From a bacterium (lineage in GTDB: Bacteria > UBP14 > UBA6098 > 4484-93): 64,000 nt of DNA. Shown here in pieces: positions 1 to 64,000 of the stretch (the first letter of the stretch is position 1; every line of letters starts with the position of its first letter). The stretch is from the NCBI GenBank assembly GCA_021158465.1, contig JAGGUN010000037.1:1-64000 (forward strand), read 5' to 3'. The notes under the pieces are model-generated. The model searched no databases. It was not told where the DNA came from and saw only the letters and a program-made list of their open reading frames with translations. The position numbers were made by a program, and so were the translations under genes.

Positions 1-54
1 AAAAAGGGCTTAGATGCTTTAGGTAAAAGGGAAAGAAATATTGAACAGTGCCAC

Positions 55-996
55 ATGAGGCGTCTTTCAAAGGAGGCATGCGCCAAATACTCCTTATTGG
101 GAAATGTAGGGCTGTCCGCCCTGGAATTCATTGTCGGCTTCTTCTCAGGAAGCATTGGTCTTATTGCAGATGCGGTGCATACTGGTATTGACATAGGTGC
201 CTCAGCGATAACATGGATTGGCATAAGGATCAATAGAGAGGCACAAGCTGCCCTTCTTGGTGGGATAATTCTCTGCGGCATTGGTGCCTTTATTGCCTTT
301 GAATCGATAACAAAGATATTTAAGCCTGTTGAGATACATTTCCAGGTTTTGGCTTTGGTCACAATTGTGATCAATATTGCGGTCAATGCTTATTTCTCAT
401 ACTATAAGTTTTATATTGGTGGACGGACAAGGAGCATATCCCTGATAGCTGATGCCTATCATACAAAAACCGATATCTGGTCATCAGTAGCTGTTTTAAT
501 CGGTCTACTTGGAGCAACCTTAGGTTTTTTTGTGCTTGATGCCATTGCTGGAACAGTTGTTTCCTTTTTCATACTTTTAGGTGGTTATGAACTTATTAAG
601 GAATCGCATGGGATTATGCAAGGCAAGAATCCTAAAATTGAAAAATTCTCTAAGTTTCTTGAAAGCCATCTCAAGGTTTTACCAGACAGGGGAGCATTTG
701 TATCCCTCTGGTTCTTAAGCCTGAAAGAAATGACAAAACAAGAGAATCTTGAGCGTGTTAAAAAAGGTTTTGGGAGACACTTCCCAGTAAGGCTGGAAGA
801 TAAGGGCTATGAAACTATTTATGCCAAATTGGAGAAAGATCACCTGGTAGAATCGGTGCAGGGTAAGCTCAGACTGACTGAGAAAGGCAGGAAAGAATTG
901 AAGATGCTCGCTGAGAAGCAGGTTACCTACATCGCTTGGCCTAAACGTAAATTTATGAACGCAAGAAAAATCGATTGGTTTGCTGAGGGGCTGTAG
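55..996 (+). CDS. Cation diffusion facilitator-like transporter with C-terminal winged-helix domain
   Basis: Residues 1-190 look like a cation diffusion facilitator (Zn/Co/Fe/Mn efflux) membrane domain. Two HxxxD metal-site motifs of the family are visible, H42/D46 and H136/D140, each preceded by the usual AD pair, and there are about six hydrophobic segments. The loop that normally carries PxGHxKxE between TM2 and TM3 seems shortened. The usual cytoplasmic ferredoxin-like domain is absent. Instead residues about 200-295 resemble a PadR/MarR-like winged helix, including an LTEKGRKEL strand-turn. The reading frame is open to base 1 with no clear Shine-Dalgarno before the ATG at 55, so the gene may begin upstream of the window. 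Metal export is inferred from the family; the job of the tail is unknown. Confidence 0.75.
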   Translation: MRRLSKEACAKYSLLGNVGLSALEFIVGFFSGSIGLIADAVHTGIDIGASAITWIGIRINREAQAALLGGIILCGIGAFIAFESITKIFKPVEIHFQVLALVTIVINIAVNAYFSYYKFYIGGRTRSISLIADAYHTKTDIWSSVAVLIGLLGATLGFFVLDAIAGTVVSFFILLGGYELIKESHGIMQGKNPKIEKFSKFLESHLKVLPDRGAFVSLWFLSLKEMTKQENLERVKKGFGRHFPVRLEDKGYETIYAKLEKDHLVESVQGKLRLTEKGRKELKMLAEKQVTYIAWPKRKFMNARKIDWFAEGL

Positions 997-1021
997 ACGA
1001 GAAAAGAAAGGAGTGGAGAAA

Positions 1022-1591
1022 ATGAGCAATAACATTAAAGAAAGACATCATCACTTGAATTTTGCTTTTAGGATAATATCCCTGATGCATGATAATCCAC
1101 TGCTTCCGATTTTTAGAAATCCCTACAAGCTATTGAGAGCAGCCGGATTGAAGTCAGGTCAAAAAGTGCTGGAGGTTGGATGCGGTCCGGGATTCTTTAC
1201 GATTCCCGCGGCAAAGATAGTAGGGAAAGAAGGCTTTGTTTACGCTGTGGATGCACATCCGCTTGCAATAGAAAGAGTCAAAGAGAAAATCAAAAAAGAA
1301 GGAATAAAAAACATTAAGTCCATTCTTGCAAATGCATCCGATACCGGGCTACCAGACCGAAGTATTGACCTTGCCTTCCTTTTTGGTCTTCGTTACATTG
1401 CCGGCGGACTGGAAAATGTAATGTCTGAGATACATCGTGTTTTAAAGCCTGGAGCCGTGCTTTCATTTGAAAAAACCAGGGGGTCAGCAAAAAAATTGAT
1501 TGAGGAGGTGGAAAGGGGAGGATTTACTTATTCAGAGAGGCAGGGGAGGATATTCTTATTCACAAAGAAGAGGAACAGCCGAAATAATTGA
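1022..1591 (+). CDS. Class I SAM-dependent methyltransferase
   Basis: A 189-residue protein with the Rossmann methyltransferase signature: motif I VLEVGCGPGFFT near residue 50, an acidic residue closing strand 2 (YAVDAHP), a strand-4 region DLAFLFGLRYI and the post-motif HRVLKPGAVLSFE typical of UbiE/Methyltransf_11 relatives. The ATG at 1022 is chosen because AAAGGAG lies 7-13 bases upstream; an in-frame start at 980 would overlap the transporter gene and has no such site. The substrate cannot be read from the sequence. It follows the transporter closely and may be co-transcribed with it. Confidence 0.8.
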   Translation: MSNNIKERHHHLNFAFRIISLMHDNPLLPIFRNPYKLLRAAGLKSGQKVLEVGCGPGFFTIPAAKIVGKEGFVYAVDAHPLAIERVKEKIKKEGIKNIKSILANASDTGLPDRSIDLAFLFGLRYIAGGLENVMSEIHRVLKPGAVLSFEKTRGSAKKLIEEVERGGFTYSERQGRIFLFTKKRNSRNN

Positions 1592-1777
1592 ACTGAATGA
1601 AATATCAGTTGGGAGAGAACGACTTCGCACAACACAGCATAAAAAGTTTAGGCTTGCTAAAATTTTTGCTTTCCAAAAACCTCTCTTATCCCCAAGATGT
1701 TATCTACAATTTTGACCTATTTACCCTATTGGGGAGAAGATAAGTAGTGTAGCCCAAAATGAAAATAGGAGGATGAA

Positions 1778-1939
1778 ATGGAAATATCCGAAGCATTAAG
1801 GATAATCAGAGCGTTAGCTGGATATTTACCCGAACGTGCTGGTAGTCCGTGGCGTAATGCGGAGATTGCTAAAAATCACAAAAGGACAAAAGGCGCGATA
1901 CGGTCACGCCTTAAAAAGCTGGGTAAAATCAAACCGTGA
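1778..1939 (+). CDS. 53-residue helix-turn-helix peptide
   Basis: A short reading frame preceded by a good Shine-Dalgarno (AGGAGG, 1768-1773). The C-terminal half (EIAKNHKRTKGAIRSRLKKLG) has the form of the trihelical HTH found at the C-terminus of some helicases and small regulators, where 'GAIRSRLKKLG' is a recurring string. There is no other domain. It may be a free-standing small DNA-binding protein or the surviving tail of a larger gene. It ends 3 bases before a GC-rich hairpin and lies in a stretch (1592-1982) otherwise without genes. Real translation is plausible because of the ribosome site and the coherent motif, but not certain. Confidence 0.45.
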   Translation: MEISEALRIIRALAGYLPERAGSPWRNAEIAKNHKRTKGAIRSRLKKLGKIKP

Positions 1940-1942
1940 CAG

Positions 1943-1980
1943 GGGGACGCACATAATCAGCACGTCCCCTTTGTTTTCTT
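1943..1980 (+). terminator. GC-rich hairpin followed by T-rich tract
   Basis: GGGGACG at 1943-1949 pairs perfectly with CGTCCCC at 1963-1969 around a 13-base loop, followed by TTTGTTTTCTT. This suits an intrinsic terminator for the 53-residue reading frame. The same kind of GGGACG...CGTCCC palindrome is also common in mobile REP-like elements of other bacteria, so it could be a repeat. It sits between converging genes. Confidence 0.5.
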
Positions 1981-1982
1981 AT

Positions 1983-3413
1983 CTACAGGTTTCGCACATA
2001 TTCTCTGCCGCTCTTTATCGCCTCGATATTCAGCGGGATGAACTTCTTGTGCTTGACCACTGTATTGAGTGCAGAGATAGCCGCTTCCTCGGTTACTATG
2101 CCGGTCTTCTCGATTATCGCACCGAGGACAACCATATTCGCCACCTTCAGGCTACCGAGCTTATCCGCTATGTCTGTTGCTGGAATCGGAATGGATTCGA
2201 TGTCGGTTCTCTTTGGTGCCCTCGTAACGAGCGATGTATTGTAGATGATAAGCCCGCCGGGGACGACATCGTCCTCGAACCTGTCTAAGGATGGCAGGTT
2301 CATCGCTACGAGTATTGAAGGGTGATCGACCACAGGTGATGCGATCTCGGATGTGCTTATCTGGACATGGCAGTTTGCCGTTCCGCCACGCATCTCGGGA
2401 CCGTAGGATGGTATCCAACTAACATGGTAGCCTTGCTCCATACCAGCCTCGGCGAGCGTATTCCCGAGCAACAGCACACCTTGCCCACCGAAGCCAGAAA
2501 TCTTTATCTTGGGGTTTCGCCAGATGGGCTTGACATCGTCCATACTGTGTGAAAAATGTGGTGCCTCCTTGTCAAGTCCCAGTGCTTGTTTGATCTCCTC
2601 CTTCGTGTATTCTCTCTTCTCGTATGCGATAGGTTCTCTCTCCTTTGTCTCGTCCTTGAATGTTCCGAGCGGGAATATCTTTACCATCTGTTCCTTTACC
2701 CATTTCTTTGCCTCCACGGGTGTCATTCTCCATCCTGATGGGCAAGGAGAGAGGATTTCTACCAACGAGAAACCCTTGTAGTCCATCTGTGCTTTGATAG
2801 CCTTTCTGATGGCGAGTCGTGTTTTCATAATCGTTGCTGGGTCGGTGATGGCGCCACGTGCGAGATAGACAGGTCCTGATAGAGCCGATAGCAGTTCGCA
2901 TATTCTGATAGGGTATCCCTCGTTTGCGGCGGCTCTGCCGTAAGGGGTTGTTGTTGTCTTCTGTCCGATGAGTGTAGTTGGAGCCATCTGCCCGCCTGTC
3001 ATACCGTATATAGCGTTGTTGACGAATATAACGGTTATATTTTCGCCTCTGTTTGCTGCCTGAAGGATGTTGTTTCCACCGATTGCAGCGAGGTCACCAT
3101 CTCCCTGATACGATATGACAATCGAGTTAGGGTTTGCTCTCTTGAGTCCTGTTGCGACTGCTGGTGCTCTGCCGTGTGCCACCTGAACATTTCCGGTGTC
3201 GAAGTAGTAGTAGGCGAAGACACTGCACCCGACGGGGCTTATGATGATCGTTCTGTCGGCTATTCCGAAGTCTTCTATCGCCTCTGCCAGCAGTTTATGG
3301 ATGACACCGTGCCCGCAGCCAGGGCAGTAGTGGGTGTTGGTCTTGTCGGCGTCTGGTTTCCTGAAGAACTCTTTATAGAAGCTCTTTGGTGTTGAAAGTA
3401 TATCTTTTGCCAT
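1983..3413 (-). CDS. 2-oxoacid:ferredoxin oxidoreductase, fused beta (TPP) and gamma subunits
   Basis: Oxidative decarboxylation of a 2-oxoacid to an acyl-CoA with ferredoxin reduction. Residues about 1-265 are the TPP-binding beta subunit (HYCPGCGHG cysteine pair, PVGCSVF, the TPP/Mg motif GDGDLAAIGGNN, PCPSGW). Residues about 300-475 are the gamma subunit (SGFGGQGVLLLG, SYGPEMRGGTANC). In most operons these are two genes (vorA and vorC). The ATG at 3413 is chosen because AGGGGTGAG precedes it; the earlier GTG at 3428 would overlap vorB. The alpha and ferredoxin genes lie immediately upstream. Similarity of the alpha partner to VorB suggests branched-chain 2-oxoacids, but 2-oxoglutarate cannot be excluded. 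Confidence 0.9.
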   Translation of the reverse strand: MAKDILSTPKSFYKEFFRKPDADKTNTHYCPGCGHGVIHKLLAEAIEDFGIADRTIIISPVGCSVFAYYYFDTGNVQVAHGRAPAVATGLKRANPNSIVISYQGDGDLAAIGGNNILQAANRGENITVIFVNNAIYGMTGGQMAPTTLIGQKTTTTPYGRAAANEGYPIRICELLSALSGPVYLARGAITDPATIMKTRLAIRKAIKAQMDYKGFSLVEILSPCPSGWRMTPVEAKKWVKEQMVKIFPLGTFKDETKEREPIAYEKREYTKEEIKQALGLDKEAPHFSHSMDDVKPIWRNPKIKISGFGGQGVLLLGNTLAEAGMEQGYHVSWIPSYGPEMRGGTANCHVQISTSEIASPVVDHPSILVAMNLPSLDRFEDDVVPGGLIIYNTSLVTRAPKRTDIESIPIPATDIADKLGSLKVANMVVLGAIIEKTGIVTEEAAISALNTVVKHKKFIPLNIEAIKSGREYVRNL

Positions 3414-3417
3414 TTTC

Positions 3418-4485
3418 TCACCCCTCACTTTCTTTAAGTTTCAGGATCTCCCTTTCAAGCTCATTGACGGTTGGCACAACGCCTCCCATTCTACCGTAGA
3501 AGTGGACTGGTTTCTTGAACTCCACTGATAGCCTGACATCGTTGACCATCTGACCGTTGGACATCTCGGAAACGAAGAAGAATTTTACATCGGGCTTCTC
3601 AGCGAGCTCTGCGAATTTCTTCTTTGGGAATGGGAAGAGCGTTTTTGGTCTCAGCATTCCGACCTTTACCCCCTTTTCTCGCAGCAGATTAACCGTTCCT
3701 TTCAGCACTCTCGAGACGATGCCGTATCCGGATACGACGATTTCTGCATCGTCGAGCTTATAGTCCTCGAACCTTACCTCGTTTTCCTCAATCTTTCTGT
3801 ACTTTTCCTGCAGGTGTTTGTTCCAGGCTTCCAGCTCGGCTGGGTCGAGGTATATCGAGTTGATGAGGTTTCTCTTTGTCTCGGCATCTCCAAAAACTGC
3901 CCAGTCTTTCTTCTTCCTTCGTGAGATATCCTTTGGTTCTGGGAAATCGACAGGTTCCATCATCTGCCCGATAAACCCATCTGTCAGGACGACGGTAGGT
4001 GTTCTATACTTGTCTGCGAGCTCGAATGCGAGCATAGTCAGGTCGCACATTTCCTGTGCTGAGTTCGGAGCAAGGACGATGACTTTGTAGTTCCCGTGTC
4101 CACCGCCTTTCACTATCTGGTTGTAGTCTCCTTGTTCTGGTGCGATGTTTCCCAGACCTGGTCCGCCTCGCATAACGTCGATGATAACCACGGGGAGCTC
4201 GCTTCCGGCGCAATACGAGATACCCTCCTGCTTGAGGGATAGTCCGGGACCTGACGATGCGGTCATAACCCTTGCTCCAGCTCCGGCTGCACCGTAACAC
4301 ATCTGTATGGATGCCACTTCACTTTCCCCTTGAAGGAATTTTCTACCTACGAGCGGGAGGTACTTTGCTGCACCCTCTGCTATCTCCGATGCCGGTGTGA
4401 TGGGGTATCCGAAGTACAATTCGCAGCCGGCGAGTATAGCGCCCTTAACAACAGCCTCGTTTCCCTTGATGAACTGCTTTGCCAT
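3418..4485 (-). CDS. vorB: 2-oxoacid:ferredoxin oxidoreductase alpha subunit (VorB-like)
   Basis: 355 residues, the normal length for VorB/KorA. The N-terminal pyrimidine-binding domain has [12 protein letters not shown] and the CoA/substrate loop [12 protein letters not shown]. The central [17 protein letters not shown] and the later [13 protein letters not shown] strings are characteristic of the 3-methyl-2-oxobutanoate (2-ketoisovalerate) oxidoreductase alpha subunit. The start codon directly follows the ferredoxin stop, with GGAGGTAG inside the end of that gene, implying coupled translation. It acts in the cytoplasm with the ferredoxin and the fused beta/gamma subunit. Confidence 0.88.
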
Positions 4486-4716
4486 TTAAGCTACCTCCTT
4501 CCCTTTCTTGTAGACGGTTATTGCGTTCGGTTCGGGGCAGGTGTAGAAGCAGAAGCCACATCCGATGCAGCCTTCGCCCTTGTAGCGTGCTGGATGGTAT
4601 CCGAGACGGTTTATCTCTGATGAGAATTCGATACAGTCCTCGGGACAGGCTTCAATACACAGTCCGCATCCCTTGCAGTGATTGGGGTCCACCTCCATAT
4701 AACCCTTCGTGGGCAT
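4486..4716 (-). CDS. 2[4Fe-4S] ferredoxin subunit of the 2-oxoacid oxidoreductase
   Basis: A 76-residue protein with two complete cysteine clusters, [12 protein letters not shown] and [12 protein letters not shown], matching the delta (VorD/KorD) subunit that carries electrons from the TPP site to free ferredoxin. AAAGGAGG lies just before the ATG. It is the first of three adjacent genes (delta, alpha, beta-gamma) that together supply all four activities of the enzyme. Confidence 0.9.
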
Positions 4717-4728
4717 ATTACCTCCTTT

Positions 4729-5307
4729 TTATTGGGTTGCTTTTATCTTTGCTAACATCTTGTCTTCTATTATCTTGCATATTATATGAATTACGGTTAT
4801 ATGAGCCTCCTGAACCCTTGCCGTGGAGAAAACGGGGATGTTTATATCGATATCGGAGATCCCAGCTATCTTCCCGCCGTCCTTCCCTGTGAGTGAGATA
4901 CTCTTCATACCGATTGTTTTTGCAAGTTCCACTGCCTTCAGGACATTCGGTGAGTTGCCGCTTGTCGAGATGGCAAATAGAATATCCCCCTTTTCCCCTA
5001 GGGCTTTCACCTGTTTGGCGAACACATTATCGTATCCGTAGTCGTTTGCGACAGCGGTCAATATGGATGTATCGGTTGTGAGTGAGATGGCTGGCAGGGG
5101 CTGTTTTTCTTTCTCGAATCTGCCGACAAGCTCGGCTGCGAAGTGCTGGCTGTCGGCAGCGGAACCACCGTTCCCGCAGATGAGAAGCTTATTTCCGTTC
5201 TCGAGTGCGGAGAATATCTCATCTGCTGCCTCTTGCACCTTATCGACCGGTATCTTCCCGATAGCGGCTTGGGACTCCCTTATAATATTCTCTATCTCAT
5301 TTTTCAA
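4729..5307 (-). CDS. gmhA: D-sedoheptulose 7-phosphate isomerase
   Basis: 192 residues with a single SIS sugar-isomerase domain. GNGGSAADSQHFAAELVGRF and AISTSGNSPNVLKA are the phosphate-binding and active-site signatures of GmhA, and the C-terminal EAHITVIHIICKIIE helix completes the site. It makes D-glycero-D-manno-heptose 7-phosphate for the lipopolysaccharide core, supporting an outer membrane with heptose. The start is a TTG at 5307, chosen because AGGAGGTAG lies at ideal spacing. The rest of the heptose pathway is not in the window. It lies between a PorV-like gene and the oxidoreductase genes in the same direction, with gaps of 24 and 12 bases. Confidence 0.92.
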   Translation of the reverse strand: MKNEIENIIRESQAAIGKIPVDKVQEAADEIFSALENGNKLLICGNGGSAADSQHFAAELVGRFEKEKQPLPAISLTTDTSILTAVANDYGYDNVFAKQVKALGEKGDILFAISTSGNSPNVLKAVELAKTIGMKSISLTGKDGGKIAGISDIDINIPVFSTARVQEAHITVIHIICKIIEDKMLAKIKATQ

Positions 5308-5331
5308 TGTTCTACCTCCTGCTATCTCTTC

Positions 5332-6255
5332 TCATAGTTCAAGGCTAAACGATAATGTATGGCTTCCTTCTGGGTCGTTTTTCCTCTGGAAGTATCCGTA
5401 TCCAACCTCGCCCGAGAACCTGTCGAGGCTCGTTTTTGCTCCGATGCCCGCCCCGAACCCACGGGAGGAGTATCCTGCGCCGAGTGAAACTATATCACAC
5501 AGGGAATACTCTATCCCTCCTCCCCAGTTGAAGCAGTATAGGTTTCCCTCAAGATTGAACAGGACGGAGAGGGGGATTCCTTTTAGGAATAGCCCGATGC
5601 CGACTGCTCCGGTCAGCGGAAGGCTTTCTGTCGAGCAGATGCCTCTACCGTAGTATGGCGACGAATCCCAGCTCTGCTTTACATCGATATTCTTGAGCAC
5701 CGCACCGAATGCAAGCTGCCGCTTGAGAAACCTATAGTAAAACCCGATGTCGAACCCGACACCGTATGCGGTAACATCCTCGATACTCGACTGAACATAT
5801 TTCATATTCCCACCAACTGCCATATCCCGAATGACTTTCTTGCTGAATGTAAAGATGCAGGCGAACTCCCCGTTTTGGACCTCACCTATCTTAACGCCGC
5901 TTCTTGTTCTCTCATCGACACCAGAGACGCCTGCCGAAACGAGTGCCAGCCCAACAGCGGCATCGCCTCTTATGTTGTATCCTGTGGAGAATCCGAACAA
6001 TCTTCTATCGAGTGAGAGCAGGCTCGTGTGTGCAGAGAAGAAGAGGTTCTCTGTGTTAAGGATCTCTGAAGGGTTGTATAAGAAAGCCGTCTGCGGTTTG
6101 CAGGATGCGATGTATGTGTATGCCAGCCTTGCATCATCATAGGAGAGGGGCAGTCTCAGGAATGCGCCTGGCTGTCCGCCCATGGTTGCGGACAGAGCAG
6201 CCGATGATATGGCAAGGATTGCCGCGAGTGAGGGTATAAACCGCTTACTTGTCAT
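5332..6255 (-). CDS. PorV/PorQ-like outer-membrane beta-barrel protein
   Basis: 307 residues with an N-terminal signal peptide, then alternating strands rich in G, Y, F and S and an amphipathic final strand SFSLEL, as expected for a beta-barrel. The FLYNPSEI string near residue 60 resembles the WNPA motif of the PorV/UPF0164 family that serves type IX secretion. Its start overlaps the end of ribBA by 11 bases, so it is translated with the riboflavin genes, an unexpected partnership. It is one of four PorV-like barrels in the window. Family membership is by pattern only. Confidence 0.65.
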
Positions 6256-7468
6256 CTTTTCCTTTCATATTGAGTAGATGTCCGAGCTTGTCGCGCTTGG
6301 TCTCGAGGTAGCGGCGGTTGTGCTTTGTAGGAGGTATCTCGATGGGGACCCTTTCTGTTATCTTCAGTCCGTATCCAGCAATTCCTACGACCTTTTTGGG
6401 GTTGTTAGTCAAAAGCCTTATCGATGATAGTCCGAGGTCGACGAGGATCTGTGCTCCGATGCCGTATTCCCTGAGGTCGGGTGGGAAACCGAGGTGGCAA
6501 TTTGCCTCGACGGTATCGAACCCCTCATCCTGCAGCTTGTATGCGAGTATCTTGTTTTTCAAGCCGATCCCTCTCCCCTCTTGTCTCATATAGAGAAGAA
6601 CACCTCTTCCCTCTTTTTCGATCATCTTCAAAGCGGTTGCCAGCTGTTCTCCGCAGTCACAGCGTAGTGAACCGAATGTATCGCCTGTTAGACACTCGGA
6701 GTGAACGCGGACAAGCACATTCTTCTTTCCACTGACATCACCCTTGACAATTGCAAGGTGGTGTTTGTGCTCGCCGATCAGTGATTCGTAGAGGTAAAGC
6801 CTAAAGTGTCCGTATCTTGTAGGGAAGTCGACATCGACTATCTTCTTGATCAGCTTCTCACGCTTCTGGCGGTATTCTATCAGGTCTCTTATCGTTACGA
6901 TCGGGATATTATACTTTTTTGAGATCTCAAGCAATCTTGGCATCCTTGCCATTGTTCCGTCCTCGTCCATAATCTCGCAGATGACACCGGCTGGGTATCT
7001 TCCTGCGAGTGTTGCGAGGTCAACAGCTGCTTCTGTATGTCCGGCTCGGCGCAGAACCCCTCCCTCCTCAGCCTGGAGCGGGAAGATGTGACCGGGTCGT
7101 GCAAGGTCGTTCGGAGTTGTCTTCTCGTCGAGCAGAACCTTTATCGTTCTTGCTCTGTCGAATGCGGAGATGCCGGTCGTTGTTCCCTGCTTTGCATCGA
7201 CGGAGACGGTGAACTTTGTCCCGAGGCGCGATGTATTCTTCTCCACCATCAGATGGAGTCCGAGTGCTTCGAGTCGTTCGGGTTTCATTGCAACACAGAT
7301 AAGCCCCCTCCCCTCCTTTGCCAGGAAGTTTATCTTCTCTGGGGTTACAGCGTCGGCGGGGAAGAAGAAATCACCTTCGTTCTCACGGTTTTCATCATCG
7401 ACGACGATCAGGATCTTGCCTGCTTTTGTCCTCTCAATCGCCTCTTCGATGCTTACTATTCCCGACAT
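6245..7468 (-). CDS. ribBA: Bifunctional 3,4-dihydroxy-2-butanone 4-phosphate synthase / GTP cyclohydrolase II
   Basis: Supplies both precursors of riboflavin. Residues 1-200 form RibB ([11 protein letters not shown], and [16 protein letters not shown] near residue 140). Residues about 205-400 form RibA ([21 protein letters not shown] with the three zinc cysteines, then [11 protein letters not shown]). At 407 residues it has the usual length of a full fusion. It overlaps ribE upstream by 13 bases and the PorV-like gene downstream by 11, consistent with translational coupling in the ribD-ribE-ribBA order. Confidence 0.95.
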
Positions 7469-8043
7469 ACCAGCCTCTCGACATACTTGCCGATTACATC
7501 GAACTCAACATTTACCAGTTCCCCTTGATGCTTGAATTGGAAATTGGTGTTTTTGTATGTGAACGGTATGATTGCTACCTCGAACTCGCTCCCTGTTATG
7601 TTTGCGATAGTGAGTGATACTCCGTCTATTGCGATGGAACCTTTGTGGACGATATATTTTGCGTTTCCGGGTGGCAAGAGGAAACGGAATGTAGTCTGTG
7701 TCCCTTTTGGGATGATCTCTGTTATCCTTGCTGTTGTGTCGATATGCCCGTAGACGATATGTCCATCGAGCCTGCCGGAGGCTGGGAGCGCGCGCTCGAG
7801 ATTTATCCTGTATCCTGTTTTTATCTGCCCGAGCTTCGTTCTTGCAACTGTTTCCTCGACTGCTGTAACGGTTATTTGTCCGTATTCTCCGTTTTCGACT
7901 GTGAGGCAGGTTCCATCACATGATATACTTGCTCCTGCTGGGATGGGCTGGTTAAAATCTGCCTCGATAGTGATTCGAGCACCACCTGATGTCCAATTTA
8001 CCCTTGTAACTCTCCCTATCTTCTCGATTATCCCTGTGAACAT
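7456..8043 (-). CDS. ribE: Riboflavin synthase alpha chain
   Basis: 195 residues beginning with the invariant [10 protein letters not shown] and containing two lumazine-binding repeats. The first has [13 protein letters not shown] and the second [12 protein letters not shown], with [13 protein letters not shown] between them. It dismutates two 6,7-dimethyl-8-ribityllumazine molecules to riboflavin. It overlaps ribD by 16 bases and ribBA by 13. Lumazine synthase (ribH), which makes its substrate, is not in this cluster. Confidence 0.95.
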
Positions 8044-9095
8044 TTCCCCTTCTTATATACGGTCAGGACGGCGTCATCCCCGCTCTTTTCGACCGATTCT
8101 AAGCAAAACTCCATTGCGTTCTGGAGCTTGCGAGTTATATCCTCAAACATCCTTTTCCCGTTTCCGATGACCTTTGGTGCAACAAATATCAGCATCTTGT
8201 CGTAGAGTGAGTTTTCGATGAAGAACGAATGGACCCTTCCTCCACCTTCGACGAGAAGGCTTCTTATGTTCATCTTCCAGAGCTTGGGTAGGATTTCCTT
8301 TGATAGGTTAGATAGTCTGACAAGCGATGTATTGTCTGGGAGGCTTTCTTCCGGGTAGTCGGGGTTGTCGGTTATTATGTATGTTGGCGGTCCATCGGTG
8401 AAGATATGGTATTTCTCGTATTCAAGCGGGTTTCTTGCGAGGATAAATCTGACAGGTGATTTCCCCTCGACGAGGCGTGTTGTGAGCTGTGGGTTATCGG
8501 ATCTTACCGTTTCTGCTCCGACAAGTATCCCATCGACTAACGCCCGCAGCATATGCGAGGCTTTTCTTGAGCTCTGTGATGTTATCCACCTTGAGTTGCC
8601 GGATGTGTCTGCTATGAACCCGTCGAGTGTGATGGCTGCCTTCCCGATGACAAACGGAAGCTTCTCCTGTATGTTCTTGAAGTATATCTCGTTTAGCCTT
8701 TTTGCCTCGTTTTCCAGCATCCCTACCTCGACATCTATCCCTGCGTCACGGAGTTTTTTTACGCCGCCTCCGGATACCCTTGGGTTCGGGTCGAGTGTGG
8801 CGATATAAACCTTTCTTATCCCGGATTTGATGATTGCGTCTGTGCAGGGAGGTGTTCTTCCGTAGAAGTTGCACGGCTCCAGTGTCACATACATCTCCGC
8901 TCCGGAGAGGTTCTCCTTCGCGCTCCGTATCGCCTCGACCTCGGCGTGCGGCATACCACAGCGGCTGTGATAACCCTCACCGATAATCCTTCCATCCTTG
9001 ACAATCACCGCGCCAACCATCGGATTAGGGGCGGTCTTTCCCCAACCTCCCTTTGCGAGAGAGAGAGCCCTTTTCATATACCTGGTCTTAGGCAT
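8028..9095 (-). CDS. ribD: Bifunctional pyrimidine deaminase / reductase of riboflavin synthesis
   Basis: 355 residues. The N-terminal deaminase has the zinc motif HAEVEAI and the PCNFYGRTPPC cysteine pair; the C-terminal reductase (from about residue 145) has GKAAITLDGFIA and SLLVEGGGRVHS. It carries out the second and third steps after GTP cyclohydrolase II. It is the first gene of the unit. The TATAAT box ends 6 bases before the ATG and there is no Shine-Dalgarno, so the mRNA is probably leaderless. The 55-base gap to miaA leaves no room for an FMN riboswitch. Confidence 0.94.
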   Translation of the reverse strand: MPKTRYMKRALSLAKGGWGKTAPNPMVGAVIVKDGRIIGEGYHSRCGMPHAEVEAIRSAKENLSGAEMYVTLEPCNFYGRTPPCTDAIIKSGIRKVYIATLDPNPRVSGGGVKKLRDAGIDVEVGMLENEAKRLNEIYFKNIQEKLPFVIGKAAITLDGFIADTSGNSRWITSQSSRKASHMLRALVDGILVGAETVRSDNPQLTTRLVEGKSPVRFILARNPLEYEKYHIFTDGPPTYIITDNPDYPEESLPDNTSLVRLSNLSKEILPKLWKMNIRSLLVEGGGRVHSFFIENSLYDKMLIFVAPKVIGNGKRMFEDITRKLQNAMEFCLESVEKSGDDAVLTVYKKGKCSQG

Positions 9096-9101
9096 CGAAT
9101 A

Positions 9102-9129
9102 ATTATATACTTTAAAATCGATTAGTCAA
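9102..9129 (-). promoter_or_regulatory. Predicted leaderless promoter of the ribD unit
   Basis: On the minus strand TTGACT (9124-9129), a 16-base spacer and a perfect TATAAT (9102-9107), followed by 6 bases and the ribD ATG. Transcription would start at or next to the initiation codon. A second TTTGACT lies 11 bases further upstream. It is the best-matching member of the leaderless set described in the findings. Confidence 0.7.
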
Positions 9130-9150
9130 ACAATAGTCAAACAAATTTGC

Positions 9151-10074
9151 TCATACAGCGAGGTGGCACTCCCGAATGATATTTTCGATAGCATCCGCAG
9201 GCTCCACCCAGATTATCCTGCTTGCTTTCCTGAACCAGGTTATCTGCCTTTTCGCGTAGTTCCTTGTCTTCTTCTGGATGACCGATATGACATTATCCAG
9301 TTTCTCCTTTCCTTCGATATAATCTATTATCTGTGGGTATCCGAGGGAGCACATCCCTGGGTCGTCCCGTGAGTATCCTTTGTTTAGCAGGTGTCTTGTT
9401 TCTTCTATCCAACCGTTGTTGATCATCGTTATTACCCTGCTATTTATTCTCTCGTATAGCTTCTTTCGTGGGATGGATATGCCGAACAGCTTTGTTGGAT
9501 ATTCCAATCTCCGGTAATTTCCCTCTTTTTGCCAGGCTGATATCGGTTTTCCCGTTGCGATGGAGACCTCCAATGCTCTTTGAATCCTGATGAGGTCGTT
9601 TGGGTGCACCCTTTTTGCTGTTTCTGGGTCGAGTTTTTCGAGCAGTTTATAGAGGTCTTCTCCCTTTTTTATTCTTTCTTCAAGCTCTTTTCGTATCTGA
9701 GGGAAGTCTGCTGGTCCCTCGAAGAACCCTTCTGTTAGCGCCTTTATGTATAATCCTGTTCCCCCTACCACGATCGGCAGTTTTCCGCGGGCGAGTATGT
9801 CCTCGATGAGATCTCTGGCGGTTCTGGCGAATTTCATAGCGGAGAACCGTTCTCTTGGGTCAAGAAAGCCTGTCATATGGTATGGAACGGGTGGGTTGAC
9901 GGGTGTTGATGTTCCGATGCTCATACCTTTGTATATCTGTCTTGAGTCGGCGGATATTATCTCGCCGTTCACTCTTTCTGCGAGCTTTATTCCAAGCTCT
10001 GTTTTCCCTGATGCTGTTGGTCCAGCGATAATAGGGATAGAGCTTCTATCTGCCAAAGCGTCTTTCCAGTTCAT
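9151..10074 (-). CDS. miaA: tRNA dimethylallyltransferase
   Basis: Adds the dimethylallyl group to A37 of tRNAs reading UNN codons. It has the P-loop AGPTASGKTEL, SADSRQIYKGM, the VVGGTGLYIKAL motif and a C-terminal RNYAKRQITWFRK region that contacts tRNA. The ATG at 10074 gives 307 residues, close to the family norm; a longer frame to 10137 would run further into mutL without adding conserved sequence. Even so it overlaps the end of mutL by 29 bases. The order mutL-miaA is common in bacteria. Confidence 0.93.
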   Translation of the reverse strand: MNWKDALADRSSIPIIAGPTASGKTELGIKLAERVNGEIISADSRQIYKGMSIGTSTPVNPPVPYHMTGFLDPRERFSAMKFARTARDLIEDILARGKLPIVVGGTGLYIKALTEGFFEGPADFPQIRKELEERIKKGEDLYKLLEKLDPETAKRVHPNDLIRIQRALEVSIATGKPISAWQKEGNYRRLEYPTKLFGISIPRKKLYERINSRVITMINNGWIEETRHLLNKGYSRDDPGMCSLGYPQIIDYIEGKEKLDNVISVIQKKTRNYAKRQITWFRKASRIIWVEPADAIENIIRECHLAV

Positions 10075-11734
10075 TGAGAGTAAGCTCGATGACGGTTGGT
10101 CTTCCGTGCGGGCAGGAAAACGGGTTCTCCGTGGCAAACAGCATATCGAAAAGGTTCTGCATCTCCCTCTGGGATAGTTTGTCTCCTGCTTTGATGGCTG
10201 CTTTGCAAGCGATGCTTGCTGCCACTCTTTTGAATTTGTCAGGTTCTTCTATCTCAGGTGAGATTATATCCTCGAGGATTTCGTGCAGTATCTCTCCGTT
10301 GCCTATGTCCTTGATGAACGGTGGGAATGTCTCGATGAGAATGTGTCCTGAGCCGTATATTCTTGTTTCGAATCCGAGATGTTCCATCACATCCTTGTAT
10401 TCTTTAACTACTTCCATCTCCTGTGGGGTCACTTCTATGACGATCGGGAAGAGCAGTCTTTGTCCTATTAGTTTGTTTGACTTCAGTTGTTCAAGCGCCT
10501 GTTCGTATAGGACTCTTTCGTGTGCTGCGTGCTGGTCAATTATAAGTATGCCGTTCTTCGTTTCAACGAGGATGAACATATTGTGCACCTGATAGAAATT
10601 TATCTCTGGCTCCATACGGAAGAAGTCTGGCTCTTCCTGTGGGGGTGGTGTTTTTTTCGCTACGACCCTGTGTGATGTTGTTTCTCTTTTCGTCGTTGTG
10701 GTCTCTTTGAAGCTGAAGGATGGGGCAACCTTTTCAGGGGTTGCTTTTGCTTTCTGGAAACCTTTCTCTACCGCCTTCAGCACTGTATGAAAGATGGTTT
10801 CCTCTCGTTTGAACCGCACCTCCATCTTTGATGGGTGGATGTTGGGGTCCACCAGTTCCGGCGGGATTGATATGAAGAGTATGTATGGGGGGAAGCGTCC
10901 CTTTTGGAGGTATGTTCCGTATCCGTGCTTGACGGCTGCCGAGACGAGCGGGCTCTTGACAAATCTGCCGTTGACATAAATATAGTCGTATCCTCGGCTC
11001 TTTCTTGCGAATGATGGCTTGGTAATGAACCCCTTAACCAGGATCTCATCTGTTGAGTGTTTGACCTCGATCATATTCTCGCTGAAATCGTTGCCCAATG
11101 TATCATTTATTCTCTTTATGGTGCTGTCTGTTTGGAGTAGGAGGAATACCTCTTTTCCGTTGCTTGTGAGCTGGAATCGGATGTTCGGGTATCCGAGGGC
11201 GAATCGGATGAATGTATCGAGTGAGCGCTTGTATTCTGTCCGGATGCTTTTCAGGAATTTTTTTCTTGCTGGGATGTTATAGAATAGGTTCTCGACGGTG
11301 ATGCGGGTTCCTTTTTTTGCTCCTGTTTCGGCTATCTCGATCGGTTTTCCGTCTTCCAGGAGGATGTATGTTCCCATCTGCTCGTTCTCTGGTCTTGTGA
11401 AGAGGGTTACTCTTGCCACGGATGCTATGGATGGTAGCGCCTCGCCCCGGAATCCGAGGGTTGCAATCCTTTGGAGGTCGTCTGCTGTTTGGATTTTGCT
11501 TGTTGAGTGTCTGCGGAATGCGAGGATAGCGTCTTCCTTTGTCATCCCCTCGCCGTTATCGGACACCTCGATAAGCCGTGTGCCGCCATCTACAAGTTTT
11601 ATCTCTATCTCTGTTGCCCCGGCGTCTATCGAGTTTTCGACGAGCTCCTTCAGGACGGATGCGGGGCGTTCCACGACCTCACCTGCTGCAATCCGGTTCA
11701 CCACCCACTCATCCAGAACCTTTATCTTCCCCAT
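10046..11734 (-). CDS. mutL: DNA mismatch repair endonuclease MutL
   Basis: 562 residues. The N-terminal GHKL ATPase has ELVENSIDAGA, VSDNGEGM, LGFRGEALPSI and GTRITVENLFYN. A proline- and threonine-rich linker (about 335-372) joins the C-terminal dimerisation domain, which carries the metal-dependent nicking motif DQHAX2EX4E starting at D400 and a CPHGRP motif near residue 548. It is therefore of the endonuclease type found in bacteria without MutH. It overlaps the 136-residue gene upstream by 13 bases and miaA downstream by 29. Confidence 0.95.
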   Translation of the reverse strand: MGKIKVLDEWVVNRIAAGEVVERPASVLKELVENSIDAGATEIEIKLVDGGTRLIEVSDNGEGMTKEDAILAFRRHSTSKIQTADDLQRIATLGFRGEALPSIASVARVTLFTRPENEQMGTYILLEDGKPIEIAETGAKKGTRITVENLFYNIPARKKFLKSIRTEYKRSLDTFIRFALGYPNIRFQLTSNGKEVFLLLQTDSTIKRINDTLGNDFSENMIEVKHSTDEILVKGFITKPSFARKSRGYDYIYVNGRFVKSPLVSAAVKHGYGTYLQKGRFPPYILFISIPPELVDPNIHPSKMEVRFKREETIFHTVLKAVEKGFQKAKATPEKVAPSFSFKETTTTKRETTSHRVVAKKTPPPQEEPDFFRMEPEINFYQVHNMFILVETKNGILIIDQHAAHERVLYEQALEQLKSNKLIGQRLLFPIVIEVTPQEMEVVKEYKDVMEHLGFETRIYGSGHILIETFPPFIKDIGNGEILHEILEDIISPEIEEPDKFKRVAASIACKAAIKAGDKLSQREMQNLFDMLFATENPFSCPHGRPTVIELTLNELERRFGR

Positions 11735-12132
11735 GGTCCTATCTTCTGTTTTCTCTTCTCGAGTTCTCTTGTAAATATGAGGAACCGCTGTCTTTCTGCA
11801 AGAAACTGCTCGATAAGCTCAGAAAGTCCGGAGAACCTTGTCTTGTCTGCCTGCTTGAACATAAGTATGTTCTTTGTTAGATTGTCGAGTGTTGTTGTTT
11901 CCGGTTTCTTCTCAAATTCACATCTTGCACGGTTAATCCTGTTCGGTAGCTCAAGTTCCTCAGGAGCGGCATCTTCTATACCTCTCTGGATGAGTAGAGA
12001 GAGGCGGAGTATCTCTTTTGATGATGCGGAAAGTCTGGTACGGATAGAGGGAGTGAGCATCTTCCCTCTCTTGAGGAATACTACCGTTCCGAGGAGAAAT
12101 AGCACCACGAGTATAACCAGAACAGGAAACAT
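11722..12132 (-). CDS. Small single-pass membrane protein upstream of mutL
   Basis: 136 residues: one N-terminal hydrophobic segment (about 3-20) followed by a charged, helical cytoplasmic part with coiled-coil-like character and many K/R/E residues. I do not recognise a family. AAGGAGGTGG sits directly before the ATG. It overlaps mutL and is presumably the promoter-proximal gene of a mutL-miaA unit, but nothing in it suggests a repair role. Confidence 0.6.
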   Translation of the reverse strand: MFPVLVILVVLFLLGTVVFLKRGKMLTPSIRTRLSASSKEILRLSLLIQRGIEDAAPEELELPNRINRARCEFEKKPETTTLDNLTKNILMFKQADKTRFSGLSELIEQFLAERQRFLIFTRELEKRKQKIGPWGR

Positions 12133-12214
12133 ACCACCTCCTTACCCCGATGAAGGTTAAAAGATAACAATTCTTGAGAAATTATCAATAAAATTTCGCA
12201 GGGAAGCTCTTTGC

Positions 12215-12242
12215 TTGACTTTTGGATAATATTTAATAACTT
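12215..12242 (+). promoter_or_regulatory. Predicted leaderless promoter (PorV-like gene at 12251)
   Basis: TTGACT at 12215-12220, a 16-base spacer and TAACTT (12237-12242), 8 bases before the ATG. No Shine-Dalgarno is present between them. The -10 box fits only the loose TANNNT form, so this is supported mainly by sharing its geometry with the other four sites. Confidence 0.45.
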
Positions 12243-12250
12243 GGTCAATT

Positions 12251-13123
12251 ATGAGATGGATATTGACAGTGGTTCTGATTTTTCTGGGTGCTGGTGCGCT
12301 CTTTGCGTATGAGCCGGGATTTCTTTTTCTCACGGTTCCAGGGACTGCTCACTCATTATCTTTGGGAGAGAATACTGCTTCCCTGGGCGGCAGGTTAGCT
12401 CTGTTCGGTAGCAATCCAGCTTCTCTTTTCTCTGATAAGAAGTTTGAGGCATCCTGTTCCTACATAAGCCGTTTTGGAGAGCTTCGCTATAGTTCTCTGC
12501 TTCTTCTGTATAATCGGAACTGGTTCCATATAACAGGTGCATTTTTCATAGGTGGTATATCCGAGATTGAGGCGAGGCGTTCCCCATCGGACAGACCAGA
12601 CTATCTCTTCTCGTCGAGGGATATTGAGTATTCTCTGACCGTTTCTGCCAGCCCGTGGCGTTTTTTCTCTGTAGGGGCTACGGTTAAGGGGATATATGAG
12701 AAGTTATCTATCTACGATGCTGGAGGGACAGCGTTCGACATAGGGTTTCTTTTGAGGCATCGTTGGGTTTCCTTTGGTGTAGCTGTTCAGAACTATGGTC
12801 GTTCTTCGCGCTTTGAGAAGTATTACTTCGAGCTACCGCTCACATACAAGGCTGCTGTTTCTGTCTATCCGAGGGATAACCTCTGCCTTCTTTTCGGTTT
12901 TGCCAAGCCAGATTATGCCTCTGGTGTTGAGAATGTTGCTGTTGAATACACATATAAGCATATCCTTTCGCTCAGAGGGGCTTATAGTGTAGGCAGTGAT
13001 GCCCAGAAGTTTGCGTTCGGGTTTGGGGTTATATTGGGTATGTTCTCCTTCGATTATGGGTATGCCTATTCTGCGTCCGCTCTGGGAGATACCTATACTC
13101 TTGGTGTGAACCTTGCCTTGTGA
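12251..13123 (+). CDS. PorV/PorQ-like outer-membrane beta-barrel protein
   Basis: 290 residues with a clear signal peptide (cleavage near FAY, residue 19). The mature start PGTAHSLSLGENTASLGG followed by LFGSNPASLF matches the N-terminal pattern of the PorV/PorQ family (a LG-x-A region, then NPA). The remainder is repeated amphipathic strands ending in a Leu/Ala-terminated strand. Location in the outer membrane is inferred. It heads a unit with a membrane protein, lemA and a methyltransferase and appears to be translated from a leaderless mRNA. Confidence 0.7.
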   Translation: MRWILTVVLIFLGAGALFAYEPGFLFLTVPGTAHSLSLGENTASLGGRLALFGSNPASLFSDKKFEASCSYISRFGELRYSSLLLLYNRNWFHITGAFFIGGISEIEARRSPSDRPDYLFSSRDIEYSLTVSASPWRFFSVGATVKGIYEKLSIYDAGGTAFDIGFLLRHRWVSFGVAVQNYGRSSRFEKYYFELPLTYKAAVSVYPRDNLCLLFGFAKPDYASGVENVAVEYTYKHILSLRGAYSVGSDAQKFAFGFGVILGMFSFDYGYAYSASALGDTYTLGVNLAL

Positions 13124-13131
13124 AAGGTTGC

Positions 13132-13998
13132 ATGAAGATTGCTGATTATATCAAGGCACTTTCTCCTCTCTGGTCTTTCTTCTTTTTTTCCTTTTTCCTT
13201 CTTGGATATTTTCGTGGGAGCGGCAATGTAGCGGATGGGTTGTCTGCGAGGTCTTTTTTGTCGCTCCTTTTTGGTGTGTCTGGTGCTTTGCTTGTCGTTC
13301 AGCTTCATTACTGTGAACTTGGACATAAGCTTTCCTCCTATTCGCCTGTTATGAGGTTTTGGATTCCGCTGAGGGATATAGTTGCCCTTACCTTAGCCCT
13401 TCTCGTTATATCGATTGTCCTTGCAGTAACTGTTAAGCCTTTGTTTGCTATAGGGGTTATAGTTGTGCTTGCACCTTTTTTGCTTTTTGTCTTTTCGCCT
13501 ATATCGCTGAGGAGAAGGGGGTTGTGGTATAATTTTACCTTTTTGTTGTCTGCTCTTTTGCTATTCTCTTTCGGCTGGATATTCTCTGGTGGAAGCTTCC
13601 CTTCGATGCTTTTGCATAGTATTCCTTATTCCCTTTTTGCTTTTTTCTTCTCGGTTGTCATTTGGCATCTTGAGGAGAGACCGCCTGAGACCGTATTTTC
13701 CCGTTTTTCTCATCGTGAGCTTATCCTTCTGCTTATTCTGGGGCTGATACTCATAGGGATAGTCTCGTATCTTTTGCACGAGCAGGTAATATTTCTGCTC
13801 TCAATATTTTCGTTTCCGTTTCTCCTTTGGTCTATATTTGTTCCGAGTAGGGAGGTTCTGCTGGTGAATGTTGTGCTATTTCTTATGCCGATTTTTACTG
13901 CGTTTTATTTCATAGACTATCTGTGGTATGTTTTTCTTCTTGTGGTTTTCTGTGTTTTTAGGCTGGTGTATATCCTTTTGTTGCCGAGGAGGGGATAG
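13132..13998 (+). CDS. Polytopic membrane protein, possibly a divergent UbiA-like protein
   Basis: 288 residues with about eight to nine hydrophobic helices and few loops. The ATG at 13132 is preferred over a GTG at 13120 because GAAAGG precedes it. The topology and the short polar loops after the second and sixth helices (ELGHKLSSYSP and HLEERPPET) loosely recall the UbiA prenyltransferase fold, but the aspartate-rich motifs are missing, so no activity is assigned. It starts 8 bases after the PorV-like gene. Confidence 0.55.
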   Translation: MKIADYIKALSPLWSFFFFSFFLLGYFRGSGNVADGLSARSFLSLLFGVSGALLVVQLHYCELGHKLSSYSPVMRFWIPLRDIVALTLALLVISIVLAVTVKPLFAIGVIVVLAPFLLFVFSPISLRRRGLWYNFTFLLSALLLFSFGWIFSGGSFPSMLLHSIPYSLFAFFFSVVIWHLEERPPETVFSRFSHRELILLLILGLILIGIVSYLLHEQVIFLLSIFSFPFLLWSIFVPSREVLLVNVVLFLMPIFTAFYFIDYLWYVFLLVVFCVFRLVYILLLPRRG

Positions 13999-14019
13999 TA
14001 AGCAGAAAGGAGGATGGCG

Positions 14020-14601
14020 ATGAAGAAAAGGTCCTGGCTGATACTGCTTCTGGTTCTTGGCTGCATTGCTGGGATAGTTCTGATATTTGTGATATGGGGT
14101 GTTTCTGTTTACAACAAGATAATAGCTCTCGACCAGGATGTGCAGAATCAATGGGCGCAGGTAGAGACCCAGCTTCAGAGGCGGTATGACCTGATAGACA
14201 ATCTTGTTGAGACTGTGAAGGGATACGCTTCTCATGAGAGGGAAACGTTTCTTGGAGTGACGCAGGCTCGGTCTCGCGTGAGTTCTGCTGGTAGCATTGC
14301 TGAGAAGATAGAGGCGGAGAACCAGCTTTCTTCGGCTCTTTCCAGGCTTCTTGTCGTTGTGGAGAACTATCCTGAGCTGAAGGCGAACGAGAACTTCATC
14401 CGCCTTCAGGATGAGCTTGCTGGCACGGAGAACAGGATAGCTGTTGCCAGGAAACGGTACAACGATGCCGTCAAGACTTACAATACCTTCATTAAGGTTT
14501 TCCCGAACAATCTCATTGCTGGTCTGTTTGGCAAATCCGAACCGAAGGAGTTCTTTGGTGCGCCGGAGGTCGCCAAGGAGGCACCAAAGGTCAAGTTTTG
14601 A
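14020..14601 (+). CDS. lemA: LemA family protein
   Basis: 193 residues with one N-terminal transmembrane segment, then the family pattern YNKIIALDQDVQNQWAQVETQLQRR, DLIDNLVETVKGYASHE and a final NTFIKVFPNNLIAGLFG region. The second of two in-frame ATGs is chosen because AAAGGAGG abuts the first and is correctly spaced for the second. LemA proteins form a helical periplasm-facing domain of unsettled role, often beside membrane proteases. The last 20 residues (PEVAKEAPKV) are a typical charged tail. Confidence 0.9.
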   Translation: MKKRSWLILLLVLGCIAGIVLIFVIWGVSVYNKIIALDQDVQNQWAQVETQLQRRYDLIDNLVETVKGYASHERETFLGVTQARSRVSSAGSIAEKIEAENQLSSALSRLLVVVENYPELKANENFIRLQDELAGTENRIAVARKRYNDAVKTYNTFIKVFPNNLIAGLFGKSEPKEFFGAPEVAKEAPKVKF

Positions 14602-15314
14602 TGGAGCACTCCGATTTTATCTACGGTAGAAAGGTATTCATTGATTTTCTTAAGGGCAAGCGGAGTGTTATAAAGGTCTATCTTACCGAGCCTGCTTTCC
14701 GAAGATTGAGGAGCGCTATTAACAGGGTTCATATCCCGCATGAGATAGTTGGTAAAGATGTTCTGTTCAAGCTGTCGGGCAGAAGGGATCACCAAGGGGT
14801 AGTGGCATTTGTCTCGAGCTTCCGCTATGTTATGCTTGATGAGTTTCTCGGAGAGGGGGTGTGTCGTCTTGTCCTTCTTGACAGGATAACGGATGTCCGC
14901 AACACGGGTTCTATCATAAGGAGTGCCTATCTTCTTGGATTTGATGGGGTAATCATCTCTGAACGAGGAGGAGCAAAAGTAACCCCTGCTGTTGTTCACA
15001 CATCAGCCTGTGCAACGGAGTTTATCCCGATTCATCTTACGCATTCTGTTCCTGATACGCTCGATGTGCTGAAAAGAGACGGCTTTTATGTCTTCTGTGC
15101 TGATATGTCAGGAGCTCCGTTGAACGAGATTACATCCTATCCTAAAAGGGTTGTGCTTGTTCTTGGGTCAGAGGGGAAGGGACACAGGGTATCCGTTCTA
15201 TCACGGTGTGATGCTCTTATCAGTGTTCCTCAGAGAGGGGAAATAGACTCTCTTAATGTTTCTGTTGCCGCCGGGATAATAATGCACGATATGGTGAACA
15301 AGGGGATGCGGTAG
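14601..15314 (+). CDS. TrmH/SpoU family RNA 2'-O-ribose methyltransferase
   Basis: About 237 residues. Residues 1-70 resemble the RNA-binding SpoU substrate domain with SGRRDHQGVVAF. The SPOUT catalytic domain shows all three motifs: DRITDVRNTGSIIRSA, LVLGSEGKG and SVPQRGEIDSLNVSVAAGI. It is closest to RlmB (23S rRNA Gm2251), but family members also act on tRNA, so the target is not certain. The ATG overlaps the lemA stop (TGATG). It converges on the PpiD-like gene with a single base between. Confidence 0.87.
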   Translation: MEHSDFIYGRKVFIDFLKGKRSVIKVYLTEPAFRRLRSAINRVHIPHEIVGKDVLFKLSGRRDHQGVVAFVSSFRYVMLDEFLGEGVCRLVLLDRITDVRNTGSIIRSAYLLGFDGVIISERGGAKVTPAVVHTSACATEFIPIHLTHSVPDTLDVLKRDGFYVFCADMSGAPLNEITSYPKRVVLVLGSEGKGHRVSVLSRCDALISVPQRGEIDSLNVSVAAGIIMHDMVNKGMR

Positions 15315-15315
15315 T

Positions 15316-17124
15316 TTATCTTCTTCCTCGTAGGTCTTCCACATTGGATTTATCGAGATGGAAGCGGAACCAGTCTTCGTATATTCTGTTCTTCTTCTGT
15401 GCGTATATCGTCTGCTTGGTTGGTAGTTCTTCCTGCTTAAATTTCTCGAGGTCTGCCTCCTTTTTATCCAGCAGTTGTATTATATACCAGACTCCTTTCC
15501 CGTTGTAAACGGGCTCGCTTACCTGTCCTTTTTCAAGCCCGAATGCGCACCCGGCGAAGTATGGGTCGTTGCCGATGCCAGGGATATAGTCCTTTCTTTT
15601 GAAGTATCCGGTTGTATCGCCGATGACTCCGTGTCTCTTCGCTACCTCAAGGAGTTCCTTACCGTTTTTTATCTCTGATAGCAGCTTCTCAGCGAGCTTT
15701 TTTGCCTGCTTGTTTTTCTTCTCAAAGATGTATTCTGATCTTACTTCTTCCTTTATCTTCTCGAACGGTGGTATTCCTGCGACGGTTTTTTCCTTCAGGG
15801 CGACGACAAACAGTTTTCCTCGTTCGGAGAATGTAGGATAGATATCCCCGGGTTCGGCTGCGAATGCGAAGTTTGCGAGCCTTGTTGTTGCTGTTATTCC
15901 TGGGACGCCTTGGTTCCTCTTGAACGGTTCGCTTTCTTCTACCTCCATTCCGAGCCTTTCTGCTGCTTGGGATAGTCCGTATCGGATTGCGAGGGAATAG
16001 AGGCTGTCGGCGGTCTCGTATGCTGCCTGCTTCGTGTCAAGGGACGGCTCAATTCTCACAAGGATATGGCTTGCTCTGACGAACTCCTTTTTGTTTTCCG
16101 TTTTTCTGTCTGTTAGTTTGATTATGTGGTATCCGAACTGGGTTGTAAACGGTTTTGAGATTTCGCCTTTTTTGAGGGAGAAGGCGACATCCTCGAACGG
16201 TTTGACCATCTGTCCGCGAGTGAACCAACCGAGGTCTCCGCCGTTGGGAGCGGTAGCGTTGTCCTGGGAATACCTTCTTGCCAATTCACCGAAATCTGCG
16301 CCGGATATAGCCATCTTATAAACTGTGTCTATCTGTTCCTTTGCAAATGCGGTATCGCTTCTTGTTGGAGCCATCGGAACGGCAACATACTCAACCGTTG
16401 CCGTCTCATCCCTCATAAACCGTTCTTTATGCTCTTCGTAGAAACCTCTCAGCTTCTCCTCTGTAAGGTCGATGTTTGATGTGTCAAAATCTTCCACGGA
16501 TATCCTTATGTATTTGACCTTTGCTTCCTCATTCTCGTTGAGAAAAGCCTGTTTTGCTTCGGATGATGTGACGAATATTGTCATCTCCACATTCTCTCTT
16601 AGCTTCTCGTACGGGATACGGTACCTCATCATCTGTTCCACCGGTGTCCAGTCGATGCTGGAATCTCTGAGGGCGTTCTGGTATTTTTCCATATCGAACT
16701 TTCCATCGGTTAGGAACATTTCGTTGTTCTTTATCTCCTCTGGGGGGTTTTTGATGATGTTTGCTGCAAGTTCTCCATCGGTGACATAGATTTCTTTTTT
16801 CTTTATCTGCTCGGAGAGTATAATATTTGTGACTATCTGGTTCCATGCCTCGTTCTCGATGTTGTCTGCCATCTCATCGGTTATCTCGCCATACTGTCGC
16901 TGTAAGTTCTGTGTCACCTGGTCGATGGTGTTTTGGTATTCAGCGTATAAGACCTCCCTGCCGTTGACCTTCCCGACGACATCGGGGTTTGTTCTCCTGC
17001 GTCCACCAAGCCCCATTCCCCATTGGAATACCATCATCGCCACGAAGAGGACCGCCACAATCCACAGGACGGTTGCCATATTGTCCCGCAGTTTCTTCAT
17101 AAAGATTGAGGTCCCACGAGCCAT
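15316..17124 (-). CDS. PpiD/SurA-like periplasmic peptidyl-prolyl isomerase chaperone
   Basis: 602 residues, N-terminally anchored by one helix (about 18-38). A SurA_N-like helical region follows (VNGREVLYAEYQ), then a parvulin (PpiC) domain at about 255-345 with YSQDNATAPNGGDLGWF and FGYHIIKLTD. A second parvulin-like segment lies near 350-460 and a third, degenerate one near the C-terminus. The layout matches PpiD: a folding helper for envelope proteins on the periplasmic side of the inner membrane. AGGAGG precedes the ATG. It follows the metalloprotease gene by 13 bases in the same direction. Confidence 0.88.
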   Translation of the reverse strand: MARGTSIFMKKLRDNMATVLWIVAVLFVAMMVFQWGMGLGGRRRTNPDVVGKVNGREVLYAEYQNTIDQVTQNLQRQYGEITDEMADNIENEAWNQIVTNIILSEQIKKKEIYVTDGELAANIIKNPPEEIKNNEMFLTDGKFDMEKYQNALRDSSIDWTPVEQMMRYRIPYEKLRENVEMTIFVTSSEAKQAFLNENEEAKVKYIRISVEDFDTSNIDLTEEKLRGFYEEHKERFMRDETATVEYVAVPMAPTRSDTAFAKEQIDTVYKMAISGADFGELARRYSQDNATAPNGGDLGWFTRGQMVKPFEDVAFSLKKGEISKPFTTQFGYHIIKLTDRKTENKKEFVRASHILVRIEPSLDTKQAAYETADSLYSLAIRYGLSQAAERLGMEVEESEPFKRNQGVPGITATTRLANFAFAAEPGDIYPTFSERGKLFVVALKEKTVAGIPPFEKIKEEVRSEYIFEKKNKQAKKLAEKLLSEIKNGKELLEVAKRHGVIGDTTGYFKRKDYIPGIGNDPYFAGCAFGLEKGQVSEPVYNGKGVWYIIQLLDKKEADLEKFKQEELPTKQTIYAQKKNRIYEDWFRFHLDKSNVEDLRGRR

Positions 17125-17137
17125 AGATTCCTCCTGT

Positions 17138-19675
17138 CTATTTTATGAGCATAAGTTTTCCCGCTGAGATTTCCTTCCCAGCCTCAACCCGATAGAGATA
17201 GACTCCTGTTGAGAGGTTCGATGCATCCCATAGGAAGATGTGAGAGCCTTTATCCTTTCGTCCGGAGAACAACTCGTCTATCTTTTCACCCAGTAGGTTG
17301 TATATCGAGATGGTCACATCCGCTGGATGTGGGAGGTTTATCCTGATCTTCGATAGGCTATTGAACGGGTTCGGGAATGCGTCGACTGACACTGTATTGG
17401 GGGTTGTATTCTGCCCCTCGTCGATGCCGACATACTGTTCGACTGTCAGACGGATGATGTTGTATCCTGTCATTTCCGGTGTTGCCCAGAAGGAGTAATG
17501 TTCCCTCCATGTTCCGCGGTAGCGGTAGTAGTTTGTGTAATGCGGAACGCCGTTCTGGTCGTCTACGAGTATAGCGGGGATACTCCCTGTTTCACCGGAG
17601 ACATATTCTATCCCCACGATGATTCCCATATTGTATGGAATTGATATTTCAAGCTCTGATACATCGATGCTTGCGAGCTCCGGGTGGAATTCTGTGGTAT
17701 ACACGGGGTCGGATTCGGCGATAAGCTCGTCAGGCATCGTATCCTCGCCAACAGAATAGAAAACAGCCTTTATATGTGCGGAGCCTGTATGAGCGAAATC
17801 ATACATATCTGCTGACACACCGACAATGCGATACTGGTAGATGGTGTCATCTGCGACGAACCGTGTTGCGATAATGTCACCAGAATCCCAGGAACCGAGG
17901 TATGTGCTTGCGATACCGTCATCATAGAAGATGTCGAATGTATCGAGGACAACCTCGCCGATGGCAGGGATTGCCGTTACGATGTTTGAGTATCCGCTTT
18001 CGTTTGAGCCGTAGAGCGCCGTCACGACATATTGATATCTCGTGCCGTTGACCACATCCGAATCGTAGTAGTGTGTCAAAGGGGTTTCATCTATCGGCGA
18101 GAATGAGTCGAGCCCCTCTATCCTGCGGTATACCCTGTATGCGTCGGGAGTGGCGCCTGATGGCTCTGTCCAGAAAAGTGGAACCACACCATCCCTTCCG
18201 CTTATACCTCGCAGATTGTATGGGGGGGGAAACTCTGTCGAACCGATGGTAACGGCGTAGGTGTAATTGTAACCTGTCAGCCTGCCGGTTATCGGAACGA
18301 TGACAACGACTATCTGGTAGTAGTTCTCGAACCCATCGACGGTTATGAGTGTGTTCCCTGAGGACGGCACATCGTAATGTTCGAAGCTATATGTCCCTGT
18401 TAGGTCCCTTTTTATGAGAGCGATCTTCCAGGATACGGTCGATATTCCGCTGAATGAGAACTGGAATGTCCCGACATACGGTATGGAGTTTCTGAGGTTT
18501 ATATAGTTTGCCCCGAGATACTCTGGTTGATGCACCGTTGTCATACCGGAGACAGGATACACTGTATGCGTTCTCTCCATCCTGATGCTGGGATACTCTG
18601 CTCCTTCGGGGTAGAACCTCTCAGGGTCAGCATACACTCTGGTGAAGTAGTTCCAGATGCAGAAGTCTACCACCTCGTCGGGCAGGTTTGAGCCGTGTGC
18701 CTCGTATGAGCTTGCGATAGCTTCCTCGGCTGTTTGGTAACGGCAGTTTTCCCATATCTCCCTTATGATCTCTATCCCGTGCTTCTTCTCATTGAATATG
18801 TTGAATATGGCTGCTCCGTACTCGTGCTGACCGTCGGATGTGAAGAGTGATTTCTGTGGATAGTCGAACAGGAAACCGAGGTAGTGGTGGTAGTCGTTAA
18901 CATACGGATATGCCCGTTCCTCCATCCACACGGAGCTTATCTCCATCCACCAGGTTCGCTCCCAGCCATCGTATGCTGCCTGGACAGCATGGAAGAGCTC
19001 GTGGGCTGCTGTCACCTTCGATGCTCCTGCTTGTCTTCCTTCTGGATCATCATTGTCTGGGAAGCCGGCAAAATCGTTCTCGATCAAGATATATGCAGAG
19101 TAGTCGTTCCATTCAGCATCCCCAGGAGACTCTATGTAGGTTACTCCGTAATCTTCCATATCGACAAGGTAGACATCGGTTCTGCTATCTCCACCAGCCT
19201 CACCATCTGGTAAAGGTGGAAGATATCCGAGCGTGTCTATGATGAGGGAATACGCCCTCTCGAGGTACTCCCCTATATTATGAACATACTCGGTTGATGG
19301 GACCCTGTTTTCTCCTGTTCTCGTATAGTGGATTTTGAAATGTCCGCCGGGGGAGTTATATGTTCTTGTCAGTCCGGCGGGTCGGTCGAGTAGACCTTTT
19401 ATCCGAGAGCGAAGCTCGGGTGAGTATTCATCCAGCTCCTCCATCACCCTTCGGACGAACGCTGTCCCTTCGCGAGTCTTTGTGTCGCCGATGAGGTAGT
19501 AGGGCAGTCGCGATGGAGATCTCAGAGCAAGCAGTTTATAATAGATTGCATCCTCCTGGGAGATAAGCAGATTGTCTCTCGCTATCTCTATCTTCTCAAA
19601 TGTGGTTATTCCTGATACCGCCCTGGCAGATAGAAACAAGGTAAGGGCGATGAGAATAAAAAAAACCTTCCTCAT
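17138..19675 (-). CDS. Secreted zinc metalloprotease with FnIII-like domain and T9SS-type sorting domain
   Basis: 845 residues with a signal peptide. The catalytic domain has HELFH at 225-229 (HExxH) inside AAHELFHAVQAAYD and resembles the MXAN_6640-type putative metalloproteases. An FnIII-like domain follows near 480-570 (PPYNLRGISGRDG, YRVYRRIE). The last 80 residues contain FPNPFNSLSKI, the VTISIYNLLGE strand and STGVYLYRVEAG, the form of Por/T9SS C-terminal sorting domains (TIGR04183-like). Extracellular or surface location is inferred from the tail. A leadered promoter and AAGGAGGTG lie upstream. The substrate is unknown. Confidence 0.82.
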   Translation of the reverse strand: MRKVFFILIALTLFLSARAVSGITTFEKIEIARDNLLISQEDAIYYKLLALRSPSRLPYYLIGDTKTREGTAFVRRVMEELDEYSPELRSRIKGLLDRPAGLTRTYNSPGGHFKIHYTRTGENRVPSTEYVHNIGEYLERAYSLIIDTLGYLPPLPDGEAGGDSRTDVYLVDMEDYGVTYIESPGDAEWNDYSAYILIENDFAGFPDNDDPEGRQAGASKVTAAHELFHAVQAAYDGWERTWWMEISSVWMEERAYPYVNDYHHYLGFLFDYPQKSLFTSDGQHEYGAAIFNIFNEKKHGIEIIREIWENCRYQTAEEAIASSYEAHGSNLPDEVVDFCIWNYFTRVYADPERFYPEGAEYPSIRMERTHTVYPVSGMTTVHQPEYLGANYINLRNSIPYVGTFQFSFSGISTVSWKIALIKRDLTGTYSFEHYDVPSSGNTLITVDGFENYYQIVVVIVPITGRLTGYNYTYAVTIGSTEFPPPYNLRGISGRDGVVPLFWTEPSGATPDAYRVYRRIEGLDSFSPIDETPLTHYYDSDVVNGTRYQYVVTALYGSNESGYSNIVTAIPAIGEVVLDTFDIFYDDGIASTYLGSWDSGDIIATRFVADDTIYQYRIVGVSADMYDFAHTGSAHIKAVFYSVGEDTMPDELIAESDPVYTTEFHPELASIDVSELEISIPYNMGIIVGIEYVSGETGSIPAILVDDQNGVPHYTNYYRYRGTWREHYSFWATPEMTGYNIIRLTVEQYVGIDEGQNTTPNTVSVDAFPNPFNSLSKIRINLPHPADVTISIYNLLGEKIDELFSGRKDKGSHIFLWDASNLSTGVYLYRVEAGKEISAGKLMLIK

Positions 19676-19705
19676 ACTCTACACCTCCTTGACCTATGGT
19701 AAGAT

Positions 19706-19733
19706 ATATTATAAGTTCTGTTTCACTTGTCAA
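19706..19733 (-). promoter_or_regulatory. Predicted promoter of the metalloprotease unit
   Basis: Minus-strand TTGACA (19728-19733), 16-base spacer, TAATAT (19706-19711). The leader to the ATG at 19675 is about 25 bases and holds an AAGGAGGTG ribosome site, so this is a conventional leadered promoter, in contrast to the divergent leaderless one 7 bases away. Confidence 0.6.
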
Positions 19734-19739
19734 CAATAT

Positions 19740-19767
19740 TTGACTTTTGATATTTTATCTTTACCTT
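19740..19767 (+). promoter_or_regulatory. Predicted leaderless promoter (TMTC-like gene)
   Basis: TTGACT (19740-19745), 16-base spacer, TACCTT (19762-19767), 7 bases, then the GTG start at 19775. No Shine-Dalgarno is present. It lies back to back with the metalloprotease promoter. The -10 box is weak and the call rests on shared geometry. Confidence 0.45.
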
Positions 19768-19774
19768 TCCTTGT

Positions 19775-21532
19775 GTGAGAGAGAGATTCTATATACTCAT
19801 CCTGCTTTTGGTTGTTTTCCTCATGCTTTCCCCGTCTATAAGGTATGACTTCACCAACTGGGACGATAGAGGGCTTGTTCTGAGAAACAGTGCTATCCGT
19901 TCACTTTCGCCATCGAGCATCGCACGGATGTTCACACCGAAGGCAGGTGGGACCTACCAGCCGGTCAGGCTGTTTTCCTATGCGATAGACTACAAGATTG
20001 CGGGATACTCTCAATGGATATATCACCTGCATAACATCCTCCTCTATTTGCTGAACATCCTTCTGGTATATCTTATCCTTTCTCGTTTCTTCGACAGGAG
20101 GTATGCCTTCGTTGGAGCCTTTTTGTTTGGGCTTCTTCCGGTTCATATTGAGAGCGTTGTTTGGGTTGCTGCACGCAAGGAGGTGCTATCGGGTCTGTTC
20201 TTCTTTCTTGCGATCTACCTTTACATCTTGTTCCGCGAGAGGGGAAGTAGGTGGCTTTTTGTCCTTTCTGTTGTTTCTTCTTTTCTTGCGATACTTTCCA
20301 AGCCATCAACGATTATTCTCCCTGGGATGCTTTTCCTTTATGATGTTGGGCTATCCAAGAGAAGATTCTCCAGAGCTGATTTCGTCATATACATTCCTTA
20401 TCTCCTTCCCGCTGTTCTTGCAGGTATATATTTTGTTCTGTTTGCCGGCACTCAATCCTCCTTTCATACGGGAGGGTTTATCCATACCTTCTTCCTCGAG
20501 TTTTACATTGCTGCAAGGTACATCCTGAACCTCATCTTTCCCTATCATCTTCTGCCGAGGTATATCGTTTCTGCGCCGGTTTCCTTCTTGGACTGGCGGA
20601 TTATCTTCGGAATTATGTTTGCAGCCGTTTCTATCTATCTTCTCCTGATTACTTACAAAAGGGATAGGAGGTTTTTCTTTGCTCTCGGCTGGTTCTATGT
20701 TGGGCTTATCCCTGTGTTCAATATAATCCCTATCTCCACCCTTATGGCAGACAGGTATGTCTATATATCCTCATTTGCCTATCCTTTTGCTCTCTGTGTT
20801 GTTCTTAGCAGGTGGAGTGGGATAAGGAGGTTTATATACCCTGTTTTGGGTATCCTGTTCATCTGGTATGCTTTCTCCTTTGTTCGGATGGAGAGGGTAT
20901 GGCGCAACTCGGAATCGCTCTGGAGCTATGTTATATCCGTTGACCCTGACCATCCTCTTGCCCACAATAACCTCGGTATGGTGTATGTGGAGGAAAAGAG
21001 GTATGAGCTTGCCGTTCCTCATTTCAAGGCGGCTGTTAAATCTATGCCGAAATACAAGAGCGCACTCATAAATCTTTCTGGAGCCTATCTCGAATTGGGT
21101 AGATACCCTGACGCTATTCTTTTTGGAGAGAAGGCGATGCATCTTTTCCCGGATGACCCGAAGGTTATCTTTAACCTTGGCAACGCTTATGCCCAGGCAG
21201 GGGAGGCTGAGAGGGCGATACTGCTTTACAAGAGGCTTCTTGAGATGAACCCGAACGATGTTGATGTCCTTGTGAATCTGGGCATCGTCTATACATACAC
21301 TGGAGACTGGGAGAAGGCGGCAGCACATTTCCAGAAGATGTTAGATTCGGGAATAAGGAATGAGGTCGTATATCTTAATCTCGCCTCTGCATACTATAAG
21401 GTAGGAAAACCGGATAAAGCAATAGAGTATTTCTCCGAGTTTCTTCGTCTGTATCCTAACTCCCCCGATGCTCCACAGGTAATGGAAAATATCAAGCTTC
21501 TCAAATCGATGACAAATGAGGGCAAGAGATAG
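19775..21532 (+). CDS. TMTC-like polytopic membrane protein with C-terminal TPR repeats
   Basis: 585 residues. About eleven hydrophobic helices fill residues 5-365. The first loop has NWDD (28-31) and the YQPVRLFSYAIDY segment, as in GT-C protein O-mannosyltransferases of the TMTC/PMT type. Residues about 385-575 hold five TPR units (AHNNLGMVY, ALINLSGAYLELG, VIFNLGNAYAQAG, VLVNLGIVY, VYLNLASAYYKVG). A role in transferring sugar from a lipid donor to protein is inferred from the family. The start is GTG with no Shine-Dalgarno; an ATG lies 48 bases on. The acyltransferase gene overlaps its end. Confidence 0.75.
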   Translation: MRERFYILILLLVVFLMLSPSIRYDFTNWDDRGLVLRNSAIRSLSPSSIARMFTPKAGGTYQPVRLFSYAIDYKIAGYSQWIYHLHNILLYLLNILLVYLILSRFFDRRYAFVGAFLFGLLPVHIESVVWVAARKEVLSGLFFFLAIYLYILFRERGSRWLFVLSVVSSFLAILSKPSTIILPGMLFLYDVGLSKRRFSRADFVIYIPYLLPAVLAGIYFVLFAGTQSSFHTGGFIHTFFLEFYIAARYILNLIFPYHLLPRYIVSAPVSFLDWRIIFGIMFAAVSIYLLLITYKRDRRFFFALGWFYVGLIPVFNIIPISTLMADRYVYISSFAYPFALCVVLSRWSGIRRFIYPVLGILFIWYAFSFVRMERVWRNSESLWSYVISVDPDHPLAHNNLGMVYVEEKRYELAVPHFKAAVKSMPKYKSALINLSGAYLELGRYPDAILFGEKAMHLFPDDPKVIFNLGNAYAQAGEAERAILLYKRLLEMNPNDVDVLVNLGIVYTYTGDWEKAAAHFQKMLDSGIRNEVVYLNLASAYYKVGKPDKAIEYFSEFLRLYPNSPDAPQVMENIKLLKSMTNEGKR

Positions 21533-22121
21533 GCTTCTTTTATTTTTTGTTCCGAGGCTTCTTCCTCCTGTTATAAGGCTTCTCGGTGCGACTTGGCGTG
21601 TTCGCTTTGTCGGAGAAAAGAACTTCCGCTCCCTTGATGGGTTTATCTTTGCTTTTTGGCACGGTGTTATGCTCCCGCTCCTTTACACGCATAGGAATAG
21701 GAATATAACGGTTCTTGTTTCCGAGCATGTTGACGGCGAAATGATAGCGAGGGTTCTTGTCAGGTTCGGCTATAATCTTGTCCGAGGCTCGACGACGCAT
21801 GGTGGAGCGAGAGGTCTGGTTGAGATGGTGAGACTTCTTGAGATGGGTGCGACCGTTGCCATCACTCCGGATGGTCCTCGTGGTCCCAGGGAGAGGTTCC
21901 AGAACGGGGCACTTTTTGCTTCCTGGCGTTCGGGTAAGCCGGTTGTTCCTGTCAGGGTTGAGGTTTCCTCGGCATGGTATCTTTCCAGCTGGGATAGATT
22001 TGTAATACCCAAGCCGTTCGCGAGGGTTACAATATATTATGGAGAGCCACGGCTCTGTCTCTCTCCCGATGCATTCGAGGGTGATAGGTTATATCTTTCC
22101 AGCTTTATGGGTTTTGTTTGA
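21516..22121 (+). CDS. DUF374 family lysophospholipid/lipid A-type acyltransferase
   Basis: 201 residues. FAFWHGVMLPLL supplies a HxxxxP acyltransferase-like motif. DGEMIARVLVRFGYNLVRGSTTHGG and the VAITPDGPRGPRERF string are hallmarks of the DUF374 group of membrane-associated acyltransferases, related to LpxL and PlsC enzymes. It probably adds an acyl chain to a lipid A or phospholipid precursor at the inner membrane. It overlaps the TPR protein gene by 17 bases. The promoter for the folB unit overlaps its stop codon. Confidence 0.8.
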   Translation: MRARDRLLLFFVPRLLPPVIRLLGATWRVRFVGEKNFRSLDGFIFAFWHGVMLPLLYTHRNRNITVLVSEHVDGEMIARVLVRFGYNLVRGSTTHGGARGLVEMVRLLEMGATVAITPDGPRGPRERFQNGALFASWRSGKPVVPVRVEVSSAWYLSSWDRFVIPKPFARVTIYYGEPRLCLSPDAFEGDRLYLSSFMGFV

Positions 22122-22145
22122 CAAATCTCAGATTTAACATATTTT
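22118..22145 (+). promoter_or_regulatory. Predicted leaderless promoter of the folB-panC-ispH unit
   Basis: TTGACA (22118-22123) overlapping the upstream stop codon, 16-base spacer, TATTTT (22140-22145), 7 bases, ATG at 22153. There is no Shine-Dalgarno, only ATTTTCTCAACT. It would drive a run of nine genes. Confidence 0.55.
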
Positions 22146-22152
22146 CTCAACT

Positions 22153-22521
22153 ATGGGTGTAATAAGAATAAAGGATATGGAGTTTTATGGTTATCATGGT
22201 GTTTCGAGCGCCGAGAAGGCGCTTGGGACACGCTTTCAGGTTGACCTTGAGCTTTTTACGGATACAGCTTCTCCGGCGAGAACTGATGACCTTTCTTTGA
22301 CGATAAACTACGAGCAGGTATTCGATGTTGTTAGAGATTTCCTGACGAATGAGAGGTTTCATCTCATCGAGACGCTTGCCGAAAGGTTGGTGGATGAAAT
22401 CTATAACCGGTTCTCCCCACGGGGGGTATGTGTTCGTGTACGGAAGGTGTCGCCGCCGATACCTGGGCACATCGGTTTCATTGAGGTAGAAACAAAAAGG
22501 GGTATATGCTCCGATGAGTAA
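22153..22521 (+). CDS. folB: Dihydroneopterin aldolase
   Basis: 122 residues, the family's normal length. GYHGVSSAEKALGTRFQVDLEL carries the catalytic glutamate region, and TINYEQVFDVV, LIETLAERLVDEI and VRVRKVSPPIPG follow as in all FolB proteins. It cleaves dihydroneopterin to 6-hydroxymethyl-dihydropterin, the substrate of the next gene product. It is first in the unit, probably leaderless, and overlaps folK by 8 bases. Confidence 0.94.
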   Translation: MGVIRIKDMEFYGYHGVSSAEKALGTRFQVDLELFTDTASPARTDDLSLTINYEQVFDVVRDFLTNERFHLIETLAERLVDEIYNRFSPRGVCVRVRKVSPPIPGHIGFIEVETKRGICSDE

Positions 22522-23020
22522 TGTTTATCTTGTTCTCGGCTCGAACATTGGGAAACCGCTCTATCAGCTTAGGAACGCGGTTTCTGTTCTCTCGCTCATC
22601 GGAGATGTTAAGGCTGTCTCGTCTGTATATCTTTCCCGTCCGTTTGGCAGGACGGATCAGCCGGACTTTTACAATCAAGCGGTCTGCCTCGAGACAGATC
22701 CGGTCCCACACCTCCTCCTCGATTTTGTCAAGTTTGCAGAAACCGTTCTTGGGAGGAAGCCGCGCGGACGATGGCTCCCAAGGGAGATCGACATAGATAT
22801 AGCCCTTTTTGACGACCTTGTCGTTGAGACAGAATCCCTTGTCATCCCACATAGCGGTTTATACGAGCGTGATTTCTTCCTCAAGCCCATAACCGAGATA
22901 GCGCCGGATATAACGGAACCGCTATTTGGCAGGAGGTTGTCGAAGATACTCTCCGAGCTCGAGGAGGATGGGAAAACTTATATTGTCGAAAGGTTGCCGT
23001 TTCTATGGATGACAGTGTGA
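22514..23020 (+). CDS. folK: 6-hydroxymethyl-dihydropterin pyrophosphokinase
   Basis: 168 residues. LVLGSNIGKPLYQLRNAV near the N-terminus and GRWLPREIDIDIALFDD in the middle are the HPPK signatures, with the paired aspartates binding magnesium-ATP. HSGLYERDFFLKPITEIAPD forms the C-terminal pterin-binding segment. It follows FolB in folate synthesis. It overlaps folB by 8 and the kinase gene by 16 bases. FolP is not present. Confidence 0.94.
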   Translation: MSNVYLVLGSNIGKPLYQLRNAVSVLSLIGDVKAVSSVYLSRPFGRTDQPDFYNQAVCLETDPVPHLLLDFVKFAETVLGRKPRGRWLPREIDIDIALFDDLVVETESLVIPHSGLYERDFFLKPITEIAPDITEPLFGRRLSKILSELEEDGKTYIVERLPFLWMTV

Positions 23021-23652
23021 GGTTCCTGGCGATAGAGGGTGTGATAGGGGTTGGTAAGACAACGCTCGCCGAGATGCTGGGGGAGACCTTCTCTGCGAGG
23101 CTTGTTCTCGAGGAGTTTGAGGAGAACCCGTTCCTTGAGGATTTCTACAAGAATCCTGGAGCCTGGGCACTGCATACCCAGCTTTTTTTCCTGTTATCTC
23201 GCTTCCACCAGATGAAGAATCTCGGGTCGCCAGAGCTTTTTGACAGGCTTGTTGTTTCCGATTATATCTTCCAGAAGAATAGGATATATGCGAATATTAA
23301 CCTAAGTGACCCCGAGCTTCGGCTATTCAATGAGATAGCGGATGTTCTTGAGGTTGGGATACCAGCGCCTGACCTTGTTGTGTATCTTGAGGCATCTGTA
23401 GAGGTCCTCCTCGATAGGATAAGGAAGCGAGGGCGCTCATACGAGAAGAGGATTGACCCCGATTATATCAGGCGTCTTGCCGAGGCTTATAACCATTTCT
23501 TCTTCAACTTCGATGATTGCCCGCTCCTCATTGTCAATACGAATTTTGTAGATTTCTCTACCGACACTGAGGAGTTTGCGAGGTTACTTCGTATCCTTGA
23601 CGAGCCGGCTGTGGGAGTAAGATACTATAACCCTCGGAGGGAGCTTTTTTGA
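23005..23652 (+). CDS. Deoxynucleoside kinase (dAdo/dCyd/dGuo kinase family)
   Basis: 215 residues. It has a P-loop GVIGVGKTTLAEML, an ERS/DRL-type motif (FDRLVVSDYIF), and a lid region LLDRIRKRGRSYEKRID with several arginines. Family members phosphorylate deoxyadenosine, deoxyguanosine or deoxycytidine in salvage. The base specificity cannot be told by eye. Placement between folK and panB, with overlaps on both sides, recurs in other bacteria as folK-dck-panB-panC. Confidence 0.88.
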   Translation: MDDSVRFLAIEGVIGVGKTTLAEMLGETFSARLVLEEFEENPFLEDFYKNPGAWALHTQLFFLLSRFHQMKNLGSPELFDRLVVSDYIFQKNRIYANINLSDPELRLFNEIADVLEVGIPAPDLVVYLEASVEVLLDRIRKRGRSYEKRIDPDYIRRLAEAYNHFFFNFDDCPLLIVNTNFVDFSTDTEEFARLLRILDEPAVGVRYYNPRRELF

Positions 23653-24464
23653 AGATGGACAAGATGACGACCGTGAAGATAAGGGCGAGGAAAGGGAGGG
23701 AGAAGATAGTTGCCTTGACCGCCTATGATTTTTTCACAGCGAAGTTTCTTGATTCTGTTGGGATCGATATGTTGCTTGTTGGTGATTCGGTTAATATGGT
23801 TCTTTATGGGAAGCCTGATACCCTCTCTGCAACTATGGACATAATGCTTGCTCACACGGAGGCGGTGGCATCGGCGGCTGTGCGTTCCCTTGTTGTTGCT
23901 GATATGCCGTTTCTTTCCTATCAGGTCTCATGGGAGGAGGCTGTGAGGAATGCTGGACGTTTTCTCAAGGAATCAGGGGCAGCTGCTGTTAAGCTCGAAG
24001 GGGGATGTGAGATTGCTCCGCTTGTCTCCCGTCTTGTGGGTATGGGTGTTCCGGTGCTCGGACACATCGGTATGCAGCCACAGTCGTATCACAAGTATGG
24101 TGGCTATTGCCTCCAAGGGGAGACTAAGGAATCCAGGGAATATCTTCTCAAATCGGCGAGGTCACTCGAGGAAGCAGGGGTTTTTGCTATTGTGCTCGAG
24201 AAGGTGGAGGCAAATTTCACGAAGGTTATAACCGATACCGTATCCGTCCCGACGATAGGGATAGGTTCCGGTCCGTTCTGTGATGGGCAGATTCTCGTTG
24301 TGAACGACATACTGGGTATGTTCGATGGGTTTAAGCCACGGTTCGCCAGGCAGTATGATGATTTTAGGTCACGGATAAAGGATGCTGCCTCCCGCTTCGC
24401 CAGGGATGTCAGGGAGGGCAGATTCCCCGAGAAGAAGGAAAGCTTTTTCGAGGAAGAGGGATGA
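23649..24464 (+). CDS. panB: 3-methyl-2-oxobutanoate hydroxymethyltransferase
   Basis: 271 residues. ALTAYDFFTAKFLDSVGIDMLLVGDSV, AAVKLEGG, GHIGMQPQSYHKYGGY and PTIGIGSGPFCDGQILV are the invariant PanB segments. It forms ketopantoate from 2-ketoisovalerate and methylene-tetrahydrofolate, linking it to the folate genes upstream. GGAGG is best spaced for the TTG at 23649, though an ATG at 23655 is possible. The ATG of panC overlaps its stop (ATGA). Confidence 0.95.
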   Translation: MKMDKMTTVKIRARKGREKIVALTAYDFFTAKFLDSVGIDMLLVGDSVNMVLYGKPDTLSATMDIMLAHTEAVASAAVRSLVVADMPFLSYQVSWEEAVRNAGRFLKESGAAAVKLEGGCEIAPLVSRLVGMGVPVLGHIGMQPQSYHKYGGYCLQGETKESREYLLKSARSLEEAGVFAIVLEKVEANFTKVITDTVSVPTIGIGSGPFCDGQILVVNDILGMFDGFKPRFARQYDDFRSRIKDAASRFARDVREGRFPEKKESFFEEEG

Positions 24465-25315
24465 GACTTGTTCATGGTGTAAAGGAGATGCAAACTATCT
24501 CTCGCGGTTTACGCGAGGGAGGTAGGAAGGTTGGCTTTGTCCCGACGATGGGTTACCTTCACGATGGTCATCTTTCGCTTATAAGGCTTGCCAGGGGGAT
24601 GTGCGATACGCTTGTAGTGAGCGTATTTGTTAATCCGACACAGTTTGGTCCGAGTGAGGATTTTGCCCGCTATCCGAGAGACCTCGAGCGAGATAAAAGG
24701 CTCTGCGAGTCGGAAGGGACGGATATCTTGTTTGCCCCAGAGACAAGCGATATGTATCCAGAGGATTTCTCTACCTATGTGGTTGAGGAAAAGCTCTCTT
24801 TGCCGCTCTGTGGACGTTCACGTCCCACCCATTTCAGGGGAGTGACAACGGTTGTTGCAAAACTCTTCAACATAGTCCAACCTACATTTGCTGTTTTTGG
24901 ACAGAAGGATGCACAACAAGCGTTCGTCATCAAGCGAATGGTGAGGGACCTGAATTTCGATGTTGAGATTATTGTTGCTCCGATTGTCAGGGAAAAAGAC
25001 GGGCTCGCTATGAGTTCCCGAAACAGATACCTCTCCCCGAAGGAAAGGAAAGAGGCAACTGCAATATTCCGGGCACTTTCCAGGGTGAGACAGATGGTGC
25101 AAGAAGGAGAGAGAAGAGCTTTGCCACTCATTAAGGTTATAAGGGATGAGATAGTCCGGACCGAGACTGGTCAGCTCGATTACGCTGAGATTGTGGACAC
25201 AAAAACCCTTTCACCAGTGGAGGTTATTGATGACGATGTCCTTGTTGCTGTTGCGGCATGGTTCGGTGATGCGAGGCTTATCGACAATATCATCATCAGA
25301 AAAGATGAGCTATGA
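24461..25315 (+). CDS. panC: Pantothenate synthetase
   Basis: 284 residues. PTMGYLHDGHLSLI holds the HxGH nucleotidyl-transfer motif, FVNPTQFGPSEDF and FGQKDAQQAFVIKRM are substrate loops, and GLAMSSRNRYLS is the ATP-closing KMSKS-like loop. It condenses pantoate and beta-alanine. The four-base overlaps with panB and ispH imply coupling. A panD gene is not in the window. Confidence 0.95.
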   Translation: MRLVHGVKEMQTISRGLREGGRKVGFVPTMGYLHDGHLSLIRLARGMCDTLVVSVFVNPTQFGPSEDFARYPRDLERDKRLCESEGTDILFAPETSDMYPEDFSTYVVEEKLSLPLCGRSRPTHFRGVTTVVAKLFNIVQPTFAVFGQKDAQQAFVIKRMVRDLNFDVEIIVAPIVREKDGLAMSSRNRYLSPKERKEATAIFRALSRVRQMVQEGERRALPLIKVIRDEIVRTETGQLDYAEIVDTKTLSPVEVIDDDVLVAVAAWFGDARLIDNIIIRKDEL

Positions 25316-26985
25316 GAGTGAGGCTTGCCCGATATGGCGGTTTTTGTTTTGGGGTCAAGCGGGCTTTCAACATAGTTCTCAGGGTGGCAAAAGAGAATGA
25401 GAGGGTGTTTACATTTGGTCCTCTGATACACAATCCCCAGGCGGTTTCACTCCTCAAGAAGAAAGGTGTTACTGTTATGTCGAGTGTTGACGAGGTCTCA
25501 CCTGGGGATGTGGTTGTAATCCGCTCGCATGGCGTCTCCCCAGATGTAATAGAGGAGTTGAAATCTCGTGGTGCATTGGTTGAAGATGCTACCTGTCCCA
25601 GGGTCAAGCGGGTTCAGAGGATTGTCGAGAAGTCGGCAAAAAATGGGTATCTTGTGGTGATTGTCGGCGATAAGGGGCATGCGGAGGTGAAAGGGCTTCT
25701 GGGTTATGCGAGAGGGAGTGGCGTTGTTGTCAGTTCCGTTGAGGATGTTTCCTCTCTTCCTGTGGATTTTCCGCTCGTTGTGGTCGGTCAGACAACCCTT
25801 GAGCAGAATTTCTATAAAATGATAGTGGATGCTATTCGTGAGCGTAACGGAGATGTTCGGGTATATGAGACGCTCTGTCTTTCCACGCAGGAACGGCAGA
25901 ATGAGGTTCGAGCGCTTGTCAATGAGGTAGATGCGGTTGTTGTTGTTGGTGGCTACAATAGCGCCAATACCCGTAGGCTTTATGAGATAGCGCTCTCGTC
26001 TGGCAAGCCTGCTTTCCACATTGAAACAGCGGACGAATTATCCGGGAGGGATTTCCACGGCATAGAGGTTGTAGGGCTTGCGGCGGGTGCATCAACCCCG
26101 CGCTGGATAATTGAAGAGGTGAAGGAGAAGCTCGAGGGTATAGGGCAGACTCACATCTCCCCTCTTCGGTTGCCGGTGTTCAAGGAGATCGGGTTCTTTC
26201 TGCAGGAAGCGAATCTGTTCTCTGCTCTGGCTGCGTCTGGACTTGCATTCTTTAATGCAAGCGTCCTTGGTACAGAGGATATCTTTCTGTTCCCACCGGT
26301 TGCCTTTCTGTTTGTGCTTGGAATGCACATCCTTGTTGACATTCATGACTGGCGAGGGTTCGAGATTATGGACCCAGACAAGATGGAGTTCTATGACAGA
26401 AACTCTTTTCTTCTTTATCCGCTTTTTATCCTCTCCTTTGCCCTTATGGTTCCGATTTTGCTGAGGGTTGGAATGCTCCAGTTTGTTCTGACATCTTTTG
26501 TTGTCCTGCTCGGTGTTGTGTATATTCTTTGGGGACAGAGGAGGTTCCCGTTTGTCAGCAAGGATATTGCTCTGGCGCTTGGCTGGGGCTTTGTGATTGC
26601 TGTCTTGCCGATTATCAAGGCTTGTGTCTCCGTTCCTATTGCAGTTTTTGTTCTTCTATTTTCCTTTATAGTTTCGTTTATCCGTTCGCTTGCTTTCTCG
26701 CTTGTTGAGAGCGAGGCTGATTCTGTTCTTGGTAGGAGAAGCGTTCCAAGCCTTTTGGGGAGGAGGGTGGCGAGGGATATTCTTCTGGCATCTGAGATTG
26801 TTTTGCTTGCCATATTGATTTTTTATGCTTTATTTGTAAAGAAGGTTTTATTTATCGTACATATTCTTCCTGCTTTGGTGCTTTTCGGGGTGATATGGAG
26901 GGTCAAGAAGAGGAGATACTTTGAACTGCTTGTCAATCTGTCGCTTTTTGGTTTTGGTCTGGTTCGGTTAGTGATCAACCTGTGA
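25312..26985 (+). CDS. ispH: IspH (HMBPP reductase) fused to a UbiA-like membrane domain
   Basis: 557 residues. Residues 1-275 are a complete IspH, the last step of the MEP pathway: cluster cysteines C12, C95 and C189, substrate residues H40, H73, H123, E125, and TTLEQ and STQERQ motifs. Residues about 285-557 are a membrane domain with eight to nine helices. Its polar loops HILVDIHDW and LVESEADSVLGRRSVPSLLG sit where UbiA prenyltransferases have their two aspartate-rich motifs, but both are incomplete, so prenyl-transfer activity is doubtful. IspH is normally a soluble protein of about 300 residues. The frame is continuous with no stop or restart site at the junction. Confidence 0.88.
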   Translation: MRVRLARYGGFCFGVKRAFNIVLRVAKENERVFTFGPLIHNPQAVSLLKKKGVTVMSSVDEVSPGDVVVIRSHGVSPDVIEELKSRGALVEDATCPRVKRVQRIVEKSAKNGYLVVIVGDKGHAEVKGLLGYARGSGVVVSSVEDVSSLPVDFPLVVVGQTTLEQNFYKMIVDAIRERNGDVRVYETLCLSTQERQNEVRALVNEVDAVVVVGGYNSANTRRLYEIALSSGKPAFHIETADELSGRDFHGIEVVGLAAGASTPRWIIEEVKEKLEGIGQTHISPLRLPVFKEIGFFLQEANLFSALAASGLAFFNASVLGTEDIFLFPPVAFLFVLGMHILVDIHDWRGFEIMDPDKMEFYDRNSFLLYPLFILSFALMVPILLRVGMLQFVLTSFVVLLGVVYILWGQRRFPFVSKDIALALGWGFVIAVLPIIKACVSVPIAVFVLLFSFIVSFIRSLAFSLVESEADSVLGRRSVPSLLGRRVARDILLASEIVLLAILIFYALFVKKVLFIVHILPALVLFGVIWRVKKRRYFELLVNLSLFGFGLVRLVINL

Positions 26986-26993
26986 GGGGTGTT

Positions 26994-29132
26994 ATGAAGA
27001 GAATATCTTTTCTCTTTGGGGTTCATCTTCACCAGCCGGTCGGCAATTTCGACTGGGTGATGGAGGAGGCTGTTTTTCATGCTTATCTTCCCTTCCTGAG
27101 AACTGTTGCTTCTCATCCATGGTTCAAGTTTTCGCTCCACATATCTGGTCCGCTCTGGGACTACTTTTCCGAGAAACACAAGGAGATATTCGATATCGTC
27201 GGCGAGATGGTAGACCGTTCGCAGGTGGAGCTTATCGGAGGTGGCTATTATGAGCCGATACTTGCTGTAATACCGAGGAGGGATGCCATAGGTCAGCTGA
27301 GGATGATGTCTGATTTCCTCGAGAAGAACTTCTCATCCCGTCCAAGGGGTATATGGCTAACCGAGCGTATCTGGGAGCCGTCTTTACCCTCTATCCTGCA
27401 CGAGGCTGGTGTAGAGTATACGGCGGTCGATGACTACCACTTAAAATCCATCGGTATAACAGGCGATGACCTGCTCGGATACTATGTAACCGAGGATGAC
27501 GCACATCCTGTCGCTATCTTCCCGATATCGGAGGAATTGAGGTATATCATTCCGTTTGATGCCCCGGAGAGGACCATCGAGTACCTCTCCTCTCGAGCGA
27601 ACGAGTGGGGAGGTAGGATAGCCGTCATTGCGGATGACGGAGAGAAGTTTGGGCTCTGGCCTGGGACATATGATTGGGTCTACAAAGACGGGTGGCTTGA
27701 GAGGTTCTTGAAGCTACTCGAGAGCAATCTCTCTTGGATAAACATTCAGACATTCTCGGAGGCGCTTGACAGCCATCGGAGCTTTGGCAGGGTCTATCTG
27801 CCGACTACATCCTACTTCGAGATGAACGAGTGGACCCTTCCTGCCCAGTTGGCATATCGCTTTCACATATTGACGGAGGAGTTGAAGAAGGAAGGACGGT
27901 TTGAGGAGCTAAAACCTTTCCTGAAGGGTGGACACTGGAGGAATTTCCTATCGAAATATCCTGAATCCGACAGGATGCATAAGCGGATGACGGAAGTATC
28001 CTATCTTCTCCACTCGCTTGAGGGGGAGCTTGACAAAAAGAGCTACGAGAAACTGCGACTTTCTCTTTATCGTTCTCAGGTGAACTGCGCTTACTGGCAC
28101 GGTATATTCGGTGGTTTATATCTCCCGCATCTTCGGGATGCAATATTCGAGAACATCCTCGTGTGTGAGCGGCAACTTCTTCTGCACATTCTGGGTGATG
28201 CTCCGTATCTTCTTAGGGTTAAGGATATAAATGCAGACAGGGAGGATGAGATTCAGCTTACCGATGGCAAGGTTTCGCTCTGGTTTATGCCGCAGTATGG
28301 CGGCTCACTGTTCGAGATAGATGCTCTTTTGTCCAGTTTCTGCGTAACTGATACCGTAACACGCCGCCGTGAGGGGTATCATAAGCTTGTTCCACAGACA
28401 GAGGGATCTGCCCATGATGAGAGTGAACACAAGAGTATCCACGAGCTTGTCACGAGCAAGGAACGAAACCTTTCTGCCTATCTGTTCTACGACTGGTACA
28501 CAAGATATTCTCTGCTTGACCATATAATGCCACCTGGTGAGACGGTTCTTCGCTTCCGCAACTGTGAGTTTGCAGAGCTTGGCGATTTCGTTAACCAGCC
28601 GTACGGTTTTGAGGTGAAAAGGTCCGACAAATCTTGTGAGGTTCTGCTTTCGCGGGACGGCGGCATATGGCGTGAGGGTAGAAGCTACCCGTTCTGTGTG
28701 AAAAAGCGTGTCAAGTTTGCCCCTGGAAAACCTGTTAGGTTCCTATATACGCTCAAAAATGGCGACATACCGCAGGATATAATATTTGGTGTTGAGTTCA
28801 ACTTTGGCTTGCTTACAAGGGATGACCCATCGACATACATCCTGTGTGGTAGGTCTCTCCGAAGGATAAAGCCGTCGGAGCTTACGGAGCTATCGGATGT
28901 GCTCCAGTTTCGAGTGGTTGTTGGGAGCAAGGGTGTTGAGCTCGCCTTCAAGATGGATGAGCCTGTCAATGTCTGGTCTGTCCCGATAGAGACAGTCTCC
29001 GTATCGGAGTCTGGTTTCGAGAGGATCTACCAGGGGAATGCTATCCTGTTCCACAGGAGGTTTTCGTTTGCTCCCAACGAGCAGAAGGGTTTTGGCTTTG
29101 CTATGGAGATAAAGCAAAGGGATAGGGAATGA
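26994..29132 (+). CDS. GH57 4-alpha-glucanotransferase / alpha-amylase, cytoplasmic
   Basis: 712 residues, no signal peptide. Family 57 glycoside hydrolase of the Thermococcus litoralis 4-alpha-glucanotransferase type: HLHQP (motif 1), GGGYYEPILAVIP (motif 2), WLTERIWEP with nucleophile E124 (motif 3), and ADDGEKFGLWPGT with acid D214 or D215 (motif 4). The C-terminal half is beta-rich, as in the DUF1925/DUF1926 domains of that enzyme. It probably rearranges or degrades malto-oligosaccharides or glycogen in the cytoplasm. The ATG at 26994 follows GAGGGGTG. Located in the cofactor unit but a likely partner of the glucan locus 3 kb downstream. Confidence 0.88.
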   Translation: MKRISFLFGVHLHQPVGNFDWVMEEAVFHAYLPFLRTVASHPWFKFSLHISGPLWDYFSEKHKEIFDIVGEMVDRSQVELIGGGYYEPILAVIPRRDAIGQLRMMSDFLEKNFSSRPRGIWLTERIWEPSLPSILHEAGVEYTAVDDYHLKSIGITGDDLLGYYVTEDDAHPVAIFPISEELRYIIPFDAPERTIEYLSSRANEWGGRIAVIADDGEKFGLWPGTYDWVYKDGWLERFLKLLESNLSWINIQTFSEALDSHRSFGRVYLPTTSYFEMNEWTLPAQLAYRFHILTEELKKEGRFEELKPFLKGGHWRNFLSKYPESDRMHKRMTEVSYLLHSLEGELDKKSYEKLRLSLYRSQVNCAYWHGIFGGLYLPHLRDAIFENILVCERQLLLHILGDAPYLLRVKDINADREDEIQLTDGKVSLWFMPQYGGSLFEIDALLSSFCVTDTVTRRREGYHKLVPQTEGSAHDESEHKSIHELVTSKERNLSAYLFYDWYTRYSLLDHIMPPGETVLRFRNCEFAELGDFVNQPYGFEVKRSDKSCEVLLSRDGGIWREGRSYPFCVKKRVKFAPGKPVRFLYTLKNGDIPQDIIFGVEFNFGLLTRDDPSTYILCGRSLRRIKPSELTELSDVLQFRVVVGSKGVELAFKMDEPVNVWSVPIETVSVSESGFERIYQGNAILFHRRFSFAPNEQKGFGFAMEIKQRDRE

Positions 29133-29656
29133 AAGAGAGTATTGTAATAAGAGGTAGAACCTGGGTTATAAAGGACGCCTCTGGACATTTCATCGATAAT
29201 ATCGACACTGACCAAATTTATCACAACAAGCATCTTGCGGTGACGGATATCGAGCAGATGGGTAAGTTTGCCTTTGGGAATCTTGAAGGTTGGGAGGATT
29301 TTCCGTCGAGGGTGAGAAGCGGTGATCTACTTATTGTTGGACGCAATTTTGGCTCTGGTTCATCCCGTCAGCAGGCGGTTGACTGCTTCCGTGCGCTCGG
29401 AATATCAGCGATAGTTGGCATCTCGTTTGGAGCGATATATTATCGGAACGCGGTAAACTCTGGTTTCCCCGTTCTTGTTGCCCCAGAGCTAACTGAGAAG
29501 ATGATAGAGACTGGGGAGGTTATTGAAGTTGACCTCATAACGGGCGAGATGAGAAACATTACAAGAGGGCTTACCCTCCCGAAGGCAACAGGCTTCTCCG
29601 ATGTCCAGAGGCGTATATGGGAAGCTGGTGGTCTTCTAAATTTAAAGACCTTGTGA
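29129..29656 (+). CDS. LeuD-like small subunit of an isopropylmalate/homoaconitate dehydratase
   Basis: 175 residues. The swivelling aconitase domain of LeuD is recognisable: FIDNIDTDQIY, GRNFGSGSSRQQAVDCF and FGAIYYRNAVNSGFPVL. The usual SSREHA is replaced by SSRQQA, a variant also suggestive of paralogous dehydratases, so the substrate may not be isopropylmalate. No large subunit (leuC) is adjacent. The ATG overlaps the GH57 stop. Confidence 0.8.
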   Translation: MKESIVIRGRTWVIKDASGHFIDNIDTDQIYHNKHLAVTDIEQMGKFAFGNLEGWEDFPSRVRSGDLLIVGRNFGSGSSRQQAVDCFRALGISAIVGISFGAIYYRNAVNSGFPVLVAPELTEKMIETGEVIEVDLITGEMRNITRGLTLPKATGFSDVQRRIWEAGGLLNLKTL

Positions 29657-29668
29657 AAGGAGAAAAAA

Positions 29669-30568
29669 ATGAAACCGTTTGCTCTCGGAGCTGCTTTCAT
29701 CCTCATTTTCTTTTCTTCCCCGTTTGCCCTCGATAATATCTACACTACCAGCACGCCGGACATAGTCGGTAATATGGATATGCGCCTCGAGCTGACACCT
29801 GATTTCGGCTACTTCACCGGCTATTTTGACTCCGATGGGAAACGCGAGGATTATGGAACAGACACCCTATCTATGCAGTTTTATCTTCCGCTCAAGGCAA
29901 GGCTTGGGATACGAGATATCGCGGAGGCAGGCATTGTTCTGCCGTTTGTTATGAACAAAGAGAAACTCGGGCAGAATTCCCTCACGGGTAGCGGTATATC
30001 GGATGTCTGGCTTTACGGCAAGTACAGGGCGATGGTAGACCCTGTGGTATCGTTTCATCTTGCTTTCAAGCTCCCGACTGGCAACGATGAGCCGGAGGAG
30101 GATGCTCTCCCTACCGGTGAAGGGCAGGTCGATTTAGACCTCGGCTTCGGATTGAAATATAAACCTGATCTCCCGGGTCCGAAGCCCGATGTCGAGCTCA
30201 TCGCAGGATACAGGCTCAAGCTATCCAAGAAAATGCAGTACTGGTATATGGGTTTCACCAGAGAGTATGACTACAACCCCGGCGACATCATCTCCTACAA
30301 GTTCCGCGGTGGATACGAGCTCGAAGGTGGAACAAATTTCGGTGTCCTCTTCACAGGAGAGATGGGTATATCCGATGATAAGATGGACGATACCACGCTT
30401 GAGGATTCGAGAAAATCGATAGCGAAGATGGGTGTGAATGTAAAGGCTCCGATTACCTCCAATATTGCACTTGACGGTGGTTTGCTTTTCGATATGTCAG
30501 GCAAAAACCGTGAGGCAGGGGTTGAAATCTTCGTTGCGGGAACTGTCGGTTTTAATCTAACAAGGTAG
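29669..30568 (+). CDS. Predicted outer-membrane beta-barrel, transporter-like
   Basis: 299 residues with a signal peptide (cleaved near FAL, residue 21) and AAAGGAG before the ATG. The body is alternating strands with long acidic loops and a final strand ending FNLTR. FHLAFKLPTGNDEPEED and GQVDLDLGFGLKY resemble the Phenol_MetA_deg / transporter family of barrels, which are of uncertain function. It is the last gene of the folB unit. Confidence 0.6.
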   Translation: MKPFALGAAFILIFFSSPFALDNIYTTSTPDIVGNMDMRLELTPDFGYFTGYFDSDGKREDYGTDTLSMQFYLPLKARLGIRDIAEAGIVLPFVMNKEKLGQNSLTGSGISDVWLYGKYRAMVDPVVSFHLAFKLPTGNDEPEEDALPTGEGQVDLDLGFGLKYKPDLPGPKPDVELIAGYRLKLSKKMQYWYMGFTREYDYNPGDIISYKFRGGYELEGGTNFGVLFTGEMGISDDKMDDTTLEDSRKSIAKMGVNVKAPITSNIALDGGLLFDMSGKNREAGVEIFVAGTVGFNLTR

Positions 30569-30577
30569 AAATTTTTC

Positions 30578-30606
30578 TTGACTTTTGTTCTAAACGGTGT
30601 TAATTT
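30578..30606 (+). promoter_or_regulatory. Predicted leaderless promoter (redoxin-like gene)
   Basis: TTGACT (30578-30583), 17-base spacer, TAATTT (30601-30606), 6 bases, ATG at 30613. The predicted transcription start coincides with the start codon and no Shine-Dalgarno exists. Confidence 0.6.
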
Positions 30607-30612
30607 TTTAGT

Positions 30613-31149
30613 ATGAGAGGAATTTTGATACTTTTGACTCTTCTTTCCCCTATTTTACTCCTTGCAGGTGAATTCCCTGGGGAGACTGCTACAGATTTTT
30701 CCCTTCCCGCTGCTGATGGTGGACAGGTAACCCTATCTTCCTTTCGCGGGTCGTCTGTTCTCCTGAACTTTGTTGAGAGGGATGATGCTGTTTTTGGCAG
30801 CTTCCAGATAGAGAGGAATATCCAGGCGCAGTTCAGTTCTCGTGGTGTCGTCGTTCTGACAATACTGGTGGGCGATGATGCGACGAGGGAGTCGGCGGAG
30901 AACCTGAGAGATGCACTTCATTTGACCCATACAGTCTTATACGATGAGGATGGCTCGGTCTGGGAGCGGTATTCTCATAGCTCGTCAACCCCTCTGGAGA
31001 TAATAGTTAACTCATCCGGTAGGATCGCTTACCGCACTGAGGGTATCGATACCAACTCCATCTCGGAAAAACTCTCGCAGCTCCTCTCATCTGGTATCCA
31101 GGCGACCACCTGGTGGCGGATTAAGGAGCTATTCCGCAAAGGCGAATAA
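30613..31149 (+). CDS. Exported redoxin-fold protein with no cysteine
   Basis: 178 residues: signal peptide, then an AhpC/TSA-like fold (ATDFSLPAADGGQVTLSSFRG, VVVLTILVGDD, STPLEIIVNSSGRIAYRTEG with the cis-proline). In peroxiredoxins and TlpA-type proteins a catalytic cysteine follows the second strand; here the segment reads LLNFVERDDAVFGSF and the whole protein contains no cysteine. It therefore cannot be a classical thiol oxidoreductase and is better seen as a binding or structural derivative. It is transcribed alone. Confidence 0.75.
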   Translation: MRGILILLTLLSPILLLAGEFPGETATDFSLPAADGGQVTLSSFRGSSVLLNFVERDDAVFGSFQIERNIQAQFSSRGVVVLTILVGDDATRESAENLRDALHLTHTVLYDEDGSVWERYSHSSSTPLEIIVNSSGRIAYRTEGIDTNSISEKLSQLLSSGIQATTWWRIKELFRKGE

Positions 31150-31162
31150 CCCTGTTCGGTTG

Positions 31163-32383
31163 TTATCGGAGTAGTAGAACCTTCGTTTCCCTCTGTATTT
31201 TCTCCGCCTTGGCTCGGATTATATACACTCCCGATGGAATGTTTTCTGCTTTCCAGATGACATAGCCCGAAGACGGAGTGAATTCTTCTATTCTTTCCCC
31301 CTTTATATTGAATATTTCCAGTTTTTGTGGGTTAATATTGCCCTTACATTCTATTCTACATTCAGAATTAAACGGGTTCGGGAATGCGGAAAGAGAGAGC
31401 TTTTCTGGGGTTGTTATCTTTTCTTCTATTTTTGTTCTTGGTGGGAGGTACTGTTCGTATGCTGGGTCGTATTGGACCTCGTCTCCAGGTCTTACGAGGT
31501 GGACAGATATTCCGCCGTCCTCGTGTAGTTCAAGGACAAGGAAATGGTGAAGCATTCCCCCGTATGGGGCGTCGTATAGCCATGGGTTGAGTGCTGCTCC
31601 TGCCCCGCCTGTGATGATGTATATAACATCTCCGTATTCCTCGTCGTTCGGCTGATACAGGTCATAGCAGTGCAGATGTCCAAATCCTACGAGCCGGACA
31701 TTATGGTCTCTGGCGAGGTTTGTGAACCTCTGTGAACCGGACTCCTCGAGCCCGGAGGGGGCATAGTAGGGTCCACCGAGTGTTGCCACCCTCGGATAAT
31801 GCCCGATGATTGCTGCCGGGCAGTGCATAAATACGAATGTCGTTTTGCTCGTATCCTCTGAAAGGAGACCCTCGAGCAGGTCGAGCTGTGCCGGTGTGAT
31901 CATATAGTAGACGTTCTCTCCAGCTGATACAGCAGAATCTGCTGGGTGGGTGTCCTGAAGGAATATGAATCTGAACCTGTCGTAATCGAAATAGAAGTTC
32001 GGGTTACCAAAATATTCGAGGTAGCGGCTCATTCCGCCAGGTTCGTTCATCTCGTGGTTCCCGATGACAGATATTAGCGGCGCCTCGAGTGAATCGATGA
32101 GGCTTATGTATGCCATGTATCCTTCTTCTGTCCCTCCGGCTGCGAAATCACCTGTATTTATCGCAAATGAGATACTATCGGAGATGAGGTTTATCTGCCC
32201 TACTATCTGTCTGAAGGTTGAATTGACCGAATAGTTATCTCCAAATAGAACCACCTTCATCGGAAATGAGACAGGAGACTCCTGAATTCTCGCAATTACC
32301 AGCTCGTTCGGATGATTGACAAGACCGCAGGCTACTCCACAAATGACGAGAAGCGGTGAGATAGAGAGGATAATCCTTTTCAT
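31163..32383 (-). CDS. Secreted metallophosphoesterase with T9SS-type sorting domain
   Basis: 406 residues with a signal peptide. The calcineurin-like metallophosphoesterase motifs appear in order: FGDN, NTGDFAAGG, GNHEM, MHCP and GFGHLHCYD. The first is GDN rather than the common GDxH. The last 80 residues (FPNPFNSECRI, LEIFNIKGERI, IPSGVYIIRAKAE) form a Por/T9SS-type sorting domain. Secretion to the surface is inferred. ATG at 32383 is chosen for the GGGAGG before it. The substrate is unknown. Confidence 0.82.
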   Translation of the reverse strand: MKRIILSISPLLVICGVACGLVNHPNELVIARIQESPVSFPMKVVLFGDNYSVNSTFRQIVGQINLISDSISFAINTGDFAAGGTEEGYMAYISLIDSLEAPLISVIGNHEMNEPGGMSRYLEYFGNPNFYFDYDRFRFIFLQDTHPADSAVSAGENVYYMITPAQLDLLEGLLSEDTSKTTFVFMHCPAAIIGHYPRVATLGGPYYAPSGLEESGSQRFTNLARDHNVRLVGFGHLHCYDLYQPNDEEYGDVIYIITGGAGAALNPWLYDAPYGGMLHHFLVLELHEDGGISVHLVRPGDEVQYDPAYEQYLPPRTKIEEKITTPEKLSLSAFPNPFNSECRIECKGNINPQKLEIFNIKGERIEEFTPSSGYVIWKAENIPSGVYIIRAKAEKIQRETKVLLLR

Positions 32384-32443
32384 AACGCCTCCCAGTATCA
32401 ATTTCGCTTGCTAAGATGCAAATTTTGTTTAACTTAATAATAG

Positions 32444-32472
32444 ATAATAACAGATAATATTTGAGAAATCAA
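32444..32472 (-). promoter_or_regulatory. Possible promoter of the metallophosphoesterase gene
   Basis: Minus-strand TTGATT (32467-32472), 17-base spacer, TATTAT (32444-32449), leaving a leader of about 55 bases with a ribosome site. The region 32402-32483 is very AT-rich and must also hold the promoter for the divergent glucan locus, which I could not place. Confidence 0.35.
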
Positions 32473-32483
32473 CAGGAGTTTCT

Positions 32484-35400
32484 ATGGGGTGGCTCGTATT
32501 ATTTTCTGTTCTCGCTTTTTATGCTTCTTCATTTGCCGCTGGTAACCCTGATAGATGGACGAGGGAGCAACTTATCTCGGTTGATGCTGTTGAGTCGGCG
32601 GATAGGAGTATCCCGTATTCCTCTGACATACTTTCCTTATACTATGATTTCTCTTCTGATAGTCTCTTCTTCCGTGTTAGTTTTGTTTCACTTCGGACGA
32701 TAGAGCGTGAGCCTCGTGAGAACCTCTGGAAGAGGGACAAGATAACCCTTTCGATTGAGATGGTGTCGGAGTATGGTAGAACCTGCTCTATTCATATCGA
32801 AAATGATGGCAAATTCTCCGTGGAATGCAGGGGAAAACAGATTTCTGGCAGGGCAGTTATCACACCTGAATACGATATGGTCGAGCTTGGGATGGTAAAT
32901 CCGTTTTCTCTTGAAGAGGCGCCTTCATTGAGGTTTCTTGTTAAGAGTTTTGCCGATGGCAGGTTGTCTGATGAGGCGAGGGGAGATTCCCGCCACAGGG
33001 CAAAGGGAAATGCTCACTGTGCCCTTGTCCATCACGGTAATCAAGCCCTCTCCTATACGGATGTCTTCCGCGGCAGAAGCGATGACATCAATGGTTCCGG
33101 CTTTGACGAGACGCTCGAGGCTCACGATGCCCGTAATATCCCCGTTTGCCTGCACATTTCAGGACCGCTTCAGGTTGCAGCCAGCTGGTATGACCCGGAT
33201 TTCAACGACTGGGTTGCTCGTGGTGTCAGCGAGGGCTGGATAGATATGCTCGGCTCCGCTTATGCACAGCATATTATGCCGTTTGTGAATGACAATATGA
33301 ACGACTGGGCTGTTTATACTCATAGGCAGATGACCCATTTCTACTACAACTTTTGGAGTTCTGTTGGTTGGGTTCCGGAGCGGACATTCCTCGATGGTCC
33401 AGGTGGGAGATACCCCAATACAGGTGTTGCTGACTGGCTGGGCGACAATTTCACGGACAACGGTATATCCGCTGTTATCCTCGATGATGATGTTCACTGT
33501 TCGGGCTATGATAACCATCAGATTCACCTTATCTCGGGAACTGGTTTGCGTCTTGTTCCCCGTGACAGCTATTTCACAGGGCGGCTTCATGCAGGTGATG
33601 GCGCAGGTGCTCTCTCCGTACTTCAGGGTTTGGCTGATAGCCCTGATGGGAATTATCGGATAGTTGTCTACGCCGATGACTGGGAGATGGCGGCGGAGAT
33701 GGGCGAGTGGGCGACCACTATGCCCAATGCAAAGGAAACATACGATTGGTTTGTCGGCAAGTGCTATGAAGAGAGTTCCTGGCTTCATACCTGGAGGATA
33801 TCGGATGCTATCGGCAATCCGGACTTCAACGGAGTGAGCATAACATTCACGCCTGGGTCGCATCCATCGATAGGTGGGACAGATGGCTATGGTGGTGGCG
33901 ACAACGGCTGGTATACTCACTGGGCAGGGACAGCCTCGCCATCCGACAATCACACACCCCAGTGGGATTACGGCTATATCTGGTCAGATGCGAACTCAAA
34001 CCTTTGTTCCTCCCCGGACAACAACATATCGCAGGCAGGTTGGTATGTTCTTATGACGAACCTCTATGAGACAGGCTGGCACGACGGTCTGGTCGGTCCG
34101 ATTGCTGGCTGGGAGGTAAGGTTCTCGTCGCATATAAAGAATGCGAATGTTTACGCTGAGGGTGCAAGGTGGGCGGGAGGTGAATACGCTGAGTCGGTTG
34201 GAGCGTTCTTCGCTGATTGCGACCATGATGGAAACGATGAGCTTGTGATACACAACGATAGGGTATTTGCTGTCTTTGAGTCGATCGGTGGGAGGGCAGA
34301 GTGGATATTTGCCAAGCATTCTGATAGCTGTGCGGTGATTGTTGGCAACGATGATGCCTACTGGGAGGGGACGGATATGGACTACAACGATGCGAACCAT
34401 ATCGCTGCTCTCTCCGATGTCGGTGTTGGTGGAGTGGATTACGAGCATACATACTACGACTGGGAAATAGCTGCCTCCTGTTCCGATTCGGCGGTTATCG
34501 TTCTGCGTCATGGGGAGTTGAGAAAGAGGGTATCTGTCTATCCGCATCAGCCTTATCTTCACTGTGAGTATTTCACACGGGATAAGGAGACATACATAAA
34601 GACCGGTTTTACCCCTGGGTTCATCTCGCTTCACTGGGGACCTGATGTCCAGAGGTTGTGGAGAGCAGGTAGGTATGCTGGCTTCAGAAACAGAAATACG
34701 AGCGCTGTCGGCGCATACATTCTTGGTAGTGGGGGGGCGAGCCATTCGACAGAGTTCTCTTCGACCTTGCTTAAAGGCGATGAGATAAAAGGCAAGGGGA
34801 CATTCGGTTTTTACCTTTATGCTGGCTGGGCGTCAGCGGATACATTTGGTTTCTCCTCTTTGCTGGATGGCATCTCCTTATCGCTTGTTGACCGCTTCCC
34901 TCCTGATGCATATAAGGCTTCCTACAACCCAGGGACGGACATCCTCGTTATATGGTTCACGGAGGATATCGATATATCGAATGTTTCTCTGTCTGGCATC
35001 GGCTTTGATGAGGATGCGGATGGAACGGTCGACCTCTGGCTCGATGGGAGCTGTTCTGTTCTCAATACGGGCAATGAGTCTGGTGTTCGTGTCCAGCTTT
35101 CACCGGCGAAAGCAGCCTCTTTGGAGGTGTTATCTCGTGAGCATCTTGTCCTCGTTTTCTCTTCTGGCGCTGTCAGGGATACTCACGGGAACCTCTGCCG
35201 TCCACTCACAGCAGGCGCAGATGAGGTGCAGGTCAGCTTCACAGCCAATCTATCCATAACGATAGATGGCTACCTCGACACGCTTGAATGGCACTGTTAC
35301 TCGCTTGTTATAGATGACCCGAACACCGACTCCGAGTGGGATACCGCCAAGAATGAGATATGGGGTGTGTATCTCTACTGGGACACCGAATATATCTACT

Positions 35401-36200
35401 TTGCTATAAACGGTAAGCATGAGGTGTCGCCTTATCACAACTCCTGGCTGCTATTCCTCGATACGGACTTCGGCGGGGCAGACGGCTTCTCCGACCTACG
35501 CAACATCGACCACTGGGACAGGAATGCTCGTTTCCTTACCGGTTGCGGTTTCAAGTGTGACTATCTGTATGGCTCATACCGCGGGCAGACAGGCGATTTC
35601 TGGCGGATACTTACATCTACCACATCCGAGCAGGTAATAGATGATCTCTATTGTGAAACGGACCTTGCATCTTCCAATCCGTCGAGCGAGATAGCAGTTA
35701 GCTGGGATGAACTGTATCATCTTGGAGCAGGTATTGTTCCAGCGTATGCAGAGATCGCCCTTTTTGCGAGTATCGCGAGCCCGATAGAGCTTGGTGGTGA
35801 CTGTGCACCGAACAATATTACGGCTGTTCTGCCGAATATCGACTCTGTCTGGAGTATAACAGTTGACACAAACGGTGACGGATTCCCTGAGCCGTTCGAG
35901 GAGGCGGTAGGGATTGCATCGAAGAAGCTTTCTCCGACCTTGTTTGAACTTTACGTTTATCCGAGTCCGTTTAATTCGAGCTGTAATATTTCGCTTACTG
36001 CGGAGAGGAGCTGTGGGAACGCTGTTGTATCCGTCTATAATATCCTCGGAGAGAGGATTGATACCCTATATTCAGGCAGGCTTCCGGCTGGTGGGCATAG
36101 GCTTTTGTGGGACGCAAGAAGCTTCTCGAGTGGAATATACTTTGTGAGGTTCTCGACAGACGGTTTTTCACAGACAAGGAAGGTAGTCCTTATAAGATAG
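32484..36200 (+). CDS. Large secreted GH57-like glycosidase with T9SS-type sorting domain
   Basis: 1238 residues with a signal peptide and AGGAG before the ATG. Residues about 170-560 resemble a GH57 barrel: LVHHGNQALSY, WIDMLGSAYAQHIMPF, the WVPER segment (candidate nucleophile E299) and YADDWEMAAEMGEW (candidate acid D398/D399). Residues about 850-940 are an Ig-like domain, and 940-1130 a DOMON/CBM9-like sandwich (IDGYLDTLEW). The last 75 residues (PSPFNSSCNI, VSVYNILGERI, FSSGIYFVRF) are a T9SS-type tail. Likely a surface or extracellular alpha-glucan enzyme; substrate inferred from neighbours. Confidence 0.72.
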   Translation: MGWLVLFSVLAFYASSFAAGNPDRWTREQLISVDAVESADRSIPYSSDILSLYYDFSSDSLFFRVSFVSLRTIEREPRENLWKRDKITLSIEMVSEYGRTCSIHIENDGKFSVECRGKQISGRAVITPEYDMVELGMVNPFSLEEAPSLRFLVKSFADGRLSDEARGDSRHRAKGNAHCALVHHGNQALSYTDVFRGRSDDINGSGFDETLEAHDARNIPVCLHISGPLQVAASWYDPDFNDWVARGVSEGWIDMLGSAYAQHIMPFVNDNMNDWAVYTHRQMTHFYYNFWSSVGWVPERTFLDGPGGRYPNTGVADWLGDNFTDNGISAVILDDDVHCSGYDNHQIHLISGTGLRLVPRDSYFTGRLHAGDGAGALSVLQGLADSPDGNYRIVVYADDWEMAAEMGEWATTMPNAKETYDWFVGKCYEESSWLHTWRISDAIGNPDFNGVSITFTPGSHPSIGGTDGYGGGDNGWYTHWAGTASPSDNHTPQWDYGYIWSDANSNLCSSPDNNISQAGWYVLMTNLYETGWHDGLVGPIAGWEVRFSSHIKNANVYAEGARWAGGEYAESVGAFFADCDHDGNDELVIHNDRVFAVFESIGGRAEWIFAKHSDSCAVIVGNDDAYWEGTDMDYNDANHIAALSDVGVGGVDYEHTYYDWEIAASCSDSAVIVLRHGELRKRVSVYPHQPYLHCEYFTRDKETYIKTGFTPGFISLHWGPDVQRLWRAGRYAGFRNRNTSAVGAYILGSGGASHSTEFSSTLLKGDEIKGKGTFGFYLYAGWASADTFGFSSLLDGISLSLVDRFPPDAYKASYNPGTDILVIWFTEDIDISNVSLSGIGFDEDADGTVDLWLDGSCSVLNTGNESGVRVQLSPAKAASLEVLSREHLVLVFSSGAVRDTHGNLCRPLTAGADEVQVSFTANLSITIDGYLDTLEWHCYSLVIDDPNTDSEWDTAKNEIWGVYLYWDTEYIYFAINGKHEVSPYHNSWLLFLDTDFGGADGFSDLRNIDHWDRNARFLTGCGFKCDYLYGSYRGQTGDFWRILTSTTSEQVIDDLYCETDLASSNPSSEIAVSWDELYHLGAGIVPAYAEIALFASIASPIELGGDCAPNNITAVLPNIDSVWSITVDTNGDGFPEPFEEAVGIASKKLSPTLFELYVYPSPFNSSCNISLTAERSCGNAVVSVYNILGERIDTLYSGRLPAGGHRLLWDARSFSSGIYFVRFSTDGFSQTRKVVLIR

Positions 36201-36211
36201 GAGGAAGAACT

Positions 36212-37594
36212 ATGAGGAACATTCTTATCGTTGCTTTTGCAGTTCTGTTCCTTGGGGTGGTTGCTCTTTCTGCGTCGATTGATTGGTGTGGGAATGTTTA
36301 TCCTAATTATGGTGCTGAGATAAACGCTGAGGTTGACCTCAATGTTTACTTCCAGCTCTACAAGGCGGGAGTGACCGATGCCGAGGGCAGGGGTGAAGGG
36401 CTTTCTGCCACGCTTTTTTACAGGAATGCAGGGGAGGTAGAGTGGAATTCTGTGGAGATGGTTTACAATGTTGATATTGGCAACAACGATGAGTATGCAG
36501 GCACAGTGCCTTCTGATGTTCTCACTCCTGGGGTTGACATCGAGATCTACTGTGAGGGATTGGACTCGACCGATATGACCACCTGTCAAGGGAACGACCA
36601 GGTTGGCAACCCTGCGACGATGGAGGAACCGCTCGTCTATCATCCTGTTTCACCGACGGCTATCGATGTTGTAGTTCATTTTTCCGTAAATATGAACTGG
36701 GTAGGTGCGATTGAGCCTGTTACAGTAGCAGGTTCATTCAACGGCTGGGATATGTCTGCGACGGTTCTTTCCGATAGGGGAGATGGTATCTACACTGGTT
36801 CGGTTACCATTCCTGCTGGCTCCAACCGACATCAAGAATACAAGTATATCAATGGAGGCACTTGGGAGGCAACGGGTAATCGTGTCTTCGAGGTGGACGA
36901 TTCTGGTCCTTCTGACCAGTATCTCCCGCTCGATTATTGGGAGAACAGAAGCACTCTTCCTGTTTCTGTTGTGTTTCAGGTGAATATGACAGGTTATACG
37001 GTTTCTGACCCTTATATAGCGGGTAGTCAGCCTCCATTGCACTGGGGTTGGGACGATGGCTGGACGGAGGATGATAGGATATACGATGATGGTACCCATG
37101 GCGATATAACCGCTGGAGACTATATTTACACCACGGTGATAGATTTCCCCGCTGGCACATATAGGGATATCGAGTACAGATATACAACCGACGGCACCGA
37201 CAATGAACCTTTACCTCCCTATGTCAATCACGCATTCACACTCGATGAATCCTCCGATACTCTTCGATTACCTGTCGATACCTTTGGTAGCCTCGGAATA
37301 ACCGTTGACAGAACGGAGATCCCGGAGAGTATCGAGCTCTTTCAGAACTCACCGAACCCGTTCAACGAGAGAACAGAGATACAGTTCGCGATAAGCAGGG
37401 GGATTTCTTCGCCAGCGACCCTTTCTGTCTATAATCTGAAGGGTGAGCTTGTATCAGAGATTATCACGGGGATTTCTCTCCCAGGTATATATCACATTAT
37501 CTGGGATGCATCGGATCTCCCGAGCGGGACATACATCTACAAGCTCGAGGGGCGCGATTTTAGTTACTCGAGGAAGATGACGCTTCTCAAATGA
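36212..37594 (+). CDS. Secreted CBM20-like carbohydrate-binding protein with T9SS-type tail
   Basis: 460 residues from the ATG at 36212, which has GGAGG upstream. Signal peptide, an Ig-like N-terminal region (about 20-150), then a starch-binding-like module at about 165-245 (VTVAGSFNGWD, QEYKYINGGTWE) and a second, weaker one at about 250-345 ending near the DDGTHGDITAGDYIY loop. The C-terminal 80 residues (NSPNPFNERTEI, LSVYNLKGELV, LPSGTYIYKLEG) match T9SS-type sorting domains. No catalytic domain is visible, so a glucan-binding surface role is inferred. The next gene overlaps by 4 bases. Confidence 0.72.
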   Translation: MRNILIVAFAVLFLGVVALSASIDWCGNVYPNYGAEINAEVDLNVYFQLYKAGVTDAEGRGEGLSATLFYRNAGEVEWNSVEMVYNVDIGNNDEYAGTVPSDVLTPGVDIEIYCEGLDSTDMTTCQGNDQVGNPATMEEPLVYHPVSPTAIDVVVHFSVNMNWVGAIEPVTVAGSFNGWDMSATVLSDRGDGIYTGSVTIPAGSNRHQEYKYINGGTWEATGNRVFEVDDSGPSDQYLPLDYWENRSTLPVSVVFQVNMTGYTVSDPYIAGSQPPLHWGWDDGWTEDDRIYDDGTHGDITAGDYIYTTVIDFPAGTYRDIEYRYTTDGTDNEPLPPYVNHAFTLDESSDTLRLPVDTFGSLGITVDRTEIPESIELFQNSPNPFNERTEIQFAISRGISSPATLSVYNLKGELVSEIITGISLPGIYHIIWDASDLPSGTYIYKLEGRDFSYSRKMTLLK

Positions 37595-40500
37595 AGGGGA
37601 ACACTCTTACGAGGGGAATACCGGTTCTGCTGCTTATTTTTGTTCCTTTCTGGCTCTTTGGCGAGCCGTACAATACCCCTACCATTGATGGAGTTATCTC
37701 CATCTCGCCGGATGACTGGGATGAGGACGAGCTGGTCGGTGATGACCCGATAGATGATTCCTATTGGACAGGAAACGAATTCAGGGCTATCTATCTCACA
37801 TACGACGCAGTGAACCTCTATATCGGACTGGGGTTTGTCGTCTCGGATAATGCAATGGTTTTATACATAGAATCCGGTATCCCCGGAGGGGTTGTCGATT
37901 TCAACAGCACACGCGGATACTCTGGCGCATACCCGAGGAATATTGTTTTCCCGGATACTTTCGGGATAGATTTGCTTATCGGCAGCTGGAACGGTGAAGG
38001 ACCTTATGTCTATCTCACAGCGGATTCGACCAGCAGCGAGATAACATCTATATGCAGGGCGGCAGCAGGTGATATGTTCGAGCAGGAGATTGCCATCCCT
38101 TGGAGCATAATCTATCCCGAGGCAGAGGAGATAGTTCCCGAGAATGTTTCGGTGAGTCTTGTTGGCGTTATAGCGGGTGGCGATAACTATGGTGCGGCGG
38201 ATGCTGTGCCTGACAATCCGACAATCGATGGCGGAGAGGGACCACATCTTTTGACCGAGTATATAACTGTTCCGATCGACGCAAACGGTGATGGTATCCC
38301 TGATTTCGCAGGGGAATCTATAAGCGGAGTGGTCAACTTCAACGACACGACGCTCTCCCCTCCGTATCCTGTTGCAAGAATAGATGCGGTCAGCTGTGCC
38401 ACAGGGGAAATCTTTGCTACAGCCTATTCCTCCACTGCAGATGGTAGCTATATGCTCGCTGGTGTTGTGGAGGGTGAGGTCTATGATATTGTTGCCGAGG
38501 CGGCTGGTTTTCACCCTGATACGGTCTTTGGCTATGCAGTTGTCTCAGGGGAGAACATGGTCGATTTCACTCTTGAGCCATATACGGGGAGGCTGTTCGG
38601 CACGATAACCCCTGATGATGTCCCCGTTTATGTCTATGCGATGATGGATACATCTGTTTTTGGCTTCCCCGATACAGCGGAAGGGGAGTATGAGATAACG
38701 CATCTACCCGATGGGATATACAATGTTTTCTTCGAGCCTCTCTCGGTGGACTATGTCTCATCTGTTGTCGAATCTGTCGAGGTTCTTCAGGGGGAATCTG
38801 TTGAGCTGGATGTTGTTCTCGAACGAGCTGGTGTCATCAGGGAGGCAGTTGACGCAACTGGTGATGACTATGGTCCAGGCTGGTATATGTATCCGACCGA
38901 TGTCGTCTTTGTCGATGCTGTATTCGACATCGAGTATGTGAAGATACGGGATACAGGCGATGCTTATCAGTTTGAGGTTGCTGTCGGCGATATACCGGGT
39001 AAGGGGGTTGTCGATTGGAGTCCATATTATCCACCTCTAAATCTGCAGAAGATAGATATATACATCGATTGTCATCGTGGTGGTGCGACAGTTGGTCTGC
39101 CGAACAGGAATGTAACATTTGCCGCCACGGATGCCTGGGATTTTGCGATATCTGTCGACGGCTGGTGGAAGGGGATATTAGCTTCCAACGGGCAGGATAT
39201 ATTCTCCAATTTCACGCAGGATGTATCATCTGTATCGTTCGTTGCCGATACACTCACAGACAGAATCTGGATAACCGTCGATAAGTCTGCCTTTGTGGAC
39301 GCTCTCGGCTATGCGGATACGAGTAGCTTTTCTCAATGGGATATACTTGTTCTTATGCTCGGTCATGACGGCTCCGGTGTTGAGGGGGTGAGATATGTCA
39401 ACTCTGGGACATCCAATCAATGGCAGTTCAACGGTGGAGCGGATGGCGATATCGACCCGAATGTGATTGATATTGTTGCTATGCCAGGCACCGATGCTTA
39501 CGGCAATCCGAAGGAGCCGGGAAGGAGTCAGGAGGAGATGCTCGACTATACTGCCTGCTCTCCGGTGGTGCTTGAGGCGGCGAAGAGCACAGATATTATC
39601 CCTCCAACCATATCATATTCTCTTCCTGCCGAGATACCTCATCTTGCAGGGACTCCCGGTGTCTATATCGAGGTCTATATCGAGGATGATGTCGATGTGT
39701 ATGTGGCGATGCTCTTCTGGCGGAACATCGGCGAGGAGGAATGGCATCCTATTCCGTTTGGCTATCGGGAAGAGAGGAATATGTTCGTTGGTGATATCCC
39801 GTTCGATGATGTAAAACCGGATTCGTTCGAGTTCTTCTTTGTTGCAGCTGACCCGTCGGGAAACCTCACTTATGACCCGAAGGATTATCCCGACACGGCT
39901 GTGGCATCACCACCTGCTTACCCTTACTCTACCTTGTCGGCAAATCCGACAAGGGTTATCCCTTCGATAACGGATGTCGATACATCCAGCTTCGTTGTGC
40001 CTGTCAATACAATATCGGGCGAGCATATCTTTTTCTTCCCTGATGGAGCGATGCTGACTATTCCCAGAAGCAGGATTTCATCTGCTGTTGATACAATCTA
40101 TGCAAGCTATACCAATCTTCCGTCTGCTGGTGGGACATTCCCCGATATCTCTCCTCTGGGGCAGTATCGAACGCTTGTTCTATGCTCGGAGGAGGGTCAA
40201 CCTGTTCTGACATCCTATGCCCCGTTTTCATTTCACTATTTTGAGACGACCGGAGACGAGAGCAGTTTCACCTTGGCGAAGAGGGATAACCGGACGGATG
40301 TCTGGGTGCCTATCGGTGGCAGGAATGCTCCGGAGCCTAATACGGTAAACTGCAATATTCTTCTGGATGAGCAGGAAACATATATCGGGCTTTTCGAGCA
40401 GGGGCAGGTGAAGGTTTCTTCTGATCCTGTATCTGATATTATCATATCGCCCAATCCGTTCTCGCCCAATGCTGATGGTCTGTGCGACGAGACAAACATC

Positions 40501-40752
40501 ACGGTTGTTACCTGCTATGATGGTCAGGTCGATATAGACATCTTTGATATATCTGGCAATCTTGTTTTGAGCCTTGCCCGAGGTAAGCGGGTATCATCGG
40601 GCAGGAATGAGAACATCATCTGGGATGGACGCAGTGGCTCTGGAGAGGTTCAGCCGGTGGGAGTGTATCTTGTCTGTGTCAGGTTCACATACATATTCGA
40701 TGGGAACGAACGGGAGGCAAGAAAGAATAAGGCAGTGGTGATTGTAAGATGA
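37591..40752 (+). CDS. Secreted multidomain glucan-associated protein with glucodextranase-C-like module
   Basis: 1053 residues with a signal peptide. Residues 25-220 look like a DOMON/CBM9-like domain (TIDGVISISPDDWDED). Two carboxypeptidase-regulatory-like folds follow (about 240-420). Residues about 420-665 strongly resemble the C-terminal module of glucodextranase/amylopullulanase (DYGPGWYMYPTD, IDIYIDCHRGG, WDFAISVDGWWKG, DPNVIDIVAMPG). The end (about 955-1053) is a FlgD/CHU-like Ig domain (SPNPFSPNADGLCDETN, GVYLVCVRF) able to act as a sorting or gliding-type tail. No catalytic centre was seen. Confidence 0.68.
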   Translation: MKGNTLTRGIPVLLLIFVPFWLFGEPYNTPTIDGVISISPDDWDEDELVGDDPIDDSYWTGNEFRAIYLTYDAVNLYIGLGFVVSDNAMVLYIESGIPGGVVDFNSTRGYSGAYPRNIVFPDTFGIDLLIGSWNGEGPYVYLTADSTSSEITSICRAAAGDMFEQEIAIPWSIIYPEAEEIVPENVSVSLVGVIAGGDNYGAADAVPDNPTIDGGEGPHLLTEYITVPIDANGDGIPDFAGESISGVVNFNDTTLSPPYPVARIDAVSCATGEIFATAYSSTADGSYMLAGVVEGEVYDIVAEAAGFHPDTVFGYAVVSGENMVDFTLEPYTGRLFGTITPDDVPVYVYAMMDTSVFGFPDTAEGEYEITHLPDGIYNVFFEPLSVDYVSSVVESVEVLQGESVELDVVLERAGVIREAVDATGDDYGPGWYMYPTDVVFVDAVFDIEYVKIRDTGDAYQFEVAVGDIPGKGVVDWSPYYPPLNLQKIDIYIDCHRGGATVGLPNRNVTFAATDAWDFAISVDGWWKGILASNGQDIFSNFTQDVSSVSFVADTLTDRIWITVDKSAFVDALGYADTSSFSQWDILVLMLGHDGSGVEGVRYVNSGTSNQWQFNGGADGDIDPNVIDIVAMPGTDAYGNPKEPGRSQEEMLDYTACSPVVLEAAKSTDIIPPTISYSLPAEIPHLAGTPGVYIEVYIEDDVDVYVAMLFWRNIGEEEWHPIPFGYREERNMFVGDIPFDDVKPDSFEFFFVAADPSGNLTYDPKDYPDTAVASPPAYPYSTLSANPTRVIPSITDVDTSSFVVPVNTISGEHIFFFPDGAMLTIPRSRISSAVDTIYASYTNLPSAGGTFPDISPLGQYRTLVLCSEEGQPVLTSYAPFSFHYFETTGDESSFTLAKRDNRTDVWVPIGGRNAPEPNTVNCNILLDEQETYIGLFEQGQVKVSSDPVSDIIISPNPFSPNADGLCDETNITVVTCYDGQVDIDIFDISGNLVLSLARGKRVSSGRNENIIWDGRSGSGEVQPVGVYLVCVRFTYIFDGNEREARKNKAVVIVR

Positions 40753-41618
40753 GAGGAGTGGTTACATTAACATTCGTTTTGGTTGTTTTCCTTTCTCCTT
40801 TTGAGCTGTTTGGTGATTTTGCACCTGTCTGTTTCTCGAGTTCTCGGGCTGTTTCGATGGGTGGTGCCTACTTGTCTGTCTGTGAGGGGAGTGATGCTGT
40901 CTTCTACAACCCATCGAGGATTATTTCTTCTCATCGCTTCGAGCTTGCAGTGGACTATACGATGCTCTATTCGGTCGATGGGCTATCCTATTTCTCGTCT
41001 GCATTTTCATATACCAGTGGCAGGTTTGGCGGTTTTGCACTCGGATGGCGTGGGCTTTACCTCGAGGATGTTTACGGAGAGAACCACATAAGCCTCAGCT
41101 GGGGGAAGAGAATCTGGAAGACTGTTTCCGTAGGGGGTTCTCTTAAAGGGCTTTTGCTCTCTGCTCCGGGATACTCAAGGTACAATGACCCAAATTTTGA
41201 GGAGAGTTTTATTGCCTTATCAGGGGATTTAGGATTTTCCTTTGCTCCGTTCCGGAATGCTGTGTTCTCTGGTGTTGTGACGAATGTAAACGCTCCAAGG
41301 CTCTCTTTTATCTCAACCACCTCCGAGCCTGACGAGTGGCATCGGAACATTCGTTTTGGGCTCTCTTATACCATCAGGCGTTCGCTCGTATTCTCGCTCG
41401 ACGCTTACACGAGGCGCGGTGACTTTGGTAGTCTACATTTCGATATAGGCTCGGAGATGACATTCTTTGATGCCCTTTCGCTCCGCTCCGGTGTATCCGA
41501 TGGTAGGCTCGGACTCGGGATAGGTCTGTTCTCAAAGAGATGGGCGTTCGATGTTGCTCTCGCATCGCACAGGTATCTTGGCAACAGATACCAGTTCTCG
41601 TTCAAGGTGATGTATTGA
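40749..41618 (+). CDS. PorV/PorQ-like outer-membrane beta-barrel in the glucan locus
   Basis: 289 residues. Signal peptide, then FSSSRAVSMGGAYLSVCEGSDAVFYNPS, which closely follows the PorV family start (R-xx-xMGGAY...D-xxxxNPA). Repeated amphipathic strands follow, ending FSFKVMY. It overlaps the preceding cargo-like gene by 4 bases and the next barrel by 1. PorV proteins shuttle T9SS cargo, so pairing with three T9SS-tailed proteins upstream suggests a dedicated secretion helper. Confidence 0.72.
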   Translation: MRGVVTLTFVLVVFLSPFELFGDFAPVCFSSSRAVSMGGAYLSVCEGSDAVFYNPSRIISSHRFELAVDYTMLYSVDGLSYFSSAFSYTSGRFGGFALGWRGLYLEDVYGENHISLSWGKRIWKTVSVGGSLKGLLLSAPGYSRYNDPNFEESFIALSGDLGFSFAPFRNAVFSGVVTNVNAPRLSFISTTSEPDEWHRNIRFGLSYTIRRSLVFSLDAYTRRGDFGSLHFDIGSEMTFFDALSLRSGVSDGRLGLGIGLFSKRWAFDVALASHRYLGNRYQFSFKVMY

Positions 41619-43072
41619 TGAGAAGGGTCATCGTAATATCACTTTTTCTCCTTTTTGCTGGAAGGCTCGAATCGGCTGTTCGGTTCGAGGGGTATTATGA
41701 GAACACGAACACGCTCGATGGGAACATCCGTTGGTATCTTGGTGAGCCGCATCATAATATTGAGTTCCGCTTCCTCGGGCAACCTATGGGTGGTATTGAG
41801 ACCTTTTTGAAGTTCCACGCGGAATCTGATAAGTTTTTCAACAACAATCTCGCTCAGAGGTACACACTTTACGATATGATAGAGTCTCACGCCCGTTTCA
41901 GATGGGAGAAAGGTTTGGAGCTTGTTCTCTTTTCTCGAGAGAACCGGTTCTGGTTTCCGCAGGGTTTGATGGAGCTTGTCTCCCAGTGGACGGTGAACGA
42001 TAACGGCAACGCTCAGGGTGTGAGGGCGGATTTCTGGAATATCTGGAAGCTTCACGGGCTTTTTATATATTCTGACTATTCGCAGTCTGGTGGCGAGGAT
42101 GCCACCATCACCAGATGGAGCTTGCCGCTTTTGTCCGACAGATTTAGGCTTTCTGCTACATTTGCTCGCAAGGACTGGGACGGCTCATCCGATAACCACA
42201 ATGATGTTGTATCCGGAGATATGTACCTTTCCCTTGGTAGGTTGCTATCTCCTCTTACCCGTTTCGGTGATTTCGACTGTGCGCTTGAGCTTGCCAAGAG
42301 TCGCATCCCCGATGAGGGCAGGAATAGCAAAAACACCGCCTTAAAGGCGGAGATAAGAAACCTTCGAGTTGGTCCTGTTGAGTTTAAGTTTGCTTATAGG
42401 GAAACGGGAGAGAACTTCCGCTCCTATCTCTCCTCCGACTATGACCAGGGGCAGAAGTACAACGAGTCTGGTTATAATATAAATGCGACATACTTTTTCC
42501 CGACAAAAGCAGTGAATATAACGACGAACTATGATAGGTATTCGGCGCCTGTCTCGAGAGGGTTTCCTGTCAGTGAGACGAACCCCGCTTACATCTATCA
42601 GAGCTGGTATAATGAGCTTTACATCGAGTTTGTCCACGACATCCGCTACAAGTTATATTATAGGTGGTATCGTGGCTGGGATACGAACTACGATGCATAC
42701 AAGGTTTATCCAACACTTTTCAACGAGCTTTCGTTCGAGAACTTCCTTGCCAAGGTGAGACTTCAGTTCCGCTGGAAGGATATAGGGACACCCTATGAGC
42801 TCCAGGCGTTCGGCTTCGAGCTGAATGCCAATCTGACGCGCAACTGGAAGCTATACACGCGGGCTGTGAATGTAAATGAGACATCGGAATCCCGCCAGAC
42901 AGTATTTGTTCAGTTTCAGTATAACGGCTGGTCGAACACGGATTTCTTCCTCGAGTTCGGCAACCCGGCTGATTCAGACAACGACCTGACCAACGATGAT
43001 GATTTTGTCAACTGTTCATCGAGCAATGAGATAAGTCAACAGGTTAAAACATACATAAGAGTGTATTTTTAG
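41618..43072 (+). CDS. Outer-membrane beta-barrel protein of the glucan locus
   Basis: 484 residues from the ATG that overlaps the previous stop (TGATG). Signal peptide, then about 16-20 predicted amphipathic strands rich in aromatic and acidic residues, ending in VKTYIRVYF with a terminal phenylalanine typical of barrels. I do not recognise a specific family. The position suggests a porin or channel for glucan oligosaccharides; this is inference from context. The next gene begins 8 bases on. Confidence 0.62.
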   Translation: MRRVIVISLFLLFAGRLESAVRFEGYYENTNTLDGNIRWYLGEPHHNIEFRFLGQPMGGIETFLKFHAESDKFFNNNLAQRYTLYDMIESHARFRWEKGLELVLFSRENRFWFPQGLMELVSQWTVNDNGNAQGVRADFWNIWKLHGLFIYSDYSQSGGEDATITRWSLPLLSDRFRLSATFARKDWDGSSDNHNDVVSGDMYLSLGRLLSPLTRFGDFDCALELAKSRIPDEGRNSKNTALKAEIRNLRVGPVEFKFAYRETGENFRSYLSSDYDQGQKYNESGYNINATYFFPTKAVNITTNYDRYSAPVSRGFPVSETNPAYIYQSWYNELYIEFVHDIRYKLYYRWYRGWDTNYDAYKVYPTLFNELSFENFLAKVRLQFRWKDIGTPYELQAFGFELNANLTRNWKLYTRAVNVNETSESRQTVFVQFQYNGWSNTDFFLEFGNPADSDNDLTNDDDFVNCSSSNEISQQVKTYIRVYF

Positions 43073-43080
43073 GAGGCAGG

Positions 43081-45330
43081 ATGAGAAGTCTCTTTGTGTT
43101 CCTTTTGATCCTTACCCCTGTTGCACTGTTTGCTGGTTATGAGGTTGTTGAGGACGGTGTTCTATTCAGTTACTCTGACCCGAATGCAGATGTTGTCTTC
43201 CTTGCAGGTGATTTCAACGGCTGGAATGAGAACGATATACAGTTAGAAAAGGATTCCACAGGTCTCTTTACGGTCAAGTTGAGACTCAAGGATGGGAGGT
43301 ATGAGTACAAGTTCATTGTTGACGGTGTTTGGAAGGAGGACCCTGACAATCCGAACAAGGTTCCTGACCCTTATGGTGGTTACAACTCTGTTGTCGAGGT
43401 CGGTGTAGGTGAGGAGATAGGGTCGACTGAGCCAGGTGGCAGAGCAGTTTTTACATATTTTGACCCTGATGCCAGGGCTGTTTATCTTGCCGGTGAGTTC
43501 AACGGTTGGAATCCGCACGAGCTTTTGATGGAGAAGGGAGAAGATGGTGTCTGGCGGGTATCTGTTAACCTTGCGCCTGGTGAATATGAGTATAAGTTTG
43601 TCGTGGATGGTAACTGGGTCACAGACCCTATGAACCCGACCATCCGTGGGGATATGGGTAACTCTGTTATTCGTGTGAACAAGGATGGGACAGCGTCTTA
43701 TCCTGCTGGTGCGCGGCTACTCACCAATACACCTGTCTCGTCGAGGGTGCTGTTCGGTGGGCAGTTTCTATCGCGATTCGTGAGCTCCCGCGGTTACCCA
43801 GGGGACAGGCGGTTCAAGCTGGGCAAGCCGGATGTAAAGCTCGATGTCAACATAAAGGCTCATATATCGGAGGGAGCGGAGCTACTCGGTTCGTTTGATG
43901 TCAACACAACCGAGGCGGAGAGGATGTATGAGGCTCATCTTCATCTCGATTCGCTCGGTCTTGACCTCGATGCTGGGGAATTCTTTGTATCTGCCTTCTT
44001 CAACAGGGAGCTATTTGAGACATCCGACCCTCTTTCTCTTGTCGGTAACTATCCTCTTCCTGAGCCGACTTACGAGGAGCCTCAAAGCTTCGGGCTTGGC
44101 TATGCAGGGATAAAGCTCGAGTGTGGGCTTTTCAAGCTTCTTCTTGCTAACGAGTTCAAGAACTGGGCATTCTCGCCTGATACGCTTGATTTCCCTAATA
44201 TGGCTGGCAGGAGAGAGCTGGGCTTTTTCTCGAGAAGGATTTCAACGGTTGATGAACCGACCGACTTTTCCAACTACGGTACGGATGTTCTGGCAGGCAG
44301 GATTAGTAAAGATTTTGGGTTTGTCGCTCCTGGGGTTGTTTTCCGTGTTGACAAGAACCGCTGGTGGCTACCCATCTCAGAGATAACCTATGAGAGGTTT
44401 GACTCTATTTACGCCTACGAGAACCTTTCCTCCGATTGGTTTGACCTCGGTTCCTGGGAGCTGGGAATAGGAGGCGATGTTAGTGTAAATGCGTGGGATG
44501 TAGCCCATCTGTGGGCTGAGTATATCTACTGGAAATATGCCTCACTGATCGAGGCTGGCAACCGTGAGAACCGCGACAGAACAGGTGATGGCAAACTTGA
44601 CATCCCGCTCGGAAGGCAGACAGGATTCCTATCCGGAGCAGGTTTCTCGCTTGACCTGTTCGAAGGTTTTGGGGTTTCACTTTCTGCTGAGCTCGAGCAC
44701 TACGACCCGATGGATACGGATGATGTCTATATCGTTCCGCACCCGAACGATGGCGAGACCGGTAGACCAACCCTCACATATGAGACACTCCCCGAGTATG
44801 ATAGAAAAGCCTTTCTGGGTATGGTGAGATACGAAAGCGAGCATCTCTCTACGGAGGTTTCGTATCGGTTCGAGGATGTGAAGGATACAAGGAAGTTCGG
44901 TGCCGTTCTTCCAGGGCTTTCACTCTCTCTTTTCAAGAAGAGAATGGCTTTTCGCTTTAGGGGAGGATACTCCTCGGGCAGTTTTGGTGAAACCAATTTC
45001 TTCGGGACAGATATCCTCTATGGGTTGAATTATAATTTTTGGAAGGCTCTCTCGTTTGGTGCGGATGTTATGTACAAGCGGATTGACACTCAAAGGAGCG
45101 AGGCAAAGGACTACTTCTTCCCGTATCTTGCTCTTATTTGGCAGCCGAAGGGGACGGTTAGGTTTGAACTGTCCACTGGTGTTTCGCCGTACGATATAAA
45201 GGGGCGCTACACAGGGAGGAGCAAGTGGCTATACGACACAATGAATGAGTATTCCATCTCGTTTGTTGATGCTCTCTCCCGAATGGAGCGATACAGGGGG
45301 ATAAACATCTTTGCGAGTGTGAGGTTCTAA
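43081..45330 (+). CDS. Two CBM48 modules fused to an outer-membrane beta-barrel
   Basis: 749 residues. Signal peptide, CBM48 (AMPK-beta/glycogen-binding type) modules at about 22-108 (VVFLAGDFNGW, YEYKFIVDG, DPDNPN) and 118-200 (AVYLAGEFNGW, YEYKFVVDG, DPMNPT), a short linker, and residues about 220-749 of amphipathic strands ending NIFASVRF. Both modules keep the tryptophan and lysine positions used to hold glucan in characterised CBM48 domains. The layout implies a glucan-binding receptor or porin in the outer membrane. I know of no described family with this architecture. AGGAGG precedes the ATG. Confidence 0.75.
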   Translation: MRSLFVFLLILTPVALFAGYEVVEDGVLFSYSDPNADVVFLAGDFNGWNENDIQLEKDSTGLFTVKLRLKDGRYEYKFIVDGVWKEDPDNPNKVPDPYGGYNSVVEVGVGEEIGSTEPGGRAVFTYFDPDARAVYLAGEFNGWNPHELLMEKGEDGVWRVSVNLAPGEYEYKFVVDGNWVTDPMNPTIRGDMGNSVIRVNKDGTASYPAGARLLTNTPVSSRVLFGGQFLSRFVSSRGYPGDRRFKLGKPDVKLDVNIKAHISEGAELLGSFDVNTTEAERMYEAHLHLDSLGLDLDAGEFFVSAFFNRELFETSDPLSLVGNYPLPEPTYEEPQSFGLGYAGIKLECGLFKLLLANEFKNWAFSPDTLDFPNMAGRRELGFFSRRISTVDEPTDFSNYGTDVLAGRISKDFGFVAPGVVFRVDKNRWWLPISEITYERFDSIYAYENLSSDWFDLGSWELGIGGDVSVNAWDVAHLWAEYIYWKYASLIEAGNRENRDRTGDGKLDIPLGRQTGFLSGAGFSLDLFEGFGVSLSAELEHYDPMDTDDVYIVPHPNDGETGRPTLTYETLPEYDRKAFLGMVRYESEHLSTEVSYRFEDVKDTRKFGAVLPGLSLSLFKKRMAFRFRGGYSSGSFGETNFFGTDILYGLNYNFWKALSFGADVMYKRIDTQRSEAKDYFFPYLALIWQPKGTVRFELSTGVSPYDIKGRYTGRSKWLYDTMNEYSISFVDALSRMERYRGINIFASVRF

Positions 45331-45336
45331 GGGATT

Positions 45337-45723
45337 ATGAATAGGATTTATGTTTATCTTCTGGTTCTCTTGCTTTCCGGTTGTGCTGCTGGCAGGTTGA
45401 TAAAGGATCGGCTTCCGCCGCCGCATAAGGTAGAAGGTGGGGTTCTGTTCCAGTATGAGAACAAAGCAGCTCATTCTGTTAATCTTGCTGGGAATTTCAA
45501 CGGCTGGTGTGGGACGAAGGAATATCATCGTTTTGACCCATCCATTGGTGTTATGCACGACGATGATGGCGATGGTATATGGGAGATAGTTGTCCCACTG
45601 CCTCCTGGCAGGTACCAGTATAAGTTTGTGATAGACAACGGAACAAGCTGGGTTCTCGATCCGAATAACCCTCTGCGTGGTGTGGAGGACGGAATAGAGA
45701 ACTCATTGATAATCGTCGATTGA
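45337..45723 (+). CDS. CBM48-containing lipoprotein
   Basis: 128 residues. A lipoprotein signal peptide with lipobox LLLSGC is followed by a single CBM48 module (VNLAGNFNGWC, YQYKFVIDNG, DPNNPL). The module carries a longer insert with DDDGDGIWE. Membrane anchoring is seen from the lipobox; whether it faces the surface or periplasm is unknown. It lies 6 bases after the CBM48-barrel gene and 13 before the CBM48-GH57 gene, so three successive genes share the module. Starch or glycogen binding is inferred. Confidence 0.82.
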   Translation: MNRIYVYLLVLLLSGCAAGRLIKDRLPPPHKVEGGVLFQYENKAAHSVNLAGNFNGWCGTKEYHRFDPSIGVMHDDDGDGIWEIVVPLPPGRYQYKFVIDNGTSWVLDPNNPLRGVEDGIENSLIIVD

Positions 45724-45736
45724 CAGGGAGGGAGTT

Positions 45737-48307
45737 ATGGTGAAAAGGTTATTTGTGCTTTTTTTGCTCTTCCCGGGTCTTCTTTTTGCTCAACCGAAGA
45801 TGGGAGAGAACGGTGTTCTGTTCGAGTTCAAGGCTCCGAATGCGAATGTGGTTTATCTTTCAGGTGAGTTCAACAACTGGTCTCCAACTGCAACCCCGAT
45901 GGAAAAGGCAAAGGATGGTATCTGGCAGATAGAGTATCCGCTGAAGCCGGGGAGCTACCAGTATAAGTTTGTAGTGGATGGCAGGAGATGGGAGCCTGAC
46001 CCGAATAATCCGTTCGTCGTCGATGATGGCTACGGCGGGGTGAACTCAGTCCTCACGGTCACAGAGGATGGAAAGGTTGTCCTCGGTCAGCAGATGAAGC
46101 GTTTTGTTCCAACCGATGATTATGATGTGAACGGCAAACTATATCTGAATATCATCTGGCATCAGCATCAGCCTCTCTATCTCGACCCTGTCAAGGACTA
46201 TCTCCGCGGTCCGTGGGTGCGCGCTCACGCCACAAAAGACTACTACGATATGGCAGCAACGATAGCCAAGTATCCAGACCTCCACTGCACGATAAACCTG
46301 ACATCTGTTCTGTTGTTTCAGCTCCAGGAATATTATGTCAACCGACTTGCACCTTATGTCAATCTCAAGGAGAATTCCGTTGATGCTAAGCGATATTTTG
46401 CTGATATGGGAGGTAGAACAGACCCTTGGATAGATATGGCTTTGAAACCCACGGAGGAGTTCACGGATGAGGATGATGCGAACCTGTACAAGAACGCCTG
46501 GAACTCGTTCGGGATCTCTGATGTTATGCTTGCTCGCTTCCCGGAGTATAAGGCTCTCAAGGATAAGGGGGGCAAATTCACCGTTCAGGAGAAGCGGGAG
46601 ATAAAGTTCTGGCATTATCTTGCCTGGTTCGATCCGGATTTCCTCCGCGGCAGGGTCGACCTCCCCGGTGGCATGAGCTGCGACCTGTCGGACCTCGTCG
46701 AGGAGCGGGATGGTAAATTTTACCTCAGAAAGAAGGTAACAGAAAGGGATTGCAATCGCATAATTGCCGAGGTGTTCAAGGTGTGTGCTTCCGTTGTGCC
46801 TATTCATAGGGAGCTTATGTATAACCCTGAAACCTATGAAGGTCAGATAGAGATAATCACGACACCGTATTACCATCCGATACTGCCGCTTATCTATTCG
46901 ACCAATTCGGCTCGCATCTGCCAGCCAGGGACTCCTCTGCCGACGGAGTTCTCCTATCCTGAGGATGCATCCGCTCAGGTAGCGAAGGCGGTCGCCTTCT
47001 ATGAGGATATATTCGGAGCAAAACCGTATGGATTCTGGCCCGCCGAGGGCGCAGTCTCAGAAGACATAGTGAAAATAATGGTCGAGAACGGTATCCTCTG
47101 GATGGCGACAGGTGACGGTGTCCTCTACAGATCGACCACTTCTGCTCTGCCCGTTTATCAGCCGTATCGTGTCGATTCCGACAAGGTTTCTGGCGATAAC
47201 GACCCATCCGATGCTATGGCTGTTGTGTTTCGCCACACCGAACTCTCAGACAAGATAGGCTTCAGGTATCAACTCAAGACCGGAGAGGAAGCAGCGGACG
47301 ATTTTATCCGCTCGGTTATCGGGTTTGCTTCGCCTGATGAGGACAGACTGCTGACGGTCATACTGGATGGTGAGAACGCATGGGAGTGGTATAGGCTCGA
47401 CAACGATGGCAAGCAGTTCCTGAATGCTCTCTATCGAAAGCTTTCCAAGCTCACACGGGAGGGAAAGGTTATAACAGTAACGACAGCTGAATATATCCTT
47501 GGCAACCCGAAGCGTAATGTTCCGCCACATCCTGTGTCGAGTATGAGGGAGATAGAGCCGCTCTGGCCTGGTTCTTGGATAAATGCGAATTTCGACACCT
47601 GGATTGGTGAGCCGGAGGAGAATACTGCCTGGGAGTATCTGCTCACAGCAAGGCGAGAACTTGAGAAGTCCGGTATCCCTCGTCCTGACCCAGCCGCTTC
47701 ACCGCCACCTGAAGGGACAAAGGAGTTTTATGCCTATAAGGCTTGGGAGGAGATGTATGCTGCAGAGGGCAGCGACTGGTTCTGGTGGTATGGGGCGGAT
47801 CAGGGGGCTCCTGGTGGCGATGAGCCGTTCGATGAAGCTTTCCGCGCTCATATACTTGGCGTGTATGGGTTCGCAAGGAAAGCCGGTGCAAAGGTTGAAC
47901 CTCCCAACCTGCCTCCCATTCTGATGGGAACAACCTCCAGTGGAGGTGGGACGATGGCTCAGTCGGGGAATATGGTCTCTGTTGTCTTCACCTGCGATGC
48001 GAGGGGTATCGATGTTCCCGATGCGATATATATAGTCGGCGATAAGCCGGAGCTTGCCAACTGGACACCGAACAAGGTTAGGATGTACGATGATGGTACC
48101 AACGGAGATGAGAGGTCCGGTGACGGTATCTGGTCGATCGAAATTAAGTTCCCAGAGAACACATCGGTGCAGTATAAGTATACAAACTCGGGTGAGGTAG
48201 GCATCTGGTCACCAGGGGAGGAGTTCCCTGTGGCGAACCGCCAGATATTTGTCCGTGACGACGGAGGCGGTAGGATGCTTGTAAGAGATACATTCGGCAA
48301 AATGTAG
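45737..48307 (+). CDS. Exported GH57 amylopullulanase-type enzyme with CBM48 and CBM20-like modules
   Basis: 856 residues. Signal peptide (cleaved near FAQ), CBM48 at about 25-108 (VVYLSGEFNNWS, YQYKFVVDG), GH57 from about 135 (IIWHQHQPLY motif 1; nucleophile E437 in WPAEGAVS; acid D544 in ILDGENAWEWY; SDWFWWYG near 725), and a C-terminal CBM20-like module at about 765-850. The motifs fit the amylopullulanase/alpha-glucosidase branch of GH57. No lipobox or T9SS tail is present, so a periplasmic location is likely. It would cut imported glucans into maltodextrins for the adjacent ABC importer. Confidence 0.88.
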   Translation: MVKRLFVLFLLFPGLLFAQPKMGENGVLFEFKAPNANVVYLSGEFNNWSPTATPMEKAKDGIWQIEYPLKPGSYQYKFVVDGRRWEPDPNNPFVVDDGYGGVNSVLTVTEDGKVVLGQQMKRFVPTDDYDVNGKLYLNIIWHQHQPLYLDPVKDYLRGPWVRAHATKDYYDMAATIAKYPDLHCTINLTSVLLFQLQEYYVNRLAPYVNLKENSVDAKRYFADMGGRTDPWIDMALKPTEEFTDEDDANLYKNAWNSFGISDVMLARFPEYKALKDKGGKFTVQEKREIKFWHYLAWFDPDFLRGRVDLPGGMSCDLSDLVEERDGKFYLRKKVTERDCNRIIAEVFKVCASVVPIHRELMYNPETYEGQIEIITTPYYHPILPLIYSTNSARICQPGTPLPTEFSYPEDASAQVAKAVAFYEDIFGAKPYGFWPAEGAVSEDIVKIMVENGILWMATGDGVLYRSTTSALPVYQPYRVDSDKVSGDNDPSDAMAVVFRHTELSDKIGFRYQLKTGEEAADDFIRSVIGFASPDEDRLLTVILDGENAWEWYRLDNDGKQFLNALYRKLSKLTREGKVITVTTAEYILGNPKRNVPPHPVSSMREIEPLWPGSWINANFDTWIGEPEENTAWEYLLTARRELEKSGIPRPDPAASPPPEGTKEFYAYKAWEEMYAAEGSDWFWWYGADQGAPGGDEPFDEAFRAHILGVYGFARKAGAKVEPPNLPPILMGTTSSGGGTMAQSGNMVSVVFTCDARGIDVPDAIYIVGDKPELANWTPNKVRMYDDGTNGDERSGDGIWSIEIKFPENTSVQYKYTNSGEVGIWSPGEEFPVANRQIFVRDDGGGRMLVRDTFGKM

Positions 48308-48316
48308 GAGGGAAGA

Positions 48317-49540
48317 ATGAGACGCTATATCATCTTTATCTTGATTGCGCTTTTCCTCCTCTCCTGTGGAAAGCGAGAGAAGGGGAAGACGATAACCATC
48401 TGGCATCAGATGCAGATAGAGGCCAGGGAGGTCCTCGAGCGTGCCTGTGAGGAGTATTCTGCTGCTCATCCGGATTTGAAGATAGTAACATTGTATAAAG
48501 AGACAGAGGAACTGCGTTCTGCCTTTCAGACAGCATCGCTTGCAGGTGGCGGTCCAGAGATAGTGTATGGTCCTTCCGACCAGATTGGACCGTTTTCGAG
48601 AATGAAGCTAATTCTTCCGCTTGAAGGGCTGTTCTCGACGGATTCACTTGAGAAGTTCGACAAGATGAGCCTAACATATTTCGAGGGGCATCTCTATCAG
48701 ATAGGGGATAGAATAGGAAACCATCTTGCGCTCGTCTACAATAAAGCGCTTGTTCCCGAGCCGCCAAAGGAAACGGATGAGCTTATAAGGCTTGGCAAAC
48801 AGCTTACGAAGGATATAGACGGAGATGGCAGAACCGATAGATATGCCCTCGTCTGGAATTACACGGAGCCGTATTTCTTCATACCGTTTTTGGGTGGTTT
48901 CGGTGGTTGGGTGATGGATGAGAACGCTCGTCCGACCTTAAACACGAAGGCAACTGTGAGTGCTCTTCGGTTCATTGTTGCTCTCAGGGATTCTTTTGCA
49001 ATTATCCCGAAGGAATGCGACTACGATATGGCTGATGCCCTCTTTAAGGAAGGAAGGGCTGGTATGATAATAAACGGTCCCTGGTCGTGGGGAGGGTATA
49101 TTAGATCCGGTCTGGATATAGGCATAGCCTGCATTCCGAAGGTAAGTGAAACAGGTATCTGGCCTACACCGATGGTCTCACCGAAGGGGTATTCGATAAA
49201 CAGAAACACAAAAAGTGATATTCTGCCCGATGTTGTCAATCTTATATATTATCTGACATCTCCTTCGGTTGAGCTTGAGTTCACCAAGGTACTCGGCACT
49301 ATTCCTTCACGGCTGGAGGCTCAGAAGGATAGCGTTGTTGTCAACAATCCGATAATATCTGCATCGAAGGAGCAGCTTGCTCGTGGTCGCCTAATGCCGG
49401 TTGTTCCTGAGCTTCGTGCTATCTGGGACGCTATGCGCCCTGCTTATCAAGCGGTCCTTGGTGGGGCAATGACACCCGAAGAGGCTGCCAGGATGATGCA
49501 AGAGGAAGCCGAGAAAAAGATCAAGGAGATGAACGAGTGA
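48317..49540 (+). CDS. malE: Maltodextrin-type ABC transporter substrate-binding lipoprotein
   Basis: 407 residues. Lipobox FLLSCG at the N-terminus, then a family 1 sugar-binding protein (ITIWHQMQIE, GGGPEIVYGPSDQIG, NGPWSWGGY, MPVVPELRAIWDAM). A canonical partner for MalF/MalG. Maltose/maltodextrin specificity is inferred from the surrounding GH57 and CBM48 genes and the FNGPWSW-like pocket. AGGAGG precedes the ATG and malF overlaps its stop by 4 bases. Confidence 0.85.
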   Translation: MRRYIIFILIALFLLSCGKREKGKTITIWHQMQIEAREVLERACEEYSAAHPDLKIVTLYKETEELRSAFQTASLAGGGPEIVYGPSDQIGPFSRMKLILPLEGLFSTDSLEKFDKMSLTYFEGHLYQIGDRIGNHLALVYNKALVPEPPKETDELIRLGKQLTKDIDGDGRTDRYALVWNYTEPYFFIPFLGGFGGWVMDENARPTLNTKATVSALRFIVALRDSFAIIPKECDYDMADALFKEGRAGMIINGPWSWGGYIRSGLDIGIACIPKVSETGIWPTPMVSPKGYSINRNTKSDILPDVVNLIYYLTSPSVELEFTKVLGTIPSRLEAQKDSVVVNNPIISASKEQLARGRLMPVVPELRAIWDAMRPAYQAVLGGAMTPEEAARMMQEEAEKKIKEMNE

Positions 49541-50433
49541 AGCCAAACAAGAAGGATGTAGAGGCGGTTCGCTTTAAGTATCTATTCCTCCTGCCAGCGC
49601 TTATCCTCATATTTGCTGTTGTGGTCTATCCGTTCATATACAACATCATTATCTCCCTTTCCAATATGAGTATGTCCCACTTCCACGATTGGCGGATAGT
49701 CGGTTTCAGGCAGTATGTGAAGGTATTCTCGGAGCCTATCTTTTACTCTGTCCTGGGGAAAACGGTTGTCTGGACGGTTGTCAATGTCTTCTTCCATGTT
49801 GTCATAGGTGTTTTCCTTGCAGTTCTGCTCAACAGGCATCTTCCGGGTAAGGGGATCTTCCGAACGCTGCTTATTATCCCTTGGGCTATGCCGCAGTATA
49901 TAACGGCGCTTACCTGGCGTGGTATGTTCAACTATGAATATGGGGCGATAAATCTTATTTTATCGAAGTTCTTGCATCTTCCGATGGTTGAGTGGCTCAA
50001 GAATCCGACCGATGCTTTCATTGCTTGTATCTTGACGAATATCTGGCTTGGCTTCCCGTTTATGATGGTCATCGCCTACGGCGGACTGCAAGCTATCCCG
50101 AGGGAGCTGTATGAGGCGGCGGATATTGATGGCGCAAGCGGTTGGCAGAAGTTCTGGAAGATAACAGTGCCTCACCTTAAGCCGGTTATGATACCTGCCA
50201 TTGTCCTCGGTGTTATATGGACTTTCAACAATCTCAATGTTATCTGGCTCGTCTCGAACGGTGGTGAACCGTCCGACAAAACACATATCCTCGTCTCCTA
50301 TGTATACAAGGCTGCATTCAACTTGTATCGCTACGGATACGCTGCAGCACTTTCTATGGTGATATTCTTTATCCTGCTTCTGTTTGGGATAACCTTTATC
50401 CGCAAGACCAGAGCGACTGAAGGAGCGTATTGA
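49537..50433 (+). CDS. malF: Sugar ABC transporter permease, MalF type
   Basis: 298 residues with six hydrophobic helices and the EAA loop ELYEAADIDGASGWQKFWKI facing the ATPase. The N-terminus lacks the large extra periplasmic loop of enteric MalF. It overlaps malE by 4 bases and malG by 1. Confidence 0.88.
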   Translation: MKPNKKDVEAVRFKYLFLLPALILIFAVVVYPFIYNIIISLSNMSMSHFHDWRIVGFRQYVKVFSEPIFYSVLGKTVVWTVVNVFFHVVIGVFLAVLLNRHLPGKGIFRTLLIIPWAMPQYITALTWRGMFNYEYGAINLILSKFLHLPMVEWLKNPTDAFIACILTNIWLGFPFMMVIAYGGLQAIPRELYEAADIDGASGWQKFWKITVPHLKPVMIPAIVLGVIWTFNNLNVIWLVSNGGEPSDKTHILVSYVYKAAFNLYRYGYAAALSMVIFFILLLFGITFIRKTRATEGAY

Positions 50434-51269
50434 TGAGGCGAAGAGATAGCAAACTCAAGCTTGCTGCAATTTACATATTTCTTATCCTGTTCACGGCGGC
50501 AACGCTTTACCCTGTCGTTCGTGTGTTATCGATCTCGCTTCGACCAGGCAACAGACTACTTTCGACATCGCTTCGTGTTATCCCTGAGGGGGCGACATTT
50601 GAGGCTTATAGGCGCCTGTTCACAGAGACGGATTTCCTCCGCTGGATGTTCAATTCCATCATCGTTTCGCTCGCTGTGACACTGACGGGCGTTATCTTTG
50701 CGTCGTCTGCTGGGTATATCTTCTCGAAATACAGGTTCATAGGCAAGAAAGTCGGGCTAACAGCGCTTCTGACGACGCAGATGTTCCCTGCAACGATGTT
50801 ACTCCTACCGATGTATATAATGATATCGAAGCTCGGGCTTATAAATAGCTATCTCGGGTTAATAATTATCTATCTTGCAACCGTATTACCGTTCTGCATC
50901 TGGCAGATGAAAGGGTATTATGACACGATACCGGATTCGCTGCACGAGGCGGCGATAATCGATGGTTGCTCACATTTTCAGGCGTTCTATAAGGTAATCC
51001 TGCCACTTGCTGCTCCTGCCCTTGTGATAACGGCTCTGTTCTCGTTTATGGGTTCCTGGAGCGAGTATATTGTTGCGGCGGTCATCCTTCAGGACCAATC
51101 GATGTTTACCCTCCCGCTCGGCTTAAAGATGTTTCAGGCAAATATGGCTACCGACTGGGGATTGTACGCAGCAGGTTCTGTTATCGTATCGGTGCCCGTT
51201 GTCGTGCTGTTCATCATCCTGAGCAGATGGCTTGTATCCGGCTTAACACTCGGGAGTGTCAAGGGATGA
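50433..51269 (+). CDS. malG: Sugar ABC transporter permease, MalG type
   Basis: 278 residues with six helices and the EAA loop LHEAAIIDGCSHFQAFYKV. The GLINSYLGLIIIYLATVLPFCIW segment is characteristic of the second sugar permease. The ATG overlaps the malF stop. A 133-base gap separates it from the ATPase gene. Confidence 0.88.
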   Translation: MRRRDSKLKLAAIYIFLILFTAATLYPVVRVLSISLRPGNRLLSTSLRVIPEGATFEAYRRLFTETDFLRWMFNSIIVSLAVTLTGVIFASSAGYIFSKYRFIGKKVGLTALLTTQMFPATMLLLPMYIMISKLGLINSYLGLIIIYLATVLPFCIWQMKGYYDTIPDSLHEAAIIDGCSHFQAFYKVILPLAAPALVITALFSFMGSWSEYIVAAVILQDQSMFTLPLGLKMFQANMATDWGLYAAGSVIVSVPVVVLFIILSRWLVSGLTLGSVKG

Positions 51270-51402
51270 GAAATTTTCTTTGCCTGATATCAACCTTTAT
51301 TCTTCCTGCCTCGATTTCCTTGCACTTGAGGGTCTTGGATTTGCCAGGTGAATCCGGAACCGCCCTTATAATTTGGATAAAAGCAGCGGAGGTTACGGAA
51401 CG

Positions 51403-52467
51403 ATGGGAGAGGTTATCTTAAAGGATGTGAACAAGATTTATGAGGGCAATGTTCACGCTATCAAGGATATCTCGCTTGAGGTTGCCGACAGGGAATTTCT
51501 GGTTCTTGTTGGACCTTCTGGTTGTGGTAAGTCCACACTTCTTCGGATGATTGCTGGTCTTGAGGATGTAACATCTGGTGAGATATGGATAGATAGGCGG
51601 GTCGTCAACCAGCTTCCTCCAAGGGACAGGGATATCTCTATGGTTTTTCAGAACTATGCGCTTTACCCTCATATGACCGTTTACGAGAATATGGCTTTTG
51701 GGTTGCGGATAAGGCACTTCCCGAAGGATGAGATAGACAGACGTGTTCAGGAGGCGTCAAGGATTCTTGGTATCGAGGATCTTCTGTCGAGGAAACCGAG
51801 GGCTCTCTCTGGTGGTCAGCGTCAGCGTGTTGCGCTTGGTAGGGCTATTGTCAGGAAGCCCAAGGTTTTCCTGTTCGATGAGCCGCTCTCCAACCTTGAT
51901 GCAAAGCTCCGCGTTCATATGAGAACAGAGATAAAGAAGCTGCATCAGCGGCTCAAGACCACTATGATATATGTTACCCACGATCAGGTCGAGGCGATGA
52001 CTATGGGCGATAGGATTGCCGTCATAAGGGATGGAGTTCTCCAGCAGCATGATACTCCGATGACCCTGTATAATAACCCAGTGAACCTTTTTGTTGCGGG
52101 TTTCATCGGCTCACCTGCGATGAACTTCCTCGAGGGCAAAATCGAGGATAAGAAGGTTCTCTTCGACGGGATAAGGATAGATGTTCCCCCTGGTGCAAGA
52201 ACGGATAGGATAAGCAATGTCATTGTCGGTATCCGACCGGAGTATTTTATACTTGATCCCGTTTCTCCGCATTTTACTGCGCAGATTGAGGTTGTTGAGC
52301 CGATGGGAAATGAGATATTTGTTTACTTCCAGTTGAGCAAAAAATCTGTTGTTGCCCGTCTTCCTGCTGATACCGAAGTCAGACCAGGTGATACCCTGCC
52401 TTTGAGGATAAATGTCGATATGGTGAGGCTGTTCGACCCAGAAAGTGGGATGTCGCTCTTCTATTAG
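51403..52467 (+). CDS. malK: Sugar ABC transporter ATPase, MalK/UgpC type
   Basis: 354 residues. Walker A GPSGCGKST (37-45), signature LSGGQRQRVALGRA, Walker B VFLFDEPLSNLD, and a C-terminal OB-type regulatory domain (from about 240) as in MalK/MsmK. The ATG at 51403 is preferred to an in-frame TTG at 51373 because GGAGG lies 11 bases upstream. Such ATPases often serve several sugar importers. The end overlaps the convergent flippase gene by 4 bases. Confidence 0.9.
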   Translation: MGEVILKDVNKIYEGNVHAIKDISLEVADREFLVLVGPSGCGKSTLLRMIAGLEDVTSGEIWIDRRVVNQLPPRDRDISMVFQNYALYPHMTVYENMAFGLRIRHFPKDEIDRRVQEASRILGIEDLLSRKPRALSGGQRQRVALGRAIVRKPKVFLFDEPLSNLDAKLRVHMRTEIKKLHQRLKTTMIYVTHDQVEAMTMGDRIAVIRDGVLQQHDTPMTLYNNPVNLFVAGFIGSPAMNFLEGKIEDKKVLFDGIRIDVPPGARTDRISNVIVGIRPEYFILDPVSPHFTAQIEVVEPMGNEIFVYFQLSKKSVVARLPADTEVRPGDTLPLRINVDMVRLFDPESGMSLFY

Positions 52468-53894
52468 AGGATTCCCTTCTTTTCCAGTGTTGGCAGCAGT
52501 CCAGCTGGTGGATCGAGCCGTATGATGTAGATGATAAAGAAGAGGATGAGAGCACCTTTCCAAGCGATGTTCCAGATACCCGCTGGTTGCAAGATGAATT
52601 TCCCGGTATAGATTATTGCAAATCCGATGAAATACAGTGCGAACCTTCCCCATGGATACCTCACATAGAGGAACCGGTTCGAGACCACAAGGCTTACTAT
52701 CATATAAACGAAGTATGATGCAACGGTTGCACAGACCGCTCCTGCAAGCCCTGTTGTTGGTATCAGGATTATGTTCAGCAAAATATTGGTTATCCCTGCT
52801 GAGAGGGCAATAAGCGGCATATATTTTGTCCTATCCTTCAGATATATCCCTACTTGGAATATCATCGCCATCCCGTCCAGGATGAAAGCGAGGCTGATCG
52901 GCAGGACTATCCACTCCGCGCGGAGATACTCTTCCCCAACAAACAGATGGAACGCCTCGCTTGTGAACAGGTTGAGCACGAGCGCTCCTAACAGCCCTAA
53001 ACTGAGATATATCCTCGATATCCTCGAATACATCTCTTTTGCCTTCTCGCTTGTTCCAGCCTCATACATAAACGGTGTCCAGGCATATTGGAATGCATTC
53101 ACCACAAGGAATACGAGCGAGCCAAGCTTGTATCCGAGTGAGTATATCCCTACATCCTCAAGACCGAGGAATAGCTTTATCAGCAGTTTGTCCGACATAT
53201 TGAAGACAAATATCGCCAGCAGTGTCGGCACTATCGGTAGTCCGTAGGAAAGGATTTTGCCAATTTTCTCCCAGGAGAACTCAAACGAGAGGTACGACCT
53301 GCGCCTCGGGATAACAACCAGCGATGTTAGTAGGTTGGAAAGCAGGAACGCATACATTGTCCCTGCCACACCGAGTGAGAGGTATATCACAAACACCACA
53401 TTCAGCGCAATGTTGGTCAGCATCTTTATCCCGTTGTAGATGATAAACGCTTTGGCGTTCTTCTTTGCCATATCGACGACAAGCAAGATGGTAAGGTATG
53501 CTCCAGCAACCGTGGCAAGAGACATCAGAATGATAAGGTGTGAAAGGCTGCTGTCTCCCAAGAGCAGTGAGGCGAGCGGATCTCTTAGTATGTAGGTTGC
53601 AAGCAGAAATATCGCAGATGTTATCGTGATGAAGAAGAGTATGGATGAGAACACCTTTTTCCTTTCCGTTTCGCCGAAGTTGACGAAGAAGCGGAAGAAT
53701 GCGACATTCGTTCCAAGAAGCACCACGATCCCTGCCAAGGCAGAGTACAGGAAAAGCATATTGTATACCCCGTACTCCTGTGGAGTAAGGTAGGATGTGT
53801 AGAGCGGAATGAGAAGGAAGCCGACAACCTTGTTGAATAGGTCCCCAGCCCCGTAGATGGCTGTGCTCTTGAACAAGCTTCTTATCTTCAACAT
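52464..53894 (-). CDS. Polysaccharide flippase (MOP/Wzx family)
   Basis: 476 residues with about fourteen hydrophobic helices. The N-terminus KSTAIYGAGDLFNKVVGFLLIPLYTSYL matches O-antigen/teichoic-type flippases, and the paired PTLLAIFVFNMSDKLLIKLFLG segment is typical. It probably moves a lipid-linked sugar across the inner membrane. The ATG at 53894 is chosen; a start at 53945 adds 17 residues rich in serine without family character. It is a single-gene unit. Confidence 0.82.
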   Translation of the reverse strand: MLKIRSLFKSTAIYGAGDLFNKVVGFLLIPLYTSYLTPQEYGVYNMLFLYSALAGIVVLLGTNVAFFRFFVNFGETERKKVFSSILFFITITSAIFLLATYILRDPLASLLLGDSSLSHLIILMSLATVAGAYLTILLVVDMAKKNAKAFIIYNGIKMLTNIALNVVFVIYLSLGVAGTMYAFLLSNLLTSLVVIPRRRSYLSFEFSWEKIGKILSYGLPIVPTLLAIFVFNMSDKLLIKLFLGLEDVGIYSLGYKLGSLVFLVVNAFQYAWTPFMYEAGTSEKAKEMYSRISRIYLSLGLLGALVLNLFTSEAFHLFVGEEYLRAEWIVLPISLAFILDGMAMIFQVGIYLKDRTKYMPLIALSAGITNILLNIILIPTTGLAGAVCATVASYFVYMIVSLVVSNRFLYVRYPWGRFALYFIGFAIIYTGKFILQPAGIWNIAWKGALILFFIIYIIRLDPPAGLLPTLEKKGIL

Positions 53895-53952
53895 ATCGGA
53901 AGGACAAAAAAGGGAGTTTTTAGAAGAAGTCAACAGAGTTTTCAAAAATTGC

Positions 53953-53981
53953 TTGCTTTTTCCCCTGATTTTGGATAATTT
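53953..53981 (+). promoter_or_regulatory. Possible promoter of the glmU-mla-gcvT unit
   Basis: TTGCTT (53953-53958), 17-base spacer, TAATTT (53976-53981); GATAAT overlaps the same place at a 15-base spacing. A leader of about 25 bases includes GGAGG before the ATG at 54014. Confidence 0.4.
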
Positions 53982-54013
53982 AAGAGACCGAATTTTAGTT
54001 GGAGGAGCGGAGT

Positions 54014-55291
54014 ATGGAAAACTTCAATGTATTCATTTATGAGGACTACAAAGCGGGGAACTTTCTGCCGCTTATAGCCTCACATTTTGTTGGCGAACTT
54101 TTGGTCGGGGCAAGGACTCTCCAGAGTAGAATCCGGCACTACTTTGGTGAGTCCTGGATGACATACCTTGTCCGTGGGCATCTTGCAGATGTGGTGAAGC
54201 ACAGAACGAACTCGAATGTCAATCAGCTCAACTACGATCCGTCGCTTCCTGTGCTCCTTGTGAATTCTCGTGCTATCATAACATCGGAGGTAGCAGAGAA
54301 GATAAAGTCTCTCAGAGAGAATATGCTGCTTATGCAGGGTGAGACACCGGTTGCCCTTGTTATTGTTAAACACACGAACGATGACTGGAAACCCTTTTTT
54401 GAGGGTGGGCTGGGCGAGGAATCCGAGACCGAGCTCTTGCGACGCTATCCTATGGAGGAGGTGAGGACGGTTGTATTCGACTATATATGGGATATGGTAA
54501 CGCGCAACATTGAGGTTCTGGAGTCGGATTTTAAGGAATATCTTGCCTCTCCTCGTATAGAGGGGGAGGTGGATGAGGCGGCGGTTATTTATAACCCAGA
54601 TTTTGTCCATATCGAGAAAGGAGCGATAGTGGATGCGTTCTGCGTTCTGGATGCCCGCACCGGTCCTATCTGGATAGAAAAGGATGTTCATATCTATCCG
54701 TACAGCTACATCCAGGGTCCTTGCTATCTTGGGGAGCATTCTCTTGTCTTTCGAGGGTTTTTGAGGGAAGGATGTTCATTTGGTCCTGAATCTCGTATAG
54801 GTGGCGAGGTGGAGCAGAGTATATTCCTCGGGTATTCCAACAAGTATCACGACGGATTTGTTGGGCATTCTTATATTGGGAACTGGGTGAACCTCGGGGC
54901 TTTAACCACTACCAGTGACCTCAGGAACGATTACGGTTCGGTTAAGGTTTCGTTGAGGGGAGGTGAGAGGGTGTCCACCGGGGTTGTCAAGGTTGGCTCC
55001 TTTATCGGTGATTATGTTGCGCTGGGGATAGGAACACTTCTGAACACAGGCTCGGTTATAAACCCTGTCTGCAACTTTTACGGTGGTGGGATGCCACCTA
55101 CCTACACCCCACCTTTTATCTGGGGGAGCCTGGATGGGATGGCGGAGTACGAGATAGAAAAGGCGCTTGAGAATATAAGGCGTATTCGTGCCAGGCGAGG
55201 GAAAGAACTACCGTTTGTGGAAGAGCAGCTGCTACGTGGTCTCTTGGAATCTACGAAAGATGAGAGAGAGCTGTTCATAAGAAGCTTTTGA
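54014..55291 (+). CDS. Alternative GlmU-type sugar nucleotidyl-/acetyltransferase
   Basis: 425 residues. The N-terminus FNVFIYEDYKAGNFLPLIASHFVGELLVGARTL and the later VDAFCVLDARTGPIWIEKDVHIYP followed by left-handed beta-helix hexapeptides (GNWVNLGALTTTSDLRNDYG) match the alternative bacterial GlmU family (TIGR03991-like) typical of Bacteroidetes relatives. Expected reactions are acetylation and uridylylation of glucosamine 1-phosphate to UDP-GlcNAc for cell wall and LPS. GGAGGAGCGGAG precedes the ATG. Confidence 0.8.
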   Translation: MENFNVFIYEDYKAGNFLPLIASHFVGELLVGARTLQSRIRHYFGESWMTYLVRGHLADVVKHRTNSNVNQLNYDPSLPVLLVNSRAIITSEVAEKIKSLRENMLLMQGETPVALVIVKHTNDDWKPFFEGGLGEESETELLRRYPMEEVRTVVFDYIWDMVTRNIEVLESDFKEYLASPRIEGEVDEAAVIYNPDFVHIEKGAIVDAFCVLDARTGPIWIEKDVHIYPYSYIQGPCYLGEHSLVFRGFLREGCSFGPESRIGGEVEQSIFLGYSNKYHDGFVGHSYIGNWVNLGALTTTSDLRNDYGSVKVSLRGGERVSTGVVKVGSFIGDYVALGIGTLLNTGSVINPVCNFYGGGMPPTYTPPFIWGSLDGMAEYEIEKALENIRRIRARRGKELPFVEEQLLRGLLESTKDERELFIRSF

Positions 55292-56061
55292 TGACAGGTA
55301 TAGAGCGAAAGATAGAAAAACCACTCATACTGCTTGCCGAGTATTTTGAGCTCAGTGTAAAGGCTTTCTGCAGGCTATTTGTTGCACCGACCTATACAGA
55401 AGAGGTCCTCTCCAATATGATGGAGATAGGTGTCCGCTCCATTGTCATAGTGCTTTTGACCTCATTTTTCACCGGAATGGTGCTTGCCCTTCAGACTGGC
55501 AGAGAGCTTGCCGTGTATGGAGCCAAGATGTATGTTGGCACTGTGGTTGCCGTTGCTATGCTGAGAGAACTTGGTCCTGTCCTCACGGCTTTGGTTATAG
55601 CAGGCAGGGTTGGAGCTGGCATTACTGCGGAGATAGGCTCGATGAATGTGACCGAGCAGATAGACGCTATGCGAGCGATGGCTACCGACCCCGTGAAGAG
55701 ACTTGTCTCCACTAGGATGCTTGCTGGATTTATAGTTATTCCTGCGCTTGCTGTGTTCTCGGTCTTTTCTGGTATATTTGGCGGGCTGTTCGTGGCAATA
55801 TCCTCTTTGGGGGTTACAGCTCCGTTCTATTGGAAGACTGTTAGGGTTGCCCTTACCTTGAATGACATCCTGGCGGGGCTCGTAAAGCCGTTTGTTTTCG
55901 GTGTAATCATCATAACCGTTGCCTGTTTCCTCGGATTGAATACCACGGGCGGCACGGAGGGTGTCGGTAGAGCGACGAGAGCATCGGTGGTGGTATCCTC
56001 TATTTTGGTTATCGTGGGAGACTTCTTCGTGACTAAGCTACTGTTTATAATTCTGGGGTAG
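55291..56061 (+). CDS. mlaE: MlaE-type lipid ABC permease
   Basis: 256 residues, the permease of a Mla/MCE phospholipid transporter. LRELGPVLTALVIAGRVGAGITAEIGSMNVTEQIDAMRAM is the defining MlaE sequence. It acts in the inner membrane with MlaF and MlaD to move lipids to or from the outer membrane. The ATG overlaps the glmU-like stop by one base and mlaF starts 4 bases after its end. Confidence 0.93.
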   Translation: MTGIERKIEKPLILLAEYFELSVKAFCRLFVAPTYTEEVLSNMMEIGVRSIVIVLLTSFFTGMVLALQTGRELAVYGAKMYVGTVVAVAMLRELGPVLTALVIAGRVGAGITAEIGSMNVTEQIDAMRAMATDPVKRLVSTRMLAGFIVIPALAVFSVFSGIFGGLFVAISSLGVTAPFYWKTVRVALTLNDILAGLVKPFVFGVIIITVACFLGLNTTGGTEGVGRATRASVVVSSILVIVGDFFVTKLLFIILG

Positions 56062-56065
56062 AGGC

Positions 56066-56803
56066 ATGATAAGGCTGGTGGATCTGTATAAGTCTTTTGG
56101 TTCTTTACAGGTGTTGAAGGGGTTATCCCTTGAGGTAAAGAGGGGTGAGACGATGGTGGTTCTGGGGAGAAGTGGCTGTGGTAAGTCTGTTCTGCTTAAG
56201 GTTATTCTCAGGCTCTTGCCGTTGGATTCTGGTGAGGTATGGTTTGGTGATTTGAACACCTCGGATTTCACCGATTTCCAGATGGTTCCGGTAAGGAGAC
56301 AGATAGGGATGTTGTTTCAGGGTTCTGCCCTTTTCGATTCGATGACCGTTTTCGACAATGTTGCGTATCCACTTGTCGAACATACAGATCTTCCCGATGA
56401 TGAGATTGAGGAGCGTGTGCACCGGATGCTCGAGTTTGTGGAGATGGACGGCACTGAGAACAAGATGCCTGGGGAACTTTCTGGTGGAATGAGGAAGAGG
56501 ATTGCGCTTGCGAGGGCGCTTGTTGCTAACCCAGATTATGTATTCTTTGATGAGCCAACCACCGGTATCGACCCGATAACTGCATCACGGATAAATGAAC
56601 TCATTGTGAAGACTCAGCAAGAGTACAATGTTACATCCATCGTGGTAACACACGACATAGCCAGTGCTCTTTTCGTTGGAGACCGTTTTTCGTTCATCTA
56701 CGACGGGAAGATAATATTTGTCGGCGACAGGTCAGAGTTTCTCGCATGTGACATTCCGGCTGTGAAAAAGTTCAGGGAGAATGGACTATGGACCAAAAGG
56801 TGA
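56066..56803 (+). CDS. mlaF: MlaF-type lipid ABC ATPase
   Basis: 245 residues. Walker A GRSGCGKSV with valine in place of the usual T/S, signature LSGGMRKRIALARAL (the MKR/RKR form seen in MlaF), and Walker B YVFFDEPTTGIDP. It powers MlaE. It overlaps mlaD by 16 bases. MlaB, MlaC and MlaA are not found nearby. Confidence 0.93.
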   Translation: MIRLVDLYKSFGSLQVLKGLSLEVKRGETMVVLGRSGCGKSVLLKVILRLLPLDSGEVWFGDLNTSDFTDFQMVPVRRQIGMLFQGSALFDSMTVFDNVAYPLVEHTDLPDDEIEERVHRMLEFVEMDGTENKMPGELSGGMRKRIALARALVANPDYVFFDEPTTGIDPITASRINELIVKTQQEYNVTSIVVTHDIASALFVGDRFSFIYDGKIIFVGDRSEFLACDIPAVKKFRENGLWTKR

Positions 56804-57756
56804 GAAAAAGGGAAAGGGTTAAGGCGAGTGTGGGGGCGTTTATTGTAATCGCCCTTGTTCTGGCGGCATTTGGGCTCATCGTCATCGGGACAGAGGAAGG
56901 ATTTTTGAAGAGCAAGTACACATTGAAGATGTATGTCAACACGGCGAGCGGGCTCCAGTCGGGTTCACCCGTGTGGCTCGCAGGGTATCGTGTTGGGACA
57001 GTAAGCAATGTTAGCTTCTCGCCCGATATCTCCAGCAGACAGGTGCAGGTAACATTGAAGATAAGCTCACTTTACAAGAAGTGGATCCGCAAAGACTCGG
57101 TCGCAAGAATCGGAACACTTGGGCTTCTCGGAGATAAGTATGTTGGCATTACACTCGGCTCACCAGAGTATCCTGTCCTCTCCGATGGGGATGTAATACG
57201 GAGCGAGAATCCGCTTGACTTTGAACAGATGGTAGCCCATGGTGCCGATGCATTCAACGACCTGAAGGTCGCTGCAGGTAACCTCAAGGATTTATCTGTT
57301 AAACTCAACAAGGGTGAGGGGACGCTCGGCAAACTCATCAATGACCCGGAGATGTATTATCTTTTGACTGACCTCTCCAAGAATATAAAGTATCTGGCAA
57401 AGAGCATAAGGGAAAGCGAGGGAACATTTGGGCTTTTGGTGAAGGATACAACCTTGTATTGGTCCTTAGTTAATGCAACCGAGTCTGCCAACGCAGTTAT
57501 GGATTCTATATCCGAAGGAGAAGGTTCTACGTGGGCTCTCCTCCGAGACCCAGAACTCTACCAGAACCTGCTCGAGGCGTCAGAATCCCTGAACGACATC
57601 CTTGAATATCTGAAGATGCCACAAGGAACAGCAGGAGCACTCATAAACGACCCCGCACTCTATAACAATATCGAGGAGACCGTGAAAAATCTCAATGAAC
57701 TTATCGAGGATATAAAGAATAACCCGCGGAAATACATCAGGATAAAACTCTTTTAA
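56788..57756 (+). CDS. mlaD: MlaD-type MCE lipid-binding protein with 34-residue repeats
   Basis: 322 residues. One N-terminal helix (about 13-34), an MCE beta-barrel domain (about 43-125, with GLQSGSPVWLAGYRVGTV), then a helical tail from about 165. The tail holds four copies of a 34-residue unit beginning G-[TS] at residues 178, 212, 246 and 280. MCE proteins form a periplasmic lipid tunnel, and helical tails extend it. The mlaE-F-D set is complete for a basic importer/exporter. Confidence 0.9.
   Translation: MDQKVRKRERVKASVGAFIVIALVLAAFGLIVIGTEEGFLKSKYTLKMYVNTASGLQSGSPVWLAGYRVGTVSNVSFSPDISSRQVQVTLKISSLYKKWIRKDSVARIGTLGLLGDKYVGITLGSPEYPVLSDGDVIRSENPLDFEQMVAHGADAFNDLKVAAGNLKDLSVKLNKGEGTLGKLINDPEMYYLLTDLSKNIKYLAKSIRESEGTFGLLVKDTTLYWSLVNATESANAVMDSISEGEGSTWALLRDPELYQNLLEASESLNDILEYLKMPQGTAGALINDPALYNNIEETVKNLNELIEDIKNNPRKYIRIKLF
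57319..57726 (+). repeat. Four tandem 102-bp coding repeats in mlaD
   Basis: Residues 178-313 of MlaD consist of four units of exactly 34 residues. Each starts G-[TS]-x-[GW]-x-L, continues with [LIV]-x-D-x-x-[LM]-Y and ends in a leucine- and glutamate-rich helix. Examples are GTLGKLINDPEMY, GTFGLLVKDTTLY, GSTWALLRDPELY and GTAGALINDPALY. The DNA copies are diverged, so this is an old protein-level repeat. Confidence 0.85.
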
Positions 57757-57765
57757 GGGGGTACA

Positions 57766-58866
57766 ATGGGAGCTAAAAGGACGCCTTTTTACTACAAGCA
57801 TCTGGAGAAGAGGGCACATATGGTGAATTTTGCCGGCTTCGAGATGCCGCTTTTTTACAAAGGGATTGTCCCGGAGCATCTTGCAGTTCGGGCATCTGTT
57901 GGTATGTTTGACCTCTCTCATATGGGTGAGTTCATTGTTCGTGGGGATGGTGCTTTAGATTTTGTTCAGCGGATGACGACAAACGATGTTAAGGCTCTTT
58001 CTGTGCATCAGGTTCAGTATTCTGCTATGTGCTATGATGACGGCGGCATCGTTGATGACCTGCTTGTTTATCGCCTACCCGATGGTGTCTATATGTTGGT
58101 GGTGAACGCCTCCAATATAGAGAAGGATTTCGAGTGGCTGCGTTCGCATCTTCCTCCTTTTGGTGTTGTTCTTGAGAATGTGTCGGATAAGACAGGTCTT
58201 CTTGCTATCCAGGGTCCGAAGGCTGAGGCTGTTCTGGAGAAGTTGACCGATTATCCGCTGGATACCCTTGCATACTATCATTCTGCAGAGGCTGAGGTAG
58301 CTGGCAGGAAGATACTTTTCTCCCGAACAGGATATACTGGCGAGGATGGCTTTGAGCTATACCTTCCGCCTGATGTTTGTGAACATATGTGGGATGCCGT
58401 TGAGGAGGCGGGAGAGGAGTTCGATATAAAACCTGTTGGTCTTGGAGCGAGGGATTCCCTTCGACTCGAGATGAGGTATTGCCTTTATGGTAACGACATA
58501 GACAAGACCACGAACCCGATAGAGGCGGGGCTTGGTTGGATTGTGAAGATTAACAAAGGGGATTTTGTTGGCAGGGACGCCATAGTAAAGATAAAGGAGG
58601 AGGGAGCCAAGAGGAAACTTACCTCGTTTGTTCTAAGGGATAGGGCGTTCCCACGCCAGCACTATGCGATAAAGAAGAACGGAAAGAAGATAGGGGAGGT
58701 GACCAGTGGAGTGTTCTCTCCTTCCCTTGAGAAGGGGATAGCTCTCGGTTACATCCCGAGGAAGTATGCGAAGATAGGTGAGACGGCGTATATCGAGATA
58801 AGGGGAAGAGACTATCTTGCCGAGATTATTAAACCACCGTTTTGGAAGAAAGGCTCCCATAGATGA
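57766..58866 (+). CDS. gcvT: Aminomethyltransferase (glycine cleavage T protein)
   Basis: 366 residues. FAGFEMPLFYKGI, GMFDLSHMGEF, QGPKAEAVL, FSRTGYTGEDGFELY and GLGARDSLRLE are the invariant GcvT segments, and the C-terminal beta domain ends with GYIPRKYAKIGE. It transfers the methylamine carbon to tetrahydrofolate in glycine cleavage. The other gcv genes are not in the window. AAGGGGG precedes the ATG 9 bases after mlaD. Confidence 0.94.
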   Translation: MGAKRTPFYYKHLEKRAHMVNFAGFEMPLFYKGIVPEHLAVRASVGMFDLSHMGEFIVRGDGALDFVQRMTTNDVKALSVHQVQYSAMCYDDGGIVDDLLVYRLPDGVYMLVVNASNIEKDFEWLRSHLPPFGVVLENVSDKTGLLAIQGPKAEAVLEKLTDYPLDTLAYYHSAEAEVAGRKILFSRTGYTGEDGFELYLPPDVCEHMWDAVEEAGEEFDIKPVGLGARDSLRLEMRYCLYGNDIDKTTNPIEAGLGWIVKINKGDFVGRDAIVKIKEEGAKRKLTSFVLRDRAFPRQHYAIKKNGKKIGEVTSGVFSPSLEKGIALGYIPRKYAKIGETAYIEIRGRDYLAEIIKPPFWKKGSHR

Positions 58867-58881
58867 ATGGATGAAAAGTTG

Positions 58882-58909
58882 TTGCAGGATATGAAAATTG
58901 TTATATATT
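58882..58909 (+). promoter_or_regulatory. Predicted promoter of the rpmE-pyrF-lepB-hemW unit
   Basis: TTGCAG (58882-58887), 16-base spacer, TATATT (58904-58909), then a leader of about 27 bases with AAGGAGGTTAG before the ATG at 58943. Confidence 0.5.
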
Positions 58910-58942
58910 AGAACCCCTAAGCCTGAAGGAGGTTAGGATAGA

Positions 58943-59143
58943 ATGAAGAAAGGGATACATCCAAAGTATTATGAGGCGACTGTTACCTGCGCCTGTGGGA
59001 ACAGCTGGAAGGTTGGCTCGACGAAGAAGGAGATCCATGTTGAGGTTTGCTACAAGTGTCATCCGTTCTTCACTGGTCAGCAGAAGATAATCGATACAGG
59101 TGGCAGGGTGGAGCGTTTCAAGAAGAAATACGGACTGAAGTAA
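58943..59143 (+). CDS. rpmE: 50S ribosomal protein L31, zinc-binding type
   Basis: 66 residues. [20 protein letters not shown] and the later [12 protein letters not shown] give the four cysteines of the zinc-containing C+ form of L31. The remainder ([12 protein letters not shown]) is standard. It has a strong AAGGAGG site, and its stop overlaps the pyrF ATG (TAATG). Confidence 0.96.
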
Positions 59144-59982
59144 TGGCAACTGGTAGGAACTGTTTTTTTGACAAGCTCAAGGAGCTCAGAGAGAAGGGGA
59201 TGTCTCCTCTTGTTGTTGGTATAGACCCGAGGCTTGACAGGATGCCAGAAGCTTTTCTGCGCACCTCGGACCCACTGTATTACTTCTCGAAGGCGGTTGT
59301 TGATGGGACCGCTGGTCTTCTTCCAGGATACAAGATAAATATCGCTTTCTTTGGACAGCTCGGTTATGATGGGTTTGCTTCTCTGAAACGGGTGCTCGAT
59401 TATATTCCGAACGATATGTATGTGATACTCGATGCCAAGTGTGGGGACATCGGCTCGACGAGCTGCGCCTATGCGAAGGCAATATTTGACTACTTCGGTG
59501 CTGATGCTACCACGGTCAATCCATATCTCGGTGAGGATGCGCTTGTTCCGTTCTTCGAGTATCGAGATAAGGGGGTATTTGTTCTCTGTCTCACCTCCAA
59601 TCCTGGTGCATCGGATTTCCAATACCTTTCCGTGGATGGGGTTCCTCTTTATCTTGAGGTAGCACGGAAGGTTTCTTCCTGGAACGAGAAGTATGGCAAT
59701 ATTGGGCTTGTTGTTGGTGCGACTTATCCGGATGAGTTGTCCACTCTTCGTGAGGAGGTTCCGGAGCTTGTTTTTCTGACCCCTGGTATCGGAGCTCAAG
59801 GTGGCGACCTGGAGGCTGCGATTCGGTATGGGATAACGAAGAGTGGTATCTTGCCGGTTATCCCTGTTTCTCGTGCGATAATCTATCCTGAGGGGGAGGC
59901 AAAATACAGTGAGCTCGTTCGAGAGCGAACCCTGTTTTATATCGAAAAGATAGATGAACAGATCGCACTTCTGGATACCTGA
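59143..59982 (+). CDS. pyrF: Orotidine 5'-phosphate decarboxylase
   Basis: 279 residues. It belongs to the longer subfamily 2 of PyrF (about 270-280 residues): VVGIDPRLDRMP, KINIAFFGQLG, catalytic LDAKCGDIGST with K99, and TPGIGAQGGD followed by PVSRAIIY. It makes UMP in the cytoplasm. The ATG at 59143 overlaps the rpmE stop. A long open frame on the opposite strand here is a shadow. Confidence 0.93.
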   Translation: MATGRNCFFDKLKELREKGMSPLVVGIDPRLDRMPEAFLRTSDPLYYFSKAVVDGTAGLLPGYKINIAFFGQLGYDGFASLKRVLDYIPNDMYVILDAKCGDIGSTSCAYAKAIFDYFGADATTVNPYLGEDALVPFFEYRDKGVFVLCLTSNPGASDFQYLSVDGVPLYLEVARKVSSWNEKYGNIGLVVGATYPDELSTLREEVPELVFLTPGIGAQGGDLEAAIRYGITKSGILPVIPVSRAIIYPEGEAKYSELVRERTLFYIEKIDEQIALLDT

Positions 59983-60656
59983 TGGCAAGGAAGAGAAAGA
60001 AGAGAAAGAAGGAAAAGAGTAAGTTACGTGAGTGGGTAGAGACGATAGTCTCCGCGCTTATTATTGCCCTTATCCTCCGTACATTCGTTGTGCAGGCGTA
60101 TAGGATACCCACTGGTTCTATGGAGGATACATTGCTCATAGGGGATTTCCTTCTGGGGGAGAAGATAACATATCGTTTTCGTGACCCACGCCCTGGGGAG
60201 GTGGTGATATTCAAGTATCCGTTGAACCCGAGGAAGGATTATGTGAAGAGGTGTGTTGCTGTTGGTGGACAGACAGTTTTTGTCCGGGATAAGGTGCTTT
60301 TTGTCGATGGTGTTCCGTTTCCTGATCCACCGGGTGTAAAGTATATCGACCCGGAGATCCTTCCTTCTTCTGTTTCCAATAGGGATAACTTTGGTCCCTA
60401 TACGGTTCCGGCTGGGTATTTCTTTATGATGGGAGACAACAGGGACAACAGTGCTGATTCCCGCTTCTGGGGACCGTTGGCTGAGAAGTTTATCCGCGCT
60501 AAGCCACTTATAATCTATTTCTCCTGGAGCCCTGACCCGAACGCTCCAGACCTCAATCCACCTTACATTATAGATCTCATCAGGCTCTTCTTCTATGACC
60601 TGTTTCACTTCCCAGTGAGGGTTCGCTGGAAGAGGATTGGTCGGCTCATCAGGTAG
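59982..60656 (+). CDS. lepB: Signal peptidase I
   Basis: 224 residues. A very basic N-terminus (RKRKKRKKEKSK), one helix (about 20-36), then box B IPTGSMEDTL with nucleophile S46, box D YVKRCVAVGG with general base K89, and box E GDNRDNSADSRFWGPL. It removes signal peptides on the periplasmic side. The ATG overlaps the pyrF stop by one base. Confidence 0.95.
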   Translation: MARKRKKRKKEKSKLREWVETIVSALIIALILRTFVVQAYRIPTGSMEDTLLIGDFLLGEKITYRFRDPRPGEVVIFKYPLNPRKDYVKRCVAVGGQTVFVRDKVLFVDGVPFPDPPGVKYIDPEILPSSVSNRDNFGPYTVPAGYFFMMGDNRDNSADSRFWGPLAEKFIRAKPLIIYFSWSPDPNAPDLNPPYIIDLIRLFFYDLFHFPVRVRWKRIGRLIR

Positions 60657-60657
60657 T

Positions 60658-61764
60658 ATGCCGCTTGGGGTCTACATCCATATCCCGTTCTGCCTGAAGA
60701 GGTGTCCATACTGCTCATTCTTCTCCGTGGTGAGTACAGATAAGACCGTTTTTACTCGCTATTATGATGCTCTCATCCGTGAGATAGAGCGCTTTCCGAG
60801 CCCTGTTGAGGTTGATACAATCTACTTCGGTGGTGGGACACCTTCTATCTTTCCCGTTGAGTTTCTCTCGAACATACTTACTGCCGTTTCATCTCATCTC
60901 AAGGTTCTTCCTGGGGCTGAGATAACACTTGAAGCCAACCCACATACCCTTGATAAGCAGTCGCTTAGGTTGCTTCTTTCTTCTGGCTTCAACAGGATAA
61001 GCATCGGAGCTCAGTCCTTTTCTGACCGGGTTCTTTCCATCCTTGGCAGGTTGCATTCTGCTGATGAGGCGGAGGAGAGCTTCTTTATGGCAAGGGAAGC
61101 AGGTTTTGACAACATCTCGCTCGATATAATCTACGGGATACAAACACAGACAACGGATGAGCTTCTCCTGACGCTGGATAAGGTTATTTCCCTCTCGCCT
61201 GAGCATATATCGACATACGCATTGACGCTTGAAGAAGGTTGTGTGAACGGTCTCTGCGTTGCCCCTCCGGAGGAGAGCAGAAGGATGTATCACCGGATAG
61301 TTCGGAGCCTCGGGGATGTAGGATATTCTCACTATGAGGTATCGAACTTTGCGAGGGAGGGGTTCTTCTCGAGACATAACCTCAAATACTGGAGCCAGGA
61401 GGAGTATATCGGTTTTGGTGCCTCGGCGAGCTCACATCTCTCTGGTAAGCGTTGGAAGAACCCAGCCGACATCGAAAGCTACATTGCTGGATGCCCACCA
61501 GTTGTGGATACCCTCTCAAAGGAGAAGATGAAGGATGAGTTTTTTCTGCTGCGCTTGAGGAAAACAGACGGCTTTTCAGCGAACGAGTTTGAGCAGTTTT
61601 TCAGGGAAGATATAGCGGATTTCCTTGCAATTCCAAGGATACAGGAACTTGTTGATTCTGGATATCTTGCCTTCGAGGGTGGGAGGCTGTTCATCCCAGC
61701 TGAGCATCTGTTCGTCTCTGACGAGATAATCGTCGAGGTTATGTCCTCTTTTTCCTTGACTTAA
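60658..61764 (+). CDS. hemW: HemW-like radical SAM protein
   Basis: 368 residues from the ATG at 60658. VYIHIPFCLKRCPYCSFFS holds the CxxxCxxC cluster motif of the HemN/HemW family, followed by YFGGGTPS, ANPHTL, GFNRISIGAQSF and a C-terminal HemN-like domain. HemW proteins are heme chaperones; the group is often misnamed coproporphyrinogen III oxidase. An in-frame extension to 60637 would overlap lepB. Confidence 0.87.
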   Translation: MPLGVYIHIPFCLKRCPYCSFFSVVSTDKTVFTRYYDALIREIERFPSPVEVDTIYFGGGTPSIFPVEFLSNILTAVSSHLKVLPGAEITLEANPHTLDKQSLRLLLSSGFNRISIGAQSFSDRVLSILGRLHSADEAEESFFMAREAGFDNISLDIIYGIQTQTTDELLLTLDKVISLSPEHISTYALTLEEGCVNGLCVAPPEESRRMYHRIVRSLGDVGYSHYEVSNFAREGFFSRHNLKYWSQEEYIGFGASASSHLSGKRWKNPADIESYIAGCPPVVDTLSKEKMKDEFFLLRLRKTDGFSANEFEQFFREDIADFLAIPRIQELVDSGYLAFEGGRLFIPAEHLFVSDEIIVEVMSSFSLT

Positions 61765-61784
61765 GCGCCGTTAGGGGATATAAT
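61756..61784 (+). promoter_or_regulatory. Strong predicted sigma-70-type promoter
   Basis: TTGACT (61756-61761), exactly 17 bases, TATAAT (61779-61784). The -35 box overlaps the hemW stop codon. A leader of about 38 bases carries AGGGAGCAGG before the ATG at 61829, so this is a leadered unit. Confidence 0.75.
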
Positions 61785-61828
61785 ATTATTTTAAGGCTTA
61801 CATGTTATATGTAAAAAGGGAGCAGGAT

Positions 61829-64000
61829 ATGAAGAAGTTTCTGATCTTGTTGTTACTCTTCCCTGTTTCCGTGTCTTTTGCGCAGGAGCAGGTAATGGTT
61901 GGAGCCCGTCCACTTGGGATGGGCGGTGCATTTGTTGCCATATCTGATGATGCCAACTCGGTTCTGTGGAATCCTGCCGGGATGAGTTTTTTTCGCACCC
62001 GAGAGATGACGCTTGAGTATTCCCGTCTCTTCTGGGGGATTGATAGGGACAATATTGGTCAAGGTTTTTGGGGTTATTCTCATAACCTTGACAAATTGGG
62101 TGCATTTGGTATCTCGGCGGTGGTGTTCGATTCTGAGCGGTTCCGGAATGTGCGGTTCGGGCTTGGATGGTCGCATAAACTGTTTAGCTCTTCCCTTGCA
62201 GATGGTTTGTCGGTTGGGTTCACTGGGAAGCTCTTTATAGATAGCTATCGGACGGAGAACTTTGAGGCTGATATGTCTGACCCTCTTCTTGCGAAGGCTT
62301 CGAGGGATGTTGTTGCTCCGTCGCTTGATATTGGGCTGATTTACAGGTCGCATAGCGGCTTGTCGCTTGGCATATTCGGTCGGGACCTACTTGAACCTGA
62401 TATGTCAGTTGGGTCCGACGGTTCGTCGAGGGTTCCTATGGGGATCTATGGTGGAGGTGCTTATCGCTTTTGGGACAATATGACCTGTGAGCTTGACTTG
62501 GGGGTGTTGTTTGACCCTAACCGCGGTGCGACCGAGTTGGAGTATAGCCTGGGTGCTGAGTATTGGCTTCCTGGTAATCAGATAGCGTTTCGTGGAGGGT
62601 TAAAGAATATAGATGAAGCAACGGCGGGTATGAGTTATCGAATGAGGAGGAGGCTTGACCTTCAGGTAGATTATGCTATGCTTTTCCCTTTGAGTGATGT
62701 TGGCAGGGCGGGAGCGACGAGTCACAAGGTTTCGGTTGTGTGGCGCAGGCCGCCTCCGCCCAAATACTTTGCTGACCTAACCGTCCGGGATTCTGACCTC
62801 TCGTTCTCGACCGAGCATTCGATCCTGGGTGAGAAAACGCTGTTCTTTGCCAGGGTTGAGAACATCGGAGATAAAAAAGCAAAGGGTTTCTTTGTTTCGC
62901 TTTTTACTTCCCTTAATGGTGGCGATTTTGAGATGTTCGGTACCCCGTTGAGGATAAAGCGTCTCGGTCCTGGTGAGTCGAAGGAGCTTGTGTGGGAGTG
63001 GATTCCGAAGGAGCCTGGAGAATACACATTCTTCGTCAGTGTTGATGATGATGGTTCGAGCTTCCCTGAGCCGGTAGGCACGGTTGATGAACTGGATGAG
63101 AATAACAACACAGCAAAGACATCCCGAGCGGTTTTGAAGCGTCCTGAGGGGAACATAGAGATAGAGCCGAATCTGCTCACGCTTGTCAAGACTACGACGG
63201 TTGTTGAGGAGCGTCCGATGGTACCTGTGTTTTTCTTCCCAAGGCACTCGGATAAGGTTGATGCTCGCTTCGAGGAGATGGCAAGGGTCATACGCTATCG
63301 GCTAAAGAACAATCCGGATATAGGAATCAGGCTCAAGGGTTACTATAATCCGCTCAATGACGAGGTCTACGACTACAAGTCCGGTAAGAAGCTTGCCATC
63401 CGGAGAGCGGAAGCGGCAAAGGATTTCCTTACGAGGGAATATCCGGATATCGCTGACAGGATAGAGGTTGTTCGGGATGGCTACAATTTTGCTCGCTTCT
63501 GGGCATCGGATTCCACGGGTGCTGATAAGACCACTGACCAGCTTCTTGTGGATGCCGAGAACCGCCGTGTGGAGATTGAGGTTGTTACTCCAAATCTCCC
63601 CGAGATAGAAGCAGGTTTTATCCCTGGTTCCTCATCGATCAAGAGATTGGAGATACCAGGTTCCTATATCTCTCGTCTTCGGGGGTTCCTTAATAGGAAC
63701 CCTGAGCTTATTGTTCTCTGTGAGGGTGGGCTTGGTAAAGGTGAAAAGGGCGAGCATCTCGCTTTCACTCGTGCCGTTGCCTTGAAGGACACCCTTACGA
63801 AACTCATAGGTGAGCAGTATTCTGAGCGTGTTTTTCTCGGCACAGCGGACACGGTTGGCGATGCCCCGTACGGTGTTATTGCTCTCGTCGGAGAAGGGCT
63901 CATTTACCGTCCTGTTGAGGGGGGGCTTGTCTCTACGAGCACGGATATTGACAACCCGTTCACCGATGTGTATGTAGAGTATGATGTCCCAGCTGGTGTT
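61829..64000 (+). CDS. PorV-like barrel fused to CARDB-like and OmpA-like domains (3' truncated by window)
   Basis: 724 codons, open to the end of the window. Signal peptide (cleaved near FAQ), then a PorV/UPF0164-type barrel at about 20-310 (GARPLGMGGAFVAISDDANSVLWNPAGM is the family start). Residues about 330-430 form a CARDB/Ig-like domain (LFFARVENIGDKKAKGF, ELDENNNTAKT). Residues about 455-580 resemble an OmpA-like peptidoglycan-binding domain (RRAEAAKDFLTREY, DAENRRVEIEV). A further beta-rich part follows. This would link an outer-membrane barrel to the cell wall. It is driven by the strong promoter just upstream. Confidence 0.75.
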   Translation, partial: MKKFLILLLLFPVSVSFAQEQVMVGARPLGMGGAFVAISDDANSVLWNPAGMSFFRTREMTLEYSRLFWGIDRDNIGQGFWGYSHNLDKLGAFGISAVVFDSERFRNVRFGLGWSHKLFSSSLADGLSVGFTGKLFIDSYRTENFEADMSDPLLAKASRDVVAPSLDIGLIYRSHSGLSLGIFGRDLLEPDMSVGSDGSSRVPMGIYGGGAYRFWDNMTCELDLGVLFDPNRGATELEYSLGAEYWLPGNQIAFRGGLKNIDEATAGMSYRMRRRLDLQVDYAMLFPLSDVGRAGATSHKVSVVWRRPPPPKYFADLTVRDSDLSFSTEHSILGEKTLFFARVENIGDKKAKGFFVSLFTSLNGGDFEMFGTPLRIKRLGPGESKELVWEWIPKEPGEYTFFVSVDDDGSSFPEPVGTVDELDENNNTAKTSRAVLKRPEGNIEIEPNLLTLVKTTTVVEERPMVPVFFFPRHSDKVDARFEEMARVIRYRLKNNPDIGIRLKGYYNPLNDEVYDYKSGKKLAIRRAEAAKDFLTREYPDIADRIEVVRDGYNFARFWASDSTGADKTTDQLLVDAENRRVEIEVVTPNLPEIEAGFIPGSSSIKRLEIPGSYISRLRGFLNRNPELIVLCEGGLGKGEKGEHLAFTRAVALKDTLTKLIGEQYSERVFLGTADTVGDAPYGVIALVGEGLIYRPVEGGLVSTSTDIDNPFTDVYVEYDVPAGV

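Follow-up and report, generated by a model that had tools for sequence, protein, structure and literature searches.

The question raised by this locus is what a single chain that joins two glycogen-binding modules to an outer-membrane barrel-type domain does for a bacterium, on which side of the membrane its modules lie and whether it acts alone. In the window, that is, the whole stretch of 64,000 nucleotides analyzed here, the gene for this chain (the CBM48-barrel protein) belongs to a series of genes from 37591 to 52467 that all share one orientation and are never more than ~105 bases apart. Promoter and terminator scans gave results at chance level. The genes of the series and the parts of the protein are as follows:

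37591 to 40752, + strand: exported protein (Pfam: Glucodextran_C binding domain, CHU_C type-IX sorting domain)
40749 to 41618, + strand: PorV/PorQ-like barrel protein, usually found in the cluster, assigned from a weak NCBIfam match below the cut-off
41618 to 43072, + strand: OMP500, a 484-aa outer-membrane barrel-type protein whose start codon ATG overlaps the stop codon of the gene before it
43081 to 45330, + strand: CBM48-barrel protein, 749 aa (ORF, Pfam, AlphaFold, Foldseek and C-terminus analysis), made up of a signal peptide (~1-19), two CBM48 modules (~20-110 and ~113-202), a linker (~203-221) and the barrel-type domain (222-749)
43132 to 43698, + strand: the two CBM48 (AMPK1_CBM) modules (Pfam, PDB sequence match, Foldseek, residue mapping)
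43744 to 45327, + strand: the barrel-type domain, residues 222-749, without a Pfam or PDB relative, a distant paralogue of OMP500
45337 to 45723, + strand: CBM48 lipoprotein, with the lipobox LLSGC followed by IKDRLPPP (Pfam, tether analysis)
45737 to 48307, + strand: alpha-glucan enzyme with signal peptide, CBM48, GH57 and CBM20, without a type-IX tail (Pfam)
48317 to 49540, + strand: MalE-type solute-binding lipoprotein (Pfam)
49537 to 50433, + strand: MalF-type permease
50430 to 51269, + strand: MalG-type permease
51373 to 52467, + strand: MalK/UgpC-type ATPase (NCBIfam among the bases of the assignment)

The original prediction had placed an ORF at 43081-45330, and this position proved exact, on the + strand and with 749 codons. 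AGGAGG (Shine-Dalgarno) lies upstream, and the N-terminus of the product is hydrophobic and ends in ALFAG, which by eye is a signal peptide. The whole ORF is kept in a congener at 86% identity, with a dN of 0.078 and a dS of 0.45 and similar values in both halves of the gene. Judged by these rates, purifying selection acts on the gene.

The prediction of two CBM48 modules in residues 22-200 was confirmed by Pfam, motifs, contact residues and fold. AMPK1_CBM/CBM_48 matched two stretches of the protein with 112.9 and 79.4 bits (cut-offs 26.8 and 22.4), and each module retains intact FNGW and YKF motifs. Their best PDB relatives by sequence are AMPK beta subunits; AlphaFold modeled both with a pLDDT of ~70-87, and Foldseek aligned them to the AMPK glycogen-binding domain 1z0m with a TM of 0.84 and an rmsd of 1.9 A. 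In rat AMPK-beta1, W100, K126 and W133 touch the carbohydrate, and mutating them lowers glycogen binding (PMC2642990). Residue mapping gave W48, K77 and W84 in the first module, and W143, K172 and W179 in the second, as the equivalents of these three residues; the modules would bind alpha-glucans. Pfam found no AMPKBI domain in the chain. Identities as a T9SS plug (NF052315, 26.4 bits against a curated cut-off of 100), as SusE/SusF (PF16411, 11.3 bits against 27.5) and as GlgB (score under the cut-off) were rejected, the E-set module being the sole source of each match.

Residues 220-749 had been read as amphipathic strands ending in NIFASVRF, a reading borne out by the C-terminal signal, the amphipathicity and ~20 predicted strands. 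No Pfam match was obtained for residues 208-749, nor any Pfam, NCBIfam or PDB family match for residues 222-749, and Pfam run against the barrel domain of 27 members at E 0.05 returned zero matches, LamB (PF02264) included. F is the last residue in each of the 26 full-length relatives, positions -3, -7 and -9 are always hydrophobic, and the positions between them are mostly polar. This is the classical C-terminal signal of barrels assembled by BAM. Beta-amphipathicity was above that of shuffled sequences in 27/27 barrel-domain members (median z 2.7; MalE control, -0.3). The soluble T9SS protein at 36107 also reached a z of 3.3, as soluble beta proteins can show such periodicity, and amphipathicity alone is therefore no proof of a barrel. 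AlphaFold built the domain with ~20 hairpin-forming strands and a pLDDT mostly below 50 (35-46), remaining below confidence because the alignment held only seven sequences, and all Foldseek matches of the barrel-only model to outer-membrane barrels were non-significant. The structural check proposed with the prediction thus modeled the modules well, gave the hairpin strands at low confidence and fell short of showing a closed barrel. A soluble or surface beta-structure with no barrel would agree with this lack of confidence, but we regard it as highly improbable, since the textbook outer-membrane signal is present at every one of the 26 C-termini and the domain is homologous to OMP500, whose members mostly end alike. 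We infer that residues 222-749 make up an outer-membrane beta-barrel, whose strands would close.

When 386 genomes were searched with a profile made from just the barrel domain, 29 of them matched. Starch-binding modules accompany the domain in 29/29 members examined, in one to four copies each, and this includes all 15 loci to which only this profile had led. One member (G287, L092:6065-8581, + strand) carries two CBM20 modules instead of CBM48, which by its domain content is a module swap with the ligand class kept. The family's starch modules number 42 (40 CBM48 and the two CBM20 of G287). Among them, the equivalent of W100 is present in 41/41 that could be aligned and that of K126 in 41/42, and the second Trp position, equivalent to W133, is aromatic without exception. 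Phylum-level scans were positive in 18/20, 2/3, 5/16, 7/7 and 18/120 genomes of five phyla besides that of the window, and a contig scan returned only six loci, all in the window's own genus and class. In viral contigs and plasmids there were no homologues apart from one CBM48-only match. The search for the same architecture across genomes, another check put forward with the prediction, hence found it in at least six phyla.

A second barrel goes with the first. In 28/28 loci with enough contig, OMP500 precedes the CBM48-barrel gene on its strand, and it adjoins that gene except in four genomes (G009, G011, G013 and G087), where one small gene stands between. Neither protein has a Pfam family or a PDB relative. 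Profile-profile comparison (hhalign) of 27 CBM48-barrel domains with 23 OMP500 sequences gave a 98% probability and an E of 2.3e-13 over 206 columns; controls with reversed profiles, an unrelated PorV-like barrel and MalE had E values of at least 0.036. As the barrel profile also picks OMP500 frames directly in other genomes (E 1e-7 to 1e-11), the two are distant paralogues. On this homology, the starch modules were either gained by one paralogue or lost by the other. With a paralogous barrel always next to it, the CBM48-barrel chain may be just part of a device. It could even be an anchor or assembly partner without a pore, which sets its modules (perhaps the GH57 enzyme too) beside OMP500 as the true channel. 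In the same genomes OMP500 is the better conserved of the two (mean column identity 61% vs 42%) and it is always adjacent, as such a division of labor would have it; nevertheless, the paralogy makes it likely that both are the same type of barrel, and ~530 residues are many for an anchor, so that we consider this explanation quite unlikely.

Downstream, a CBM48 lipoprotein follows the CBM48-barrel gene in 24/25 testable loci, with a PorV-like gene in between in two genomes (G044 and G326). Most of these lipoproteins carry the tether C-x(3-9)-[IV]-[KRE]-x-R-x-PPP. After its Cys, the lipoprotein has K/R rather than acidic residues. Automatic recovery missed the lipobox of five, of which three show a plausible cysteine on inspection by eye. 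Of the 29 loci, 15 encode MalE and one more has MalG/MalK; many of the rest are short contigs. Enzymes of the GH57 or GH13 type that bear CBM48 are frequent, and most loci that are long enough have GH57/GH13 amylases together with MalEFG(K).

Some genes around this core vary. In a congener (G001, L033:10312-12615, + strand) a CBM48-GH13 amylase gene stands between malG and malK and is absent from the corresponding interval of the window (51269-51373). A MalG-type ABC permease of G044 (L046:6817-8190, - strand) has a CBM48 (E 6.5e-13) between TM1 and TM2, in the first periplasmic loop; at the corresponding position, the MalG proteins of G083 and G224 have loops that are enlarged. Upstream of the series, the window encodes a 1238-aa T9SS-tailed protein (32484-36200) whose middle part is GH57-like by eye (HHGNQ...), Pfam reporting Por_Secre_tail only, and another T9SS-tailed protein (36107-37594), whose AMPK1_CBM/CBM20-like module makes it a candidate for glucan binding at the surface.

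On which side of the membrane the modules lie can be approached from the layout of the chain. In ordinary bacterial barrels both termini are periplasmic and the number of strands is even. The modules are N-terminal, most members have a linker of only ~16-30 residues from them to the first strand, and the chain ends in the beta-signal; together with the rule on termini, this makes a periplasmic location most likely, and the modules probably face the periplasm. The residues after the lipoprotein Cys were counted for the periplasmic side, and the periplasmic-loop CBM48 in the MalG of G044 fits with binding modules being periplasmic. The original prediction had instead combined the role of SusE/F with that of a channel, which implies a surface receptor. 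The modules of such a receptor would be threaded through the pore or brought outside by an odd number of strands, with either the barrel itself or OMP500 as the channel. Capture of glucans outside the cell is common among starch-degrading Bacteroidetes, and the genome, which encodes the T9SS sortase PorU (608 bits), exports many proteins by that system. We find such a receptor rather unlikely: N-terminal modules on short linkers and a BAM signal at the C-terminus speak against it, a starch module is also found on a periplasmic permease loop, and T9SS-tailed candidates for the surface are already in the locus. The type-IX-tailed exported proteins at 32484-40752, two of which have domains of the glucan-binding type, are better candidates for surface capture. 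What stands of that claim is the union of modules and barrel in one chain within an alpha-glucan locus; the surface side is doubtful.

The reading that we favor, and hold to be moderately likely, is that the CBM48-barrel protein is an outer-membrane barrel with periplasmic modules that, with OMP500, serves the outer-membrane step of maltodextrin or glycogen uptake. Its computed support consists of domain content, contact residues, outer-membrane sequence marks, the paralogy with OMP500 and gene order across phyla; from these we infer the pore, its substrate and the direction of transport. Surface proteins with type-IX tails would bind or trim the alpha-glucan, and oligosaccharides would pass through the barrel or barrels, the CBM48-barrel protein and OMP500 acting as two channels or as a channel and its partner. 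At the inner mouth of the barrel, the CBM48 modules and the tethered CBM48 lipoprotein could grip the emerging chain, which the periplasmic CBM48-GH57-CBM20 enzyme would shorten for import of the product by MalE-MalFGK. The broader prediction of a glucan receptor or porin agrees with this, given the combination of CBM48 with a barrel-type domain, its recurrence and the alpha-glucan locus (lipoprotein, GH57, MalEFGK), glucan binding and the channel being the conditional part. A flow in the opposite direction would be that of an alpha-glucan exporter with the layout of BcsC/PgaA, in which a periplasmic binding domain precedes the barrel. The order of domains is the same as in those exporters, but the neighbors are hydrolases and the MalEFGK importer, and the cluster showed no glucan synthase, which leaves export with very little probability. 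More tentatively still than uptake itself, OMP500 and the CBM48-barrel protein could be a tandem-duplicated pair forming a joint glucan translocon, in which periplasmic CBM48 ratchets chains inward without TonB; several candidate phyla would then use a third way of taking up starch, next to those of LamB and Sus. We give this reading a low probability.

In its working, the locus resembles LamB-MalEFGK or Sus and belongs to neither. With the maltose system of E. coli (LamB, MalS, MalE-MalFGK) it shares an outer-membrane step, a periplasmic alpha-glucan enzyme and a MalEFGK importer, but here there is no match to LamB, the barrel has glucan-binding modules, and the locus additionally encodes a paralogous second barrel and a CBM48 lipoprotein. 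As in the Sus of Bacteroidetes (SusC/D/E/F/G), a channel candidate, a starch-binding lipoprotein and an amylase are encoded together; in contrast to Sus, the CBM48-barrel protein lacks the TonB plug PF07715 (the three plugs of the genome lie elsewhere), no SusD was seen in the cluster, an ABC transporter does the importing and the modules are probably periplasmic. Unlike SusE/SusF, its N-terminus has no lipobox cysteine, and the PF16411 match is far under the cut-off. The modules have the fold and the glucan-contact residues of the CBM48/AMPK-beta glycogen-binding domain, but sit on an outer-membrane-type barrel rather than on an enzyme or a kinase subunit, and without AMPKBI. BcsC/PgaA barrels likewise have an N-terminal periplasmic domain ahead of a C-terminal barrel, which is TPR rather than CBM48 and is found in a context of export, not import.

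No earlier description of the CBM48-barrel protein or OMP500 was found in the open-access full-text literature. Uptake of alpha-glucans is of a known kind, and the new part is the two uncharacterized barrel families, one of them with carbohydrate-binding modules built into an outer-membrane barrel-type chain. The open-access papers searched do not describe how starch or glycogen enters candidate phyla that have an outer membrane but neither LamB nor Sus. The conserved core of OMP500, CBM48-barrel protein, CBM48 lipoprotein and Mal importer makes this question directly testable, and provides a substrate hypothesis for both barrel families.
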